Below, piece by piece: positions 1 through 64,000 of a stretch of DNA of 64,000 nucleotides. A model generated the notes under the pieces. That model searched no databases. It was not told where the DNA came from and saw only the letters and a list, made by a program, of their open reading frames with translations. This DNA comes from Blastococcus sp. LR1. GTDB taxonomy: Bacteria; Actinomycetota; Actinomycetes; Mycobacteriales; Geodermatophilaceae. The stretch lies in contig NZ_JAIUJY010000002.1 of the NCBI RefSeq assembly GCF_020166105.1, positions 310,001 to 374,000 of the forward strand. The letters run 5' to 3'. Positions within the stretch are counted from its first letter, which is position 1. Every line of letters starts with the position of its first letter. The position numbers and the translations under genes were made by a program.

Positions 1-1986
1 ATGGCGCACCGCGCCCCCAAGGGGTACCGGTACGGGCGGTGGCAGGGCGGGCCGGACCCGCTCGCCCCGCCCTACGACCTGGGCAACGCCGTCGACGAGA
101 TCGGCGACTCGGTGCTCGGCGGCAGCGGCGTCCGCGAGGCGCTGCGCGAGCTGCTGCGCCGCGGCGCCGAGGGCCGCCGCGGGCTGGACGAGCTGCGCCG
201 GGAGGTCCGCGACCGGCTGCGCAAGGCGCGGACCGCGGGCCGGATGGACGGGACGCTCCAGGAGGTGCGCGAGCTGCTCGACCGCGCCGTCGAGGCCGAG
301 CGGCGCGAGCTGTTCCCCGACCCGGACGACATGGCGCGGCTCAAGGAGGCCGAGCTCGACGCGCTGCCCGAGGACACCGCGGGCGCGGTCCGGTCGCTCA
401 AGGACTACGACTGGCGCTCGGCCGAGGCCCGGCAGGCCTACGAGCAGATCCAGGACCTGCTCCGCCGGGAGGTGCTCGACAGCTCCTTCGCATCGATGAA
501 GCAGGCGCTGGAGAACAGCTCGCCCGAGGATCTGCAGGCGGTCAAGGACATGGTCGCCGACCTGTCCCGGCTGGTCGACGCGCACAACCGCGGCGAGGAC
601 ACCGACCAGCAGTTCGCCGACTTCATGGAGCAGCACGGCCAGTTCTTCCCCGACCAGCCGGGGACGGTCGAGGAGCTGATCGACTCCCTCGCCCGCCGCG
701 CCGCCGCGCAGGAACGCATGATGGCCGGCCTCTCCCCCGAGCAGCGCGCGGAACTGGGCGAGCTGATGGCCCAGACCATGGAGGACATGGGGCTGGCCAG
801 CGAGATGAGCCACCTCTCCGACGCGCTCCGCCAGGCCCGGCCCGACCTCCCGTGGGGCCAGCGCGGCCAGGTGCCCGACGGCGAGCCGTCGCTCGGTCTG
901 GGTGACGCCACCAGCGCCGTCGCCGAGCTCGCCGACCTGGAGGCGCTGTCCAACCAGCTCTCCCAGGGATACGCCGGCGCCTCGCTGGCCGACGTCGACC
1001 AGGAGCTGCTGGAGCGCGCCCTGGGCCGCTCGGCCGCCGACGACCTCGCCGCACTCCGTGAGCTGGAGCGGGAACTCGAGCGACAGGGCTACCTGAACCG
1101 GACCGAGGGCAAGCTCGAGCTCTCGCCCAAGGCGGTGCGCCGGCTGGGCGCGACCGCGCTGCGCCGGGTGTTCGCCCAGCTCGACGCCACCGGCCGCGGT
1201 GAGCACGACGTCGCCGACGCAGGAGCCGCCGGGGAGCTCACCGGCAGCTCGCGCGAGTGGCGGTTCGGCGACGAGCAGCCGCTGGACGTCGTCCGCACGG
1301 TGAAGAACGCCGTCCTGCGCACGGCCTCCGAGCCGCGGGGTGAGGGGCAGCGGCGGGTGCGCATCGCCGTCGACGACTTCGAGGTGGTGGAGACCGAGCG
1401 GCGCACCGGCGCCGCCGTCGCCCTGCTCGTGGACCTCTCCTACTCGATGGCGCTGCGCGGCACGTGGGGCGCGGCGAAGTCGACGGCGATGGCGCTGCAC
1501 TCGCTGGTGACGACGAAGTTCCCGCAGGACGCGATCGAGATCATCGGCTTCTCCTCGACCGCCCAGGTGCTGCGTCCGGAGACCCTCGCCGAGCTGTCCG
1601 TCGACACGCTGCAGGGCACCAACCTGCAGCACGGCCTGATGCTCGCGCGGCGGTTCCTCGCCAGGCACAGGGACGCCGAGCCGGTGGTCCTGGTGGTCAC
1701 CGACGGCGAGCCCACCGCCCACCTGGAGGACGACGGGGCGCCGTTCTTCTGCTGGCCGCCGATGCCCGAGACCATCGCCCGCACGGTGGCCGAGGTCGAG
1801 CGGGTGGCGCGGTCCGGGGCGACTGTGAACGTCTTCGCCCTGGACCCCGACCCCGGCCTGGTGCACTTCGTCCACGACCTCACCCAGCGGGCGGGTGGCC
1901 GGGTGTTCCAGCCCGACGCCGACCGGCTGGGCGAGTACGTGGTCGCCGACTACCTGCGGACGAGGAAGGGGCGCCGATCTCGTTAG
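1..1986 (+). CDS. VWA domain protein
   Basis: This is a 661-aa protein with a C-terminal von Willebrand factor A domain. The MIDAS motif is visible: DLSYS at residues 478-482, a Thr at about 540 (GTNLQHG) and TDGE at 567-570. The first 400 residues are charged, helical and rich in Glu, Arg and Leu, with no signal peptide or membrane segment, so it is probably cytosolic. Relatives often sit beside a MoxR or Mg-chelatase-type AAA ATPase, which would lie outside the window here. The ATG at base 1 fits the family's usual N-terminus (a GYRYGRWxGGPDPLAPPYD-like opening), so the gene is probably complete, although the upstream edge cannot be checked. Its stop overlaps the convergent DUF2252 stop by a few bases. 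The exact function is unknown. Confidence 0.88.
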   Translation: MAHRAPKGYRYGRWQGGPDPLAPPYDLGNAVDEIGDSVLGGSGVREALRELLRRGAEGRRGLDELRREVRDRLRKARTAGRMDGTLQEVRELLDRAVEAERRELFPDPDDMARLKEAELDALPEDTAGAVRSLKDYDWRSAEARQAYEQIQDLLRREVLDSSFASMKQALENSSPEDLQAVKDMVADLSRLVDAHNRGEDTDQQFADFMEQHGQFFPDQPGTVEELIDSLARRAAAQERMMAGLSPEQRAELGELMAQTMEDMGLASEMSHLSDALRQARPDLPWGQRGQVPDGEPSLGLGDATSAVAELADLEALSNQLSQGYAGASLADVDQELLERALGRSAADDLAALRELERELERQGYLNRTEGKLELSPKAVRRLGATALRRVFAQLDATGRGEHDVADAGAAGELTGSSREWRFGDEQPLDVVRTVKNAVLRTASEPRGEGQRRVRIAVDDFEVVETERRTGAAVALLVDLSYSMALRGTWGAAKSTAMALHSLVTTKFPQDAIEIIGFSSTAQVLRPETLAELSVDTLQGTNLQHGLMLARRFLARHRDAEPVVLVVTDGEPTAHLEDDGAPFFCWPPMPETIARTVAEVERVARSGATVNVFALDPDPGLVHFVHDLTQRAGGRVFQPDADRLGEYVVADYLRTRKGRRSR

Positions 1987-3359
1987 TCGGCCGGCAGGGG
2001 GTGGGAGCCGCTGGAGCTGATGCCCGGGATCTGCCCGGCGCGGAAGGCGTTCACGAACAACCGGTGGTCCTCCTGCGTGCGCAGCGCGTAGGAGCGGGCG
2101 AACTCGACCAGGTCGGCGACGAACTCCTCGCGCCGGTCGCCGATCATCGCCGTGATCGCCTCCTCCGTCTGGAACGGCACCAGGGTGTGGTCGCTGTCGG
2201 CGTCCCCGACGCAGTGCAGCTTCGCCGTCGCCCGGCCGAGCTGGGCCATGACCGGGGCGATCTCGTCGGGCTCGGTGAGGTCCTCCCAGTCCAGGTCGAC
2301 CTCGTACGGCGAGAGCTCGGCGACGACGAACCCGCGGCCGTCGATCTCGGTGTAGCCCAGGAACTGCGACGCGTTGGCCTGCAGCGACCGCTGGCTCAGC
2401 GCCGTCCGGTGGCCCTCGTTCTCGAAGTAGGAACGGATCTCCGGATCGGGAACCACCCGGCTGGGAGCCGGCACGTTGCCCTGCTTCAGCGACAGCACGA
2501 CGTCGTTCTCCAGCGCCTGGTCGTAGCCCTCGAGCAGCACGTTGTACGCGGGCAGCCCGGCGCTGCCGATGCCGAAGCCACCGGTGCCGATCACGTCCTT
2601 GACGTCGTAGGTGACCTCCCGGCGGCGCTGGCCCGAAGGCACCGTCTCCCGGTAGCGCTCCAGCGCGGCGAGCACGCGGTCCCGCTCGGCGTCGTCGAGA
2701 CGGCGGTTGCGCGGCCGGTCGGCGAACCGCCGCTGGAAGTCCTCCACCACGGTCATCCGCTGCAGCAGCCCCAGCCGGGTGCGGGCCGTGGTCTCCAGGA
2801 TCACGTCGTGCACGGCGCCCTCGGTGTTGCCGGCGAGCAGCGCGAAGGAGCGGTCCTCGTCGGAGTACGTGAACGCCTCCACCTGGTCGAGGTAGGAATT
2901 CAGGTACAGCGACAGCAGGTCGGCGATGACGTCGTCCCCGAGCGCCTTGCGCCAGGCGAGCAGCGCGAAGCTCGCCGCGAATCGGCGCAGATCCCAGCTG
3001 ACGTGCCCCAGGTAGGCCTCGTCGAAGTCGTTGACGTCGAAGACGATCCGCCCGGCGCCGTCCATGTAGGTGCCGAAGTTCTCCGCATGGAGGTCGCCCT
3101 GGATCCACACGCGCGACGTCCGCTCGTCACTCCAGCGGTCCTCGATCGTCGCCATGTCCGCGTAGAACAGGGGCGCGCTGCCCCGGTAGAAGGCGAACGG
3201 ATCGGCCGCCATCTTCCGGAACTTGGTGCGGAAGGCGTCGGCGTCGGCGTCCATCAGCTCGCCGAACGCCTCCACCAGCACGTCGACGATGTGACGAGTT
3301 CGTCGGTCGTCATCGCCCGAAAGGGTCAGGTCCGCAGGAGAAGGGGCCACAGGTCGCAC
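1983..3359 (-). CDS. DUF2252 family protein
   Basis: The gene encodes 458 aa of the DUF2252 family, whose fold resembles aminoglycoside/choline kinases. Kinase-like signatures are visible: WIQGDLHAENFG (catalytic-loop-like, with Asp, His and Asn) followed by FDVNDFDEA, which resembles the metal-binding Asp segment. No signal peptide or membrane segment is seen. The substrate is not known for this family, so phosphotransferase activity is only an inference from the motifs. It converges on the VWA gene with overlapping stops and is divergent from the SGNH hydrolase across about 80 bases. It seems to be a single-gene transcript. Confidence 0.88.
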   Translation of the reverse strand: MRPVAPSPADLTLSGDDDRRTRHIVDVLVEAFGELMDADADAFRTKFRKMAADPFAFYRGSAPLFYADMATIEDRWSDERTSRVWIQGDLHAENFGTYMDGAGRIVFDVNDFDEAYLGHVSWDLRRFAASFALLAWRKALGDDVIADLLSLYLNSYLDQVEAFTYSDEDRSFALLAGNTEGAVHDVILETTARTRLGLLQRMTVVEDFQRRFADRPRNRRLDDAERDRVLAALERYRETVPSGQRRREVTYDVKDVIGTGGFGIGSAGLPAYNVLLEGYDQALENDVVLSLKQGNVPAPSRVVPDPEIRSYFENEGHRTALSQRSLQANASQFLGYTEIDGRGFVVAELSPYEVDLDWEDLTEPDEIAPVMAQLGRATAKLHCVGDADSDHTLVPFQTEEAITAMIGDRREEFVADLVEFARSYALRTQEDHRLFVNAFRAGQIPGISSSGSHPLPAD

Positions 3360-3439
3360 CGTAGGCGGCCGATAACGTCAGCAGGGCCACTGGGGCAACG
3401 AGCACCGGGGCGCCGACCAGCAGGGACGGAGGGACGACG

Positions 3440-4468
3440 ATGCGTACCGACACCGCCCGACTCCTCAGGACCGGCGCCGCCTACGGCGGGGGCAGCGTGA
3501 CCGTTGCCGGAGCCGCTCTCTTCGCCCTGCTGCGCGAAGAGGCCCGCGCCGCCCGCCGGACGGTCGAGGCCCACACCGACAGGAACGACCCGCCCTCGGG
3601 TGACGGCGTCTACGGGCGCGGTCGCACGAAGCCGATCGTGTTCACCGTGCTGGGCGACTCCAGCGCCGTGGGCCTCGGCGTCACCCGCGCCTCGCAGACC
3701 CCCGGAGTGCTGGTCGCCGCCGGGCTCGCCGAACTGGCCGAGCGCCCGGTCCGGCTGGTCCGCCTCGCCGTCACCGGAGCGCGCGCCGCGCACCTCGAGG
3801 CGCAGGTCGACCGCGCGCTCGCCGAGAAGCCCGCCGTCGCGCTCATCATGATCGGCGCCAACGACGTCACCAGCCGGACGCCGACCGCCGTCTCCGTCGG
3901 CCACCTCACCGACGCCGTCCGCCGGCTCACCGCGGCCGGCTGCGAGGTCGTCGTCGGCACCTGCCCGGACCTGGGCACCATCCGGCCCATCGCCCAGCCG
4001 CTGCGCACCCTGGCCCGCCGGTGGAGCCGGCAGATGGCCGCCGCCCAGACCATCGCGGTGGTCGAGGCCGGCGGGCGCACCGTCTCGCTCGGCTCGCTGC
4101 TCGGCCCGACGTTCGCCTCCGACCACGGCATGTTCAGCAACGACCAGTTCCACCCCAGCGCGTTCGGTTACGCCGCGGCCGCTGCCGTCCTGCTGCCGGC
4201 GGTGGCCGACGCCGTCGGCGTGTGGCCGGCCGGCACGGGCCGGGGGCTGCGTGCGCTGCGGAGCGAGTCCGTCCGGCCGGTGGCCCGCGCCGCCGCCCGG
4301 GCCGCGAGCCGGCCCGGCACCGAGGTCCAGGGCACCGAGGTCGCCGGCTCCGACACCGGCCCGCGGGGCCCCTGGGCGCTGCTGCGCCGTCCCCGGCCGA
4401 CCGACGTGCCCACGCCGGAAGAGGCCGAGCGCGCCGAGACCGAGGCGGAGCCCGCCGACCTGCACTGA
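3440..4468 (+). CDS. SGNH/GDSL-family hydrolase
   Basis: The product is a 342-aa SGNH-type esterase/lipase-like hydrolase. Block I is LGDSSAVGLG near residue 71 with the nucleophile Ser, block III is IGANDV, and the C-terminal block V is DQFHPS with the catalytic Asp/His. An N-terminal hydrophobic stretch at about residues 14-31 could be a membrane anchor or signal peptide. The last 80 residues are low-complexity, rich in Arg, Ala, Pro and Glu, and probably disordered. An AGGGACGGAGGGACG Shine-Dalgarno region precedes the ATG. Its natural substrate is unknown; cell-envelope lipid or acetyl-ester hydrolysis is plausible. Confidence 0.88.
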   Translation: MRTDTARLLRTGAAYGGGSVTVAGAALFALLREEARAARRTVEAHTDRNDPPSGDGVYGRGRTKPIVFTVLGDSSAVGLGVTRASQTPGVLVAAGLAELAERPVRLVRLAVTGARAAHLEAQVDRALAEKPAVALIMIGANDVTSRTPTAVSVGHLTDAVRRLTAAGCEVVVGTCPDLGTIRPIAQPLRTLARRWSRQMAAAQTIAVVEAGGRTVSLGSLLGPTFASDHGMFSNDQFHPSAFGYAAAAAVLLPAVADAVGVWPAGTGRGLRALRSESVRPVARAAARAASRPGTEVQGTEVAGSDTGPRGPWALLRRPRPTDVPTPEEAERAETEAEPADLH

Positions 4469-4597
4469 GGTAGTGACGCCGACCACACCGGGCGGGGGAT
4501 GCTCCGGTAGAGGGATGCGCCGCAGGTGTGCCGGGGTACTTTCCGAGATGACCGATGTCCGGCGCGCCGTGTCGGACCACCTCATCGTGGAGGACCC

Positions 4598-5818
4598 ATG
4601 CCCGAAGCCGTCATCGTCTCGACCGCGCGCTCGCCCATCGGCCGCGCCTTCAAGGGATCCCTCAAGGACATGCGGCCCGACGACCTCGCCGCCGCCGTCG
4701 TCCGCGCCGCCCTGGACAAGGTCCCCTCCCTGGACCCGCGCGACATCGACGACCTGATGCTCGGCTGCGGCCTCCCCGGCGGCGAGCAGGGCCACAACAT
4801 GGGCCGCGTCGTGAGCGTGCTGCTGGGCATGGACCACCTGCCCGGCACGACGATCACCCGCTACTGCTCCTCGTCGCTGCAGACCACCCGGATGGCGCTG
4901 CACGCCATCAAGGCCGGCGAGGGCGACGTGTTCATCTCCGCCGGCGTGGAGACCGTCTCGCGGTTCGTGAAGGGCAACAGCGACTCGCTGCCCGACACCC
5001 AGAACCCGTTCTTCACCGACGCGCAGGCGCGTGGCGCCAAGATCGCCGAGAGCGGCGCCGACTCGTGGGCCGACCCCCGTGACGACGGCCAGGTCCCTGA
5101 CATCTACATCTCCATGGGCCAGACCGCGGAGAACCTCGCGCTGCTCAAGGGCGTGACCCGCGCGGAGATGGACGAGTTCGCCGTCCGCAGCCAGAACCTG
5201 GCCGAGGAGTCCATCAACAACGGCTTCTGGGACCGCGAGATCGTCCCGATCACGCTGCCCGACGGCACCGTCGTCACCAAGGACGACGGCCCGCGGCCGG
5301 GCACCACCCTCGAGGGCATCTCCGGTCTCAAGCCGGTCTTCCGCCCCGACGGCCGGGTCACCGCCGGCAACGCCTGCCCGCTCAACGACGGCGCCTCCGC
5401 CGTGGTCATCATGAGCGACACCAAGGCCGCCGAGCTGGGCCTCACCCCGCTGGCCCGCGTGGTCTCGACCGCGGTCACCGGCCTCTCGCCGGAGATCATG
5501 GGCTACGGCCCGGTCGACGCCTCGAAGCTGGCGCTCAAGCGCGCCGGCATGACCATCGACGACATCGACCTCGTCGAGATCAACGAGGCGTTCGCCGCGC
5601 AGGTCATCCCGAGCTACCGCGACCTGAACATCGACATCGACAAGCTGAACGTGCACGGTGGCGCCATCGCCGTCGGGCACCCCTTCGGCAGCACCGGCGC
5701 CCGGATCACCGGCACGCTGATCAACGGCCTGCAGACCAAGGACAAGACCTTCGGCCTGGAGACGATGTGCGTGGGTGGCGGCATGGGCATGGCGATGGTG
5801 CTCGAGCGCCTCAGCTGA
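4598..5818 (+). CDS. acetyl-CoA C-acyltransferase (thiolase)
   Basis: This 406-aa enzyme belongs to the thiolase superfamily. It condenses or cleaves acyl-CoA and acetyl-CoA, in fatty-acid beta-oxidation or acetoacetyl-CoA formation. The catalytic triad is intact: Cys90 (YCSSSLQT), His361 (VGHPFGSTGAR) and Cys391 (CVGGGMGMA). The frame stays open 24 codons upstream, but the ATG at 4598 has a GTGGAGG ribosome-binding site six bases away and gives the family N-terminus (MPEAVIVSTARSPIG). It is likely monocistronic, with a strong bidirectional hairpin just downstream. Motifs alone do not decide between the degradative and biosynthetic types. Confidence 0.93.
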   Translation: MPEAVIVSTARSPIGRAFKGSLKDMRPDDLAAAVVRAALDKVPSLDPRDIDDLMLGCGLPGGEQGHNMGRVVSVLLGMDHLPGTTITRYCSSSLQTTRMALHAIKAGEGDVFISAGVETVSRFVKGNSDSLPDTQNPFFTDAQARGAKIAESGADSWADPRDDGQVPDIYISMGQTAENLALLKGVTRAEMDEFAVRSQNLAEESINNGFWDREIVPITLPDGTVVTKDDGPRPGTTLEGISGLKPVFRPDGRVTAGNACPLNDGASAVVIMSDTKAAELGLTPLARVVSTAVTGLSPEIMGYGPVDASKLALKRAGMTIDDIDLVEINEAFAAQVIPSYRDLNIDIDKLNVHGGAIAVGHPFGSTGARITGTLINGLQTKDKTFGLETMCVGGGMGMAMVLERLS

Positions 5819-5833
5819 TGCGCTGACGCAGGA

Positions 5834-5879
5834 ACGACAGTGGCCCGGCCCCCCGCGAGGGGGACCGGGCCACTGTCGT
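5834..5879. terminator. bidirectional terminator hairpin
   Basis: The arms 5834-5854 and 5859-5879 pair over 20 of 21 positions (one C/A mismatch) around a GCGA tetraloop. The hairpin lies between the convergent thiolase and YccA-like genes, so it probably serves both strands. There is no U-tract, as is usual in high-GC actinobacteria. Confidence 0.85.
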
Positions 5880-5891
5880 ATGCGCTGGCGC

Positions 5892-6755
5892 TCAGTCGTC
5901 CTGGAGGAACGACAGCAGGCGCAGGATCTCCATGTACAGCCAGATGACCGTGACCAGCAGGCCGAAGGCGATGTACCAGGCGAACTTCGCCGGGGCGCCG
6001 CGACGGATGGCCTCGTCGGCCATGTCGAAGTCGAGCAGCAGCGAGAACGCCGCCACACCGATCACGACGAGGCTGAAGATGATCGCCAGCGGGCCGCCGT
6101 CACGCAGACCCAGACCACCCTCGACGAAGAAGCCGGCCACGAGGTTCGCCACGACGAGGACCAGGACGCCGATGAGGGCGCCCATCATCCAGCGGGTGAA
6201 CTTCGGGGTCACGCGGATCGCGCCGGTCTTGTAGATCACCAGCATGCCCGCGAACACACCGAAGGTGCCGATCACCGCCTGCATCACGATGCCCGGGAAC
6301 ATCGAGTCGAAGGCCTCGCTGATCGCGCCGAGCGCGACACCGAAGAGGGCGCCGTAGGCGAGCGTCGCGACCGGGTTGGCGATCTGCTTGAAGCTGATGA
6401 CCAGACCGAGCACGAAGGCGACCAGCACCGCGGGGAGCGCGAGGCCCCAGGCCGCGTTGCCGGGCATCGCCCAGACCGCTGCGGCGGCCAGGACGGTCAC
6501 CAGGAACGAGATGCCGGTCTTGGTGACGACGTCGTCCATCGTCATGTACCGCGTCGCCGGGCTCGTGCCGTACGGCGACGGGGCGGAGTACTGGTCCTGC
6601 GGGGCCGGGGCGCCGTACTGGGGGGCGCCGTACTGGCCCGGGGCGCCGTACTGCGGCGCCCCGTACTGGGGCGCGTTGCCCCCACCGGCGTAGGGCTGGC
6701 CGGGGCCTGCGTTGTTGCCGAAGCCGCGGCTGAACGCCGGGTTCTTACTGGCCAT
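5892..6755 (-). CDS. Bax inhibitor-1/YccA family membrane protein
   Basis: The protein has 287 aa. The C-terminal two-thirds form a seven-helix integral membrane domain of the Bax-inhibitor-1/YccA type, and the C-terminus is charged (SFLQDD). The N-terminal 75-80 residues are a low-complexity Gly/Pro/Tyr/Gln tail with repeated PQYGAPGQYGAP units, probably disordered and cytosolic. Two in-frame ATGs lie six bases apart. I chose 6755 because GAGGAG ends six bases before it, whereas it abuts the upstream ATG. Bacterial members are linked to ion flux or to FtsH interaction, but the function here is not established. Transcription ends at the hairpin shared with the thiolase gene. Confidence 0.9.
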   Translation of the reverse strand: MASKNPAFSRGFGNNAGPGQPYAGGGNAPQYGAPQYGAPGQYGAPQYGAPAPQDQYSAPSPYGTSPATRYMTMDDVVTKTGISFLVTVLAAAAVWAMPGNAAWGLALPAVLVAFVLGLVISFKQIANPVATLAYGALFGVALGAISEAFDSMFPGIVMQAVIGTFGVFAGMLVIYKTGAIRVTPKFTRWMMGALIGVLVLVVANLVAGFFVEGGLGLRDGGPLAIIFSLVVIGVAAFSLLLDFDMADEAIRRGAPAKFAWYIAFGLLVTVIWLYMEILRLLSFLQDD

Positions 6756-6906
6756 CGTCATCTCCTCGAGAGGACTCGTCGGTCGTGGAGCCAACTTCGT
6801 GCACTCCACTCGGTCTGGTCAACGCCCGACACGCCGAAAGCGTTCCTGAGGGCCCAGGTTCCCTCGTGCGGGCCATGCGGGCGGACATGCGGGTCGACCT
6901 GCGTAC

Positions 6907-7200
6907 TCACGGTCGCGGGTTGGTGCGCTGCCAGCCCCGCTCGTCGCGGCGGGCACCCTGTGCCGCTCGGCACTTCCGGCAGACCAGCTGCACCTCCTCG
7001 GCGTGCCGCCCCGACTCCGGCTGGACGTCGGGCCACGGCACGTGCGGGAAGCGGGACAGCCGGGACCTGCTGAGCGCGAGCCCGCAGGCTGTCTCGTTGC
7101 GGCCCCGCTCCCAGGCGTGGACCTCCCCGGAGGGATAGCGGATCCCGTCGTCCGGGTCGGTCCACTGCCCGGTCGCCGCCACCGCGGCGTTGCGTGCCAT
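6907..7200 (-). CDS. small conserved-looking Cys-containing protein
   Basis: This is a 97-aa soluble protein with no signal peptide. It contains a CGLALSRSRL segment and a CRKC pair near residue 75, followed by many Arg and Trp residues. The spaced cysteines could bind a metal, but a third and fourth ligand are not certain. It has normal local codon use and a clear ATG. It lies downstream of the MMPL gene, separated by a hairpin. I recognise no named domain. The reading frame is well defined and I treat it as a real hypothetical protein. Confidence 0.65.
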   Translation of the reverse strand: MARNAAVAATGQWTDPDDGIRYPSGEVHAWERGRNETACGLALSRSRLSRFPHVPWPDVQPESGRHAEEVQLVCRKCRAAQGARRDERGWQRTNPRP

Positions 7201-7201
7201 G

Positions 7202-7239
7202 GGACGGGCCTACCCACCCTGCGGCGGTCAGGCCCGTCC
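7202..7239 (-). terminator. hairpin after the MMPL gene
   Basis: GGACGGGCCT (7202-7211) pairs perfectly with AGGCCCGTCC (7230-7239) around an 18-base loop. It lies 6 bases beyond the MMPL stop on the minus strand and before the small Cys-containing gene, so it is probably a terminator for the TetR-MMPL operon. Confidence 0.6.
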
Positions 7240-7245
7240 GGGGGC

Positions 7246-9426
7246 TCAGTTCTCGGCGGAGACCAGCTCGGGAGCCGCGTGGCGGCCGGTCGTCGACTTC
7301 TCCAGAGCCGAGCCCTCGACGTCGAGCACCGGCAGCCACTGCAGCCAGCGGGGCAGCCACCAGGCCTTCTCCCCCATCAGCGCCAGCGCGGCCGGGACGA
7401 GCACCATGCGGACGACGAAGGCGTCGAAGAGGATGCCGGCGGCGAGCGCGAAGGCGATCGACTTGATCGTCGCCTCACCGGCCGGCACGAACCCGGCGAA
7501 CACCGAGAACATGATCAGCGCGGCCGCGACGACGACGGGCGCCGCCTGGCGGAAGCCGGTGCGGATCGAGTCCAGCGGCGAGGCCCCGTGGCTGTGCGCC
7601 TCGTGCATCCGGGACACCAGGAAGATCTGGTAGTCCATCGCCAGGCCGAAGAGGATCCCGATCACGAGGATCGGCGTCAGGCTGATCAGCGGGCCGGTGC
7701 CGTCGAGGTTGACGACGTCGGCCAGCCAGCCCCACTGGAACACCGCGACGGTGGCGCCGAGCGAGGCGCCGACGGTGAGGACGAAGCCCAGGACGCCGAC
7801 CAGCGGCACCAGGATCGACCGGAAGACCAGCACCAGCAGGACCAGCGCCAGACCCACGACCAGACCGAGGTAGACCGGCAGCGCCTCGTCCAGGCTCTGC
7901 GCGACGTCCACGCTCACCGCGGTCGCACCGGTGACCGAGGCCTCGACGCCGCCGTCGAGGTCGGCCAGCTCGGCACGGAGGTCGGCGACCAGCTGCTCGG
8001 TCGCCGGGTCGGTCGGGCCGGACTCCGGGATGACGCTGAGCAGGGCTGCGGTGCCGTCGGCGTTGGGGGTCGGCGGGGTGACGGTGACGACGTCGTCGAC
8101 CTCGCTGATCGCGGCGGTGACGCCGGCGGCGACCTCGGCAGCGCCCTCGCCCTCGAACAGGACGGCGAGCGGGCCGTTGAAGCCCGGGCCGAAGCCGTCG
8201 GAGAGGAGCTGCTCGGCCCGCTCCTGGGTGCTGTCGGCCGCCGGCATCTGCACCAGCGTCGTCTGCATGGAGAAGAACGGGATCGAGAGCACGCCGAGGA
8301 CCACGATGCTCAGCAGCAGGCTGACGACGCGGTGGCGGGCGACGGCGGCGGCCCAGCCGGCGAGGAAGCCCCGGCCGATCGGTGCTCCACCGGGAGCCTC
8401 GGCGCGCTGCTTCTTCGGCAGCGCGCGGCGGCCGAAGAAGCTCAGCGCGGCCGGGACCAGGGTCAGGGCGACGAGGACGGCGACGACGATGGTCGCGGCG
8501 GCCGCGACACCCATCTGGGTCAGGAACGGGATGCCGACGACGAACAGGCCGGCCAGCGCGATGACCACGGTGAGGCCGGCGGTGACGACCGCCGACCCGG
8601 CGGTGCCCACGGCGGTGGAGATGGCCGTGCCGACGTCGGAGCCCTGGCGGAGCTCCTGCCGGTAGCGCGTGATGATGAAGAGCGCGTAGTCGATGCCCAC
8701 GGCCAGGCCGAGCATGGCGGCCAGCGTCGGGGTGGTCGAGGACAGGTCGGTGAACCCGGTGGCAATGGTGACGCCGAGGACGCCGATGCCGACTCCGACG
8801 GTCGCCGTCAGCAGGTTCATGCCGGCGACGGCGAGCGCCCCGTAGGTGATGGCGAGGACGAGCAGCGCGACGAGGACGCCGATCGCCTCGGAGGGCCCGC
8901 CGACGTGCGGCACCTCCTGGGTGGCCTCGCCGGCGGCCTCGACGGTGAAGCCGCTGTCGCGGGCGCCGTCGACGGCCTCGAGGAGCGCCTCCTGCTGGGC
9001 CGGGGTGACCTCTCCGGGAGCCGCGTCGTAGGTGACCGTGCTGTACGCGGTGTCCTGCTCCCGGTTGACCGAGGGTGCGGCGGGGTCCAGCGGGTTCGTC
9101 GCGGAGACCACGCCGGGCAGTTCCCCGAGCTCGGCGACCAGCTCACCGATCGCCGTCGCGCCCTCCGGCGTGGTCAGCGTCTGACCGTCCGGGGCGACGA
9201 CGACCACGCGTGCGGTCGCGCCCTCGCCCCCGGCGCCGAACTCGTCGCCGATCCGCTCGAGGGCGACGGTGGACTCCTGGCCCGGGATGGAGAAGCTGCT
9301 GGAGGTCTCACCGGCCAGGGTCACGGCGCCGACGCCGCCACCGGCGAGGACCGCCAGCCAGACGAGGACGACGGAGAGCCGGTGCCGGTGCGAGAACGCG
9401 CCGAGTCGGGACAACAGAAGAGCCAT
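7246..9426 (-). CDS. MMPL family RND transporter
   Basis: The product is a 726-aa inner-membrane exporter of the MMPL/RND superfamily. It has two repeats, each with one N-terminal helix, a large extracytoplasmic loop and a five- to six-helix bundle. The family signature of proton-relay helices is visible (GIDYALFIITRYRQE in repeat 1 and AMDYQIFLVSRMHE in repeat 2). Substrates in this family are lipids, siderophore-like molecules or drugs; which applies here is unknown. The start ATG at 9426 lies only five bases after the stop of the tetR gene, so the two are one operon and the regulator probably controls its own exporter. Confidence 0.93.
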   Translation of the reverse strand: MALLLSRLGAFSHRHRLSVVLVWLAVLAGGGVGAVTLAGETSSSFSIPGQESTVALERIGDEFGAGGEGATARVVVVAPDGQTLTTPEGATAIGELVAELGELPGVVSATNPLDPAAPSVNREQDTAYSTVTYDAAPGEVTPAQQEALLEAVDGARDSGFTVEAAGEATQEVPHVGGPSEAIGVLVALLVLAITYGALAVAGMNLLTATVGVGIGVLGVTIATGFTDLSSTTPTLAAMLGLAVGIDYALFIITRYRQELRQGSDVGTAISTAVGTAGSAVVTAGLTVVIALAGLFVVGIPFLTQMGVAAAATIVVAVLVALTLVPAALSFFGRRALPKKQRAEAPGGAPIGRGFLAGWAAAVARHRVVSLLLSIVVLGVLSIPFFSMQTTLVQMPAADSTQERAEQLLSDGFGPGFNGPLAVLFEGEGAAEVAAGVTAAISEVDDVVTVTPPTPNADGTAALLSVIPESGPTDPATEQLVADLRAELADLDGGVEASVTGATAVSVDVAQSLDEALPVYLGLVVGLALVLLVLVFRSILVPLVGVLGFVLTVGASLGATVAVFQWGWLADVVNLDGTGPLISLTPILVIGILFGLAMDYQIFLVSRMHEAHSHGASPLDSIRTGFRQAAPVVVAAALIMFSVFAGFVPAGEATIKSIAFALAAGILFDAFVVRMVLVPAALALMGEKAWWLPRWLQWLPVLDVEGSALEKSTTGRHAAPELVSAEN

Positions 9427-9431
9427 GCTGG

Positions 9432-10025
9432 TCAGGCCTCCACCTGGTCGGAGCTGGGAAGAGCGGCGGAACGGCCGTGGCCGAGCGCGTCGAAGCAGGT
9501 GGCGGCGAGGTGCGCGCGCCACGCGGTGGTCTGGTCCTGGTCGTGCGCCGCGAGGGTGAGGACGGCCAGCGCCCCCAGGGCGCCGAGCACCCGCACGACC
9601 CGCTCGGGACCCGTGGTCTCCAGGTCGACCCCGAAGGCCTCCAGCACGGCGGCCTCGGGTGCGGCGCCGTCGGTCAGCGCCCCGCCGTCGCCCCGCGTCA
9701 TGGGAGCGATGAGCAGGGCCACGAGTCCAGGGTGCGCCAGGGCGGCGTCCACCACGAACTCGACGGCGCACCGGTCGCGGTCGGGGCCGGCCGGCAGGTG
9801 GCGGACGGTGTCGAGCACCCGGTCGGCCACGGTGGCGACCTGCGCGATCACCGCCTCGCGCAGCGCGTCCTTGCTCGGGAAGTGGTGCAGGAGCCCGGCC
9901 TTGGACAGGCCGACGGCGTCGGCGATGTCCTGGATCGAGGTCTTGGCGAAGCCCTGGCGGGCGAACAGCGCAGCTGCGCGATCGAGGATGCCCTCGTCGA
10001 TCTGCTGCCGGAACGGTCTGGCCAC
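9432..10025 (-). CDS. TetR family transcriptional regulator
   Basis: The 197-aa repressor has an N-terminal helix-turn-helix at about residues 10-55 (FAKTSIQDIADAVGLSKAGLLHHF) and a helical ligand-binding C-terminal domain. It is the first gene of a two-gene operon with the MMPL exporter. An 8-bp-arm palindrome lies 19 bases upstream of its start, which supports autoregulation. The effector is unknown; it is likely the exporter's substrate. Confidence 0.92.
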   Translation of the reverse strand: MARPFRQQIDEGILDRAAALFARQGFAKTSIQDIADAVGLSKAGLLHHFPSKDALREAVIAQVATVADRVLDTVRHLPAGPDRDRCAVEFVVDAALAHPGLVALLIAPMTRGDGGALTDGAAPEAAVLEAFGVDLETTGPERVVRVLGALGALAVLTLAAHDQDQTTAWRAHLAATCFDALGHGRSAALPSSDQVEA

Positions 10026-10043
10026 GGAAAACAGGTTACGGGC

Positions 10044-10064
10044 AACCGACCGGATCGGTCGGTT
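10044..10064. promoter_or_regulatory. putative TetR operator
   Basis: AACCGACC-GGATC-GGTCGGTT is a perfect inverted repeat with 8-base arms immediately upstream of the tetR-MMPL operon. ACCGACC/GGTCGGT half-sites are typical of TetR-family operators. Assignment to this TetR is inferred from position. Confidence 0.7.
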
Positions 10065-10108
10065 TACCGGACGATCGGGTCGGTGCCGTTGCTCACAGGG
10101 CTCTGCGG

Positions 10109-10182
10109 TGCCCCCGGTCGGACTCGAACCGACACTCCAACCCTTTTAAGGGGTCTGCCTCTGCCGATTGGGCTACGGGGGC
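10109..10182 (-). tRNA. tRNA with anticodon UAA (Leu by codon), class I shape
   Basis: The minus strand folds into a full 74-nt cloverleaf. The acceptor is GCCCCCG/CGGGGGC with A73 and no encoded CCA. The D arm contains AATCGGCAG, the anticodon stem is GACCC/GGGTT around the loop CTTAAAA, the variable loop is the 5-nt GGAGT, and the T arm is GTCGG-TTCGAGT-CCGAC. The anticodon at positions 34-36 is UAA, which decodes UUA (Leu). Bacterial tRNA-Leu normally has a long variable arm, and this one does not. The cloverleaf is certain; the amino-acid identity is less so. Confidence 0.85.
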
Positions 10183-10253
10183 GTGCTGCGCACGGTATCC
10201 GGCCCTGGCCTTACGGTGACCCCGCTGCCCCCGATCCCGTACCGGAGGAACCG

Positions 10254-11165
10254 TTGGCCCCGAGACGACCACCCCAGCTGCCCGCCGGCGTCATGCGCAC
10301 CGTCGTCCGCACCCTCGTGCGCCCGGTCCTGAGCGACCGCGTGCCGGTGGCCGTGCAGCGGCGCTGGCTGGACACGGTCAGCGCGGCGACGCCGCCCGCG
10401 CCGGGGATCGACGTCCGACCGGGCACGCTGGGCGGGCGGCCGACCGAGGTGATGGTCCCCGACAGCACGCCGTCCACGGGCGAGATCCTGTACCTGCACG
10501 GCGGCGGCTTCACCAACGGCTCCGCCGCCACGCACCGGACGCTCGCCACCTACATCGCGGCCACCTCGGGCGCGGTCGTGCACCTGCTGGACTACCGGCT
10601 GGCCCCCGAGCACCCGTTCCCGGCTGCCCTGGACGACGCCCTGGCCGCCTACCGCGAGCTGCGGGAGCGAACCGACCGCCCGGAGCGGACCGTCCTCGCC
10701 GGTGACTCCGCGGGCGGCTGGCTGGCCCTGACCGCGGCGCTCCGGCTGCGCGACGAGGGCAGTCCGCTCCCGGCGGCGCTGGCCCTCATCTCGCCGTGGC
10801 TGGACCTCTCCGGCGCCGACCGGCGGGACGACCTGGTCGACCCGATGCTGCAGCCGGCGTGGATGGCCCGATGTGCCGCGCAGTTCGCGCCCGGCCGCGA
10901 CCTGCGCGCGCCGGAGCTCTTTCCGCTGGCCGCGGACCTGGGCGGCCTCCCGCCGATGGTCGTGCAGGTGGGCAGCCGGGAGATCCTGCTCGGCGAGGCG
11001 GTGCGGCTCGCCGAGCTCGCCCGGGCCGCGGGGGTGCCGGTCGACCTGCGCCGCTTCGACGGCATGTGGCACGTCTTCCAGGTCTCGGCCGGCTCGGTCC
11101 GGGAGTCGACGACCGCCGTCACCGCGCTCGGCGAGGCGCTGGCGGCGCACCTGTCGGCGCACTGA
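10254..11165 (+). CDS. alpha/beta hydrolase (HSL/esterase type)
   Basis: This 303-aa enzyme belongs to the hormone-sensitive-lipase-like family (alpha/beta-hydrolase fold 3). The oxyanion-hole motif is YLHGGGF, the nucleophile elbow is GDSAGG, and the C-terminal catalytic His lies in MWHVF. The start is TTG at 10254, four bases after an ideal GGAGGAA at 10244-10250; no ATG is better placed. No signal peptide is obvious. It is convergent with the uracil-DNA glycosylase gene, with the two stops adjacent. The likely activity is a carboxylesterase of unknown substrate. Confidence 0.9.
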   Translation: MAPRRPPQLPAGVMRTVVRTLVRPVLSDRVPVAVQRRWLDTVSAATPPAPGIDVRPGTLGGRPTEVMVPDSTPSTGEILYLHGGGFTNGSAATHRTLATYIAATSGAVVHLLDYRLAPEHPFPAALDDALAAYRELRERTDRPERTVLAGDSAGGWLALTAALRLRDEGSPLPAALALISPWLDLSGADRRDDLVDPMLQPAWMARCAAQFAPGRDLRAPELFPLAADLGGLPPMVVQVGSREILLGEAVRLAELARAAGVPVDLRRFDGMWHVFQVSAGSVRESTTAVTALGEALAAHLSAH

Positions 11166-11927
11166 TCAACCGGCGGCCAGCTCGGTCGCTCGGGAGAGGA
11201 CGGCGTCGAGCATCGGCTCGGTGAGCCGTCCGGTGAAGGTGTTCTGCTGGCTGACGTGGTAGCTGCCCAGCAGGGTCAACAGCCCGCGCGGGCCTTCCAG
11301 CGACACCTCCACGCCGTGCCCGAACGCCGGTCGGGGCCGGGGCAGCGCGTACCCCGCCGCAGCGAGCACCGGCCAGAGCGCGGTCCAGCCGAAGCCGCCG
11401 AGGACGACGATCACCCGCAGCCGGGGCAGCAGCTCCAGCTCGCGGGCCAGCCAGGGCGAGCAGGTGTCCCGCTCCTCCGGAGTCGGCGCGTTCGCCGGCG
11501 GAGCGCAGCGCACCGCGGCGGCCACCCGCACGTCGGTCAGCTCCAGGCCGTCGCCGATATGGGTCGACGTCGGCTGGTTGGCCAGCCCGGCCCGCCAGAG
11601 CGCGGCGAAGATCCAGTCGCCGCTGCGGTCGCCGGTGAAGACCCGGCCGGTCCGGTTGCCGCCGTGCGCGGCCGGCGCCAGGCCGACGACGGCGATCCGC
11701 GCGTCGGCCGGACCCAGCCCCGGCACCGGACGGCCCCAGTAGTCCTCGTCCCGGAACGAGGCCCGCTTCACCTGGGCGACCTCCTCCCGCCAGGTGACCA
11801 GGCGGGGGCAGGCGTAGCAGCCGGAGATCCGCGCATCCAGGACGGTCAGGTCAGGAGTGCTGCGCGCCGACCGGGCCACCCCGGCGGGCGTGCGCGTGAC
11901 GGGGAAGCCGCCCGCGTCAGTTGCCAC
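11166..11927 (-). CDS. uracil-DNA glycosylase, family 5 (UdgB type)
   Basis: This 253-aa base-excision-repair enzyme removes uracil and related deaminated bases from DNA. The family-5 active-site motif is present ([14 protein letters not shown]), with the second motif HVSQQNT near the C-terminus. Cysteines at the N-terminus (CYACPRL) and at about residue 140 (VRCAPP and DTCSP) fit the family's iron-sulfur cluster. The chosen start overlaps the end of ppx by about 11 bases, so the gene is the last of the ftsB-DUF501-ppx-udgB string. Confidence 0.92.
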
Positions 11928-12870
11928 GTGCCAGTCGCAGGGCGATGCCGTCGAGGATGTCGTGCTCGCTGACGGTCACCTCGGACAGGCCGAACTCGTC
12001 CATCAGCACCCGCAGGATCAGCGCGCCGGCACCGATGACGTCGACCCGCCCGGGGTGCATGACGGGCTCCGCGGCCCGGCGCTCCCGGGTGGCCTCGAGG
12101 AGGTCGGCCGAGGTCCGGCGGACGTCCTCGACCGCGATCCGCGAACCGTGGATGGCCTCGGAGTCGTAGTCCGGCAGCTCCAGTGCCAGGGCGGCCACCG
12201 TGGTGACCGAGCCCGCCAGCCCCACCAGGCTCGCGGCCTGGCCGACCGGCACCTCGGCGGTCACCTCGGCCAGCGCCGCCCGGATGTCGCGCTCGGCCAG
12301 CGCGACCTGTTCCGCGGTGGGCGGGTCGTCGCGCAGGTGCCGCTCGGTGAGCCGCACGCAGCCGATGTCGACCGATCGCGCCGCAGTCACGCCGTCGGTC
12401 CCGCCGAGCACGAACTCGGTGGAGCCGCCGCCGATGTCGACCACGAGCCAGGGCGCCGGGGCGGGGGCCAGGTCGTGGGCAGCGGCCGCCGCCGCGATGG
12501 AGCCGGTGGCGCCGAGGAAGGAGAGCTCGGCCTCCTCCCGGCCGGTCACGACGTCGGGCAGGCGGCCGAGCGTCGTCTGCACCATGTCCTCGAAGTCGGC
12601 GCGGTTGGCGGCGTCCCGGGTCGCGCTGGTGGCCACCATCCGCACCCTCTCGGCGCCCAGCTCGCGGGCCTGCGCGGCGTACTCGGCGAGCACGACCCGG
12701 GTGCGCTCGATGGCCTCCGGGGCCAGCCGGCCGGTGGCGTCGACGCCCTGGCCGAGCCGGACGACCTCCATCCGGCGCAGCAGGTCGGTGTGCCCGCCCT
12801 GGGCGGGGACGTCGGCCACCAGCAGGCGGATGGAGTTCGTGCCGCAGTCGATCGCCGCGACCCGGGTCAC
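11917..12870 (-). CDS. ppx: Ppx/GppA family phosphatase (exopolyphosphatase)
   Basis: The 317-aa product hydrolyses inorganic polyphosphate or pppGpp. It has the ASKHA ATPase fold, seen in phosphate-1 [13 protein letters not shown] at the N-terminus and phosphate-2 [14 protein letters not shown] in the middle. I use the GTG at 12870: it gives the family N-terminus and overlaps the DUF501 stop as GTGA, implying translational coupling. The length matches short actinobacterial Ppx proteins. Exopolyphosphatase and guanosine pentaphosphatase activities cannot be separated by sequence alone. Confidence 0.93.
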
Positions 12871-13373
12871 GCGTCGTCCCCTGATTCGGGGAGCGCGCAC
12901 GGGCCCTTCGCCCACCACTCCCCCATCTCGTCGACCGCGCGGTCGCCGACCGGGTTCACGCCGGGGCCGGCCGCGAGGGCGTGCCCGGCCAGGGCGTGCA
13001 GGCACTTGACCCGGTCCGGCATCCCGCCGGCGGTGGACCGGGTGGGCAGCACGTCCTTGGCGTCGCGGGTGGCGAGGTAGGCCTCGTGCGCCGCCTGGTA
13101 CCCCTCGGCGAGCTCCGGGTTCGTGGCCAGCTCGTCCTGCCACTCGCGCATGCGGCCCGCCGACTCCAGCCGGCTCGCGGCGGCCGACGCCCGGGGGCAG
13201 GTCAGGTAGTAGAGGGTCGGGAACGGAGTGCCGTCCTCCAGCCGCGGAGCGGTCTCGACGACGTCGGGCTGACCGCACGGACAGCGGTGCGCCACGGCGG
13301 TCAGGGCCCGCGGTGCACGACCCAGCTGCCGTTCGACGGTCTCCCGGTCCTCCGGGGACACCGGCTCGCTCAC
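12867..13373 (-). CDS. DUF501 domain protein
   Basis: The protein has 168 aa of the actinobacterial DUF501 family. It contains HRCPCGQPDVVET and FPTLYYLTCPRA segments with conserved cysteines, then a helical C-terminus including KCLHALAGHALA. It is cytosolic. Its start overlaps the ftsB stop and its stop overlaps the ppx start, each by four bases, so the three are co-translated. The family is consistently next to ppx and divIC/ftsB in actinobacteria; the molecular function is unknown. Confidence 0.92.
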   Translation of the reverse strand: MSEPVSPEDRETVERQLGRAPRALTAVAHRCPCGQPDVVETAPRLEDGTPFPTLYYLTCPRASAAASRLESAGRMREWQDELATNPELAEGYQAAHEAYLATRDAKDVLPTRSTAGGMPDRVKCLHALAGHALAAGPGVNPVGDRAVDEMGEWWAKGPCALPESGDDA

Positions 13374-13960
13374 TTCGTCGCTCCTCCGTCGGCGTCGGCG
13401 ACCGACGCCATCAGACCCTCGTACCAGGACAGGGGCTCGGGCTCCTCGGTCGCCTCGGCCAGCGTTCCCGCGTCGCCCTCGACCGCCTCGCCGTCGACGA
13501 CGATGACCAGCCGGTCACCGGGCAGCACGTAGGCCAGCCGCTCCCGCGCCTCCCGCTCCACGTAGGCGGGGTCGGACTGCCGGTCCAGCTCGTCGCGCAG
13601 GTCGGCGGCGCGCTGGTCCAGCGCCTCGCCCTCGGCGGCCAGCCGGGCCAGCTCCGCCTGCCCGGCCAGGTACTGCCGGATCGGGCCGGCGAGGGTGAGC
13701 GCGAGCAGCAGGATCAGCCCGACCAGCAGCACGGCCCGGCCGGTGAACAGCGGCCGGCGCCGCGCCGAGGCGGACGAGCGGCGTTCGGGACGGCGGTCGG
13801 TGCGCCGCTGCCCGGGACGGCTGGAGGCTCCCGACCGCAGGCCCGAGGGCACCGGCCGGGTCGAGTGCACCCGTGGCACCCGGCCGGTGGCGCGGGAGAC
13901 CCGGCCGCCGCGACCGCCGTCGGCCGGGGGGCCTCCCCGCCGCCCCCGAACGCTGCTCAT
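13370..13960 (-). CDS. FtsB/DivIC septum formation initiator
   Basis: This 196-aa bitopic divisome protein has about 70 basic, disordered cytosolic residues, one transmembrane helix (about 74-94), and then an extracytoplasmic coiled coil (about 95-140) followed by the YVEREARERLAYVLPGD segment typical of actinobacterial DivIC/FtsB. It would act with FtsL and FtsQ in activating septal peptidoglycan synthesis. It lies 10 bases after eno and overlaps DUF501 (ATGA). The extended Arg-rich N-terminus is common in actinobacteria. Confidence 0.9.
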   Translation of the reverse strand: MSSVRGRRGGPPADGGRGGRVSRATGRVPRVHSTRPVPSGLRSGASSRPGQRRTDRRPERRSSASARRRPLFTGRAVLLVGLILLLALTLAGPIRQYLAGQAELARLAAEGEALDQRAADLRDELDRQSDPAYVEREARERLAYVLPGDRLVIVVDGEAVEGDAGTLAEATEEPEPLSWYEGLMASVADADGGATK

Positions 13961-13970
13961 CCGCTCCCGA

Positions 13971-15284
<1,314 letters not shown>

Positions 15285-15371
15285 TCACCAGCGCACCGCC
15301 AGGCTTCTCAGCGATGGCCCGCCGAACGCCAGGTCCGGACCAGCCCTCGCCTGCCCGGTCCGCAGAACTCG

Positions 15372-15390
15372 CCCTGAAGCGGCTTCAGGG
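15372..15390. repeat. 9-bp inverted repeat upstream of eno
   Basis: CCCTGAAGC-G-GCTTCAGGG is a perfect 19-base palindrome in the non-coding stretch 15249-15456. It lies 124 bases upstream of eno and 67 bases upstream of a small plus-strand gene. It could be an operator. The rest of this stretch shows nothing I can name. Confidence 0.45.
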
Positions 15391-15456
15391 ACACCCCACT
15401 CAGTGAACTGCGCTCAGACACCGGGGGCTCTGTGGCGAGCATGACAAGGTTCAGCC

Positions 15457-15717
15457 GTGGGCACCAGAAGGTCTTCAAGGGGCGACCAGCACCCCTTCTT
15501 CCGGGCGCCGCTGACCGTCGTCGTGCCGGTCTACCTTCTGCTCATCGCTTGCTCCGCAGGCCTCGGATACTGGCTTGGCGGCGACACTTGGAACGGGGCG
15601 GCGGGGCCAACTGGCGTGTTCGTAGGCATGATGTTGCTTCGCCTACCCCCGGTACGTCGACGGATCAACGAGCACTACGCCAGGCGGAACGGCATGAGGC
15701 CACCAGACGTCCCTTAG
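15457..15717 (+). CDS. small hypothetical membrane protein
   Basis: This frame encodes 86 aa from a GTG start. Residues 17-41 form a convincing transmembrane helix (VVVPVYLLLIACSAGLGYWLG) and a second hydrophobic stretch follows at about 51-62, then a basic C-terminus. No family is recognised. The base composition is lower in GC than in the flanking core genes. The start has only a weak AAGG-like ribosome-binding site, so the call is tentative. It faces the next small gene convergently. Confidence 0.45.
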   Translation: MGTRRSSRGDQHPFFRAPLTVVVPVYLLLIACSAGLGYWLGGDTWNGAAGPTGVFVGMMLLRLPPVRRRINEHYARRNGMRPPDVP

Positions 15718-15800
15718 TGAGCCGCTCAGGGACCGGGCAGCTGAGCAGACACGCGCCATGCGTGCTCCGGCCTGACACTGACCTCCAGACGAGTGCGGGG

Positions 15801-16118
15801 TCAGTCCGTGGCGTTGGCTAGCCAGTCGTCCAGCGTCTCCGCGAAGCCGGCCATCAGGTCCCGCTGTTCTTCGCTCAACGCCTTCGAGTCGAGTGCGATA
15901 CGCAACCCATCACGCAGAGACTCGGCCATCGCTCGGTCGATGTGAGATGTGAATGAGACAGCGGGATCGACCGGGCTGCCGCCGATCGCGAGTTGCTCCT
16001 TGGCGGACCACGCGATGACGCGCTTCGCGTTTGCTTCAGACAGACCTGGCAGGTCGACCGACCAAGAGGGCCACACGAGGCGTGGGTCGTCGACCTTCAG
16101 TCGCTTTCGGCGAAGCAC
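15801..16118 (-). CDS. small hypothetical soluble protein
   Basis: A 105-aa acidic helical protein from a GTG start preceded by AGGGTGGTGAG. It contains GLSEANAKRVIAWSAKEQLAIGG and ends in a helix (MAGFAETLDDWLANATD). No signal peptide, membrane segment or named domain is seen. Local GC is lower than in the neighbours, which with the adjacent orphan gene suggests an acquired patch. It may be strain-specific. The protein is plausible but not certain. Confidence 0.5.
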   Translation of the reverse strand: MLRRKRLKVDDPRLVWPSWSVDLPGLSEANAKRVIAWSAKEQLAIGGSPVDPAVSFTSHIDRAMAESLRDGLRIALDSKALSEEQRDLMAGFAETLDDWLANATD

Positions 16119-16215
16119 CTCACCACCCTAGGAGCCGCCCCTGAGTGGACCGCTTGGGGACGCCGACGGCATGACCGGTCCCTCGGCTCGCTGGTTGGTT
16201 GCCTGCGTGCCGCGA

Positions 16216-18051
16216 CTAGAAGGGCGGGACGTCGACGTCGCTGCCGAACCGCGGCGGGTGGCTGATCAGCACCTCGCCGCTGGGCATGGTGATCGCCAGC
16301 CCCCCATCGTCCGACTCGTCGAAGCGCCAGCCCGGCGCCTGGTGCTTGAGCCGGTGATGGTGCTCGCACAGGCAGCAGAGGTTCTCGTGCGAGGTCGCGC
16401 CCTCGGGCCACTCCTGTCGATGGTCGAGGTCGCAGGTGCGCGCACGGGCGCGGCACCCCGGGAAACGGCAGCGCCGGTCGCGCAGCCGGACGAAGCGGTC
16501 CAGAGCCGCGCCCGGGGTGTAGCCGGCAGTCGCTGGTGGTGGACCGAGGGCCGACCCGCGGCAGATGCCCGCGGCGTCGGTCAGCGCGACCAGGCTCCCG
16601 CGCAGCTTGTCCACGACGGCGATGTGCGGCCGATGCGCGAGGCCCGTCCCGTCGGTGTCGCGCACGCCGACCAGCGCTCCCACGTCCAGGAGTGCGCGCT
16701 GCTCGCCGTCGGTCCAGGTGCCGTCGAGGATCGCCTGCTTCGCACCGGTCAACGCCTCCCTGACCGCGGCCTCGTTCCGCGCCCGGGCCAGCGCGAGCCA
16801 TTCGCTCAGCGTGCGGTCCTCCACGGGAGTGGGCGCCGGTGCTGCCTCGCTCCTGGGCGGGTAAGGGCGGGGCTCGGGGTGGGGGTGGGCCGCAGCGGGG
16901 TCGGGCAGGTCCGCCAGATCGGGCTCGGGCAGGTCCGCGAGATCGGGCTCGGGGCGCGGCAGCAGGCCGAGCGTGTACGCCAGCTCACGAACCATCTCGG
17001 CCGACACCAGCTTGCCCTCGAGCTGCCCGGGCTCGGCCCCACCCAGCATCGTCTCCAGCGTGGCCACGAGGGTGAGCGCGACGGTGACCGGGGGCATACC
17101 GTTCTCGCCCGGTCGCAGGACCAGGTCCTGGATGCAGTCGGCCATGCGCTGCTGCTTCGTCCGCTCGTCGCCGTCGGTCCGGGCTTCGTCGGCGTACCTC
17201 TCCAGCGCCCGGTAGATCGCCGCCGCGGCGGGCAGCGGCAGATCGATCGAGACCGTGCCCGTGCCGTCGCGACGGTCGAACAGCCGCACACCGCGCTCCC
17301 GGACCGCGGCCACCAGCTTGCGCGCCGCGGCATCGGCGTCCTTGCGGAGCACGACCCGCCGCGCGCAGTCGCCGAGTTGAGGAGGCGTCTTGCGGCCGCG
17401 CAGGCCCAGCACGTGGGCCTCGATCTCGGCGCGCAGCACGTCGTCCTCGACCGGGCCGACCACGTTCACCATCTGCCGGGCGTGCGCCGGGCTCAGCTCG
17501 CCACGCGCGAGCAGGTCGAGCGTGCCGGGGAGCCGCTCGACGAGCGTCAGCGACTCCACCAGCTGCGCTCCGGCCGCCGCCGAGGTGACGCTCAGCGAGG
17601 GGGCCACCTCGTCGACCGCCCACTCGCTCACCTCGGACAGCGCAGCAGGGCGCGCGTTCCGGGTCGCGGCCGACATGGCCCCCTGCTCCCCCGGCTGCCG
17701 GTCCAGCAGCGCCGCCGGTCGGCAGCGGGCGAACGCGGCCAGCGACGTCGCGACCACGGCCGACAGGCGTGCGATCGCCCGGGACGCGGCGACGGCCTGC
17801 TCCAGGTGGTCGATGCCCACGTCGAGGACACCCCTCAGGTCGGCGAGATCGTCCGGCGCGGAGTCCTGCCCTGCCGGCCGGCGCCCCGTGCAGCCACCAG
17901 GGAGCGGGCCTCGCTCCCAAGCGACCACCCGGTCGGGGTGCACGACCTCGACCACGAGCGGCCGCGGACGATCGAGCAACGCCGTGGAGAGCGCGCGTTC
18001 GAACGGGGACGGGCGAATGTCTGCCCCATCGATCCACCCCGTATCGAACAT
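16216..18051 (-). CDS. DUF222 / HNH endonuclease (13E12 repeat family)
   Basis: The 611-aa protein combines a DUF222 domain (about residues 70-400) with a C-terminal HNH nuclease motif (about 515-565). In the HNH motif, CRFPGC and CxxC-like cysteines flank DLDHRQEW, with N in SHENLCCLCEHHHRLKH completing the set. A Pro/Asp linker at about 366-385 carries a duplicated 27-base unit (PEPDLADL twice). These are the 13E12-type genes found in multiple copies in actinobacterial genomes; in mycobacteria several are DNA-damage inducible. Here the ATG lies inside a perfect LexA box, so SOS control is strongly suggested. The biological role is unknown; homing or mobility has been proposed for related families. 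Confidence 0.9.
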   Translation of the reverse strand: MFDTGWIDGADIRPSPFERALSTALLDRPRPLVVEVVHPDRVVAWERGPLPGGCTGRRPAGQDSAPDDLADLRGVLDVGIDHLEQAVAASRAIARLSAVVATSLAAFARCRPAALLDRQPGEQGAMSAATRNARPAALSEVSEWAVDEVAPSLSVTSAAAGAQLVESLTLVERLPGTLDLLARGELSPAHARQMVNVVGPVEDDVLRAEIEAHVLGLRGRKTPPQLGDCARRVVLRKDADAAARKLVAAVRERGVRLFDRRDGTGTVSIDLPLPAAAAIYRALERYADEARTDGDERTKQQRMADCIQDLVLRPGENGMPPVTVALTLVATLETMLGGAEPGQLEGKLVSAEMVRELAYTLGLLPRPEPDLADLPEPDLADLPDPAAAHPHPEPRPYPPRSEAAPAPTPVEDRTLSEWLALARARNEAAVREALTGAKQAILDGTWTDGEQRALLDVGALVGVRDTDGTGLAHRPHIAVVDKLRGSLVALTDAAGICRGSALGPPPATAGYTPGAALDRFVRLRDRRCRFPGCRARARTCDLDHRQEWPEGATSHENLCCLCEHHHRLKHQAPGWRFDESDDGGLAITMPSGEVLISHPPRFGSDVDVPPF

Positions 18052-18059
18052 GTGTTCGA
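18044..18059. promoter_or_regulatory. LexA (SOS) box over the HNH start codon
   Basis: TCGAACATGTGTTCGA is a perfect palindrome matching the Gram-positive/actinobacterial LexA consensus (CGAACRNRYGTTCG). It extends to 8-base arms (18043-18060). The HNH gene's ATG (18049-18051, minus strand) is inside it, so the box also encodes the first residues Met-Phe-Asp. Confidence 0.88.
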
Positions 18060-18143
18060 TGATACCGGGGGACGGCGTCCTGACCAGCGGAGATCCGTCC
18101 TGTGGACGAGGCGCCGACCGGTGGACGAACGGGGAGAGAAGGA

Positions 18144-19082
18144 CTAGGCCGGTCGGTCCGCCGAGGCCGTGGCAGCCGCCGCCGCAGCCTCCGCGTCCAG
18201 TTCCCCGGCGTACCGCCGCACCGCCTCGCGCAGCGCGTCCTCGACGTCCCAGCCGCGGCCCTCGGCAGCGGCGACGACGGCGAGCAGCCGCTCCCCCAGC
18301 TCCTCGGGGCTGCGCACGGTGAGCTCCGCCGGCGGGGGTGTCGAGAGCCCGGCCCGACCTGCCCGGCGGACCAGCGCGGCGCCCCAGGAGGCCGCCGGCT
18401 GCGACCGGGAGACTCCCTCGGTCGGCGACGTCCGCTGCTTCTCGGCCTTCTTGATCTCGTCCCAGCCGGCCTCGACCTGCGCGACATCACGCGGGCCCGC
18501 GTCCCCGAAGACGTGCGGGTGCCGGCGGACCAGCTTGTCCACCAGGTCCCCGGCGACGTCGTCGACGTCGAAGCGGCGGTCGGCGGCGGCCTCGGCGGCG
18601 ACCCGGGCGTGGAAGACCACCTGCAGCAGGACGTCGCCCAGCTCCTCGCGCATCCCCACCGCGTCGTCGTCGACGATCGCGTCGTAGGCCTCGTGCGCCT
18701 CCTCCAGCAGGTAGCCGCGCAGCGAGGCGTGCGTCTGCTCGGCGTCCCAGGGGCAACCGCCGGGCGAGCGGAGCCGGTCCATGACGGCGACGACGTCGAG
18801 CAACCGGGCACCGGCCGGGCGAGGAGTTCCCTCGACCACCGACGGCGCGGCGATCGGCTCGTCGTCGGGCACGAGCAGCACGACCTCGCCGGGCAGCGCC
18901 TCCGCGGCGGCGGTGTCGGGGACGTCTGTGACCGCCCACCCCTCGGCGCGCAGCACCTCGGCGGTCGCCGCCGCTCCCGGCAGCGCGGCCAGCGGCGCTC
19001 CGGAGGAGACCGCCCGCCAGCTGGCGGGGCCCAGCAGGCCGGGCAGGGAGGAGCTGACGGTCAGAGCGAGCGCGACGGGCAC
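18144..19082 (-). CDS. mazG: MazG family nucleoside triphosphate pyrophosphohydrolase
   Basis: The enzyme hydrolyses NTPs or dNTPs, or mis-modified nucleotides, to monophosphates and pyrophosphate. The MazG core is in the middle: LLEEAHEAYDAI and EELGDVLLQVVFHA give the EExxE/ExxD metal-binding set, followed by KLVRRHPHVFG. The N-terminal 100 residues are a divergent extension, and the C-terminus ends in an Ala-rich helix. Two GTG starts are possible: 19082 leaves four bases after the upstream stop, while 19103 would add seven residues and overlap it. It continues the mfd-lipoprotein-mazG series, as in other actinobacteria. Confidence 0.92.
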   Translation of the reverse strand: MPVALALTVSSSLPGLLGPASWRAVSSGAPLAALPGAAATAEVLRAEGWAVTDVPDTAAAEALPGEVVLLVPDDEPIAAPSVVEGTPRPAGARLLDVVAVMDRLRSPGGCPWDAEQTHASLRGYLLEEAHEAYDAIVDDDAVGMREELGDVLLQVVFHARVAAEAAADRRFDVDDVAGDLVDKLVRRHPHVFGDAGPRDVAQVEAGWDEIKKAEKQRTSPTEGVSRSQPAASWGAALVRRAGRAGLSTPPPAELTVRSPEELGERLLAVVAAAEGRGWDVEDALREAVRRYAGELDAEAAAAAATASADRPA

Positions 19083-19086
19083 CCGG

Positions 19087-20091
19087 TCAGTCTGCCGCGC
19101 CACCCTCGGTCGCCTCGGCCGCGTCCTCGAGCAGGGCGACGACTCCGCCCTCGCCCTCGACCAACCGCCCCTTCTCGAGGACGCCGTAGCGCGGGTTGAC
19201 CCGCAGGTCGAGATCGTCGCGTACCTCGGCGACCAGCTCGTCGCCCGCGGCGTCGGCCTGTCCCGCGGCCTCCTCCTCCAGCTGCGGGCGGAGGTCCTCG
19301 AAGGACGGGAAGACCGTCTCGGCGACGAAGCCCACGACCACGCCCCCGGTCTCCTCGATCGCGGCGGTGAAGCCGGTGCCGGGCGCCGCGGCCTGCAGCT
19401 GGTCGGCCAGCGGGGGCGGCACCTCGTCCGGCGCGCGGCGGTCCAGCTCCGGCAGCGTGAACGGCCCTGGGAACTGCGCGGCGAGCTCGGCGTACCGAGC
19501 CGGGGCGGCGGTCAGATCACGCAGGACCGAGTCGGCGACCCCCTGGTCGGGCACGGTCAGGTACCCGAACTCGAGCTGGGCGAGGGTGGGCCGCACCTCG
19601 TCGTAGCGCTCGCGCAGGGCCGACTCCTCCAGGGCGTCGGCCTCGCCCTCGCGGGCGGCCAGCTCGCGCCGGAGCAGCTGCTGGCGGACCAGCTCGCGCA
19701 CGTCCGCCCGGCCGAGGCCCTGCTGCTCCGCCAGCTGCTGGTAGGCCGCGTCCACCTGCTCCTCGAACAGCTGCTCGATCCGGCGGGTGACGTCGTCGTC
19801 GTCGATGCGCACGTCCAGGCGCTCCGCCGCGGCCGAGTACACCTCGCGCTGGATCAGCCCGTCGAGCACGAGGCGGGTGAATTCCGCGTCGCCGCTCTGC
19901 TCGGCGTAGCCGGCGACGCCGTCGTCGGTCAGCCGATCGCGAACCGCATCCTCGAGCTCGGTCACGGTGACCTGCTCGTCGCCGACGTAGGCCGCGACGT
20001 CGGGCGCCGACCGGCACCCGGCGAGGATCGGCAGGGCGGCGGCCACCACCAGGACGGCGGCCCGGGCGCGGGGAGCTCGGCGCGTCAGCAC
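19087..20091 (-). CDS. SurA-like N-terminal domain lipoprotein
   Basis: This 334-aa lipoprotein has an N-terminal signal ending in a lipobox, LPILAGC, then a helical SurA/PrsA-like chaperone domain (about 35-190). The remainder resembles a decayed parvulin domain (YAELAAQFPGPF ... GGVVVGFVAE) lacking clear catalytic residues. It would be anchored outside the membrane as a folding factor. GTG at 20091 is preceded by GGGAGGGT. It sits between mfd and mazG and nearly abuts mazG. Whether it is an active prolyl isomerase is doubtful. Confidence 0.85.
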   Translation of the reverse strand: MLTRRAPRARAAVLVVAAALPILAGCRSAPDVAAYVGDEQVTVTELEDAVRDRLTDDGVAGYAEQSGDAEFTRLVLDGLIQREVYSAAAERLDVRIDDDDVTRRIEQLFEEQVDAAYQQLAEQQGLGRADVRELVRQQLLRRELAAREGEADALEESALRERYDEVRPTLAQLEFGYLTVPDQGVADSVLRDLTAAPARYAELAAQFPGPFTLPELDRRAPDEVPPPLADQLQAAAPGTGFTAAIEETGGVVVGFVAETVFPSFEDLRPQLEEEAAGQADAAGDELVAEVRDDLDLRVNPRYGVLEKGRLVEGEGGVVALLEDAAEATEGGAAD

Positions 20092-20126
20092 GCCGGGACC
20101 CTCCCACACCCCGTGTGAGCTGTGCC

Positions 20127-23100
20127 TCAGGAGGCCGCCGCCACAGGGGTGTCGAGCACCGCCCGCAGCACCGAGTGCAGGTTCTCCAGCAGGGCGACGT
20201 CGCGCAGCGGGGTGCGGCGGTCGGGGCCGACCGGCATCTTCAGCACGATCGTCTCCACCGCCGCCTTGTACGAGGCGCCGTCGGCCAGCCGGGCCAGCCG
20301 CATCTGCTTGGACTCCGGCAGGTCGACCGGGCCGATCCGGATGTTCCGGCCCTGCAGCGACACCTCGGTGATGCCGAGCGCGCGCATCGCCACCCGGAAC
20401 CGGGCCACCGCGAGCAGGTTGAGCACCGGCGCCGGCGGAGCGCCGTACCGGTCGGTGAGCTCGTCGAGCACCGCCTGCGCCTGGTCGTCGTCGGAGATCG
20501 AGGCGACCTTGCGGTAGGCCTCCATGCGCAGCCGCTCGCCCGGGATGTAGTCGTGCGGCAGGTGCGCGTCGACCGGCAGGTCCACCCGGACCTCGACCGG
20601 CTCGACGGGAGCGTCCTCGCCGGTCACCTGGGAGCGGTAGTCGGCCACGGCCTCGCCGACCAGCCGCACGTAGAGGTCGAAGCCGACGCCGGCGATGTGC
20701 CCGGACTGCTCGCCGCCGAGCAGGTTGCCCGAGCCGCGGATCTCCAGGTCCTTCATCGCCACGGCCATGCCGGCGCCGAGGTCGGTGTTGTTCGCGATCG
20801 TGGTCAGCCGGTCCACCGAGGTCTCGGTGAGCGTGCGGGTCGGGTCGTAGGTGAAGTAGGCGTAGGCCCGCTCCCGCCCACGGCCGACGCGGCCACGGAT
20901 CTGGTGCAGCTGGGAGAGGCCGAAGGTGTCGGCGCGGTCGACGATCAGGGTGTTGGCGTTCGGGATGTCCAGGCCGGACTCGACGATCGTGGTCGCGACC
21001 AGGACGTCGTACTCCTTCTCCCAGAACCCGACCATGACCCGCTCGAGCTCGGCCTCGCTCATCTGGCCGTGGCCGACCGCGACCCGGGCCTCCGGAACCA
21101 GGTGCCGGATCTTCGCCGCGGCCTTGTCGATCGACTGCACCCGGTTGTGGATCACGAAGACCTGGCCGTCGCGCAGCAGCTCGCGCCGGATCGCCGCCGC
21201 CATCTGCTTGTCGGCCCAGGCGCCCACGTAGGTGAGCACCGGGTGCCGCTCCTCGGGCGGGGTGAGGATCGTCGACATCTCGCGGATGCCGGTCAGCGAC
21301 ATCTCCAGCGTGCGCGGGATCGGAGTGGCCGACATCGAGAGGACGTCGACCGCCGTCCGCATCGTCTTCAGGTACTCCTTGTGCTCGACGCCGAACCGCT
21401 GCTCCTCGTCGACGATGACCAGACCGAGGTCCTTCCACCGGGTCGTCGGCTGCAGCAGCCGGTGGGTGCCGACCAGGATGTCGACCTCCCCGGCGGCGAG
21501 CTGGCGGAGGATCTCGGTGGTCTCCTTGTCCGACTGGAACCGGGAGAGCACCTTCACCGTCACCGGGAACTGCGCGACGCGCTCGGAGAAGGTCTTGAAG
21601 TGCTGGTTGGCCAGCAGCGTCGTCGGCACCAGGACGGCGACCTGCTTGCCGTCCTGCACCGCCTTGAACGCCGCGCGGATCGCGATCTCGGTCTTCCCGT
21701 AGCCGACGTCGCCGCAGATGATCCGGTCCATCGGGATCGGGTTCTGCATGTCCGCCTTGACCTCGTCGATCGCGGCCAGCTGGTCGGGCGTCTCCTGGAA
21801 GGGGAAGGCGTCCTCGAGCTCGCGCTGCCAGATCGTGTCGGGCCCGTAGGCGTGGCCCTTGCTGGCCATCCGCGCGGAGTACAGCCGGATCAGCTCGCCG
21901 GCGATCTGCTTGACCGCCTTGCGGGCCTTGGCCTTGGTGTTCTTCCAGTCCGCGCCGCCGAGCTTGGACAGGGACGGGGCCTCGCCGCCCACGTAGCGGG
22001 TGAGCTGGTCGAGGGAGTCGGTCGGCACGAACAGCCGGTCGGCCGGCTGGTTCCGCCGCGACGCCGCGTACTCGACGATCAGGTAGTCGCGCTGCCCGCC
22101 GTTGACGGTGCGGCTGATCATCTCGATGTAGCGGCCGATGCCGTGCTGCTCGTGGACGACGAGGTCGCCGGGCTGCAGCTGCACCAGGTCGACGGCGTTG
22201 CGCCGGCGGGCCGGCATCTTGGTCGCGTCGCGCATCGAGGTGCCGCGCTGGCCGGTGAGGTCGTGCTCGGTGAGCAGCGCCAGGCCGATGCCGGGAAAGG
22301 CGAACCCGGCCTCGAGGTTGCCCTGCGTGACGTGGGTCAGCGCCTTGTCCGGCGCCCGGTCGATGTCGGGCACCAGGCGGGCGCCGAGCTCGGCCTCCAT
22401 GAACTGGTCCGCGGCGCGCTGGGCGGGGCCCGGGCCGGCGAAGGTGACGACGACCCGCCACCCCTGCCGGTGCCAGTCCCGCATCTTCTTCACCGCGGCC
22501 ACCTGCTCGCCGTGGAACCTGTCCACCGGCGTCGCGTCCAGGGTGACCTGGTGCTCGTCGTCCTCGGCCTGGACGGTGAACGACCCGGTTGTCCACCAGG
22601 GCAGCCCCCGGCCGCGGGCCGCGGCCTCGACGTCGGCGAGGTCGCGGAACGACGACGCCCCGAGGTCCAGCGGGGCCACTCCCGCCTCCGCGGCCATCGC
22701 CCAGGACGCGTCGAGGAACTCCTCCGCGGTGCGCACCAGGTCGGCGGCGCGACTGCGGACCCGCTCGGGATCGGCGACCAGCACGTGCGTGCCGGCCGGC
22801 ACCAGATCGGTGAGCAGCTGCATGGCAGCACCGCCGATGAGCGCCGGGGTGAGCGACTCCATGCCCTCCACCGCGATGCCCTCGGCCAGCTTGCCGAGCA
22901 CCTCGATCAGGCCGGGGTGCGACGCCGCGAGGGTGGCGGCGCGGGCGCGCACCTCCTCGGTGAGCAGCAGCTCGCGGCACGGCGGCGCCCACAGCCGCTC
23001 CGGCCGCTCGTCCAGCGAGCGCTGGTCGGCGGCGGAGAAGTAGCGCAGCTCGTCGACCTCGTCGCCCCAGAACTCCACTCGGACCGGGTGCGGCTCGGTG

Positions 23101-23672
23101 GGCGGGAAGACGTCGAGCAGCCCGCCGCGGACGGCGAACTCGCCGCGCTTCTCGACCAGCTCCACCCGGGTGTAGGCGGCGTCGGAGAGCGCGCGGGCGA
23201 TCTGCTCGAGATCCGCGGAGTCGCCGGACTTCAGCTCGACCGGCACGAGGTCGCCCAGGCCGGGGGCCATCGGCTGCAGCACGCTGCGCACCGGCGCCAC
23301 GAGGACGTCGATGGTGCCGTTCGCGCCCGGGTGGGTGAGGTCGCGCAGCACCGCGAGCCGGCGGCCCACGGTGTCGGCACGCGGGCTGAGCCGCTCGTGC
23401 GGCAGCGTCTCCCACGCGGGGAACGTCTCGATCCGCCGCTGCGGGAGGAAGCAGCGCAGCAGGTCGGCGGCGGCGTCGGCGTCGCGCTCCCCCGCGGTGA
23501 CCAGGAGGACCGGCACCCCGTCGCCGCCACCGGCAGCCGCCAGCGCGGCGGCCACGAGGGGCTGCACGCTCGGCGGCGCGGTGACGGCGAGTTCGGCGTT
23601 GCCCGCCGCGGCGACCACGCGGGCCATCCCGGGGTCGGTGAGGACGACGTCGAGCACGCCGCGCAGGGTCAC
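20127..23672 (-). CDS. mfd: transcription-repair coupling factor
   Basis: The 1181-aa Mfd displaces RNA polymerase stalled at DNA lesions and recruits UvrA. Visible parts are the UvrB-like N-terminal modules, the RNA-polymerase-interacting Tudor-like region (DLVVHEQHGIGRYIEM), the translocase with Walker A GDVGYGKTEIA, DEEQ box (DEEQRFGV), SATPIPRT and QIRGRVGRG, and the C-terminal TRCF domain. The start is GTG with CAGGAG upstream. The length is typical. The SurA-like and mazG genes follow closely and probably share the transcript. Confidence 0.97.
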   Translation of the reverse strand: MTLRGVLDVVLTDPGMARVVAAAGNAELAVTAPPSVQPLVAAALAAAGGGDGVPVLLVTAGERDADAAADLLRCFLPQRRIETFPAWETLPHERLSPRADTVGRRLAVLRDLTHPGANGTIDVLVAPVRSVLQPMAPGLGDLVPVELKSGDSADLEQIARALSDAAYTRVELVEKRGEFAVRGGLLDVFPPTEPHPVRVEFWGDEVDELRYFSAADQRSLDERPERLWAPPCRELLLTEEVRARAATLAASHPGLIEVLGKLAEGIAVEGMESLTPALIGGAAMQLLTDLVPAGTHVLVADPERVRSRAADLVRTAEEFLDASWAMAAEAGVAPLDLGASSFRDLADVEAAARGRGLPWWTTGSFTVQAEDDEHQVTLDATPVDRFHGEQVAAVKKMRDWHRQGWRVVVTFAGPGPAQRAADQFMEAELGARLVPDIDRAPDKALTHVTQGNLEAGFAFPGIGLALLTEHDLTGQRGTSMRDATKMPARRRNAVDLVQLQPGDLVVHEQHGIGRYIEMISRTVNGGQRDYLIVEYAASRRNQPADRLFVPTDSLDQLTRYVGGEAPSLSKLGGADWKNTKAKARKAVKQIAGELIRLYSARMASKGHAYGPDTIWQRELEDAFPFQETPDQLAAIDEVKADMQNPIPMDRIICGDVGYGKTEIAIRAAFKAVQDGKQVAVLVPTTLLANQHFKTFSERVAQFPVTVKVLSRFQSDKETTEILRQLAAGEVDILVGTHRLLQPTTRWKDLGLVIVDEEQRFGVEHKEYLKTMRTAVDVLSMSATPIPRTLEMSLTGIREMSTILTPPEERHPVLTYVGAWADKQMAAAIRRELLRDGQVFVIHNRVQSIDKAAAKIRHLVPEARVAVGHGQMSEAELERVMVGFWEKEYDVLVATTIVESGLDIPNANTLIVDRADTFGLSQLHQIRGRVGRGRERAYAYFTYDPTRTLTETSVDRLTTIANNTDLGAGMAVAMKDLEIRGSGNLLGGEQSGHIAGVGFDLYVRLVGEAVADYRSQVTGEDAPVEPVEVRVDLPVDAHLPHDYIPGERLRMEAYRKVASISDDDQAQAVLDELTDRYGAPPAPVLNLLAVARFRVAMRALGITEVSLQGRNIRIGPVDLPESKQMRLARLADGASYKAAVETIVLKMPVGPDRRTPLRDVALLENLHSVLRAVLDTPVAAAS

Positions 23673-23747
23673 GCTTCTCTACTCCTGAGGATCACGGCCT
23701 CGCAGGTGCCGCCGAGTGCGGCAGGGGCCGGTCTCCCAGTGTAAGGA

Positions 23748-23799
23748 CCCCGGTGCCCCCCACGACTCGCTCCGCTCGCCCCGGGCCCCTGCACCGGGG
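23748..23799. terminator. GC-rich hairpin between mfd and the EPS-side membrane gene
   Basis: CCCCGGTGC (23748-23756) pairs with GCACCGGGG (23791-23799) over a 34-base loop, and an alternative pairing extends to CCGGGGTC at 23801-23808. It lies downstream of the minus-strand membrane gene ending at 23826. The long loop makes it less certain as a terminator. Confidence 0.4.
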
Positions 23800-23825
23800 C
23801 CGGGGTCGGACACCCGCCGTCGCGC

Positions 23826-24596
23826 TCAGACCGGGAGGGGGCTCGTCACCCGATCGGAGACCACGTCCTCGACCGGGCCGGGCTCACCGGCGATCGGCCG
23901 GCCGTCGCGGAGCCGGCCGATCCGGCCCACGACGTAGACGACCGCCAGGCTCAGTGCCAGCAGCTCCCCGCCGTCCTCCATGGCGCCGAGGACGTCGCCC
24001 AGCCAGCTGTCCGCGACGAGCACGTGGACCTGGTCGAGCACCGCACCGAAGAACACGTAGACGGCGATCAGCGCGGTCATGCCCCAGCTCGCGCGGCGGT
24101 TCCAGGCGTCGCTGCGCAGGTGCAGCAGCACGGCGGCCAGCACCGGCACCGCGGCCAGGAGGCCCCAGACCAGCAGCTCGCCCCAGTCGTTGGCGCGCAG
24201 CCCCATGAACCCGTCGGAGGGGAACCAGAGGTGCGCCGCCAGCCGGTCGGCCAGCCACGCGCCCTTGGTCTCGTGCAGCCGCAGGGAGTCGTCGGCGAGG
24301 GCGGCGAGGAACAGCACGGAGTAGGCGGCCCACACCAGGTGCCGGGTCATCCGGGCGACGGCGAGCAGCAGCACCACGAGCGCGGCCTGCTGCGCGTAGC
24401 CGGCGTACTCCGAGACGCCGCGGTCGGTCTCCAGCAGCCACGGGTCGTTCAGGCTCGGACCGGAGAGCTCCAGCCGCACCAGCCCGATGACGACGAGCGC
24501 CAGGTCGACGGCCACCAGCGTGGCGAGCAGCCACCACGGGCCCAGCGACGCGATGCGTGCGCGCATGCTCGGCCGAGTCGTCGTCCCCGTGGTCAT
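23826..24596 (-). CDS. hypothetical multi-pass membrane protein
   Basis: The gene encodes 256 aa with about six hydrophobic helices: near residues 20-42, 65-85, 88-110, 150-170, 185-205 and 215-235. Charged loops include DDSLRLHETKGAW, which looks conserved. The start ATG at 24596 follows GAGGGGAG; an upstream in-frame ATG would add 18 disordered residues. No family is recognised. It is at the edge of the polysaccharide island and may or may not belong to it. The 123 bases before the next gene hold only short weak inverted repeats. Confidence 0.72.
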   Translation of the reverse strand: MTTGTTTRPSMRARIASLGPWWLLATLVAVDLALVVIGLVRLELSGPSLNDPWLLETDRGVSEYAGYAQQAALVVLLLAVARMTRHLVWAAYSVLFLAALADDSLRLHETKGAWLADRLAAHLWFPSDGFMGLRANDWGELLVWGLLAAVPVLAAVLLHLRSDAWNRRASWGMTALIAVYVFFGAVLDQVHVLVADSWLGDVLGAMEDGGELLALSLAVVYVVGRIGRLRDGRPIAGEPGPVEDVVSDRVTSPLPV

Positions 24597-24719
24597 GGCA
24601 CCGCTCCCCTCGCCGGCCCCGCTGCGGGCCCGGTCCTGCTCCCAGTGCACGCCCCCGCCTGCGGGAACTCAACGGCCGCGCGGGCGCGGTGCCTCCAAGG
24701 AGGGAGCCTCCAGCGGAGG

Positions 24720-25493
24720 TCAGCGGGCGGGGGTGGTCTCCGCCCCGCGCATGCGCCAGCGGAAGCGCGCCAGCTTGGCCAGCAGCTGCGGCGCGGAGTC
24801 CCCGGGCGCCACGTAGGCGCGGGGCAGCGTGAAGCGGTCGCCGGGGAAGAAGTCGCCGGTCACGCAGGCGTGGTCGTACCCGGCGGCCCGCGCGGCGTCC
24901 GCGGCCGCGGCGTCGAAGCGCCCCCAGGGGTAGCAGAAGCCCGGCACCTCGGCCTGGAGCACGTCCTCCAGCACGCGACGGCTCTCGCCCACCTCGTGCC
25001 GCAGGATCCCGGCGTCCAGGCCACGCAGGTCTGCGTGGGTCATCGTGTGGCTGCCCACCTCGTGACCGGCCGCCGCCACCGAGCGCACGCCGTCGGCGTC
25101 CAGCAGACCCAGCCGCGGGCCGTCGTCCCAGGCGTTCTGGCCGCCGAGCAGACCGGCCACCACGTACAGGGTGGCGGTGACGCCGTGCCGCGCGAGCACC
25201 GGCATCGCGTGCTCGACGAAGTCGGCGTAGCCGTCGTCGAAGGTGAGCCCGACGAGCCCGTCGGCGGCGCCGCGGCGCTCGGCCTCGAGCAGCTCCGCCA
25301 GGGAGACCCCCCGCAGCCCGAGCCGGCGCAGCAGACGCAGATGACGGTCCAGCCGGTCCGGCGCGACCCGGATCCGGTGCGGATCGGGGTGCTCGGAGGC
25401 GCAGATCGAGTGGTACATCAGCACCGGCGGGATGCGCATCCGCCGGCGCCCCGCGGTGTCCAGGTCCTGCACCGTCCCGGGCGGGACGCTCAC
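24720..25493 (-). CDS. polysaccharide deacetylase (NodB homology)
   Basis: This 257-aa carbohydrate esterase family 4-like deacetylase has LTFDDGYADF (catalytic and zinc-binding Asp), HTMTH (zinc His pair) and FCYPWGRFD. It would remove N-acetyl or O-acetyl groups from a glycan. No signal peptide is visible, so it may act on the cytosolic lipid-linked intermediate or be exported in another way. The GTG start overlaps the cytidylyltransferase stop as GTGA, so the two are coupled. A second deacetylase is present at 33381-34127. Confidence 0.88.
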   Translation of the reverse strand: MSVPPGTVQDLDTAGRRRMRIPPVLMYHSICASEHPDPHRIRVAPDRLDRHLRLLRRLGLRGVSLAELLEAERRGAADGLVGLTFDDGYADFVEHAMPVLARHGVTATLYVVAGLLGGQNAWDDGPRLGLLDADGVRSVAAAGHEVGSHTMTHADLRGLDAGILRHEVGESRRVLEDVLQAEVPGFCYPWGRFDAAAADAARAAGYDHACVTGDFFPGDRFTLPRAYVAPGDSAPQLLAKLARFRWRMRGAETTPAR

Positions 25494-25972
25494 CGGCGGC
25501 CCTCCCCGGCCAGGCCGGCGGTCCGCTGGGTCCGGGGCCGCGGAACGGCGCCGGCCTCCATCGCGGCCAGCGCCCGGCGCAGCGCGGTGCTCGACGTGTG
25601 CACGGTGTACGGGAAGTAGCGGACCTCGACACCCACCTCGGCGAAGTCGCGCTCGAGGCGGTCGCCCTTCTCGGTGCCGCGCCAGTCGTCGCCCTTGAAG
25701 ATGACGTCGAAGCCGACCTCGCGCCAGGTGTCGATCTTGTCCGGCACGACCTCGGCGTGGACCTGGTCGACCACCCGGAGGCCGCGGACGATCTCCATCC
25801 GCTCGGCCAGCGGGATCACCGGCGCCCGGCCCTTGGTCAGCAGCAGCATCTCGTCGGAGACCACACCGGCGACCAGGTGGTCGCACTGCTCGGCGGCGTG
25901 CCGGAGCAGGTTCAGGTGCCCGATGTGGAACAGGTCGTACGCGCCAGGCGCGTATCCGATCACTCGACTCAT
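25490..25972 (-). CDS. TagD-like (glycerol-3-phosphate type) cytidylyltransferase
   Basis: The 160-aa nucleotidyltransferase opens with GYAPGAYDLFHIGHLNLL, containing the HxGH nucleotide-binding signature, and has VIPLAERMEIVRG and DVIFKGDDWRGTEKG. The C-terminal motif is HTSSTALRR, in place of the usual RTxGISTT. The family activates polyol or sugar phosphates with CTP, typically giving CDP-glycerol. With the CDP-alcohol phosphotransferase at 43608, this suggests a phosphopolyol decoration. ATG at 25972 follows GGGGGAGAG; an upstream ATG would give a non-homologous extension. Confidence 0.85.
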   Translation of the reverse strand: MSRVIGYAPGAYDLFHIGHLNLLRHAAEQCDHLVAGVVSDEMLLLTKGRAPVIPLAERMEIVRGLRVVDQVHAEVVPDKIDTWREVGFDVIFKGDDWRGTEKGDRLERDFAEVGVEVRYFPYTVHTSSTALRRALAAMEAGAVPRPRTQRTAGLAGEGRR

Positions 25973-26033
25973 GTGTGCTCTCCCCCGAGGACGTCCCGTC
26001 CACTCCACCAGAACCGACTACGCTCGGTCATCG

Positions 26034-26054
26034 CCCGTACGGGTCATTCACCCG
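26034..26054. promoter_or_regulatory. overlapping palindromes upstream of the cytidylyltransferase
   Basis: CCCGTACGGG (26034-26043) overlaps CGGGT-CATTC-ACCCG (26040-26054). The site is about 65-80 bases upstream of the start and could be an operator. The minus strand reads CTTTCGGGTGAAT here, which resembles a sequence upstream of the sugar transferase gene. Confidence 0.45.
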
Positions 26055-26095
26055 AAAGCGCCCGTGATCCGGGGCTCCGGCCCTCCGTCCTCCGG

Positions 26096-26677
26096 TCACG
26101 CTGTGCGAGCGGAGCGCGGACCGACGACGTCGAGCAGCCCCGCCACCGCGTCGTCGATGAGGTCCATGACGCGCGCGACGACGTCGTCGGGCCGCTGGTA
26201 GGGGTCCTCGATGTCGTCCTCGCGGGAGCCGGCGCGCTGCGCCCTCAGCCGGGGCGCCTGGGCGACCACGGCGGCGAGCCGCTCGGCCGGCGGACCGGTC
26301 CCCGGCCCGGCCAGCGAGGTCAGCTCCGCGAACTCCCGCAGGGTGAAGGTGCGCCGCACGGCGGCCGGGAGCCGGGTGACCACCGCCGATCGCTGCGCCG
26401 CCGTCATGGTGAGCACCAGCCCGGCGGCACGCAGGGCCGGCGGCTGCAGCTGCCGGGCGGTGAAGCCGTCGACGTCGACGCCGCGCTCGGCCAGCAGCCG
26501 GGCCACGGGCGCAGCGACCGGCTGCCCGGCCAGGGCGGCCAGCCCCGCGCTGGACACCTCGACGCCGGGATCCCCGTCGAGCCCGGCGCGCAGCAGCAGC
26601 TCCGCGGCCGGGGAGCGGCAGATGTTGCCGGTGCACACCATCAGCACGGAGAACGGCGTCGCAGCCGGAACGGTCAT
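26096..26677 (-). CDS. low molecular weight protein-tyrosine phosphatase
   Basis: This 193-aa phosphatase has the P-loop VCTGNICRSP (CX5R) near the N-terminus and the general-acid region DIEDPYQRP. In Wzz/BY-kinase systems, this enzyme (Wzb type) dephosphorylates the C-terminal tyrosines of the kinase and helps set polymer length. Its ATG overlaps the kinase stop by four bases, which supports that pairing. It is cytosolic and slightly longer than the usual 150-160 aa. Confidence 0.92.
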   Translation of the reverse strand: MTVPAATPFSVLMVCTGNICRSPAAELLLRAGLDGDPGVEVSSAGLAALAGQPVAAPVARLLAERGVDVDGFTARQLQPPALRAAGLVLTMTAAQRSAVVTRLPAAVRRTFTLREFAELTSLAGPGTGPPAERLAAVVAQAPRLRAQRAGSREDDIEDPYQRPDDVVARVMDLIDDAVAGLLDVVGPRSARTA

Positions 26678-28143
26678 GCTCGGCCGACCGGCCGCGCGCC
26701 GGTCCGCGGCCGATCTCCGGCCCGGGGCGCCGGCACCTCGGCGGCCGGCTCCGCGGCGTCCGGCGTCCCACCGGCGTCCGCGACGTCCTCCCGCTGCCGG
26801 TAGGTGTAGGACTCCTCGTCCCGGCGGACCTGGTTGAGGACGACGCCGAGCACCCGGGCGGAGACCTGCGACAGGTCGCCGAGGCACTGGGTGAGCTGGG
26901 GCCTGCGGACCCGCTGGGTGTTGGCGACGACGACGACGCCGTCGACGATCCGGGAGAGCACGCTGGCGTCGGTCACCGGGAGCACCGGGGTGGTGTCCAG
27001 GACGACGTAGTCGTAGGCGGCGCGCAGGTCGGTGATCAGACGGCGCATCGCCGGGGAGCTGAGCAGCTCGGCCGGGTTCGGCGGCACCGCCCCCGCCGGC
27101 AGCACCTGCAGGCCGGAGGTGCCCCAGTCCTGCACCACGTCGTCGAACCCGGCGTGGCCGGCGAGCACCGTCGTCAGCCCCACGCCTCCCTCGATGCCGA
27201 GCACGTCGGCGACCGCGGGGCGGCGCAGGTCGGCGTCGATCAGCAGCACCTCGGCGCCGGTCTCGGCGAGGCTGACGGCCAGGTTGGCCGCGACCGTCGA
27301 CTTGCCCTCCGCCGACAGCGAGGAGGTGATGGCCAGGACCGAGGCGCCCTCGAGGGCCCCGGCGTCCTCGCCGGCCACCCGGAGGAACTCGAGGTTGGTG
27401 CGCAGCTGCCGGAAGCTCTCGGCCGGCGGGCTGTGCGGCGCGGTGGCGACCACCACCCGGCCGGACTCCGGGCCCCAGGACGGGACGCTGCCGATGGCCG
27501 GGAGCTCGGTCAGCTCCGCCAGCACGTCGGTGTCGCGGACGCGGGTGTCCAGCAGCTCCCACAGCCAGGCGAGGGCGAGACCGACCAGCAGGCCGGCGAA
27601 CAGCCCGAGGGCCAGGGTGAGCGGGACGTCGGGCGAGGCCCGGTCCGCCGGGACCTCCGCGGGCGACACGGTGGTGGCGGTGACGGTCGGGTCGCCCTGC
27701 TCGTCCTTGGGCGCGATGCGCTCCACGACCTCGGACAGGGACGCGACCACCGCGTCGGCGATGATGGCGCTGCCCTCGGCGGAGCCGTCGACCGCGGTCA
27801 CCTCCACGATGACGGTGCCGGTGGGGACCGTGGCCGACACCCGGGCGGCCAGCTGCCCCGTCGTCCCCGACAGGTCGAGGGACTCGATGACCGGCCGCAG
27901 CACCGCCGGCGTCGTCGCCAGCTGGGCGAAGGACTCCACCTGGTTCTGCGCGTAGGTCGACCCCTGCACCAGGTCGGAGGCGGAGCTGCCGGAGACCAGG
28001 GAGAAGAAGGCGGCCGAGCGGGCCTCGTAGGTGACCGGTGCGGTGGCCGTGGAGATCAGCCCGACGACCAGCCCCACGAGGGTCGCGGCGGCGACCGGGA
28101 TCCACCTCCGGCGGAGCACGTGCAACGGCCCTCGGGTATTCAC
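26674..28143 (-). CDS. Wzz-type copolymerase / BY-kinase
   Basis: The 489-aa inner-membrane protein has the Wzz layout in its N-terminal half (helices at about 12-31 and 174-196 around an extracytoplasmic domain) and then a cytosolic BY-kinase. The kinase has Walker A SLSAEGKST (Lys281), Walker A' LLIDADLRRP (300-309) and Walker B YVVLDTTP. Only two tyrosines (in ESYTYRQ) lie in the C-terminal tail, fewer than in classical Tyr clusters. It controls EPS chain length and export. GTG at 28143 follows GGAGAG. The matching phosphatase overlaps its stop. Confidence 0.93.
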   Translation of the reverse strand: MNTRGPLHVLRRRWIPVAAATLVGLVVGLISTATAPVTYEARSAAFFSLVSGSSASDLVQGSTYAQNQVESFAQLATTPAVLRPVIESLDLSGTTGQLAARVSATVPTGTVIVEVTAVDGSAEGSAIIADAVVASLSEVVERIAPKDEQGDPTVTATTVSPAEVPADRASPDVPLTLALGLFAGLLVGLALAWLWELLDTRVRDTDVLAELTELPAIGSVPSWGPESGRVVVATAPHSPPAESFRQLRTNLEFLRVAGEDAGALEGASVLAITSSLSAEGKSTVAANLAVSLAETGAEVLLIDADLRRPAVADVLGIEGGVGLTTVLAGHAGFDDVVQDWGTSGLQVLPAGAVPPNPAELLSSPAMRRLITDLRAAYDYVVLDTTPVLPVTDASVLSRIVDGVVVVANTQRVRRPQLTQCLGDLSQVSARVLGVVLNQVRRDEESYTYRQREDVADAGGTPDAAEPAAEVPAPRAGDRPRTGARPVGRA

Positions 28144-28389
28144 GGTTGCTCTCCATCCTGCGCACGCCCGGGCAGCCAGGTGCTCCCCCGCGGAACTCGA
28201 TCGACCCGCCCGATCGAGCCCGGGCACGGTCCTGCTCGTCGGGAAGTCTGCGGCGCGCGGGCCGCTCCCGGGCCCGGGCGCCGACCGGAGCCACCCCAAG
28301 GGGTAATGCCCGGGGCCGACTTCGGTCGCTCCGGGCGGGAAGGCCTGGAATGCGGGTCAAGATGACCGTCGGACCTGAGGGGGGTGGGC
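28144..28389. promoter_or_regulatory. divergent promoter region between the two Wzz genes
   Basis: This 246-base gap separates the minus-strand kinase and the plus-strand Wzz-Wzy gene, so it should hold promoters for both. CCACCCCAAGGGGTAATG at 28291-28308 contains an 8-base palindrome (CCCCAAGGGG core) and resembles motifs upstream of two other EPS operons. TCGATCGACCCGCCCGATCGA near 28197 is a further inverted repeat. No -35/-10 pair is convincing. Confidence 0.5.
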
Positions 28390-30756
28390 ATGGAACCGGC
28401 TGGTTACGTGCGGGCGGTCGTCGCCCGCTGGGTGTGGGCGGCTGCCGCCGGCACCTCCGGCGTGCTGCTCGGTGCCACCGTCGGCCTGCTCTCCCCCACC
28501 GCCTACCAGGCCGACGTCACGCTCTACGTGGACGCCGCCCTCATCGCCGAGGAGCAGGACCCCTCCTCGGCCGCCGAGGTGCGGACGACGGTGCTGCCCT
28601 CGGTCGCCCGGCTGACGACGTCGGCGACGGTGCTGGACGCGGTCGCCGACGGGCTCGACCTGGACGAGCCCGCCGCGTCGCTCGCCGCCGACCTCGACGT
28701 CGTCCGCGACAAGCGCGCCAGCGTGCTGCACCTCTCGGCCACCCGCGCCACGCCCGCGGAGGCCACCGACCTGGTCCTCGCCGTCGGCGAGGAGGTCAGC
28801 CGGCAGTCCGGGCTGCTCTTCGCCGGCACGGACGGGCCGATGCTGACCGTGACCGTGGTCGGGGACGCCGCCGGCGCTCTGCCCGCGTCCCGCTCGGCGT
28901 CCACGCTGGCCGCGCTCGGCCTGGTCGCCGGCGTCGGCGCCGCCGCCCTGGCCGCCGGCGTGGCCGAGCTGATCAGCCCGCGCGTCCGCGGGCGCGGCGG
29001 CGTCGCCCGGCTCACGACCGCGCCCGTCCTGGCGCTGCTCCCGCGGCACCTGTCCGCGCCCGACCGCCGTCCGGCGTGGGTAGCGCGGCTGCTCGGGACC
29101 GCGCCGCAGCGCGCCGACGAACTGGCCAGGGTGCGCATGGCCCTCGGTCCGGCCACGGCCGAGGACGCCGGGCGGCGGATCGCCGTCGTCGGCACCCGGG
29201 GCGTGCCCACCTCCCTCGCCGCCGACCTGGCCACACCGGGACTCGAGGTGGTCGCGGCGCCCGATCCGCAGGCGGTGCCGTCGACCGGGGTGGACGGCGT
29301 GCTCGTGGTCGTCGACGGACGCGGCACCGGCACCTCGGAGCTGCGCGCCACGCTGGACGCCGTCGACGCGGCCGGGCTCCCGCTGGCCGGCGTGGTCGTC
29401 GACGGCCTGCTCCCCCCGGGCGCCGGACGGCGGGCGCTGCTGCGCGCCGGCTCCCGCGCGGAGGCGACCTGGCTGGTGGACGGCCGGTCCCGCCCGTCCG
29501 GCGGCCGGGCGGCCCGGATCGTCCCGCGCGCGATCGCGGCGCTGGCCGTGGCCGCGGTCGGGTTCACCCAGCCGCTGCCGATGGGCCTGTCCGCCGGCTT
29601 CCTGGCCGCGGTCGCGCTGCTGCCGCTGTGGCTGCCGGTCATCCGCCGCTACCGCGGCCTGACGCTGCTGTTCGTGCTGGCCGGGATCGGGCTCGTCTCC
29701 GGCGTCCTGCTCGCCTGGGCCCACGCCGACGACCACGCGTTCGCGCTGCACGAGGCCGTCGTCCGCGGCACCGCCGTCCTCGGGGCCGTCGGCGGGATCG
29801 GACTGCTCGTCTGGGCCCGCGGGCTCCTCAGCGTGCCGGTCCTGGGCACCGTCTTCGGCCTGGCGATGCTGGCCACCGAGCTCTCGGAGATGTCCGGTCC
29901 CGAGAACCTCTGGAAGTTCCAGCTCTCCTCCCCGCTGATGGTGATGGGGATGGCGCTGGCCGCCCGCCGCGGGAATCCGCTGGTCACCGTGGGCGCCCTC
30001 GGCGTCCTGGGCCTGCTGAACATCGTCAACGACGCGCGCAGCGCCTTCGGCTTCTGCGCCGTGGCGGCCGCCCTCGTGCTCTGGCAGCAGCGCCCCGGCC
30101 GGGACCGCCCCGTGCGGCGGTCGCGGCAGCTGCTGATGCTGCCGCTCATCGGCGTGCTCGGCGCCGCCGCGTACTCCCTGATGACCCAGCTGATGCTCGC
30201 CGGAACGCTCGGCAGCGAGATCCAGCAGCGGACGGCGACGCAGATCGCGCAGTCGGGCTCGCTGCTGCTCGGCGGCCGGCCGGAGTGGACCGCCACCTGG
30301 GCGCTGATGCACGAGCACCCGTTCGGCTTCGGTCTGGGCATCGTGCCCAACAGCACCGACGTGCAGGTGGCCTCGCAGGGGCTCGAGGTCCTGAACATCC
30401 CGACCGCCGAGAACTACCTGCGCAACTACATGCTCGACGGCGGCGTGCAGCTGCACTCCATCGTCGCCGACCTGTGGTCCGGGATCGGACCGGCGGGCAT
30501 CCTGCTCGGCCTGGCGATGGGCGCGCTCGTGCTGCTGGGGCTGGCCGACCGGCTCGGCCGCCGCGAGGCCTCGGGTCTGGTGTGCCTGCTCGTCCCGATG
30601 GCGCTGTGGGCGCTGCCCTTCGGCCCGATGGCCAGCAACGTCGACACCCTCACCCTGGCCCTCGGCCTCCTGCTGGTGGCCCGCCGGCCGCGTGCCGCCG
30701 AGGATCCCGCGACCGGACCGACCGGCCCCGCGCGGTCCGCGCTGGTCGCCGCGTGA
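28390..30756 (+). CDS. Wzz - kinase-like - Wzy polymerase fusion
   Basis: The 788-aa protein appears to join three modules. Residues 1-200 have the Wzz topology, with helices at about 13-34 and 172-193 around an extracytoplasmic domain. Residues 200-365 resemble the cytosolic BY-kinase fold (RIAVVGTRG, VDGVLVVVDG, LAGVVVDGL), but the P-loop Lys-Ser/Thr is missing, so it should not be an active kinase. Residues 375-765 carry about ten helices and a large loop (HEHPFGFGLGIVPNS), like O-antigen polymerases/ligases. The ATG at 28390 follows GAGGGGGG. The combination would polymerise the repeat unit and set its length in one chain. The polymerase assignment rests on topology, not on a defined active site. 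Confidence 0.82.
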   Translation: MEPAGYVRAVVARWVWAAAAGTSGVLLGATVGLLSPTAYQADVTLYVDAALIAEEQDPSSAAEVRTTVLPSVARLTTSATVLDAVADGLDLDEPAASLAADLDVVRDKRASVLHLSATRATPAEATDLVLAVGEEVSRQSGLLFAGTDGPMLTVTVVGDAAGALPASRSASTLAALGLVAGVGAAALAAGVAELISPRVRGRGGVARLTTAPVLALLPRHLSAPDRRPAWVARLLGTAPQRADELARVRMALGPATAEDAGRRIAVVGTRGVPTSLAADLATPGLEVVAAPDPQAVPSTGVDGVLVVVDGRGTGTSELRATLDAVDAAGLPLAGVVVDGLLPPGAGRRALLRAGSRAEATWLVDGRSRPSGGRAARIVPRAIAALAVAAVGFTQPLPMGLSAGFLAAVALLPLWLPVIRRYRGLTLLFVLAGIGLVSGVLLAWAHADDHAFALHEAVVRGTAVLGAVGGIGLLVWARGLLSVPVLGTVFGLAMLATELSEMSGPENLWKFQLSSPLMVMGMALAARRGNPLVTVGALGVLGLLNIVNDARSAFGFCAVAAALVLWQQRPGRDRPVRRSRQLLMLPLIGVLGAAAYSLMTQLMLAGTLGSEIQQRTATQIAQSGSLLLGGRPEWTATWALMHEHPFGFGLGIVPNSTDVQVASQGLEVLNIPTAENYLRNYMLDGGVQLHSIVADLWSGIGPAGILLGLAMGALVLLGLADRLGRREASGLVCLLVPMALWALPFGPMASNVDTLTLALGLLLVARRPRAAEDPATGPTGPARSALVAA

Positions 30757-30848
30757 TCCGGCCCGGGGTCAAGGTCTCGCCCTCCGGCGTCGATGTCAGG
30801 GAGGACGGGCCGGTCGGCGCGCCCGTGTCCGCTGGAGATGGAGGAGCC

Positions 30849-33359
30849 GTGCAGTTCGTCGGCGCCCCGGCGCGCGTGGTGGTCGCCGTGCTCACCTACC
30901 GGCGCACGCACCTGCTCCCCCCGCTGCTGACCGAGCTGGTCGTCCAGGCAGGAACCGTCGAACCCCGGGCCGAGATCCTCGTCGTCGACAACGACCCCGC
31001 CGGCAGCGCCGCGGACGTCGTGCGCGGCTGGGCGGCCCGCGGCGTCCGGTACGTGCACGAGCCGCAGCCGGGCATCTCCGCGGCCCGGAACCGGGCCCTC
31101 ACCGAGGCCGGCGACGCCGCCGCGCTGGTCTTCTTCGACGACGACGAGCACCCCTCCCCCGACTGGTTGTCCCTCCTCGTCTCCGCCTGGCGCGACTGGG
31201 GCTGCGCCGCCGTGGCCGGACCGGTCGCGGGACGGCTTCCGGCGACCGTGGACCCGTGGGTCCTGGGCACCGGCGTCTTCGACCGACCGACCCGGCCGAC
31301 CGGCACCCGCGTCCGCGGCGCCGGGGCCGGCAACCTGCTGCTCGACCTCGACCGCGTGCGCGCGCTCGGGCTGCGCTTCGACGAGCGCCTGGGGCTGACC
31401 GGTGGCGAGGACACGCTGTTCACCCACGCCCTGGTGCACGCCGGGAACGAGATCCGCTGGTGCGACGAGGCCGAGGCCTCCGAGCACGTTCCCGCCGACC
31501 GCCTGACGCGGCGCTGGGTGATGCGGCGCTGCTTCCGGTCCGCCGGGTCGTGGAGCCGGGCCGAGGTCCAGCTGGCCCACGGCCGCGTCGGCCGCTGGCG
31601 GGTGCGGACCGCCGTCGTGACCAAGGCCGCCGTCCGGCTGCTCCAGGCGCTGCTGGCGCTCGCCGCCGCGACGGTGACCGGCCGGACCGCCGCCCGCGGC
31701 CGCGCCTGCGGCACGCTGGCCAGCTACGCGGGTCTCGTCGTCGGCGCCTTCGGCTGGACCGTCGGCGAGTACGCGCGACCGGCTGTGCTCCGACCGCGCC
31801 CCCGGCCGCAGCCCCGGAGCCCGACCGTGCCGCCTCGCGCTGACGAGGGCGGCGCCGCGGCCGACGTCCTCTCCTCCCCCGTTCCGCCCGCCACGCCTGC
31901 AACCGCCCCGGACGACGGGCTCGGCCGCTCCGCCGCCCGCGGCGCCGGGGTCACGCTGGCCGGCCAGGGTGCCCGCATCCTGCTGCAGCTGGCCTCGGTC
32001 ACCGTGCTGGCCCGGCTGCTGGACCCCAGCGACTACGGCCTGTTCGCCGTCGGGCTGGTCGTCGTCGGGATCGGCGAGGTGGTCCGCGACCTCGGGCTGA
32101 CGACCGCCGCGATCCGCGCTCCCTCGCTCACCCGCCGCCAGCGCGACGGGCTGTTCTGGCTCAACACCGCCGCCGGCGTCGTCCTCGCGCTGGCCGCGGT
32201 GGCGGCGGCCGAGCCGATCGCCGCCGTGTTCGGCGAGCCGCAGCTGGTCCCGGTCATCCGCGTCCTGGCGGCCACCTTCCTGCTCAACGGCGTGGTGGCG
32301 CAGTACCGGGCCGGGCTCACCCGCGACCTGCGCTTCGGCGCCCTGGCCGGCACCGACCTGGGCGCGCAGGTGCTCGCGCTGGGCACCGCCGTCGTCGCCG
32401 CCTCGCTGGGGGCCGGCTACTGGTCGCTGGTCGTCCAGCAGCTGGTGCAGGGCATCGTCGTCCTCGTCGGCGCCGTCTCGCTCGCCCGCTGGCTGCCCGG
32501 TCGGCCGCGCCGCGGCTCGGGGCTCCGCCCGTTCGTCCGGTTCGGCACCGGCGTCACCGGCACCCAGCTCGCCTACTACGTCGGCAACAACCTGGACAAC
32601 CTCGCGCTCGGCCTCACCGCCGGGCCCGCGGCGCTGGGCATCTACAACCGCGGCTACCAGCTGCTGATGAACCCGCTGAACCAGGTGCGCGGCCCGGCCA
32701 CCAACCTGGCCGTGCCCGTGCTGTCGCGGCTGCAGGACGACCCGGTGCGCTTCGGCGAGTACCTGCGCCGCGGCCAGCTGGCCCTCGGCTACACGCTGGT
32801 GGCGGCCATGGCGATCGGCGCGGGTGCGGCCGTGCCGCTCGTGGACCTGATGCTGGGCGCGCGCTGGGCCGAGGTGGCACCGGTGCTCGCGCTGCTGGCG
32901 GTCGCCGGCAGCGCGCAGACCCTCGCGTACGTCGGCAGCTGGGTGTACCTCTCCCGCGGCCTGGCCGGCGCACTGCTGCGCTACACGCTGCTCACGCTGG
33001 TGCTCAGCGCCGTCTGCATCGGCGTCGGCAGCCGCTGGGGCCTCCTGGGCGTGGCGGCCGGCTACGCCACGGCGGCCCTGCTCGAGTGGCCGCTGTCGCT
33101 GTGGTGGCTCTCGCGGGTCACCCCGGTGCCGGTCACCGCGCTGCTGACCGGGGCGCTGCGGATCACCGCGTGCGCCGTGCCCGCCGGCGCTGCCTCGTTC
33201 CTGGGCACCGAGCTGGTCGCCGGGGCCCCGTCGATCGTGCGCATCGGCGCCGGCGCCCTGGCCGGGCTCGCCGTCTACGCGGCGGCCGCCGTGCTGCCGC
33301 CGGTCCGCGCGGACCTGCGCGGAGTGGCCGGGTGGGCCCGGTCCATGGCCGGCCGCTGA
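30849..33359 (+). CDS. GT2 glycosyltransferase - Wzx flippase fusion
   Basis: A single open frame of 836 aa. Residues 1-240 are a GT-A family 2 transferase (VVAVLTYRR, VVDNDP, FFDDDEHPSPDW with the DxD metal site, LTGGEDTLF). A helical stretch and a Pro/Ala-rich linker follow (about 312-358). Residues 359-836 form a 12- to 14-helix polysaccharide flippase (SAARGAGVTLAGQGARI opening, YNRGYQLLMNPLNQVRG). There is no stop between the parts. GTG at 30849 follows GGAGGAG; GTG at 30753, overlapping the previous stop, is an in-frame alternative. It would add a sugar and flip the lipid-linked unit. Confidence 0.83.
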   Translation: MQFVGAPARVVVAVLTYRRTHLLPPLLTELVVQAGTVEPRAEILVVDNDPAGSAADVVRGWAARGVRYVHEPQPGISAARNRALTEAGDAAALVFFDDDEHPSPDWLSLLVSAWRDWGCAAVAGPVAGRLPATVDPWVLGTGVFDRPTRPTGTRVRGAGAGNLLLDLDRVRALGLRFDERLGLTGGEDTLFTHALVHAGNEIRWCDEAEASEHVPADRLTRRWVMRRCFRSAGSWSRAEVQLAHGRVGRWRVRTAVVTKAAVRLLQALLALAAATVTGRTAARGRACGTLASYAGLVVGAFGWTVGEYARPAVLRPRPRPQPRSPTVPPRADEGGAAADVLSSPVPPATPATAPDDGLGRSAARGAGVTLAGQGARILLQLASVTVLARLLDPSDYGLFAVGLVVVGIGEVVRDLGLTTAAIRAPSLTRRQRDGLFWLNTAAGVVLALAAVAAAEPIAAVFGEPQLVPVIRVLAATFLLNGVVAQYRAGLTRDLRFGALAGTDLGAQVLALGTAVVAASLGAGYWSLVVQQLVQGIVVLVGAVSLARWLPGRPRRGSGLRPFVRFGTGVTGTQLAYYVGNNLDNLALGLTAGPAALGIYNRGYQLLMNPLNQVRGPATNLAVPVLSRLQDDPVRFGEYLRRGQLALGYTLVAAMAIGAGAAVPLVDLMLGARWAEVAPVLALLAVAGSAQTLAYVGSWVYLSRGLAGALLRYTLLTLVLSAVCIGVGSRWGLLGVAAGYATAALLEWPLSLWWLSRVTPVPVTALLTGALRITACAVPAGAASFLGTELVAGAPSIVRIGAGALAGLAVYAAAAVLPPVRADLRGVAGWARSMAGR

Positions 33360-33380
33360 CGGCAGGCACGGGCTGACAGG

Positions 33381-34127
33381 TCAGCCGGGGAACCAGGTCT
33401 CCCGGACCAGCCGGCCCTCGTCGAGCGCGTCGCCCAGCGAGCGGGCCCGCAGCCCCTGCGCGGCGTAGCCGTCGAGCACCGCGGAGATCAGCCGGCCGCG
33501 GTCCAGCTCCGGCGGCGGGCCGTCGCAGGCGCCGTCCTCGGGTCCGGCGAAGCCGTCGTGGGCCAGCACGATCTTCCCGGCCGCGACGCCCTGCATCGCC
33601 CTGCTGACGCGCTCGCTGTCGGAGACGTCGCTCTTCCAGTCCCACGTCGTCGGGCCCCACAGCACCGGGAGCATCCCGGCGGCGGTCACCGCCCGCCAGT
33701 TGCGCATCGTCTGCCGGCCGTAGGGGGGCCGGTACCAGCGGACCTCGCGGCCCACGGCGTCCTCGAGCTCGGCCTTGCCGTCGCGGACCAGCCGCGCGAC
33801 CTCCTCCGGCGGGAGCGTGGGCAGCGCCCGGTGGTCCACGCCGTGCAGGGCCACCTCGTGGCCCGCCGCGAGCACCTCGTCGAGCAGCCCCGGGTACTTG
33901 CGCACCCGGGTGAGCAGCACGAAGAACGTGGCGCTGGCGCCTGCCCCGGCGAGGGCCTCGAGCACCCGGTCGGTGCCGCCGGGCTCCGGACCGTCGTCGA
34001 AGGTCAGGACGACGTCGGGTGCGTCGGTGCGCAGCTCGACGGCGGAGCCGAGCAGCGTTCCGGCGCCCCGCCGGGCCGTGCGCCGCGCCGCACTCACCGC
34101 GCTCCGGGCGGTCGTGGCCACGCTCAT
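33381..34127 (-). CDS. polysaccharide deacetylase (NodB homology)
   Basis: This 248-aa CE4-like deacetylase has LTFDDGPEPGG, HGVDH (zinc His pair), RWYRPPYGRQ, a Trp-rich WGPTTWDW motif and LAHDG near the C-terminus. These form a complete set of NodB motifs. The N-terminus is basic and Ala-rich without a clear signal peptide. The start ATG overlaps the preceding GT2 stop by four bases, so it ends the three-gene GT operon. Only 21 bases separate its stop from that of the convergent flippase gene. Confidence 0.9.
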   Translation of the reverse strand: MSVATTARSAVSAARRTARRGAGTLLGSAVELRTDAPDVVLTFDDGPEPGGTDRVLEALAGAGASATFFVLLTRVRKYPGLLDEVLAAGHEVALHGVDHRALPTLPPEEVARLVRDGKAELEDAVGREVRWYRPPYGRQTMRNWRAVTAAGMLPVLWGPTTWDWKSDVSDSERVSRAMQGVAAGKIVLAHDGFAGPEDGACDGPPPELDRGRLISAVLDGYAAQGLRARSLGDALDEGRLVRETWFPG

Positions 34128-35125
34128 CGGGCTCCTCCCCACGACAGCCGCCAGCGGCGGCCGTCCCGCGCATACTCCTGGAAGACCACGCCCCAGGCGG
34201 CGCCGACCATGCCGGCCCCACGGCAGAGAGCCCGCAGGCCCCGCGCCCGGTGCCGGTCGGAGCGCACCAGCCCGCCCCAGGCCCACCGGACTCCACCGCC
34301 GGTCACCCGGAGCAGACCCCGGGTGGCCCAGCGCAGCCTCAGGACCGAACGCGCCGCGGGTCCGGCAGCGAGCCGCAGCTCGGTGAGGACGGCGGCGTTG
34401 CCGTGGCTCCACGCCCGGGTCAGCACCCAGGATCGGGTCATCCGCGAGCGGGGCACGCAGTCGATCGCGACGGACTCGTCGCACCACAGGATGCGGGCGC
34501 CCGCCCGCGTCAGCGCCCGGCTGAACAGCGAGTCCTCGCCGCCGCCGAGCCCCAGGTCCGTGGCGAAGCGGACCCCGAGCGCGCGGACCTGCACCAGGTC
34601 CAGCAGCAGGTTGCTGGTGGCGGCGACGTCGACGGCGGTGCCGGTGGGCAGGCGGCGGCGGACGAAGAAGTCCCCGGCGCGGATCCACGGGTCCAGCTCG
34701 CCGGTGTACTCGGCCACGACCCGGCCGGCGACGGCGGCCGGGAGGCCGGCCTCCCAGGTGGCCAGCAAGGAGCTGAGCCAGCCCTCCTCCGGCCGCTCGT
34801 CGTCGTCGATGAAGGCCAGCAGCGCGCTACCGGCGGCCTCGTCCATCGCGCGGTTGCGGACCGCGGCGATCCCCGGCGTCGGCTCGGCGACGTAGCGCAG
34901 CTCCGGTGCGGCGAACTCGGCGACGACGGCCGCGCCGCTGCCGTCCGGGTCGTTGTCGACCACCAGCACCTCGGCGTCGTACCGGTCGCCCGTTCCGCGG
35001 GCCTGGACCAGCAGCAGCGGCAGCGCGGCCCGCAGGTGGTCGGGACGGCGGAAGGTCGGCACGGCGACGGTGAGGCGCACGGTGCCGAGGGATGCGTCGG
35101 CCGACGCCGGCCGAACTGCGGTCAC
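34124..35125 (-). CDS. family 2 glycosyltransferase
   Basis: The 333-aa GT-A transferase has VAVPTFRRPDHL, VVDNDPDGSG, FIDDDERPEEGW (DxD metal site) and LGGGEDSLFSRAL. It is similar in layout to the GT2 half of the GT2-flippase fusion (the TGGEDTLF motif recurs), so the two may be paralogues. The GTG start overlaps the upstream GT2-GT4 stop as GTGA. It is probably membrane-associated and acts on the lipid-linked repeat unit; the sugar donor is not predictable. Confidence 0.9.
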   Translation of the reverse strand: MTAVRPASADASLGTVRLTVAVPTFRRPDHLRAALPLLLVQARGTGDRYDAEVLVVDNDPDGSGAAVVAEFAAPELRYVAEPTPGIAAVRNRAMDEAAGSALLAFIDDDERPEEGWLSSLLATWEAGLPAAVAGRVVAEYTGELDPWIRAGDFFVRRRLPTGTAVDVAATSNLLLDLVQVRALGVRFATDLGLGGGEDSLFSRALTRAGARILWCDESVAIDCVPRSRMTRSWVLTRAWSHGNAAVLTELRLAAGPAARSVLRLRWATRGLLRVTGGGVRWAWGGLVRSDRHRARGLRALCRGAGMVGAAWGVVFQEYARDGRRWRLSWGGAR

Positions 35126-37251
35126 CGTCGTCCGCCCGCGAGCGACCCGGCCTGCCGGGAGAGCCCGACGGCCTTGATCAGCCGCGCGGCGAACCGGGCG
35201 ACGGCGTGCCGCTCCCGCGCTCCGACCGCGTCGCTCGCGGCGACCTCGCGGACCCGCGGCCAGTCGGCGACGAGCTCCTGCACCGCATCGGCCCAGCGGG
35301 CGGCGTCGCCGGGCGCAGCCACCCGCACCGAGCCGAAGCCCTCGGTGGCCTCGCGCAGCCCCCGCAGGTCGCTCACGACCAGCGGGCGGGCGGCGAGCAC
35401 CGCCTCGACGGCGGCGTTGCCGAAGGACTCGTCCAGCACCGACGGCACCAGGACGACGTCGGCCTGCGCCATCACCGGCCACACGTCGGGGACGAACCCG
35501 GTGTACTCCACCCGGTCGGTCAGCCCCGCCGTGCGCACCGTGTCGCGCAGCTCGGCCTCGAACCACTCGTAGCCGGCGAAGACCGACCCGGCGAGGATGA
35601 GCCGGGCATCCACGCCGCGGTCCCGCAGCTCGCGCAGCACCTCGACGGCGACGTCGGGCCCCTTGCGCGGGGAGAGCCGGCCGAGGAAGAGCAGCCGCAG
35701 CGGGCCGTCCAGCCGCTCCCGGGCGGGGACGACGTCGGCCGGGCCGGGCACGGGATTGACGACGACGGTGGTCCGGCCGGCGAGCGCCGGCACCAACCCG
35801 GTGAGGACCTCGGCGGTGAACCGGCTGTTGGCCACCACCGTGTGCGCCGCCAGCAGCGGCCGCAGCAGCACCCGGTGCAGCGCCGCCGGCCCTGGCCACT
35901 CCGCCTCGTGCACGTGGCAGACGACCCGCCGGCCGGCCAGGCGGGCGAGGAGGAGCCAGGACGGCAGGGTCGTGGTGTTCACGTGCACGACGTCGGCCCG
36001 CCGCAGCAGGGCCAGCGCCGGCAGCAGCCCGCGCAGCGCGTCGCCGACCAGCCGCAGCGCGCCGGTGGGCCGGAGCACCGACTTGCGCAGCACCGGCATG
36101 GCGACCAGCACGACCCGCGCGCCGCGGCGCTCGAGCTCGGCCACCAGCGGGCCGGGACCGGGCAGCGCCACTGTCACCTCGCCGTCCGCGGCCAGCGCGG
36201 CCACCGACTCGAGCAGGACCCGGTCGGAGCCGTAGAGCTCGGCGCCGGGGTGCACCACGAGCACCGAGGGACGCGCCGGGGTCCGGCGCGGTCCCCGCAC
36301 CAGCGCGGGCAGCGCGGCGGCGAGCCCGCCCAGCGAGCCGCGCACCGCGGCGCGGAGCACCGAGGGGGTGTGCAGCAGCTGGCGGCGGCCGCCGCGCAGC
36401 AGGATCTCCCAGCTGACCGCCGGGGTGGTGAGCACCCAGCGGAGCAGGCTGCGCCGGTCGAGGTTCCGGGCGGCGAAGACCAGCCGGTTGCGGCAGTTGT
36501 AGCGGTAGTAGAGCGCCGACTTGGCCCGGCCCCGACGACCCTCGTCGTGGGTGCCGCCCTCGTCGTGCACCGCGACCAGGTCCTCGCGCAGGATCACCGA
36601 GCCGCCGGCCGCGACGGCCCGGAAGCCGAGATCGACGTCCTCCCAGTAGAGGAAGTACTCCTCGTCGTAGCCGCCGATGCGGCTGAACAGCTCGTCGTGC
36701 ACGACGACGCAGGCGCCGCACAACCAGTCACCGGGGTCGGACGTCTGCGGCCCCTCGCCGTCGGGACGGCGCCGGATCCGGCCGTCGCGCAGGTCGGTCC
36801 GGGCGACGCGGAACACGACCTCGCCCTCGGAGTCGACCAGCTGGGGGCTGATCAGCGCCATGGGCTCGCGCAGGCTGTGCGCGCGGAGCTCGGCGACGAC
36901 CGACGGCGTGATGACCGCGTCCGGGTTGAGGAACAGGAAGGTGCGGCAGCCGAGCTCGCGAGCCGCGGCCACTCCGGCGTTGCTGGCCGCACCGAAACCG
37001 CGGTTGTCCGGCATCGCGACCACGGTCCAGCCGTGCTCGACGCCCAGCAGCTCGACGGCGTCCCGGTTCTCCGGCGTCGAGAAGTTGTCCACCACGACGA
37101 CGCGGACGTGTGCGCCGGACAGCTGCGCCGGGGCCAGGTTCTCGCGGAGCAGCTGCGCGCTGCCGTAGGAGACGACGACGACGCCCAGCGGCGGTCCGTC
37201 GTCCGGAGCCGTGTCGGCCGGTCCGCCGGGGACGAGCACGGTCATGGTCAC
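35122..37251 (-). CDS. bifunctional GT2 - GT4 glycosyltransferase
   Basis: A 709-aa polypeptide with two transferases. Residues 22-290 form a rhamnosyltransferase-like GT2 (VVVVSYGS, VVDNFSTP, PDNRGFGAASNAG, LFLNPDA at 107-112, LYWEDVDLGFR). Residues 328-700 form a GT4 GT-B enzyme (VLVVHPGAELYGSDRVL, LLFLGRLSPRKGPDV, VPSVLDESFGNAAVEA). A basic linker at about 318-327 joins them. GTG at 37251 is eight bases after GGAG; ATG at 37245 is the alternative. It would add two successive sugars. It heads the operon with the next GT2 and the deacetylase. Confidence 0.88.
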   Translation of the reverse strand: MTMTVLVPGGPADTAPDDGPPLGVVVVSYGSAQLLRENLAPAQLSGAHVRVVVVDNFSTPENRDAVELLGVEHGWTVVAMPDNRGFGAASNAGVAAARELGCRTFLFLNPDAVITPSVVAELRAHSLREPMALISPQLVDSEGEVVFRVARTDLRDGRIRRRPDGEGPQTSDPGDWLCGACVVVHDELFSRIGGYDEEYFLYWEDVDLGFRAVAAGGSVILREDLVAVHDEGGTHDEGRRGRAKSALYYRYNCRNRLVFAARNLDRRSLLRWVLTTPAVSWEILLRGGRRQLLHTPSVLRAAVRGSLGGLAAALPALVRGPRRTPARPSVLVVHPGAELYGSDRVLLESVAALAADGEVTVALPGPGPLVAELERRGARVVLVAMPVLRKSVLRPTGALRLVGDALRGLLPALALLRRADVVHVNTTTLPSWLLLARLAGRRVVCHVHEAEWPGPAALHRVLLRPLLAAHTVVANSRFTAEVLTGLVPALAGRTTVVVNPVPGPADVVPARERLDGPLRLLFLGRLSPRKGPDVAVEVLRELRDRGVDARLILAGSVFAGYEWFEAELRDTVRTAGLTDRVEYTGFVPDVWPVMAQADVVLVPSVLDESFGNAAVEAVLAARPLVVSDLRGLREATEGFGSVRVAAPGDAARWADAVQELVADWPRVREVAASDAVGARERHAVARFAARLIKAVGLSRQAGSLAGGRR

Positions 37252-37496
37252 GGGCGCCGCTCCGCTCGCCGAATGCCCGTCCTGCCCGGATGGCCGGTCC
37301 CCACAGCAGCGGTCCCCCTTCGTGTTCCGGGCGCGCGGCCGTGCACGGCCTCCCCGGTGCGTCCATCCTCCGGCCGGGGGAACGGCCCGTCTTCCCCCTC
37401 GGGGGTGAGGAGCTCGGGACGAGGCCGGCTCGGATGAGGGGCCCGGACGCCGACGAGCGGACCGGCCGGGGCCGATCCGCTCGTCGCAGTGCTGGT
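37252..37496. promoter_or_regulatory. intergenic region upstream of the GT operon
   Basis: This gap should contain the promoter of the GT2-GT4 operon. On the minus strand CCTCACCCCCGAGGGGGAAG (37391-37410) contains an inverted repeat similar to sequences upstream of the genes starting at 28390 and 45607. No standard promoter pair is clear. Confidence 0.4.
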
Positions 37497-37533
37497 CCGG
37501 GGTGCGGGGGGAAGGACTCCCCCCGCACCCCGG
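37497..37533 (-). terminator. terminator of the giant secreted protein gene
   Basis: CCGGGGTGCGGGGGG (37497-37511) and CCCCCCGCACCCCGG (37519-37533) form a perfect 15-bp stem with the loop AAGGACT. It lies four bases beyond the minus-strand stop at 37538. Confidence 0.88.
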
Positions 37534-37537
37534 CGGG

Positions 37538-40500
37538 TCAGGGCGCGGTGCCCGGAGCGCCGACCCACACGTTGTCCACGCGCATGGTCTGCGCGCGGCC
37601 GGCTGTCGAGGACTCGTACAGCGCGATCCGGAGGTTCCCGGCCCGCTGCAGCACCGCCGTGGTGTCGGTGGCGCTGACCTGCCAGTCCTTCGGCTCCTCG
37701 GTGCCGGCGACCCACGCCTTGGCGCGGAGCTCCGTCGTCCCGGTGCCCGCCGTCTCCATCCGGACCGTCACCACCGTGCCGGGGGTGTAGGTGCCCGGCA
37801 GGCGGTAGGTGCCCACGACGGTCTCCGTCGCGTCGACGACCGAGACCAGGCTCAGCGTCATCGAACCGGTGGAGCTGAACCGGAGCTGCGCGTCGTACCG
37901 CGTGGTGCCGACGGTGCGGGTGCCCAGCTTGACGTAGCTGCCGCCACCGGCCGCGGCCTGCTCCAGCGCCACGTCGGCCTGCAGCGCGACGTCACCGAGC
38001 GCGATCGCCAGCTGCGCATCCCGGGTGGACCCCGCGTTCGAGGTCACCCGGCCCGTCCCGTCGACGACCGCAGGCGCGCCCGCGGCGGGGGTGATCCAGT
38101 TCCCGCCCCGCTCGGCGGTGCCCCAGCCGGCGGCCACGATCCGCTCGAAGGTGTCCCGGACGAAGGCCGGGTCGACCGGCTGCGTCGGGGTCTCCGGCTG
38201 CTCCGGGGTCTCCGGCTCCTCCGGGGTCTCCGGCTGCGTCGGCACCTCGGGCTGCGTCGGCACCTCGGGCTGCGTCGGGGTCTCCGGCTGCGTCGGGGTC
38301 TCCGGCTCCTCCGGGGTCTCCGGCTGCGTCGGCACCTCGGGCTGCGTCGGCGGCACGACCGTGCCGGGCTGGGTCACCCGGAGGTCGTCCAGACGCACCG
38401 TCTGGGTCGCCGTCGCCGAGCCGGAGTTGTAGAGGTCGAAGCGCAGCGCTCCGGCCTTCTGCAGCGCGGCCGTGGTGTCGGTCGCCTCCGTCTGCCAACC
38501 GGCCGGCTCGGCCGATCCCGCGGCCCACACCTTGGCCCGCAGGGCGGTCGTGCCGCTGCCCTCGGTCTGGAAGCGGACCTTCAGGACCGCGCCCGGGGTG
38601 TAGGTGCCCGGCAGCCGGTAGGAGCCCAGGACGCTCTCCGTGCCGGCGACCACCTTGGTGAGGCTCGCGGTCACCGAACCGGTGGCGCTGAACCGCAGCT
38701 GGGTCGTGTACCGGTTGGCCGAGTCGATCGCCCGGCCGGCGACCGTCACGTAGGCGCCACCGCCGGTGGGGGCCTTCTCGACCACCACGTCGGCCTGCAC
38801 GTCGACGTCCCCGGCCGAGATCGGCAGGGTCGCCGCGCTCGTGCCACCCGCGGCCGCGCTGAGGCGACCCGACCCGTCGGTCACCCGGGCGTTCGCCGAG
38901 GAACCGGTCGTCGTCCAGGCCCCACCGAGCTCGGCGGTCCCCCAGCCTCCGGAGACCTCGCGCCCGAAGGTGTCGAGGGCCACGGCGGTCGGCTGGGTCG
39001 GCTCCGGCTGGGTCACCGGCGCGGTGACGGTCACCGGGAGGGTCACCGTGCCCGTGGCGCCGGCGGCATCGGTCACCGTCAGCGTCACCGGGTAGGTGCC
39101 GGCGGCGGCGAAGGTGTGCGCCGCCGTCGCCCCGGTCGCGGTCTGCCCGTTGCCGAAGTTCCAGGCGTAGGAGGCCAGGGGGCCTTCGGCGTCGGTCGAC
39201 GACGAGCCGTCCACGGAGACCGCGAGGCCGCTCACCTGGGAGGTGAACGCCGCCGTCGGCGCCGTGTTGACCGGCGGGGCGGTCGCCCCGAGGTCGATGA
39301 CCTGCAGGTCGTCCAGCCGCGCGGTCTGCGTGGTCGTCGCCGTTCCGGAGTTGTAGACGTCGAAGCGGAACGCCCCGGCCTTCTGGAGCGCAGCCGTGGT
39401 GTCGGTCGCCTCCGCCTGCCAGCCGGACGGCTCGGCCGACCCGGCCGCCCACACCTTGGCCCGCAGCGCGGTCGTGCCACTGCCCTCGGCCTCGAAGCGG
39501 ACCTTCAGGACGCTGCCCGCGGTGTAGGTGCCCGGCAGCCGGTAGGAGCCCAGGACGGTCTCCGTGCCGGCGACCACCTTGGTGAGGCTCGCGGTCACCG
39601 AACCGGTGGCGCTGAACCGCAGCTGGGTCGTGTACCGGTTGGCCGAGTCGATCCCCCGGCCGGCGACGGACACGTAGGTGCCACCGCCGGTGGCAGCCTT
39701 CGCGGCCACCACGTCGGCCTGCACCGAGAGGTCCCGCACCGAGATCGGCAGGGTCGCCGCGCTCGTGCCGCCCGGGGCCGCGCTGAGCCGGCCCGAGCCG
39801 GCGGTCACCGCGGCGTCCGCCGAGGCGCCGGTGGTGGTCCAGGAGCCACCGAGCTCGGCGTTCCCCCAGCCTTCGGTGGTCTCGCGCCCGAAGGTGTCGC
39901 GGGCCATCTCACCGAACTCCGGCTTCTCCGGCGGCGCGGTCACCGTCACGTCCGTGGTGGTCGTGGCGGTCGCACCGGCGGAGTCGGTCACCGTGAGGGT
40001 GACGGGGTAGGTCCCGGCCGCGGCGAACGTGTGCGACGCCTTCGCCCCGGTCGCGGTGGCGCCGTTCCCGAACTTCCACACGTAGGAGGCCAGCGGCCCC
40101 TCGGCGTCGGTCGAGGACGACCCGTCCACGGTCAGCGCCAGCCCGTCCACCGCGGAGGTGAACGCCGCCTTCGGAGCAGCGTTCGGCGCGAGGCCGGTGC
40201 TGCCGAAGCGGTGGTGCTCGGCCAGCTCCTGCGCCGTCAGGGCGCGGGAGTAGACGGCGACCTCGTCGATCGCGCCGGCGAACCAGTCCAGACCGGTGAC
40301 CCAGCTGGTGTCGCCGCCGATCCGCCAGTACCCGTTGTAGGCCTGGGCGCTGGTGACGTCCGGACGGGTACCGACGACCTGTCCGTCGACGGCGAGCGTC
40401 AGCCCCTGCGGGCTCAGCGTGCCGGCCACGTGGTGCCAGCGACCGTCGTTGTAGGTGGCCGTGCTCTGCACGGTCGACGACGCACCGTTGTACACACCGA

Positions 40501-42706
40501 AGGCGAGCTTGCCCGAGGCGTCCATGTAGATGTGCCGGTCGTAGTTCGTGCTCTTGCCGGTGCGGGCGTTGCCGAAGCCGACGATCTTCCCGCCGCGGTT
40601 GCTCGTGGTCTGGAACCACGCCTCGACGGTGAAGACCTGCGGACCGGCCTGCGTCGTCTGCGTCGAGGCCATCCCCGTGGAACTGCCGTTGAACCGGTAG
40701 GCGGTGTCGGTGTCGCGGGCGATGGCGCCGGCGACGTTGCGGGACACCCCGGAGCTCGTGGTCATGTTCCGCGAGCCGGAGTAGTTGTAGGCCGTCGAGC
40801 CGGAGGCCTCGCCGAGCCGCCAGTGCTCCACGGCGCCGTCGCCGGCAACCATGGCGTCGTACCCGCGGGTGCCGGTGCCGGCGCTCGAGGCCGGCACGGT
40901 CACCGTGAGCGTCGAGGAGGTCAGGCTGTTGCCGGCCGCGTCCTCGGCGACGATGCGGTACGTGTGCGACCCGGCGGAGGCGCCGGTGTCGGAGCAGACG
41001 TAGGTCGGCAGGTTGTAGAACCGCGAGGGCTGGACGGTCTCGCAGGCCACCGTCGCGCCGTCACGCACGACCCGGTAGGTCAGGAACTCGTTGTCCTGGT
41101 CCCACACGGCCGGCCAGGACACCCGGACCGCGCCGGGGTTCATGGTGGTGGTCGGGGCGAAGGCAGCCGTGGCCCGCGGCCCGGGGAGGGACGGCCGGGG
41201 GGCGACCTTGTTCGGTGCCGACGCCGGGTGGGCGAAGCGGACCAGGCCCTGCTGCGCCTTGTCGTTGACGAACGGGAACTCGCCGCCGTAGACGAGGTAC
41301 TCGGAGTTGCCCGCGACCGACCAGCCGGCCTGGTACTGGCCGGTGAAGCTGCCGGTGTCGAACATCGGGTGCCACGCCAGGAGCGCCGGCGCGGGCGTGC
41401 CGGCCAGCTTGCCGCCGTTCCAGTTGTTCGCGGTGGTGTTGACCCCGGCCGGCGCGACGCTCCAGGCGTTGGCGTGCCAGTAGTCGATCGGCTTGACCTC
41501 CGCGAAGCTGCCGATGTTGCGGCAGTCGTGCGCGTGCGACGCGGTGTAGACGGTGCCGCCGATCGGGAACACCGAGTAGGTGTCACCGCGGCAGTCGGCG
41601 AACCAGCGCACCGCGCCACCGTCGGCGGCGGCCGCGAAGGTGCCCTCCAGGTCGCCGGGTCCGTAGTAGTCGTAGCCGACGCCGTAGACGTTCGTGCCGT
41701 CGGTGCTCAGCGCGTAGATCGCCGAGTTGACGCCCTGGTTGGTGATCCGGGCGTTGACCGCGAACGGCCGGGTGGCGCCGGTGGACGCGTCGAGCGCTCC
41801 GACACCGGTGGCCTTGGTGCCGTTGAGCGAGTCGAACCGCCCGGAGACCACGACCTGGTTGGGGCCGGCCAGGACCATCGACATGACGTCGCTGCTGGTC
41901 TGGGCGTTCTGCGTGGGGTTGTTCGGCAGGCGGTTGCCGCTGGTCGAGCCGACGCCGGGCTTCGGCGCCCACGGCAGCAGCGCGCCGTCGGAGACCCGCA
42001 CGGCGGCCAGCTTGTCGCGTGCGACCGAGCCGATCGCGGAGAACCGGCCGCCGAAGTACACGGTGGTGTCGGTGGCGGCGATGGCGCGCACCTGGGCGTC
42101 CACGGCCGGGCGGAAGTTGCTGATCAGCGCGCCGGTGGTGGTGTCGAACGCGGCGACGCGGTAGCGGTTCTCGCCGTTGGCCTGGGTGAAGTCACCGCCC
42201 ACGTAGAGGCGGGTGCCGTCCGGGGAGGCAGCGAGGCCGACGGCCTGGGCGTTGATGGTCGGCGCCCAGGACGTGATGAGCTGGCCGGTGCGGATGTCGT
42301 AGGCCAGCAGGTTGCTGCGCGGCGTCTCCGACGTGCCCGCTCGGGCACCCGCCGGACGCGCGCTGGTGAACTTGCCGGCGACGAAGACGGTGTTCCCGAC
42401 GACCGTCTGGGCCCACGCGACGCCGTTGATCTGCACGGTGGGCAGCGGGTCGGCGGTCACGGTGACCGGCGAGGTCGGCGTGGCCGGAGGCACCGCCGCA
42501 GCCTGCACCGAACCGGCGGACGTGGCCGCCTCGGCCGGTGCGACCTCGACCGGAAGGGCCGGCGCGACCTCGACCGGAAGAGCCGGCGCGACCTCGACCG
42601 GCGCGGGCGCCGGTGCGGGCGCCGGCGGCGTCGCCCCGACCCCCACGAGTAGGCTCACGAGGCTTGCCAGAAGGGACTGCCCCCAGGCGGCCAACAGTGC
42701 AGACAT
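37538..42706 (-). CDS. giant secreted multidomain surface protein
   Basis: The 1722-aa protein has an N-terminal secretion signal (about 5-26), a Pro/Ala region with VEVAPAL units, and a beta-propeller-like region with VGGDFTQANGE/FGGRFSAIG repeats (about 89-494). Then come an Fn3-like segment (505-605), a LamG/concanavalin-like domain (about 613-835), and PKD (842-922) with a beta-rich DTFGRExxxGWG domain (930-1138). A second PKD (1145-1232) with the same domain (1239-1444) follows, then a Pro/Glu/Gln repeat (1452-1510) and a third copy of the beta domain (1515-1722). No LPXTG or C-terminal anchor is seen. It is probably a released or polysaccharide-bound matrix protein. No catalytic motif is recognised. 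Confidence 0.88.
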   Translation of the reverse strand: MSALLAAWGQSLLASLVSLLVGVGATPPAPAPAPAPVEVAPALPVEVAPALPVEVAPAEAATSAGSVQAAAVPPATPTSPVTVTADPLPTVQINGVAWAQTVVGNTVFVAGKFTSARPAGARAGTSETPRSNLLAYDIRTGQLITSWAPTINAQAVGLAASPDGTRLYVGGDFTQANGENRYRVAAFDTTTGALISNFRPAVDAQVRAIAATDTTVYFGGRFSAIGSVARDKLAAVRVSDGALLPWAPKPGVGSTSGNRLPNNPTQNAQTSSDVMSMVLAGPNQVVVSGRFDSLNGTKATGVGALDASTGATRPFAVNARITNQGVNSAIYALSTDGTNVYGVGYDYYGPGDLEGTFAAAADGGAVRWFADCRGDTYSVFPIGGTVYTASHAHDCRNIGSFAEVKPIDYWHANAWSVAPAGVNTTANNWNGGKLAGTPAPALLAWHPMFDTGSFTGQYQAGWSVAGNSEYLVYGGEFPFVNDKAQQGLVRFAHPASAPNKVAPRPSLPGPRATAAFAPTTTMNPGAVRVSWPAVWDQDNEFLTYRVVRDGATVACETVQPSRFYNLPTYVCSDTGASAGSHTYRIVAEDAAGNSLTSSTLTVTVPASSAGTGTRGYDAMVAGDGAVEHWRLGEASGSTAYNYSGSRNMTTSSGVSRNVAGAIARDTDTAYRFNGSSTGMASTQTTQAGPQVFTVEAWFQTTSNRGGKIVGFGNARTGKSTNYDRHIYMDASGKLAFGVYNGASSTVQSTATYNDGRWHHVAGTLSPQGLTLAVDGQVVGTRPDVTSAQAYNGYWRIGGDTSWVTGLDWFAGAIDEVAVYSRALTAQELAEHHRFGSTGLAPNAAPKAAFTSAVDGLALTVDGSSSTDAEGPLASYVWKFGNGATATGAKASHTFAAAGTYPVTLTVTDSAGATATTTTDVTVTAPPEKPEFGEMARDTFGRETTEGWGNAELGGSWTTTGASADAAVTAGSGRLSAAPGGTSAATLPISVRDLSVQADVVAAKAATGGGTYVSVAGRGIDSANRYTTQLRFSATGSVTASLTKVVAGTETVLGSYRLPGTYTAGSVLKVRFEAEGSGTTALRAKVWAAGSAEPSGWQAEATDTTAALQKAGAFRFDVYNSGTATTTQTARLDDLQVIDLGATAPPVNTAPTAAFTSQVSGLAVSVDGSSSTDAEGPLASYAWNFGNGQTATGATAAHTFAAAGTYPVTLTVTDAAGATGTVTLPVTVTAPVTQPEPTQPTAVALDTFGREVSGGWGTAELGGAWTTTGSSANARVTDGSGRLSAAAGGTSAATLPISAGDVDVQADVVVEKAPTGGGAYVTVAGRAIDSANRYTTQLRFSATGSVTASLTKVVAGTESVLGSYRLPGTYTPGAVLKVRFQTEGSGTTALRAKVWAAGSAEPAGWQTEATDTTAALQKAGALRFDLYNSGSATATQTVRLDDLRVTQPGTVVPPTQPEVPTQPETPEEPETPTQPETPTQPEVPTQPEVPTQPETPEEPETPEQPETPTQPVDPAFVRDTFERIVAAGWGTAERGGNWITPAAGAPAVVDGTGRVTSNAGSTRDAQLAIALGDVALQADVALEQAAAGGGSYVKLGTRTVGTTRYDAQLRFSSTGSMTLSLVSVVDATETVVGTYRLPGTYTPGTVVTVRMETAGTGTTELRAKAWVAGTEEPKDWQVSATDTTAVLQRAGNLRIALYESSTAGRAQTMRVDNVWVGAPGTAP
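38178..38350 (-). repeat. 15-base coding repeats (Pro/Glu/Gln linker)
   Basis: About a dozen 15-base units encode TQPET, TQPEV, EEPET or EQPET pentapeptides in the giant protein. They form an extended linker. Perfect neighbouring copies make copy-number change by slippage possible. Confidence 0.85.
38375..40190 (-). repeat. internal tandem duplication of PKD plus beta domain
   Basis: Two copies of a unit of about 305-308 codons lie head to tail. For example, 38641-38720 and 39565-39644 are almost base-for-base identical, and matching PKD sequences lie near 39166 and 40081 (offset 915 bases). The near identity suggests recent duplication or gene conversion. Confidence 0.85.
42534..42602 (-). 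repeat. three 24-base repeats in the signal-proximal region
   Basis: Three consecutive 24-base units, nearly identical, encode VEVAPALP, VEVAPALP and VEVAPAEA just after the signal peptide of the giant protein. A shorter Ala-Pro repeat follows. Confidence 0.85.
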
Positions 42707-42847
42707 GCGATTTCCCCCGCTTGTGCAACCGCGAAATGCCGGTCTCCCCGGACCGACAGGCCGAACACTAAGCGTGACAATGGGGGGCTTGGCATCCCCC
42801 GATACGGTGAACGACCAGGTCTTTCGCCCGGAAGTGCCCGCCGGTTA

Positions 42848-42862
42848 ATCACACCGGGTGAT
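42848..42862. promoter_or_regulatory. BldD-like box
   Basis: ATCACACCGGGTGAT matches the published BldD consensus nTnACnC(A/T)GnGTnAn at every fixed base except the central A/T, which is C. It is 142 bases upstream of the giant protein's start. BldD is a c-di-GMP-responsive actinobacterial repressor; binding here is inferred. The rest of the 42707-42882 gap shows no clear promoter. Confidence 0.55.
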
Positions 42863-42882
42863 AGGAAAGCCGGCTGCGCGCG

Positions 42883-42916
42883 CAGCAGGGCCCCGGCGGA
42901 TGCCGGGGCCCTGCTG
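42883..42916 (-). terminator. terminator after the DUF/CDP-alcohol operon
   Basis: CAGCAGGGCCCCGGC (42883-42897) pairs perfectly with GCCGGGGCCCTGCTG (42902-42916) around GGAT, 24 bases beyond the stop at 42940. Confidence 0.87.
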
Positions 42917-42939
42917 GGACGTGCGGGTGGTGCGGGAGG

Positions 42940-43611
42940 TCAGCCGGCCGCGCCGCTGAACACCAGGAACGGCGTTCCCGCGCGGTACCCGACGGTGAGG
43001 GTGACCAGGTCCCGCTCACCCGTGGGCACGGAGAAGAAGTAGACGCCCTCGGCGGTGCCCCCGGGCGCCAGCGTGCCGCCGAAGGGCACCCGGGTCGGGT
43101 CGTCCAGCGGTGACGCCGGGGTGGCATCGGCACCGGAGCTCATGGTCACGCTGACCAGACCGAGGTCGACCGGCGCTCCCGTCCCGTTGGTGAGGCGCAC
43201 CGTCGCGCGCAGTGCCGGTCCGGCGATGTTGCCCGCACCTTCCGCGGTCCCGCGCACGCCGTCGAGCGACACCACTCGGGCGGTGACGCCGTCGGCCCCC
43301 ACGGCCTCCTGGTCGAAGGCCACCGGTGCCAGGCCCGGCGGCAGCTGCGCGGGGTCCGCGGGCGGTGCCGGCACCTCCGACGCGGCCGGCGGTGCCGGAA
43401 GAGGCGCCGGAGCAGGGGTCGAGGGCGCGGCGGAGCTGCTCGTCGCGGCCGGGGTGGTCGTTCCGGCCGCAGCCGTGTCGCTGCCGTCCTTCCCGGTGCC
43501 GCTGAGGACCAGCCCGAGGACGACCGCCGCCAGCACGAGCACCGCGGCGACGCCGCCGATCACCTGGCGCCGTCGCGTCATCCACGACCGGACGCCGTCG
43601 GGAGCACTCAT
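42940..43611 (-). CDS. membrane-anchored DUF4352-like protein
   Basis: The 223-aa protein has one N-terminal transmembrane helix (about 17-38), a Thr/Ser/Ala/Pro-rich linker (about 45-95) and an extracytoplasmic beta-rich domain (about 100-223). The domain contains LRATVRLTNGTGAPVDLG and LAPGGTAEGVYFFSVP. This pattern resembles DUF4352/telomeric-repeat-factor-like immunoglobulin folds in Gram-positive lipoproteins. The ATG overlaps the CDP-alcohol transferase stop. Its function is unknown; it may handle the polymer outside the membrane. Confidence 0.8.
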   Translation of the reverse strand: MSAPDGVRSWMTRRRQVIGGVAAVLVLAAVVLGLVLSGTGKDGSDTAAAGTTTPAATSSSAAPSTPAPAPLPAPPAASEVPAPPADPAQLPPGLAPVAFDQEAVGADGVTARVVSLDGVRGTAEGAGNIAGPALRATVRLTNGTGAPVDLGLVSVTMSSGADATPASPLDDPTRVPFGGTLAPGGTAEGVYFFSVPTGERDLVTLTVGYRAGTPFLVFSGAAG

Positions 43612-44357
43612 CGCTGCAGCCTGCCCATCTCTCGGAACCATCGGAACGAGGCGAGCGCGAGGAATCCCGCCGCCGCCAGGAAGAGCGCGGTGTACGCCGG
43701 CACGAACAGCGCCGGCGCCCCGTACAGGACGAACAGGCAGGCCAGCAGGCCGTAGTCGGTCGGCAGCGTCAGGAACGAGCGCGCGATGCTGGCCCGCTCG
43801 GCCGTCGGCATGGCCCGGGTGCGGGCACCGTGCTGCGCCCGCAGGGCCTCGTTGAGCATCGTGGCGAAGTAGGTGACGGCGTCGACCACGCAGAAGCCCA
43901 GCGGAACCAGCAGCCAGGCGTCGTCCACCACGTCCGCGCGGTACCAGCCGATGAGCACCGCCAGGTGCAGGCTGGAGGCCTTGACCGCGTCGACCATGTG
44001 GTCCAGCCACTCGCCCGAGGGGGAGCCACCGCCCCGGAGCCGGGCCACCTGGCCGTCGGCGGAGTCGAGGGCGTAGCCCAGCACGAGCAGGACGGCGACC
44101 CCCACGCCCGTGCCGGCGGTCGGCCGGCCGAGGGCCAGCAGAGCGATGCCTGCAGCGGTGCAGACGGCGCTGACCGCGGTGACCGCATTGGGAGTGAGCC
44201 CGGCGCGGTAGGCCAGGGCCGCGAGGACCCGGCCCAGTGGCCGGTTGACGAACCGCGAGTACGCCGGCGCGCCCTGCGCACCCTTCTGCGCCGAGGACAG
44301 CCGCTGGACGGTCGTCGAGAAGGACTCCCGCTCGACCGGCCGATCGAGCAGGGTCAC
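43608..44357 (-). CDS. CDP-alcohol phosphatidyltransferase family protein
   Basis: This 249-aa integral membrane enzyme carries the complete family signature, starting DSADGQVAR and ending GEWLDHMVD (DGxxARx8Gx3Dx3D). It transfers a phospho-alcohol from a CDP-linked donor to an acceptor alcohol. About six helices are visible. In this setting, between a glycosyltransferase and a surface protein and with a CTP:polyol-phosphate transferase elsewhere in the island, a phosphopolyol or phospholipid head-group role in EPS is plausible. The GTG start overlaps the upstream GT stop as GTGA. Confidence 0.9.
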   Translation of the reverse strand: MTLLDRPVERESFSTTVQRLSSAQKGAQGAPAYSRFVNRPLGRVLAALAYRAGLTPNAVTAVSAVCTAAGIALLALGRPTAGTGVGVAVLLVLGYALDSADGQVARLRGGGSPSGEWLDHMVDAVKASSLHLAVLIGWYRADVVDDAWLLVPLGFCVVDAVTYFATMLNEALRAQHGARTRAMPTAERASIARSFLTLPTDYGLLACLFVLYGAPALFVPAYTALFLAAAGFLALASFRWFREMGRLQR

Positions 44358-45607
44358 TGCTGCGCCCCGGGGAAGGTGATGACGCCGAGGCCGTCGACCC
44401 GCTCCTCCTCGGCCGTCGGCCGGGGTCGCGGCAGGTCGCGCACCGCGGCGAGGTCGCGCACGGTGGCCCCGGTGGGTCCGGCGGCCGTCCGTCGTCCGGA
44501 CGGGCGACGGTGCGACACGTGCCGGCCGGCCAGCCGGACGGCGAGCTCCTCGTAGCCGGCCGCGACCTGATCCCAGTCGTACCGGGTGGCCAGCTCGCGC
44601 GCCCGGCGTCCGGCGGAACGGATGCCCTCCGGGTCGGCCTCTGCCGCGTCGACGAGCGCCGCGACGTCGGCGGGACTGACGAAGAACCGGCCGGAGTCGA
44701 GGACGACCTCGCGGTTGAAGTCCACGTCGTAGGCCAGCACGGCGGCGCCGGCGCCGATGGCGCGCAGCAGCGAGGGGTTGGTGCCACCGACGGAGTGCCC
44801 GTGCAGATAGGTGTAGGCGTGCGCGTACAGCTGGTCGAGCTGGTCCTGGTCCCAGACGCCGCCGAGGAAGCGCACCCGGTCGTCGGCGAGCCGGTGCACC
44901 CGGGCGGTGTAGGCGTCGGAGTAGGGAGCCGAGCCGACGACCACGAGCGGCTTGGTGGCGCCGCTGCGGCGGTAGCCGTCGACGATCACGTCGACGTGGT
45001 TCTCCGGCTCGAAGCGCGCGACGGCCAGGTGGTACCCGCCCGCGGTCAGCCCGAGCTCCGCGAGCTTGTCGGTCCCCGGGGCGATCACCGGCGCCCCGTA
45101 GGTCAGCAGGGTCGTCGGCGCACCGAACTCCGACTGGTAGTAGTCGGCGATGCCCTGCGCGTCGGCGATGAGCGCGTCCGACCAGCGCACGGCCAGGGCC
45201 TCGGCCAGGCGGTAGTAGCGCTGCCCGATCGGACCCCACTTGGCGCGCTTCCACTCCAGGCCGTCGACGTGCGTCGCCACCGGGATGCGGGCGGCGCGCA
45301 GCGCCGGCAGGAGCGGGGCGTTGGCGGCGTTGAAGACGAACGCCGCGTCCGTGCGGTGCGCCAGCAGGTGCGCCACCGACAGCGCGGAGTGGCTCAGCGT
45401 CTCGAGCGAGCGCTTGCGGGCCGCGGGGAGGTGGACCAGCTTCATCCCGAGGTGCTCGTCGGGCTTCTCCTGCCCGTCGGCGGTCCGGCAGTACACGACC
45501 ACCCGGTGGCCCTCGTCGGCCAGCCGTCGGCCGACCTCCTCGACGGCGGTTTCGAATCCGCCGTAGCGGGCGGGAACCCCGCGGGTTCCGACCATCGCGA
45601 TTCTCAT
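44354..45607 (-). CDS. GT4 glycosyltransferase with DUF1972
   Basis: The 417-aa GT-B enzyme opens with MRIAMVGTRGVPARYGGFETAVEE, typical of DUF1972/rhamnosyltransferase-like GT4 proteins. It has VARFEPENHVDVIVDGY and HGHSVGGTNPSLLRAIG in the donor-binding half. It may use dTDP-rhamnose or a related donor, but this is not certain. ATG at 45607 follows GAGG by eight bases, and a GTG nine bases upstream is weaker. It is the first gene of a three-gene operon with the CDP-alcohol transferase and the DUF4352-like protein. Confidence 0.9.
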   Translation of the reverse strand: MRIAMVGTRGVPARYGGFETAVEEVGRRLADEGHRVVVYCRTADGQEKPDEHLGMKLVHLPAARKRSLETLSHSALSVAHLLAHRTDAAFVFNAANAPLLPALRAARIPVATHVDGLEWKRAKWGPIGQRYYRLAEALAVRWSDALIADAQGIADYYQSEFGAPTTLLTYGAPVIAPGTDKLAELGLTAGGYHLAVARFEPENHVDVIVDGYRRSGATKPLVVVGSAPYSDAYTARVHRLADDRVRFLGGVWDQDQLDQLYAHAYTYLHGHSVGGTNPSLLRAIGAGAAVLAYDVDFNREVVLDSGRFFVSPADVAALVDAAEADPEGIRSAGRRARELATRYDWDQVAAGYEELAVRLAGRHVSHRRPSGRRTAAGPTGATVRDLAAVRDLPRPRPTAEEERVDGLGVITFPGAQQ

Positions 45608-45725
45608 CGAGGACACCTCATGGTGGTTTCGGTCGGCTCCTGGACGGTCGACCTTGAGCCCGCGTCACTTCTCACGGAGCCCTGCTTCCCGACGGTAGGG
45701 CTCCGCAATGCGAAACGGACCCCGC

Positions 45726-45744
45726 TCTAACCCTGGGGGGTGAG
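45726..45744 (-). promoter_or_regulatory. CTCACCCC...AGGG motif upstream of the GT4 operon
   Basis: The minus strand reads CTCACCCCCCAGGGTTAGA, about 120 bases upstream of the start at 45607. It resembles the motifs at 28291 and 37391. The TTAGAG part could be a -10-like element. Otherwise the 45608-45782 gap shows nothing distinct. Confidence 0.4.
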
Positions 45745-45782
45745 CCGCAAAGAGCCTGCTCAGAGGCCCTTCGGACGAGACG

Positions 45783-47288
45783 TCAGTACGCGCCGGAGCT
45801 GGAGAGGACGGCTCGCCCGGTCTTCCAGAGAATGAGGACGTCGAGCGCCAGCGACCAGTTCTCCACGTAGCGGAGGTCCAGCCGGACGGACTCCTCCCAC
45901 GACAGGTCGCTGCGGCCCGAGATCTGCCACAACCCGGTCAGCCCCGGCTTGACCAGCAGTCGCCGGCTGACCGAGGTGTCGTACCGCGCGACCTCGGCCG
46001 GCAGGGGCGGGCGCGGCCCGACCAGCGACATGGAGCCGCCGAGGACGTTGAGCAGCTGCGGCAGCTCGTCGAGGGACAGCCGGCGGAGCACCCGGCCGAC
46101 GGGTGTGACCCGCGGGTCGACGCGCATCTTGAAGAGGAGGCCGTCGGAGATGTTCTCCGCCCGGAGGGTGTCCAGCTGGCGGTCGGCGTCGACGACCATG
46201 CTGCGGAACTTCAGCATGGTGAAGGTGTTGCCGTTGAGCCCGACCCGCTCCTGCCGGTAGAGCACGGGTCCGGCGCTGGTGAGCCGCACGGCGGCGGCGA
46301 TGCCCAGCAGCACCGGGGAGAGGACGAGCAGCGCGAGCCCGGCCGCCACGCGGTCGACGCCGCCCTTGACGACGCGCCGCCACCCCTCGAAGCACGGCTG
46401 CTCGATCGACAGCAGGGGCAGCCCCTCGAAGGGGCGGATGTGCAGCCGCGGCCCGGCCACCTCGATGAGTCCCGGCGCCACGAGCAGCTCGATGCCGGTG
46501 CCCTCCAGCTGCCAGGAGAGCTGACGCAGGTACTGCGCCGCGGTCTCGCTGGCGGAGGTCACGGCGATGGTGTCCGCGTCGTGCGACTCGGCGAGCAGCA
46601 GCACGTCGTCCAGACCACCGACGGGCACGCCGGCGCGCGAGGCGACCCGCACCCGGTCGGCCGGGGTCACGGCCGCGGCGACGACCTCGAGGCCGGCGTA
46701 GCGCTCGCGCCGCAGCCGGGTCACCAGCTCCAGCACCGCGCCACCACGTCCGACGACGACGACCTTCTTCGTGCACTGCCCCTGCGCGCGGAGTCCGCGC
46801 AGCCGGGTGCGGGCGGCGTAGCGGCCGAGCAGCGTCGCGCCGGTGAGAGCCGGGATGGCCACGACGACGAGCGCGCGGCTGAGGTCCAGCGCCGCGACGT
46901 AGGACAGGAAGCTGACCAGCGCCAGGAGGAGGAAACCGGCGCGGGCGACCCGGCGGTACTCGTCGCTCCCGGTGCCGTAGGCCCGTTCGGCGTAGGCGCC
47001 GGTGGATCCCAGGAGGACCGGCCAGGCCACCACGATTGCCATCGAGGCCCAGAGGAGCGCGGACCGGGGGCTGATCTCGGCGGTGCGGCTCAGCAGGACG
47101 GCGGCGCCGGCAGCGGCGGCCATCAGCGTCTCCGCGACGACCAGCGCAACGGTGTAGGACCGGACCCACGAGGGCGCGGAGCGACGCACGAGCGGACGCG
47201 GACGCGGCAGCGGCGACGCGGTCGACCCACCGGGAGCCCCCGGCGTGATCACCGCTCCCGCGCTCGCGTGCTGGCGATCCAGAAGCAT
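45783..47288 (-). CDS. polyprenyl glycosylphosphotransferase (initiating sugar transferase)
   Basis: The 501-aa enzyme is of the WbaP/CpsE type. The N-terminal half has four to five membrane helices, a CoA-binding/NAD-like domain follows (KKVVVVGRGG at about 175), and the C-terminal catalytic domain contains KGGVDRVAAG, YRQERVGLNG, MLKFRSM, RRLSLDELPQLLNVL and SLVGPRPPLP. It transfers a sugar-1-phosphate to undecaprenyl phosphate and so starts repeat-unit synthesis. The 200-base upstream gap contains CTATCGGGTGAAA (minus strand, near 47450). The first sugar is not predictable. Confidence 0.95.
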   Translation of the reverse strand: MLLDRQHASAGAVITPGAPGGSTASPLPRPRPLVRRSAPSWVRSYTVALVVAETLMAAAAGAAVLLSRTAEISPRSALLWASMAIVVAWPVLLGSTGAYAERAYGTGSDEYRRVARAGFLLLALVSFLSYVAALDLSRALVVVAIPALTGATLLGRYAARTRLRGLRAQGQCTKKVVVVGRGGAVLELVTRLRRERYAGLEVVAAAVTPADRVRVASRAGVPVGGLDDVLLLAESHDADTIAVTSASETAAQYLRQLSWQLEGTGIELLVAPGLIEVAGPRLHIRPFEGLPLLSIEQPCFEGWRRVVKGGVDRVAAGLALLVLSPVLLGIAAAVRLTSAGPVLYRQERVGLNGNTFTMLKFRSMVVDADRQLDTLRAENISDGLLFKMRVDPRVTPVGRVLRRLSLDELPQLLNVLGGSMSLVGPRPPLPAEVARYDTSVSRRLLVKPGLTGLWQISGRSDLSWEESVRLDLRYVENWSLALDVLILWKTGRAVLSSSGAY

Positions 47289-47467
47289 GCGTCCCCCCGA
47301 ACGATATTACGCAGCGTAGCCACCCGGATACCCCAGGCAGGTGCCTGAGAGCCGGTGAGCAGCAGTTCCTGCCGCGCAGTCGTGCTGATTCCGGCTCACA
47401 CTCACAGGGAGTCATAGCCAGCGTCAACACGGAGCGTCACGGTTTCACCCGATAGGACCGTGCGGTC

Positions 47468-47485
47468 CGCCCGGCGCCCCGGGCG
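47468..47485 (-). terminator. pth terminator hairpin
   Basis: CGCCCGG (47468-47474) pairs with CCGGGCG (47479-47485) around CGCC, five bases beyond the pth stop. It probably separates the housekeeping block from the EPS island. Confidence 0.6.
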
Positions 47486-47489
47486 TGGG

Positions 47490-48089
47490 TCAGCTGCGGG
47501 GGTGGACCACGTTCTGCGCGGCCTCGAGGCCACGCGTGAGCAGCTCCTCGGTGGCGTCGGCCGCCTCGACGATCAGCAGCTCGAGCTCCTTGCGCTCGGT
47601 CGCGGAGAAGTCCTTGAGGACGAAGTCGGCGGGGTCCTGCCGGCCGGGCGGGCGGCCGATGCCGACGCGCACCCGCAGGTAGTCCCGAGTGCCCGTGGAG
47701 CGGCTGATCGACCGCAGGCCGTTGTGCCCACCCTCTCCCCCGCCGCGCTTGAGCCGGACGGCGGAGAACGGGATGTCCAGCTCGTCGTGCAGCACGACCA
47801 ACTGTTCGGGCGGCAGCTTGTGGTAGTCGAGCAGTCCGCGCACCGGGCTCCCGGACTCGTTCATGTAGGTGGAGGGCACTGCCAGCACGACTCGTCGCCC
47901 GACCAGCCGGCCCTCACCGGAGACCGCCCGCGCGCGGGCGCCCTTGCCGGGCGCCAGCTTGATCCCCGCCCGGCGGGAGAGCTCGTCCAGCACCATGGCG
48001 CCGACGTTGTGCCGGTTCCCGGCGTAGCCCGGCCCGGGATTGCCCAGCCCGACGACGAGGAAAGGCCCCTCGGGCGGCGGAGACGCCAC
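47490..48089 (-). CDS. pth: peptidyl-tRNA hydrolase
   Basis: The 199-aa enzyme recycles peptidyl-tRNA. The signature is complete: [22 protein letters not shown] with the catalytic His, [16 protein letters not shown] and [13 protein letters not shown]. The GTG start lies 56 bases after the rplY stop. The order prs-rplY-pth is conserved in actinobacteria. Confidence 0.97.
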
Positions 48090-48145
48090 AGGGGCGCCGG
48101 CATCGCCGGCGCCCCCGCGGGTCGTGCTCTCGGTCAGTGGAGACC

Positions 48146-48844
48146 TCAGCCGTTGTCGGCGGAGTTCTCCGCCGCGTCCATCGACTCGCCGCTGCCCTGG
48201 TCCTGCGGCTCGGGCACGACGTCGCCGTCGGCGTCGGACTCCTCGCGCTCGATGCCGGCCTCGGCCTCGGCCTCGGCGAGCTCGGCCTCGAGGGCCTCGG
48301 CCGTGGGCGCACCGAGGAAGCCGATGACCAGGGCCTCGGAGTCGGTGATCAGGGTCGAGCCCTTCGGCAGGACCAGGTCCCCGGCGGTGATGTTCTGGCC
48401 CGCGGTGCGGCCGGTGACGTCGACCTCGATGCTCTCGGGGAGCTTCGTGGCGTCGGCCTCGAGCGAGACGGTGTTGAGCTGGTGGTTCGGGATCGCGTCC
48501 GGACCGGGCTCACCGACGATGACGATCGGCACCTCGACGGTGGTCTTCTCGCCGCGGCGGACCAGCAGCAGGTCGACGTGCTCGTGGATGCGGGTCAGCG
48601 GGTCGCGCTGCACGGCCTTGGTCAGCGCCAGCTGCTCCTTGCCGTCCAGGACGATCGTCAGCAGCACGTTGGTGCCGCCGTTGCGCAGCGCCGCGGCGAA
48701 CTCGCGGGCGGGCACCGACAGGTGGACGACGTCCTGGCCGTGCCCGTAGAGGACGGCGGGGACGCGGCCGGCGCGACGGGTGCGACGGGCGCTGCCCTTG
48801 CCGAACTCGGTGCGGATCTCGGCGTCGAGGCGGAAGTCAGCCAC
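48146..48844 (-). CDS. rplY: 50S ribosomal protein L25/general stress protein Ctc
   Basis: The 232-aa long form of L25 binds 5S rRNA through its N-terminal domain ([32 protein letters not shown]). It carries the Ctc-type C-terminal TL5 domain and an acidic Glu/Ala-rich tail. GTG at 48844 gives the family N-terminus and follows GAGGAG; the open frame upstream is not homologous. The 290 bases upstream contain two hairpin elements. Confidence 0.96.
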
Positions 48845-49044
48845 GGTGGTGTGCTCCTCAGAAGGTGGATCGGGTCTGCGGGCCGGCGCACGAGCGCGGC
48901 ACACCCCTGAGGGCGGAACGCACGTCGATCACGGAGTCGGACGAACCGCTCCCTCGCCGGGCAACCGTGTCAATGTACCCGGCTCCGCCGGGTGGACCGC
49001 GACCAGGTGCCGTCCCGGCTTGCGCTGAGCCGCCCCCGTCGTTC

Positions 49045-49072
49045 CTCGGGGGACCCTTCGGGCCCCCGCTCG
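49045..49072. repeat. conserved-core hairpin element, copy A
   Basis: The core GGGGGACCC-TTC-GGGCCCCC is followed by GCTCG. It is downstream of prs and upstream of rplY. It shares about 22 bases with copies at 49102, 57814 and 57886. Unlike those, its outer flanks pair poorly. Confidence 0.6.
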
Positions 49073-49092
49073 TCGCGACCGCTCCGCGGGAC

Positions 49093-49136
49093 AGACCCAG
49101 CCTCGGGGACCCTGCGGGCCCCGCTCGGCTGGGTCT
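49093..49136 (-). terminator. conserved-core hairpin, copy B (prs terminator)
   Basis: Outer arms AGACCCAGCC (49093-49102) and GGCTGGGTCT (49127-49136) pair perfectly around the core GGGGACCC-TGC-GGGCCCC. The right arm overlaps the prs stop codon (49135-49137). Confidence 0.75.
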
Positions 49137-50115
49137 AGCTCTCGCCGCCGAAGAGGCTCGTCACGGAGCCGTCCTCGAAGACGGCCTTGATCGCCTGGGC
49201 CAGCAGCGGGGCGATGGAGAGCACGGTGAGCTTGTCGAATCGCCGCTCGGGCTCGATCGGGAGCGTGTTCGTGATCAGCACCTCGCTGACCCGGCTGTTC
49301 TTGAGCCGGTCCACGGCAGGCCCGGAGAGGACACCGTGCGTGGCCGCGACGATGACGTCGGAGGCGCCTGCCTCGAAGAGGGTGTCGGCGGCCTTCACGA
49401 TCGTGCCGCCGGTGTCGATCATGTCGTCGACCAGGATGCAGACGCGCCCGGCGACGTCACCGACCACGCGGTTGGCGACGACCTCGTTGGCGACCAGCGG
49501 GTCGCGGGTCTTGTGGATGAAGGCCAGCGGCGTGCCGCCGAGCTTGTCGCTCCAGCGCTCGGAGACGCGGACCCGGCCGGAGTCGGGAGAGACGACGGTG
49601 ATGTCGCGGCCGCCCCAGCGCTCCTTGACGTGGTTGACCAGCAGGTCCATCGCGAAGAGGTGGTCGACCGGACCGTCGAAGAAGCCCTGGATCTGGGCGG
49701 TGTGCAGGTCGACGGTCATGAGCCGGTCGGCGCCGGCGGTCTTGAACAGGTCCGCGACCAGGCGCGCCGAGATGGGCTCGCGACCGCGGTGCTTCTTGTC
49801 CTGCCGCGCGTAGGGGAAGAAGGGGGCGACCACGGTGATCCGCTTGGCGGAGGCGCGCTTGAGCGCGTCGACCATGATCAGCTGCTCCATGAGCCACGTG
49901 TTCAGCGGCGCGGTGTGGCTCTGCACCACGAAGGCGTCGCAGCCGCGCACCGACTCCTCGAAGCGGACGAAGAGCTCGCCGTTGGCGAACTCGTAGGCCG
50001 CCGTCGGCGTGGGCGTGACGCCCAGCTGCTCGGCGATCTCGTCCGCCAGCGCCGGGAAGGCCCGACCGGAGAAGAGCATCAGGCTCTTGTTCGTCGTCTG
50101 CCGGATCGCGCTCAT
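49135..50115 (-). CDS. prs: ribose-phosphate pyrophosphokinase
   Basis: The 326-aa enzyme makes PRPP from ribose-5-phosphate and ATP for nucleotide, His and Trp synthesis, and in actinobacteria for decaprenyl-phosphoarabinose. Motifs are FPYARQDKKHRGREPISARL, VDLHTAQIQGFFD and the PRPP loop VDDMIDTGGTI. The ATG at 50115 overlaps the glmU stop by four bases; the open frame upstream is not homologous. Confidence 0.97.
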   Translation of the reverse strand: MSAIRQTTNKSLMLFSGRAFPALADEIAEQLGVTPTPTAAYEFANGELFVRFEESVRGCDAFVVQSHTAPLNTWLMEQLIMVDALKRASAKRITVVAPFFPYARQDKKHRGREPISARLVADLFKTAGADRLMTVDLHTAQIQGFFDGPVDHLFAMDLLVNHVKERWGGRDITVVSPDSGRVRVSERWSDKLGGTPLAFIHKTRDPLVANEVVANRVVGDVAGRVCILVDDMIDTGGTIVKAADTLFEAGASDVIVAATHGVLSGPAVDRLKNSRVSEVLITNTLPIEPERRFDKLTVLSIAPLLAQAIKAVFEDGSVTSLFGGES

Positions 50116-51638
50116 CGGCTTCGCTGTCCCTCGCTGTCGTCTCCCGTGCGGGAAGGCCCGGACGAGTCCTCCCGAGGTGCCCCGGCCCGTCCCTCGGCCG
50201 CAGCAGCGGCCTCCGCGGCGGGCGTTCCGGACCGTCGGCGTCGAACCCACCCTGCCACATTGCGCTGGGCCGCCCGCGCCACGCCCATGGCCCCGGGCGG
50301 CACGTCGGAGGTGATCACCGAGCCGGCCGCCGTGTAGGCGCCGTCCCCCACGGTGACCGGAGCCACGAGCATCGTGTCCGAGCCCACCCGGACGTGGTCG
50401 CCGATCGTCGTGCGGTGCTTGGCGACGCCGTCGTAGTTGACGAACACCGTGGCGGCGCCGATGTTGCTGCCCGTGCCGATCGTCGCGTCACCCACGTAGG
50501 ACAGGTGCGGGACCTTGGACCCCTCTCCCACCTGCACGTTCTTGGTCTCGACGAAGGCTCCGACCTTGGACCCGCGGGCGAGGTCGGTTCCCGGGCGGAG
50601 GTAGCTGAACGGCCCCACGGTGGCCCGCGGTCCGATCACCGCCCCGAGGCAGTGCGAGCGCACGACCGTCGCGCCCTCGGCGACGGTGCAGTCGACCAGC
50701 GTCGTGTCAGGGCCCACGTGGGCAGCGTCACCCACCGTCGTCACCCCGCGGAGCTGCGTACCGGGCTCCAGGACGGCGTCCCGCCCGACGGTGACCGTGA
50801 CGTCGACCCACGTGGTGAGGGGGTCGACGACGGTGACACCGCTGCGCATCAGGTCGTCGAGGACGCGGTCGTTGAGCGTGCGGCGCCGGGCGGCGAGCTC
50901 CACCCGGTCGTTGCAGCCGAGCACGTCGTCCGGGTCGTCGGCACGGACGGCGGCCGTGGGGGCGCCGCCCTCGACCAGGGGTGCCAGCGCGTCGGTCAGG
51001 TACTGCTCGCCCTGGGCGTTGTCGGTCGCGAGCCCGGACAGCACCCGCCGCAGCGTGCCGGCATCGGCGACGTAGACGCCCGCGTTGACCTCGCGGATCG
51101 CGCGCTGCTCGTCGGTCGCGTCCCGCTCCTCGACGATGGCCCGCGGCGCACCGCGCTCGTCGCGGACGATCCGGCCCAGCCCGGTCGGGTCCTCGACCTC
51201 GGCGGTGAGGACCGTGAAGACGCTGCCGGCCTCGTCGTGCGCGGCCACGAGCGTGGCGAGCGTCCGGCTCGTCAGCAGCGGGGAGTCGCCGTTGACGACG
51301 AGGACGGAGCCCGCCAGGTCGGGCACCGCGGCCAGGGCGACCGCGGCCGCGTGCCCGGAACCGAGCTGCTCCTCCTGGACGACGGGCAGCGCGGTGGGCG
51401 CGACCTGCGCGAGGTGCTGCTCGACCTGGTCGCGGCCGGAGCCCACGACCACGACCGTGGTGCCCGCGGCCAGCGGCTCGGCGGCGGCCAGCACGTGGCC
51501 GACCAGGCTGCGCCCCCCGAGTGTGTGCAGCACCTTCGGCGTGGACGAGCGCATGCGGGTGCCCTGTCCCGCGGCGAGGACCACGACGGCGGCCACCGTC
51601 GGGGCGTCGGGGGCGGGGACCGGCTGGGGGTGGGTCAC
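50112..51638 (-). CDS. glmU: bifunctional GlmU (GlcN-1-P acetyltransferase / UDP-GlcNAc pyrophosphorylase)
   Basis: The 508-aa enzyme makes UDP-GlcNAc. The N-terminal uridyltransferase has VVLAAGQGTRMRSSTPKVLH, EQLGSGHA and NGDSPLL. The C-terminal left-handed beta-helix acetyltransferase has hexapeptide repeats, RPGTDL, KNVQVGEGSKVPHLSYVGDA and NYDGVAKHRT. A disordered Ala/Arg/Ser-rich tail ends the protein. GTG at 51638 follows GAGGAG. It is coupled to prs. It supplies precursors for peptidoglycan and possibly for EPS. Confidence 0.97.
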   Translation of the reverse strand: MTHPQPVPAPDAPTVAAVVVLAAGQGTRMRSSTPKVLHTLGGRSLVGHVLAAAEPLAAGTTVVVVGSGRDQVEQHLAQVAPTALPVVQEEQLGSGHAAAVALAAVPDLAGSVLVVNGDSPLLTSRTLATLVAAHDEAGSVFTVLTAEVEDPTGLGRIVRDERGAPRAIVEERDATDEQRAIREVNAGVYVADAGTLRRVLSGLATDNAQGEQYLTDALAPLVEGGAPTAAVRADDPDDVLGCNDRVELAARRRTLNDRVLDDLMRSGVTVVDPLTTWVDVTVTVGRDAVLEPGTQLRGVTTVGDAAHVGPDTTLVDCTVAEGATVVRSHCLGAVIGPRATVGPFSYLRPGTDLARGSKVGAFVETKNVQVGEGSKVPHLSYVGDATIGTGSNIGAATVFVNYDGVAKHRTTIGDHVRVGSDTMLVAPVTVGDGAYTAAGSVITSDVPPGAMGVARAAQRNVAGWVRRRRSGTPAAEAAAAAEGRAGAPREDSSGPSRTGDDSEGQRSR

Positions 51639-51671
51639 GGAACTCCTCGGTCGGCGGCGGCGCATTCCTCG

Positions 51672-51744
51672 CTGGGGGACTCGGACTCGAACCGAGACTG
51701 CACGGCTCCAAAGGCCGGCGGGCTGCCGATTACCCCATCCCCCA
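51672..51744 (-). tRNA. tRNA-Gln (UUG)
   Basis: The cloverleaf has acceptor TGGGGGA/TCCCCCA with the U1-A72 pair and G73 characteristic of tRNA-Gln. The anticodon loop is CTTTGGA (anticodon UUG), the variable loop is GCAGT and the T arm is CTCGG-TTCGAGT-CCGAG. The outermost anticodon-stem position is a C-U mismatch. No CCA is encoded fully. Confidence 0.92.
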
Positions 51745-51840
51745 TCCCGGGCCCGCTGGAGGTCCGGGGGCGCCGCAGCGTGCCGGCGCTCCCGCGAGCC
51801 TAGGGCCCGTCGGGCGCCCGGGGCACCTGCCCGCCGGACG

Positions 51841-51860
51841 GGTCCTCGCGCGCGAGGACC
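51841..51860. repeat. perfect 20-base palindrome
   Basis: GGTCCTCGCGCGCGAGGACC is its own reverse complement. It lies between the tRNA-Gln gene and the desaturase, about 100 bases before the latter. It could be a regulator site or a cruciform/hairpin terminator. Confidence 0.7.
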
Positions 51861-51880
51861 CGGGCCGGGTCGCCGGGCCC

Positions 51881-51896
51881 CCTACGGTGCCGTAGG
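51881..51896. promoter_or_regulatory. putative operator upstream of the desaturase
   Basis: CCTACGG-TG-CCGTAGG is a perfect inverted repeat 66 bases upstream of the desaturase start, followed by TTACGGCCACGTAG, which has related half-sites. The adjacent TetR gene (52976) is the natural candidate to bind it. Confidence 0.6.
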
Positions 51897-51962
51897 TTAC
51901 GGCCACGTAGCCGGGCCCGTCGTGCGCCCGCCGTTCCCCCGTCGGTCGCCCCCGGAGGCCCC

Positions 51963-52949
51963 TTGTCCGCACCTGCTCGTACCCGGCCCATGTCTCCTCC
52001 GCGGCAGGCCGCGCCCCACGAGGGGCTGCCGGCCAACGCGATCGGCCGGCGCAAGAGCGTGCTGGAGATCGTGACGCTCTACGTCATCGTGATCGTGCCG
52101 TTCCTCGCCCTGGCGGCGGTCGTCCCGGCGGTGTGGGGCTGGGGTCTCTCCTGGCTCGACGTCGGCCTCGCGATCGGCTTCTACTTCCTCACCCTGCTCG
52201 GCGTCACGGTCGGCTACCACCGCTACTTCACGCACGGCTCGTTCCGGGCCAAGCGGCCGCTGCGCCTCGGCCTGGCCGTCGCCGGCTCGATGGCCATCCA
52301 GGGGCCCGTCGTGCAGTGGGTGGCCGACCACCGCCGGCACCACGCCTTCTCCGACCGCGACGGCGACCCGCACTCCCCGTGGCGCTACGGCACGGACCTG
52401 CGCTCGCTGCTCAAGGGCATGTTCCACGCCCACCTGGGCTGGCTGTTCGAGCGCCGCAAGACCAACATGGAACGCTACGCGCCGGACCTGCTGAAGGACT
52501 CCGCGCTGGTGCGCACGGACAAGATGTTCGTGATCTGGGCGGGCATCAGCCTCTTCCTGCCCGCCGTCATCGGCGGCCTGGTGACCATGAGCTGGGCCGG
52601 CGCCCTGTCGGCGTTCTTCTGGGCGGGCCTGGTGCGCATCGCGGTGCTGCACCACGTCACCTGGTCGATCAACTCGGTCTGCCACGTGGTGGGCGACCGG
52701 CCGTTCGTCTCCCCCGGTCGCGACCGCGCGACGAACTTCTGGCCGCTGGCGATCCTCAGTGCGGGCGAGTCCTGGCACAACCTGCACCACGCCGACCCGA
52801 CGTGCGCCCGCCACGGCGTCCTGCGCGGTCAGATCGACATCAGCGCCCGGGTCATCTGGGCCTTCGAGAAGCTGGGCTGGGCCTGGAACGTCAAGTGGCC
52901 CGACCCGGTGCGGCTGGCGGCCAAGCGGCGCGCCCCCGCGGCCGGCTGA
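51963..52949 (+). CDS. acyl-CoA (delta-9 type) fatty acid desaturase
   Basis: This 328-aa membrane di-iron enzyme carries all three histidine boxes: HRYFTH, DHRRHHAFSD and ESWHNLHHADP, plus paired hydrophobic helices near 35-80 and 175-215. It introduces a double bond into acyl chains and would adjust membrane fluidity. TTG start at 51963 follows CGGAGG by four bases. A TetR gene follows 26 bases downstream in the same direction. Confidence 0.93.
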   Translation: MSAPARTRPMSPPRQAAPHEGLPANAIGRRKSVLEIVTLYVIVIVPFLALAAVVPAVWGWGLSWLDVGLAIGFYFLTLLGVTVGYHRYFTHGSFRAKRPLRLGLAVAGSMAIQGPVVQWVADHRRHHAFSDRDGDPHSPWRYGTDLRSLLKGMFHAHLGWLFERRKTNMERYAPDLLKDSALVRTDKMFVIWAGISLFLPAVIGGLVTMSWAGALSAFFWAGLVRIAVLHHVTWSINSVCHVVGDRPFVSPGRDRATNFWPLAILSAGESWHNLHHADPTCARHGVLRGQIDISARVIWAFEKLGWAWNVKWPDPVRLAAKRRAPAAG

Positions 52950-52975
52950 GCATCCCCACCCCCCGCGAGCGGCCG

Positions 52976-53629
52976 GTGAGCGCGCGCAGCACCGCTGCGC
53001 CCGCCACCGGCCGTTCGCGCGTTCGCATGTCGGCGCCCGAGCGACGCCGGCAGTTGCTCGACGTCGGCCGTGAGGTGTTCGCCCGCAAGGGGTTCGAGGC
53101 GACGTCGGTCGAGGAGATCGCCGCCTGCGCCGAGGTCAGCAAACCCGTCGTCTACGAGCACTTCGGCGGCAAGGAGGGCCTGCACGCCGACGTCGTCGAC
53201 CGGGAGCTGCACCGGCTGCTCGACCGGTTCACCACAGCGCTGTCGGCCCCCGGCCGGCCGCGAGAGCTCCTCGAGCGGGCCGCGCTGGTACTCCTGGACT
53301 ACATCGAGGAGGACACCGCCGGCTTCCGGGTGCTGACCCGCGACGCTCCGGTGACCAGTGGTGCCGGACCGTTCGGCTCACTGCTCGGGGAGGTCGCGCA
53401 CAAGGTCGAGCACGTCCTCGCCGGGCACTACGCCGGCCGCGGCTACGGCGCCGAACTGGCGGCGCTGCACAGCCGGGCCCTCGTGGGCATGGTCGCGCTC
53501 ACCGGGCAGTGGTGGCTCGACACCCGCTCCCCCGGCAAGCACGAGGTCGCCGCCCACCTGGTCGCCCTCGCCTACGACGGCCTGTCCCACCTCGAGCAGC
53601 CCCAGGAACCGACCCGCACCGCGGACTGA
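52976..53629 (+). CDS. TetR family transcriptional regulator
   Basis: The 217-aa regulator has a helix-turn-helix at about residues 22-65 (GFEATSVEEIAACAEVSKPVVYEHFGGKEGL) and a helical effector domain. GTG at 52976 is used; ATG at 53027 (MSAPERRRQ) is an alternative that would keep the whole DNA-binding domain. It is co-directional with the desaturase, so it probably regulates lipid desaturation through the palindrome at 51881. Confidence 0.9.
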   Translation: MSARSTAAPATGRSRVRMSAPERRRQLLDVGREVFARKGFEATSVEEIAACAEVSKPVVYEHFGGKEGLHADVVDRELHRLLDRFTTALSAPGRPRELLERAALVLLDYIEEDTAGFRVLTRDAPVTSGAGPFGSLLGEVAHKVEHVLAGHYAGRGYGAELAALHSRALVGMVALTGQWWLDTRSPGKHEVAAHLVALAYDGLSHLEQPQEPTRTAD

Positions 53630-53640
53630 GCTGCCCCGGC

Positions 53641-54567
53641 CTAGGGGACCAGGCGCGCTCCGGGCACGGGACCGGTCACGGCCCGCACGGTGCGGAAGAC
53701 GCCCACGCCCGCGAGCTCCGCGGCGATCCGGACGGCGGAGTCCTCGTCGGCCGCCAGTGCCGCCACCGTGGGGCCCGAGCCGCTCAGCAGCACCGCGACG
53801 GCGCCGGCGTCCTCGGCCGACCGCAGCGCGCGCCGCAGGTCGGGGCGCAGGCCCAGCGCGGGCGCCTGGAGGTCGTTGGCGAGGGCCGCGCCGAGGTCGG
53901 CGACCGCTCCGCTGCGCAGCGCGGCGATGACCGGAGCCCCGGACGCCGGCCCCTCCGGGTCGAGGAGCCGCCCGGCCGCGCGCATCCTGTCCAGCTCGCC
54001 GTACACCGCCGGGGTCGACAGGCCCTCGCCCGCGATGCCCAGCACCCAGTGCGTCGCAGCGGCAGCGAGCACCGGTGCGACCTGCTCGCCCCGGCCGGTG
54101 CCGAGCGCCACGCCGCCCACGAGGCTGAACGGGATGTCGCTGCCGAGCTGGGCCGCCAGGTCCAGCAGGTCCTCGCGGCCGGCCCGGGTGCCCCAGAAGG
54201 CGTCCAGCGCCACCAGGGCGGCCGCGGCGTCGGCGCTGCCACCGGCGAGCCCGCCGGCCACCGGGATGCTCTTCGTGATGTCCAGGGCGGCGTCGGCCGG
54301 CACGCCCGCGTGCGCGGCCAGCAGCTCGGCGGCGCGCCACACCAGGTTAGTCCGGTCCCCGGGCACGTGCCCGGGGCCGGCACCGGACCCCTCACCGGAG
54401 ACGGTGAGCGAGAGCCCCTCCCCCGGCCGGGCGGTCACCGTGTCGAACAGCGCGACGGCCAGGTAGACGGTGTGCAGCTCGTGGAACCCGTCGGCACGCA
54501 GCGGTCCCACGCCGAGGTGCACGTTGACCTTGGCGGGCGCGCGGGCGGAGACGGCGGCGCCGGTCAC
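53641..54567 (-). CDS. ispE: 4-diphosphocytidyl-2-C-methyl-D-erythritol kinase
   Basis: The 308-aa GHMP kinase of the MEP isoprenoid pathway has the N-terminal [23 protein letters not shown], the ATP loop [17 protein letters not shown] and GSGPTVAAL near the C-terminus. The GTG start overlaps the rsmA stop as GTGA. Its product also feeds undecaprenyl phosphate, the EPS carrier lipid. Confidence 0.96.
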
Positions 54568-55385
54568 GGCAGCACCGGTTCGGTGGCCGCCAGCCGGGCG
54601 AAGTCGGTGACCGACAGCTGCTCGCCGCGGGTGGCGGGGTCGATGTTCGCCGCGCGCAGACGCTGCTCGGCCGCCGCGGGGCTGCCCGCCCATCGCGCGA
54701 GCGCCGCGCGCAGGCTCTTGCGGCGCATGGCGAACGCGGCATCCGCCACCGCGAAGGTGGCCGCGCGGTCGCCCTCCGGCGGCGGACGGCGGACCAACGC
54801 CACCAGTCCGGAGTCGACGTTCGGCTCGGGCCAGAAGACCCGCCGGCCCACGTTCCCGGCGCGGCGCACCTCGCCGTACCAGGACGCCTTCACCGACGGG
54901 ATGCCGTAGACGCCGGACCCGGGGCCCGCGGCCAGCCGTTCGGCCACCTCCGCCTGCACGAGGACCAGCGCGCGGTCCAGCGTCGGCAGCAGTTCGAGCA
55001 TGTTCAGCAGCACCGGGACGGCGATGTTGTACGGGAGGTTGGCGACCAGCGCCGTGGGCGGCGGGCCCGGCAGCTCGGTCACCCGGAGTGCGTCGGCCTC
55101 GACGACCGTCAGCCGGTCGGCGAGATCCGGACGGCGAGCCGCGACCGTGTCCGGGAGGAGCGCGGCGAGCCGGGGATCGATCTCCACGGCGATGACCCGC
55201 GCGGCCGCCGGCAGCAGACCCAGGGTGAGCGAGCCGAGGCCCGGGCCGATCTCCAGGACGACGTCGTCGGGGCGCACCTCGGCGGTGCGCACGATCCGCC
55301 GGATCGTGTTGGCGTCGTGCAGGAAGTTCTGCCCGAGAGTCTTCGTGGGACGCAGATCGAGCTGCTGGGCCAGCTCGCGGATCAC
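54564..55385 (-). CDS. rsmA: 16S rRNA dimethyladenosine transferase (KsgA)
   Basis: The methyltransferase dimethylates A1518/A1519 of 16S rRNA. Motifs are [26 protein letters not shown] (SAM binding) and [11 protein letters not shown] (catalytic NLPY). I use the GTG at 55385 (273 aa), but an in-frame CTG at 55430, nine bases after the previous stop, would give a family-like longer N-terminus ([19 protein letters not shown]). The true start is uncertain. Confidence 0.95.
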
Positions 55386-55439
55386 CGCGGGGCCCAGCAG
55401 CCCGTCGGTCTGCTCAGGTGGAGTGCTCAGGGGACCGGG

Positions 55440-56531
55440 TCAGCCGAAGAGGCGGGGCCCGCAGTGCGGCCACTGCCCCGCGCCGGACCGGTTGTAGAGC
55501 TGCTGCGCCCGGAAGGTCTGCTCGTCCGCCGAAGCGGCAGCCGGGTCGCCGGTGCCGCCGACGGCTGCCCAGGTGGACGTCGAGAACTGGTACATGCCGC
55601 GGTACTTGCCGGTCCCGCTGACCGCGTTCGGCCGGCCACCGGACTCGCACTTGGCCAGCGCGGCCCAGTTCAGGCCGTCGGCGGCGGGCTTGTTCGCGGG
55701 GCGGGCCTTCGTGCCCACGATGACGTGCTCGTCGACCGGCGCCCGGACGACCTCGGTCGCCACCTGCTCGCGGCCGGTCTCCTGGCCGTCGACGACGGTG
55801 ACGCGCCAGGTGGTCCGCTGCTCGCCGTCCACGCCTTCCTGGGTGACGTCCTTCTCGCCCTGGAACGCGGCGTCGTTCTTGGTCTCCACCACCGCGTGCT
55901 GGATGGCGGTGGTCTCGGTGACCTCGCCGACCTGGACGCGGAAGACCTGCAGCCGCATCTTGTTCAGCAGCGCCTGCTCGAGGCGAAGGCTGGTCCGGTC
56001 GGTCCCGCTGAGCGCGATGCCCTGCTCGGCGAGCAGGTCGCCGGCGGTGGCGGCCGTGGTGACGACGACGCGCTGCTGGCCGTCGACGGTCAGCACGACC
56101 TCCTTGGGGGTCGTGATGATCAGCTGCATGCCCTCGAGCGGAAGACGTTCGCCACGGCTGGCGGAGACGACCAGGCCCTCGTCGCGCAGGCCGAGCTGGT
56201 CCAGCGCCTCCTCGACGGAGAGAGCGGTGACCTGGACCTCGCGGCTGACGCCGTCGATGGTCAGGTTCAGCGGCCGCGCCCGGTTCAGCACCACGGCGTC
56301 GCCGTCTCCCACCGGGGAGTCCGGCGACGGGAGCACCACGTCGTGCGCGGTCAGGGTGAGCCCCTCGTCCTCCAGCACGTCGCCCACGGTGTCGGCGTAG
56401 GTGCCGACGTCGCGGGTCTGCCCGTCGACGGTGAGCGTCACGGACTTCTGGGCGATGAAGAACGCCAGCGTCCCGCCCACCAGTCCGACGAGGACGAGAG
56501 CGAAGAGGCTGAGTTGCAGCGAGCGGCGCAC
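55440..56531 (-). CDS. RpfB-like resuscitation-promoting factor
   Basis: The 363-aa protein is secreted or membrane-anchored. An N-terminal helix (about 5-25) is followed by three DUF348 repeats (VTLTVDGQTRDVGTYA, LNLTIDGVSREV, VVLTVDGQQRVV), a G5 domain (about 200-275) and the C-terminal RPF transglycosylase-like domain. The last has the catalytic Glu in KCESGGRPN and MYQFSTSTW. It remodels peptidoglycan and promotes regrowth from dormancy. GTG at 56531 with GGAAG just upstream is preferred; the frame stays open to 56672. Confidence 0.93.
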   Translation of the reverse strand: MRRSLQLSLFALVLVGLVGGTLAFFIAQKSVTLTVDGQTRDVGTYADTVGDVLEDEGLTLTAHDVVLPSPDSPVGDGDAVVLNRARPLNLTIDGVSREVQVTALSVEEALDQLGLRDEGLVVSASRGERLPLEGMQLIITTPKEVVLTVDGQQRVVVTTAATAGDLLAEQGIALSGTDRTSLRLEQALLNKMRLQVFRVQVGEVTETTAIQHAVVETKNDAAFQGEKDVTQEGVDGEQRTTWRVTVVDGQETGREQVATEVVRAPVDEHVIVGTKARPANKPAADGLNWAALAKCESGGRPNAVSGTGKYRGMYQFSTSTWAAVGGTGDPAAASADEQTFRAQQLYNRSGAGQWPHCGPRLFG

Positions 56532-56891
56532 GGCACTTCCAGGGGTCACAGAGCCCGGGCAGGAGAGCAGCCGAACCGCTGGGAAGCGGCGCGGCCACCG
56601 GTGCCGACTCGGGTGACGGCGGTCCGGAACCGAGGTCCCGGGCCGCTCGATGTCACCCGGGTCCTGCTCCATCCCGGCGGTCGATCACGACACGATAACG
56701 AACTCGCAGCGCGTCACGAGGGGTCACGAGGAGTGAAGCAGGAGCCGCCCGGCGCGTTCTGTGGGCACGCCGGTACACAGCGTGAGGGGCGTGCCGCGTG
56801 GGGCAGCTGTGACAGCTGAGGAGCCTGTCGACTCGCGGTGATGAAGCCCACGGTGTGACGGCGTCGTCCGGGGGCAATCGGCGCGATCGGC
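56532..56891. other. intergenic region upstream of the rpfB-like gene
   Basis: Non-coding, apart from a possible N-terminal extension. It contains the direct repeat GTCACGAGG/GTCACGAGG near 56713-56732 and CAGCTGTGACAGCTG near 56805. I looked for a c-di-AMP (ydaO-type) riboswitch, which regulates rpf genes in some actinobacteria, and did not recognise its conserved core. Confidence 0.45.
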
Positions 56892-57731
56892 TCAGCCGGT
56901 GAGGGCGGGGGCCGCGGAGCGCACCGGCCGGAGCCAGGTCACCAGGAAGACGGTGACCGCCAGGCCCGCGGCGATCGCCGAGAAGCCGCCGGCGACCAGC
57001 GCGACGGGCAGGACGTCGATGCCCTCGGTCACGCGGTCCCCCAGGTCGAGGCCGGCCCGCAGCAGCAGGGTGCCCAGCGGGAACAGCGCCGTGACGCTCG
57101 CCGCCGCCGTCACCAGGTGTGCCGTCCAGGTGCGCAGCGCCTCGTCCAGCGGCACGTCCGCCCCGGCGGCCGGGGTGGGGCGCAGCAGCGCACGCAGCAG
57201 GGCCGCCTCCGCCATCAGCCAGGCCACCACGGGAACACCGACGACGGCCGGGGCGACCGATCCGCCGAGGTCACCGGCGTCCCACATCAGGCCTGCGGTG
57301 ACGAGCACCCCGGCGACGACGGCGCGCATCGCCCAGACCAGCCAGGCCGAGATCTGCTCGCCCTGGCTCGGCCGGCGCGCCGGGGAGGTCAGCGCCCAGC
57401 GCGGCCGCGGCCGGGTGACCTCGGCCAGCAGCACCCCGGCCAGCAGGCCGACGGCCAGTGCCGGCACCCAGAGGAACACCGACTCCTCGGCGAACATCAC
57501 GACCAGGACCACGATGCCGGCGATGCCCAGCAGCAGCCCCAGCCGGCGCCAGCGCCGCCCGTGCGCGGCCTGCCGATGCAGTGCCTGCACCCCCTCGGGG
57601 GTCGGATCGGTGAACTCGACGGCGGCCGACGCGACCGCCCGGCGACCGGAGGCCAGCCCCCAGGCACGGGCGAGGAGGACCCCCGGCGCCAGCAGGGCGA
57701 CGAAGAGGATGACGGCGATGAGACGACCCAC
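56892..57731 (-). CDS. hypothetical multi-pass membrane protein
   Basis: The gene encodes about 279 aa with some seven to eight hydrophobic helices, near 2-22, 58-75, 78-100, 130-150, 160-180, 215-235 and 245-268. A basic loop TRPRPRWALTSPARRPSQGEQ lies in the middle. No family is recognised. The start is uncertain: GTG at 57731 is preferred, but GTG at 57761 is also in frame, and the frame stays open into the hairpin element upstream. It sits between tatD and rpfB, normally adjacent in actinobacteria. Confidence 0.72.
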   Translation of the reverse strand: MGRLIAVILFVALLAPGVLLARAWGLASGRRAVASAAVEFTDPTPEGVQALHRQAAHGRRWRRLGLLLGIAGIVVLVVMFAEESVFLWVPALAVGLLAGVLLAEVTRPRPRWALTSPARRPSQGEQISAWLVWAMRAVVAGVLVTAGLMWDAGDLGGSVAPAVVGVPVVAWLMAEAALLRALLRPTPAAGADVPLDEALRTWTAHLVTAAASVTALFPLGTLLLRAGLDLGDRVTEGIDVLPVALVAGGFSAIAAGLAVTVFLVTWLRPVRSAAPALTG

Positions 57732-57801
57732 CCTGTTGATTGTCGTCCTCCCGGACGACACCGCCACCAATTGCCGTCCCCAGTTGCACTGAGCGGCTTC
57801 T

Positions 57802-57841
57802 TCGCGCCTGCGCGGGACCCTTCGGGCCCCACTCGGCGCGA
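57802..57841. repeat. conserved-core hairpin element, copy C
   Basis: Outer arms TCGCGCC (57802-57808) and GGCGCGA (57835-57841) pair around the core GGGACCC-TTC-GGGCCCC and ACTCG. It lies upstream of the membrane gene and 32 bases from copy D. Confidence 0.65.
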
Positions 57842-57872
57842 GCGCTTCGCGCGCTCCCCGTTCTCCCATCTC

Positions 57873-57916
57873 AGCCCGTCCCTGGGGGGCCCTTCGGGCC
57901 CCGCTCGGGACGGGCT
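57873..57916 (-). terminator. conserved-core hairpin, copy D (tatD terminator)
   Basis: Outer arms AGCCCGTCCC (57873-57882) and GGGACGGGCT (57907-57916) pair perfectly around the core GGGGCCC-TTC-GGGCCCC. It starts directly after the tatD stop (57918-57920). Confidence 0.8.
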
Positions 57917-57917
57917 A

Positions 57918-58802
57918 CTACCACTGACCGAAGACGCGCTCGGCGTTCGTGGTGAGGGTGTCGCAGAGCTCGGTCAGCTCGATGCCGGTCACCTCGGCCA
58001 GCGCGCGCACGGTGTGCGGGACCAGCCGGGAGGCGTTCGGCCGGCCGCGGTGCGGCATCGGCGTGAGGAACGGCGCGTCGGTCTCGACCAGCAGCTGGCC
58101 GGCCGGGGTGAGCGCCGCGGCCTCGCGGAGGTAGGCCGCGTTGCCGAAGGTCAGCGTGCCGGCGAAGGAGAGCACGTAGCCGCGCTCGACGCAGGCCTTC
58201 GCGAACACTGCGTCGCCGGAGAAGCAGTGGAAGACCGTGTGCTCCGGGGCACCCTCGTCCTCGAGCACGCGGAGGATCTCCTCGTGCGCGTCCCGGTCGT
58301 GGATGACCAGCGCGATCCCGTGCTCCTTGGCGATGCGGATGTGGGCCCGGAACGACGCCTCCTGCGCCGCCCAGCCCTCCTCGCCGGTGCGGAACCGGTC
58401 CAGCCCGGTCTCCCCCACCGCGCGGACCCGCGGCTCCGCCGCCAGCCGGTCGATCTCGGCCAGCGCGTCGTCGTCCGCGCCACCGGCGCCGGCGTCGTTC
58501 GGGTGGATCGCCACCGCCGCCAGCACGCCCGGGTGCCGGGCCGCCAGCGCGGCCGACCAGCGTGACGACGGGACGTCGACACCCACCTGCACCAGCCGGG
58601 TCACGTTCACCGCGGCCGCGGCGGCGATCTCGGCGTCCACCGCTTCGTCGGCGGCCCACTCGCCGTGCTCACCGTCGGCCGGCCGCTCCCCCAGGACGAT
58701 GTCCAGGTGGGTGTGGCTGTCCAGCGCGGGCGCCGGCAACGGCTCCGGGGACGGCGGTGGCTCGCCGCGCCTGTTGGCCCGGGACGACGCCGACCGGCTC
58801 AC
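57918..58802 (-). CDS. tatD: TatD family hydrolase
   Basis: The 294-aa metal-dependent deoxyribonuclease has the TIM-barrel motifs [35 protein letters not shown] and VETDAPFL. These provide the two-metal site. A disordered N-terminal 25 residues precedes the barrel. The GTG start overlaps the metG stop as GTGA. It probably acts in 3'-5' processing of damaged or fragmented DNA. Confidence 0.95.
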
Positions 58803-60592
58803 GCGTCGCCCTCGAGGCGGGCCAGCTCCTCCTCGACCACGGACTCGTCGAGCTTCTTGAAGATCGGCGTCGGCGCGGCCAGCGGGGTGCCCGAGGGCAG
58901 CGGGCGGGAGGCCCAGACCGCCTGGCCGGCGTCGTAGTCCCCGGTGATGATCGGGTACGGCGAGCCGTCGTCCAGGTCCTCGGTCTCCACGATCTGCGGA
59001 GCCGGAGACCAGACGCCGGTGCCGCCCAGCGCCTCGTGCACCTTCTGCGCCGAGTGCGGGAGGAACGGCGTCAGCAGCGCGTTGCAGTCGCTGATCGCCT
59101 GGAGGGCGGTGTGCAGGACGGTGTCCCGGCGGGCCGGGTCCTCCTTGAGCTTCCACGGCGCCTGGTCGGAGAGGTACTTGTTCGCCTCCGACACCACCCG
59201 CATCGCCTCGGTGGCGGCGGCCTTCTGCCGGTTGCGGGAGAGCATGTCGCCTACGGGTGCGAAGGCGTTCTTCGTCGTCTCCAGCAGCGCGCGGTCGGCG
59301 TCGGTCAGGTCGCCCGGGGTCGGCACGGCGCCGACGTTCTTCGCGGCCATCGAGATGCTGCGGTTGACCAGGTTGCCCCAGCCGGCGACCAGCTCGTCGT
59401 TGTTGCGGCGGCGGAACTGCTCCCAGGTGAAGTCGGTGTCCTGGTTCTCCGGCCCGGCGACGGCGATGAAGTAGCGCAGCGCGTCGGCGTCGTACCGGGC
59501 GAGGAAGTCCCGCACGTAGATGACGATCTGCCGGCTGCTGGAGAACTTCTTGCCCTCCATCGTCAGGAACTCGCTGGAGACCACCTCGGTGGGCAGGTTG
59601 AGCTTCCCGAGCGAGCCCGGGGTGCCGCCCTTGTCGCCACCGCCGTTGTAGCCGAGCAGCTGGGCGGGCCAGATCTCGGAGTGGAAGACGATGTTGTCCT
59701 TGCCCATGAAGTAGTAGGCGGACGCGTCCGGCGTCTGCCACCACTGGCGCCAGGCCTCGGGGTCGCCCGAGCGGCGAGCCCACTCGATCGACGCCGACAG
59801 GTAGCCGACCACCGCGTCGAACCACACGTAGATGCGCTTGTCGTTGCGGTCGCGCCAGCCGTCCAGCGGCACCTTGACGCCCCAGTCGATGTCGCGGGTG
59901 TAGCTGCGCGGCTTGAGGTCCTCCAGCAGGTTGACGCTGAAGTTCAGGACGTTGGGCCGCCAGCTCTTGCGGGTGCCCAGCCAGTCGCCCAGCGCACGCG
60001 TGAACGCAGGCAGGTCGAGGAAGTAGTGCTCGCTCTCCACGAACTTCGGCGTCTCGCCGTTGATCTTGCTGACCGGGTTGATGAGGTCGGTCGGGTCGAG
60101 CTGGTTGCCGCAGTTGTCGCACTGGTCGCCGCGGGCGCCGTCGTAGCCGCAGATCGGGCAGGTGCCCTCGATGTAGCGGTCGGGCAGCGTGCGGCCGGTC
60201 GACGGGCTGATCGCGCCGAGCGTCGTCTTCGGGAAGACGTAACCGTTCTTCAGCAGCCCCAGGAAGATCTCCTGGCTGGTCTTCTCGTGGTTGACCGTCG
60301 TCGTGCGGGTGAAGAGGTCGTAGCTCAGCCCGAGGCTGGCCAGGTCGTTCACGATGATCCGGTTGTTGCGGTCGGCGATCTCCCGGGGCGTGATGCCCTC
60401 GGCGTCGGCGGCGACCGTGATCGGGGTGCCGTGCTCATCGGTTCCGCTGACCATGAGGACCTTGTCCCCGGCCATGCGGTGGTAGCGGCTGAAGACGTCG
60501 GAGGGGACGCCGAACCCGGAGACGTGGCCGATGTGCCGCGGCCCGTTCGCATAGGGCCAGGCGACTGCGGTCAGGATGTGCCGATCACTCAC
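58799..60592 (-). CDS. metG: methionyl-tRNA synthetase
   Basis: The 597-aa class I synthetase has the HIGH motif ([11 protein letters not shown]), a zinc knuckle [18 protein letters not shown], the [15 protein letters not shown] motif and the KMSKS-equivalent KKFSSSRQ. The anticodon-binding helical domain follows. No C-terminal dimerisation OB domain is present, as expected for this length. GTG start. It heads the metG-tatD string. Confidence 0.97.
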
Positions 60593-60651
60593 GGGACGAG
60601 ACTAGGCGGCGGCGTCTCGGGCGTCGCCCGCACGGGCGAACGGTGGGCCGT

Positions 60652-61335
60652 TCAGGGCTGGTAGACGACGCTCGAGGCGGGCGTTCCGGCGTCGGACTGC
60701 GGCGGGGTGACCACGGCCAGCACGCCCAGGCCGAGGGCGATGACGCCCAGGGTCGCGGTGCACAGCGCGCGGTGGACCACGGCCGGGTCAGGTCCCGGAC
60801 GGCGGGCGGTGCGACGCGGGCCCTGCGCCACCCAGCGCCGCGCGGTCGGAGCATCGGCGAGCAGGAGCTTGGCCACCGGGAGGGCGACGGCCCCGGCGAA
60901 GGCCACCGGGACGGGCAGGCCGTAGGTCAGCGCATCGGGCAGCGGCCAGAAGAGGGCGACCGCCCCGACCACCGCGACGACCGACAGCTCCACCGACGCC
61001 GTGAGGACCAGGAGCCGGCGGGTGCACCCGTCGACGAGCGCCGCGCCACCGACGGCAGCCAGCACGATCCAGGCGGCCAGCGCGACCAGCGTGCCGACGA
61101 TCAGCAGACCCGGCGGCCGGGTCGGGGTGGCCAGCACGCCGTCGATCCCGGTGAGGCCGGTCGCCAGCAGGCCGACCGCCTGCACCACGGAGATGAAGCC
61201 CGCCAGCAGTGCAGGAGCCGGCACGCGGCGCAGTCGCTGCTCGACGTCGACCTCGTGCGTCGCGCCGGACATCCGCTGCTCACGGAGGTACGGCTGCGCG
61301 ACGGTGTCGCGCACGTCGAGGACGCTGATCGCCAC
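60652..61335 (-). CDS. hypothetical membrane protein
   Basis: A 227-aa protein with about five membrane helices (near 42-62, 75-98, 108-128, 135-158 and 192-212). The N-terminal 40 residues are charged and cytosolic, with the segment VEQRLRRVPAPALLAGF. No family is recognised. GTG at 61335 follows GGGAGAG. A 9-bp-arm inverted repeat lies just upstream. Confidence 0.72.
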   Translation of the reverse strand: MAISVLDVRDTVAQPYLREQRMSGATHEVDVEQRLRRVPAPALLAGFISVVQAVGLLATGLTGIDGVLATPTRPPGLLIVGTLVALAAWIVLAAVGGAALVDGCTRRLLVLTASVELSVVAVVGAVALFWPLPDALTYGLPVPVAFAGAVALPVAKLLLADAPTARRWVAQGPRRTARRPGPDPAVVHRALCTATLGVIALGLGVLAVVTPPQSDAGTPASSVVYQP

Positions 61336-61346
61336 GAAGTTCTCTC

Positions 61347-61376
61347 CCTGACCGGTGGGCGGTGTCTCCGGTCAGG
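61347..61376. promoter_or_regulatory. inverted repeat upstream of the membrane protein gene
   Basis: CCTGACCGG (61347-61355) and CCGGTCAGG (61368-61376) are perfect 9-base arms with a 12-base spacer. It lies 12-41 bases before the start at 61335 and 63 bases beyond the permease stop. It may be an operator or the permease terminator. Confidence 0.55.
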
Positions 61377-61438
61377 ACGGCGGATCCAGGTCGGTGCTGG
61401 AGCGCCCGGCGGTGGATCTCCCCCGTCCGGGCGAACGA

Positions 61439-62947
61439 TCAGCCTCTGCGAGCGGCGTTGGCGGCCGCGGCGTCCTCCCGTCCGCCCTCGGTCACGAACC
61501 GGCTCTTCCGGCGGCCGTAGCCGAAGTACACGACGACGCCGAGTGCCATCCAGACCAGGAAGCGCCACCAGGTCTCCCCCGGCAGGTTGAGCATCAGCCA
61601 CAGGCAGGCCAGCGCCGAGACGATCGGCAGCACCGGCATCAGCGGCACCCGGAAGGAACGCGGCAGGTCCGGACGGGTCCGGCGCAGCACGATCACGCCG
61701 ATGGAGACCAGCACGAAGGCGAACAGCGTCCCGATGTTCACCAGGTTCGCGAGCTCCTCGAGCGGCACGACGGCGGCCAGGATCGCGACGAAGACCCCGG
61801 TGCCGATGGTGATCTTGTACGGCGTCCCGTGGCGCGGGTGCACGGCCGCCAGGGTCGGGGGCAGCAGGCGGTCCCGGCTCATGGCGAACAGCACCCGGGA
61901 CTGCCCGAGCATCAGGATCATCACGACCGACGTCAGACCGGCGAGCGCGCCGATGGAGATGATCGTCGCGAAGACGGGCAGCCCCACGTCGGAGAAGGCC
62001 GCGGCCAGCGGCGCGTCCGCGCTGAGGTCGCTGTACCGCTGCATGCCCACGACGACGAGCGACACCGCGACGTAGAGGATCGTGCAGATCGCCAGCGACC
62101 CGAGGATGCCCCGGGGCAGGTCGCGTCCGGGGTTCTTCGTCTCCTCGGCCGCGGTGGCCACGATGTCGAAGCCGATGAAGGCGAAGAAGACGACCGCGGC
62201 ACCGGCCATCACGCCGCCCCAGCCGAACGTGCCCTGGCTGAAGCCGAACAGGGTCTGGACCAGCGGCGCGTCCCAACCGCTCGCGCCGGCCTCGGCCGGC
62301 TGGGCCGGCGGCACGAACGGGCTGTAGTTGGCCGCCTTCACGAAGAAGAGCCCCACCGCGATCACCAGCAGCACGATGGCCACCTTGATCACCACGATCA
62401 CCGCGGTCACCCGCGACGAGAGCTTGATGCCCAGGACCAGGACGGCGGTCATCGCCGCGACGATGACGATCGCCGGGATGTTGAACCTGGCCGTCTCCCC
62501 GGCGATGGACTCCGGGAGCGGTGCCCCGATGTCGGCGAGCAGCTGGTTCAGGTACCCCGACCAGCCGACCGCGACCGTCGCCGCCCCCAGCGCGAGCTCG
62601 AGGACCAGGTCCCACCCGATGATCCACGCGACGAGCTCGCCGAAGGTGGCGTAGGAGAACGTGTAGGCCGATCCGGCGACCGGCACGGTGGAGGCGAACT
62701 CGGCGTAGCAGAGCGCGGCCAGACCGCAGACCACTCCGGCGATGACGAAGGAGATCGCGACGGCGGGCCCGGACTGGTCACGGGCCACCACACCGGTGAG
62801 CACGAAGATGCCCGTCCCGATGATCACGCCGACGCCGAAGACCGCGAGATCCAGGCCGGACAGGTGCTTCTTGAGCCGGTGCTCCGGCTCGTCGGTGTCG
62901 CGGATGGAGTCCTCGACGGACTTGATCCGTCGCGCGCCTGCCGCCAC
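61439..62947 (-). CDS. APC family amino acid permease (cationic amino acid type)
   Basis: The 502-aa transporter has 12-14 helices. The APC signature is at the N-terminus (GLDLAVFGVGVIIGTGIFVLTGVVA), followed by AGSAYTFSYATFGELVAWIIGWDLVLE. The IGFDIVATAAEETKNPGRDLPRGI motif is typical of the CAT subfamily, which prefers Arg, Lys or ornithine. GTG at 62947 is preceded by GAGGAGG. It is probably a single-gene unit, divergent from corA. Confidence 0.93.
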   Translation of the reverse strand: MAAGARRIKSVEDSIRDTDEPEHRLKKHLSGLDLAVFGVGVIIGTGIFVLTGVVARDQSGPAVAISFVIAGVVCGLAALCYAEFASTVPVAGSAYTFSYATFGELVAWIIGWDLVLELALGAATVAVGWSGYLNQLLADIGAPLPESIAGETARFNIPAIVIVAAMTAVLVLGIKLSSRVTAVIVVIKVAIVLLVIAVGLFFVKAANYSPFVPPAQPAEAGASGWDAPLVQTLFGFSQGTFGWGGVMAGAAVVFFAFIGFDIVATAAEETKNPGRDLPRGILGSLAICTILYVAVSLVVVGMQRYSDLSADAPLAAAFSDVGLPVFATIISIGALAGLTSVVMILMLGQSRVLFAMSRDRLLPPTLAAVHPRHGTPYKITIGTGVFVAILAAVVPLEELANLVNIGTLFAFVLVSIGVIVLRRTRPDLPRSFRVPLMPVLPIVSALACLWLMLNLPGETWWRFLVWMALGVVVYFGYGRRKSRFVTEGGREDAAAANAARRG

Positions 62948-63069
62948 GGTGTCCTCCTCGCAGCTCGAGGGGCGACGGTCCCGCGGCCCCTTCCGCAGGT
63001 TCGCACGGGTTCCTGCGCGCCGCACGCCTACGCTGCATCCGCCCGAGGACACCTCCAGGAGGGGCCGCG

Positions 63070-64000
63070 ATGACCACCGGTGACACATCCCCCGCCGCGC
63101 CGCTCGAACTGCCGTCGGAGGCGCCCCTCAGCGGCCCGCCCACGCTGCGCCCGCGACCGGCCGGCCAGCAGCGGCGCACACCCACCCGCCGCCCGGGCGT
63201 CGACGCCGTCGTCGACTGCGCGGTGTACGTGGACGGACGCCGGCAGGAACCGGTGGCTCCGGAGGACGCGCTGACCGTCGCCGAGGAGCGCGGCGGCTTC
63301 GTCTGGCTCGGGCTGTTCGCGCCGACCGAGGAGGAGCTGGGCGCGATCGGCGAGCGGTACGACCTCCACCCGCTCGCCGTCGAGGACGCCGTCTACGCCC
63401 ACCAGCGGCCCAAGCTCGAGCGGTACGACGACGCGCTGTTCATGGTGCTCAAGACAGCGACGTACGTGGAGCACGAGGAGTTGACGGCCACCAGCGAGGT
63501 GGTCGACACCGGCGAGGTGATGGTCTTCCTCGGCGAGCGGTACGTGATCACCGTGCGGCACGGGGAGCACAACCCGCTGGCCGAGCTGCGGCAGCGCCTC
63601 GAGGAGCAGCGCGACCTGCTCTGCCTGGGCAGCTCCGCGGTGCTCTACGCCGTCGCCGACCTCGTGGTGGACACCTTCGTCGAGGTGGCCGGCGCGGTCG
63701 AGGAGGACGTCGATGAGCTGGAGGCGTCGGTGTTCAGCCCCGACCGCACCGACGACATCGGGCGGCTGTACCAGCTCAAGCGCGAGCTCATGGCGCTGCG
63801 CCGGGCGGTCTCCCCGCTGGAGGTGCCGCTGCAGAAGCTGGCCGAGCGGCCGATCGACGTCGTCCCGGACGCGATCCGCTCGTACTTCCGCGACGTCATG
63901 GACCATGCGATCCGGGTGCGCGACCAGGTCAACGGGCTCGACGAGCTGCTGACGTCGATCCTGCAGGCCTCGCTCGCGCGGACGTCGATGGCCGACAACG
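63070..64000 (+). CDS. corA: CorA family Mg2+/Co2+ transporter (partial)
   Basis: The first 310 codons are present and the frame runs off the window end. The cytosolic domain is clear: FVWLGLFAPTEEELGAIGERYDLHPLAVEDAV, QRPKLERYDDALFMVLKT, and then the long helix with YQLKRELMALRRAVSPL. The C-terminal helices and the GMN motif would lie just beyond base 64000. A disordered Pro-rich N-terminus of about 50 residues precedes the domain. AGGAGGGG is six bases before the ATG. Confidence 0.93.
   Translation, partial: MTTGDTSPAAPLELPSEAPLSGPPTLRPRPAGQQRRTPTRRPGVDAVVDCAVYVDGRRQEPVAPEDALTVAEERGGFVWLGLFAPTEEELGAIGERYDLHPLAVEDAVYAHQRPKLERYDDALFMVLKTATYVEHEELTATSEVVDTGEVMVFLGERYVITVRHGEHNPLAELRQRLEEQRDLLCLGSSAVLYAVADLVVDTFVEVAGAVEEDVDELEASVFSPDRTDDIGRLYQLKRELMALRRAVSPLEVPLQKLAERPIDVVPDAIRSYFRDVMDHAIRVRDQVNGLDELLTSILQASLARTSMADN

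Follow-up and report, generated by a model that had tools for sequence, protein, structure and literature searches.

The window, a stretch of 64,000 nucleotides from the 4.02 Mb genome of Blastococcus sp. LR1, contains a forward-strand gene (28390..30756, about 788 aa) that is best described as a degenerate Wzc (PCP-2a) joined to a Wzy polymerase. Wzy is the builder of long sugar chains and Wzc is a kinase controlling chain length, and the two are usually separate proteins. The open reading frame of the fused gene spans 28384-30756 and measures 790 aa when counted from an alternative GTG start at 28384, from which residues are numbered throughout; the likely start is the ATG at 28390, which is consistent with where relatives start and is preceded by purine-rich sequence. 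Beyond an intergenic region (28147..28383, bounded by an estimated wzc start) lies the divergent wzc gene on the reverse strand (26674..28146), encoding a PCP part and a BY-kinase with intact EGKST and DADLRRP motifs. This candidate partner of the fused protein is the complete Wzz/BY-kinase that a preliminary description of the sequence had placed next door. Further out lies a Wzb-type low-molecular-weight tyrosine phosphatase (26096..26647, reverse strand, Pfam LMWPc E=1.2e-21). The next gene on the other side (30771..33359, forward strand) encodes a GT2 glycosyltransferase joined to a Wzx flippase in one frame (Pfam Glycos_transf_2 at 38-157, Polysacc_synt_3 at 412-704). In relatives such as locus L033 the GT2 has its own ORF and the one after it has the length of a Wzx, and the single frame in the window is either a recent fusion or a frame error. 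An initiating sugar-phosphate transferase (45783..47189, reverse strand, Pfam Bac_transf E=7.3e-66) likely belongs to the same EPS cluster, and the 274-aa protein encoded at 23829-24650 has no Pfam match.

The N-terminal part of the fused protein was assigned with a structure model and consists of a PCP part (28390..28983), in which TM1 (residues 16-36) and TM2 (residues 172-197) surround an extracytoplasmic alpha/beta domain of the Wzc/Wzz fold, and a cytosolic BY-pseudokinase part (28984..29493, residues 201-370) with a BY-kinase fold. The preliminary description had located two Wzz-type helices at 13-34 and 172-193 counted from 28390, that is at residues 15-36 and 174-195, where the model places them too. 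Its cytosolic domain resembling a BY-kinase without the P-loop is equally borne out, and Walker A and Walker A' motifs are found in none of the 13 fused proteins. The parts that it had named Wzz and kinase-like are present, but the N-terminus is better called a degenerate Wzc because it and the neighbouring Wzc align over their whole length (hhalign E=7e-35). Residues 3-370 also align structurally from end to end with E. coli Wzc (7nhr), which has the same order of TM1, extracytoplasmic domain, TM2 and cytosolic BY-kinase domain; unlike E. coli Wzc, the fused protein lacks Walker A/A' and the Tyr tail, has a shortened kinase domain and carries an appended polymerase. EX2RX2R is a motif of BY-kinases that is not intact in the fused proteins, where R243 and R249 are invariant instead (13/13). 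The window copy has no Lys, no Tyr and no P-loop in residues 196-375; each of the 13 fused proteins examined has at most one Tyr in this stretch and no Tyr-rich tail, and the final 60 residues of the neighbouring Wzc proteins themselves contain only 0-2 Tyr.

BY pseudokinases have been described in Myxococcus (EcpK) and Caulobacter (HfsB), and pseudokinase PCP-2 proteins made of a single chain include SMc01795 and others; in the available text of the source an EcpK-like BY pseudokinase is a BY-kinase fold without Walker motifs or Tyr tail (PMC12004946). Like the fused protein, EcpK and HfsB have this fold and lack both the catalytic motifs and the Tyr tail, and they serve a PCP-2, as the fused pseudokinase is predicted to do, but they are separate proteins, whereas the pseudokinase described here shares a single chain with Wzy. 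The single-chain pseudokinase PCP-2 proteins, as far as they are described in the same available text, have no Wzy joined to them. The fused protein is a new setting for BY pseudokinases, and while pseudokinase co-polymerases had already been described (EcpK, PMC12004946), the covalent link between co-polymerase and polymerase is the new element. No Wzz/Wzc-Wzy fusion is reported in open-access titles and abstract beginnings among the matches listed, a scope that leaves out most subscription papers, and none is mentioned in the available portions of PMC12004946, PMC12004945, PMC10920833, PMC12502699 and PMC13390465, nor by key word in those of PMC12220298.

The remainder of the chain (29494..30693, residues 371-770) is a Wzy/WaaL-type polymerase part, modelled with a WaaL-like fold, a long outer loop near the C-terminus and about 12 helices of transmembrane length; its Wzy-like character had been anticipated correctly, the count of about ten helices had not. 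WaaL (7tpg) and Wzy (Wzy_C, PF04932) share the approximately 12 TM helices, the long outer loop near the C-terminus and a set of two Arg and one His, but they normally stand alone and the Wzy_C score of the fused protein is under the Pfam cut-off. The domain search proposed in the preliminary description did return Wzz (residues 9-88, E=0.0036, 18.0 bits against a curated cut-off of 25.5) and Wzy_C (residues 542-708, E=4.3e-5, 23.8 bits against 31.7) at the respective ends, both below cut-off. Among 12 aligned fused proteins, the window copy included, Wzz was matched in nine and Wzy_C in five at E<=1. A Wzy_C search of the own genome (E<=0.1) returned two other genes and not the fused one, and the NCBIfam rows were limited to weak N-terminal similarity to chain-length determinants plus one chance row downstream. 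The large loop (30199..30483, residues 606-700), extracytoplasmic by helix count, has the highest mean pairwise identity of four stretches compared (0.65) and contains R616, R632 (in GRPEW) and H691, each invariant in 13/13 fused sequences. By residue type and conservation this loop fits the two-Arg/one-His pattern given for Wzy and WaaL outer loops in the available text of PMC10920833. Foldseek with the C-terminal model gave weak rows, mostly transporters and some RodA-type proteins (best E 0.26), and no PDB entry matched the sequence of the Wzy part up to E=10. Structural re-alignment of the Foldseek candidates placed WaaL first, well above the remainder, which rules out the unrelated transporter that had been considered for the C-terminus. 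The best reading of the C-terminal part is a Wzy polymerase of its EPS cluster, with a predicted activity on lipid-linked repeats.

The fused order is not peculiar to one assembly. In a survey of 112 genomes of the family (Geodermatophilaceae), with up to nine of the best candidates scored per genome, 42 contained a match at E<=0.001, namely 13 with the whole order, one with a stand-alone polymerase (G026) and 28 with the co-polymerase part only. The single chain of Wzz, kinase-like and Wzy-like parts proposed from the window alone is unbroken in the 13 genomes, the own genome counted and one copy cut N-terminally by a contig end, which rules out an assembly artefact or frameshift as well as homologues that are uniformly split. 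Eleven of the 13 copies also appear in a contig scan as named loci, from Geodermatophilus, Blastococcus, Modestobacter and a MAG. The G026 match, considered as a broken fused gene with four stops, is instead a stand-alone 433-aa polymerase frame (L063, contig C30, 1593-2894, forward strand), related to the fused polymerase part and lying beside a GT2-like gene; its 11.7 kb contig has 61% GC and no Wzc match, and the gene was probably acquired. Outside the family no fusion was found among 200 genomes of the order (14 with a match, ten of them outside the family; up to eight best candidates per genome), 394 of the class (14 with a match, own included; up to four) or, with the full protein as query, 296 of the phylum (12 with a match, own included; up to three, weak). 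Wherever checked, the order and class samples contain the polymerase part's relatives as stand-alone proteins, the in-frame upstream sequence of 18 loci contains no fused PCP part (G172, G251 and G706 lie outside this check), and viral contigs contain no relative. A fusion of reverse order was seen in one genome only, where L073 (G058:C12, 8512-11394, forward strand) is a frame of 961 aa whose N-terminal part is multi-TM and which also contains a Wzc carrying GEGKS. Pfam names its Wzc part only; the N-terminal part is probably Wzy-like, judging from a 60% relative in G102 with a weak Wzy_C match (E 0.007). The 961-aa protein has four relatives in the family, which in G102 and G110 are separate genes beside wzc.

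In all 11 fused loci examined, comprising the window and ten named loci with usable flank or inspected, a divergent Wzc is followed by Wzb, with TagD and Mfd further out in most, and EGKST and DADLRRP are invariant in the ten neighbouring Wzc proteins checked, L034 lying outside that check. Seventeen fusion-free loci of the family were also inspected, several of which share the TagD-Wzb-Wzc side, with some genes added, and have a separate protein of about 410-446 aa divergent from wzc. Nine candidate polymerase ORFs from such loci include five with Wzy_C (L067, L068, L069, L075, L080), three without a Pfam match (L064, L076, L079) and an FrhB-type protein (L073, 4423-5805). A profile comparison failed to establish the stand-alone Wzy proteins at this place as sequence homologues of the fused part; the agreement is one of Pfam family and place only.

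The fused gene is co-inherited with Wzc and Wzb. Across nine genomes (36 non-independent pairs), distances for the fused PCP part track those for the Wzc kinase (correlation 0.79) and the Wzc PCP part (0.70), about as closely as Wzb distances track the Wzc kinase (0.77), whereas TagD and GT2b of the same locus reach 0.35 and 0.49 with the Wzc kinase and 0.06 and 0.33 with the Wzc PCP part. With the Mfd, TagD and GT2b distances removed, the fused PCP part still gives 0.64 with the Wzc PCP part and the pseudokinase 0.70 with the Wzc kinase; Wzb and the fused PCP part give 0.76, and 0.69 after removal. This co-variation is support and not proof, because wzb, wzc and the fusion moving together as one block would produce an identical pattern.

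The favoured explanation, to which a probability of roughly 0.55 is given, is that the protein is the Wzy polymerase of a Wzx/Wzy-dependent EPS cluster and that its N-terminal dead Wzc protomer serves as a built-in docking subunit. The preliminary description had suggested a dedicated polymerase-length regulator whose dead kinase senses the active one; such sensing and such length regulation are putative roles, and the protein may simply be the cluster's polymerase. The fused PCP part would take a place in the ring formed by the neighbouring Wzc; one fused chain seated there would recruit the polymerase at a fixed ratio and keep it in or at that ring, in line with the 8:1 model for WzzE:WzyE. 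By helix count the topology would suit such docking, with TM2 ending in the cytosol, followed by the pseudokinase and then by the polymerase, which begins there. In the available text of PMC10030265 a Wzz octamer accommodates one Wzy in its transmembrane cavity, and an analogy is drawn to Wzc, said to work through phosphorylation-driven assembly and disassembly; the docked polymerase would follow that cycle of the Wzc ring, while the dead subunit itself could not be phosphorylated. Like WzzE:WzyE, co-polymerase and polymerase would form one working complex, but WzzE:WzyE consists of two proteins at 8:1, whereas here there is one chain plus a second, stand-alone PCP next door. The docking of a built-in subunit predicts that the fusion and intact Wzc form mixed rings and that one subunit does not respond to phosphorylation. 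The fusion bears on the debated meeting and ratio of chain-length regulator and polymerase, for which the direct 8:1 estimate rests on one enterobacterial pair as presented in the available text (PMC10030265), and a Wzy review, in its available part, sees a need for further data on how the pathway's components interact stoichiometrically (PMC12004945). Here the two are joined covalently in nature, which fixes their pairing, supplies a construct for structure work and makes the ratio of co-polymerase to polymerase testable.

A possible if unlikely alternative is that a read-through fusion of wzc and wzy left the Wzc part as a relic that acts as a mere anchor, so that the polymerase alone matters. 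In keeping with this, the kinase motifs are lost and residues 1-370 are less conserved than the Wzy part, with mean pairwise identities among the fused copies of 0.40 (PCP), 0.38 (pseudokinase) and 0.54 (Wzy part). The invariant columns number 4, 6 and 69 respectively over the 13 copies; the two N-terminal counts are too low because the N-terminally cut copy L008 is included, and rise to 12 and 9 over the 11 complete copies. The lower conservation speaks for weaker constraint and keeps the relic alive as an explanation, but the N-terminal part is in frame and free of stops across lineages whose polymerase parts are down to about 45% identical, its fold core is still recognisable, and R243 and R249 have not varied. 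Tandem wzc-wzy pairs in other actinomycetes speak for a relic too: wzc lies directly upstream on the same strand in four of ten class loci (L109-L112; flanks of at most 1.5 kb), and the fusion may plausibly have arisen from a tandem pair of this kind. Wzc lies within about 1.6 kb in five of ten order loci (divergent in L082, L083 and L087, on the same strand in L081 and L090). In each of the unrooted trees a single branch separates the fused copies from all other sequences (support 100/99 or better), so a single fusion event is the simplest reading. The tandem polymerases L109, L110 and L112, together with L117, group with the fused clade in an unrooted tree (90/87), L111 falling outside, which fits a tandem origin only weakly.

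It is unlikely, though the PCP fold is retained in the model, that the fusion is self-sufficient, forming a homo-oligomer through its own PCP part with one polymerase per protomer while the neighbouring Wzc serves another step. The covalent link does impose a fixed 1:1 ratio, and pseudokinase PCPs are proposed, in the available text of PMC12004946, to work without an active kinase. Against it, Wzc is present in 11/11 loci with enough flank and co-varies with the fusion, and the one-polymerase-in-cavity model at 8:1, as far as it is set out in the available text of PMC10030265, would leave no space for eight polymerase domains. In its boldest form, which is quite improbable, the fusion would be a complete one-chain machine that forms its own ring, with several polymerases round one co-polymerase ring and no Tyr phosphorylation; if true, this would contradict the general 8:1 picture of one polymerase in the cavity. 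That the C-terminal part is instead a WaaL-like ligase moving finished polymer to the cell wall is very doubtful: WaaL is the nearest solved fold and the Wzy_C family spans both activities, but that fold was to be expected because no such polymerase structure had been solved as of the available text of PMC10920833, a Wzy_C gene occupies the same place in several fusion-free genomes, and a Pfam scan of 12 cluster proteins gave no other Wzy_C match (37538-42706, 42940-43374 and 44354-45616 being outside the scan).

Further features of the cluster and genome may be recorded. The reverse-strand gene at 35122-37251 encodes a 709-aa protein that combines a GT2 with a GT4 glycosyltransferase (Pfam), matched by single ORFs of 690-770 aa in eight named loci and by two ORFs in L039 and L040. 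Beside the EPS genes, 37538-42706 (reverse strand) encodes a protein of about 1720 aa in which PKD/LamG-like stretches recur alongside P/E/T-rich linkers, the domains being read by eye, and similar ORFs are found in most relatives. A second EPS locus of the same genome (G000:C2, about 695000-699000) has the same layout without the fusion, with a gene of Wzz/Wzc type and, divergent from it, a separate gene of Wzy_C type (26.6 bits, under the cut-off).
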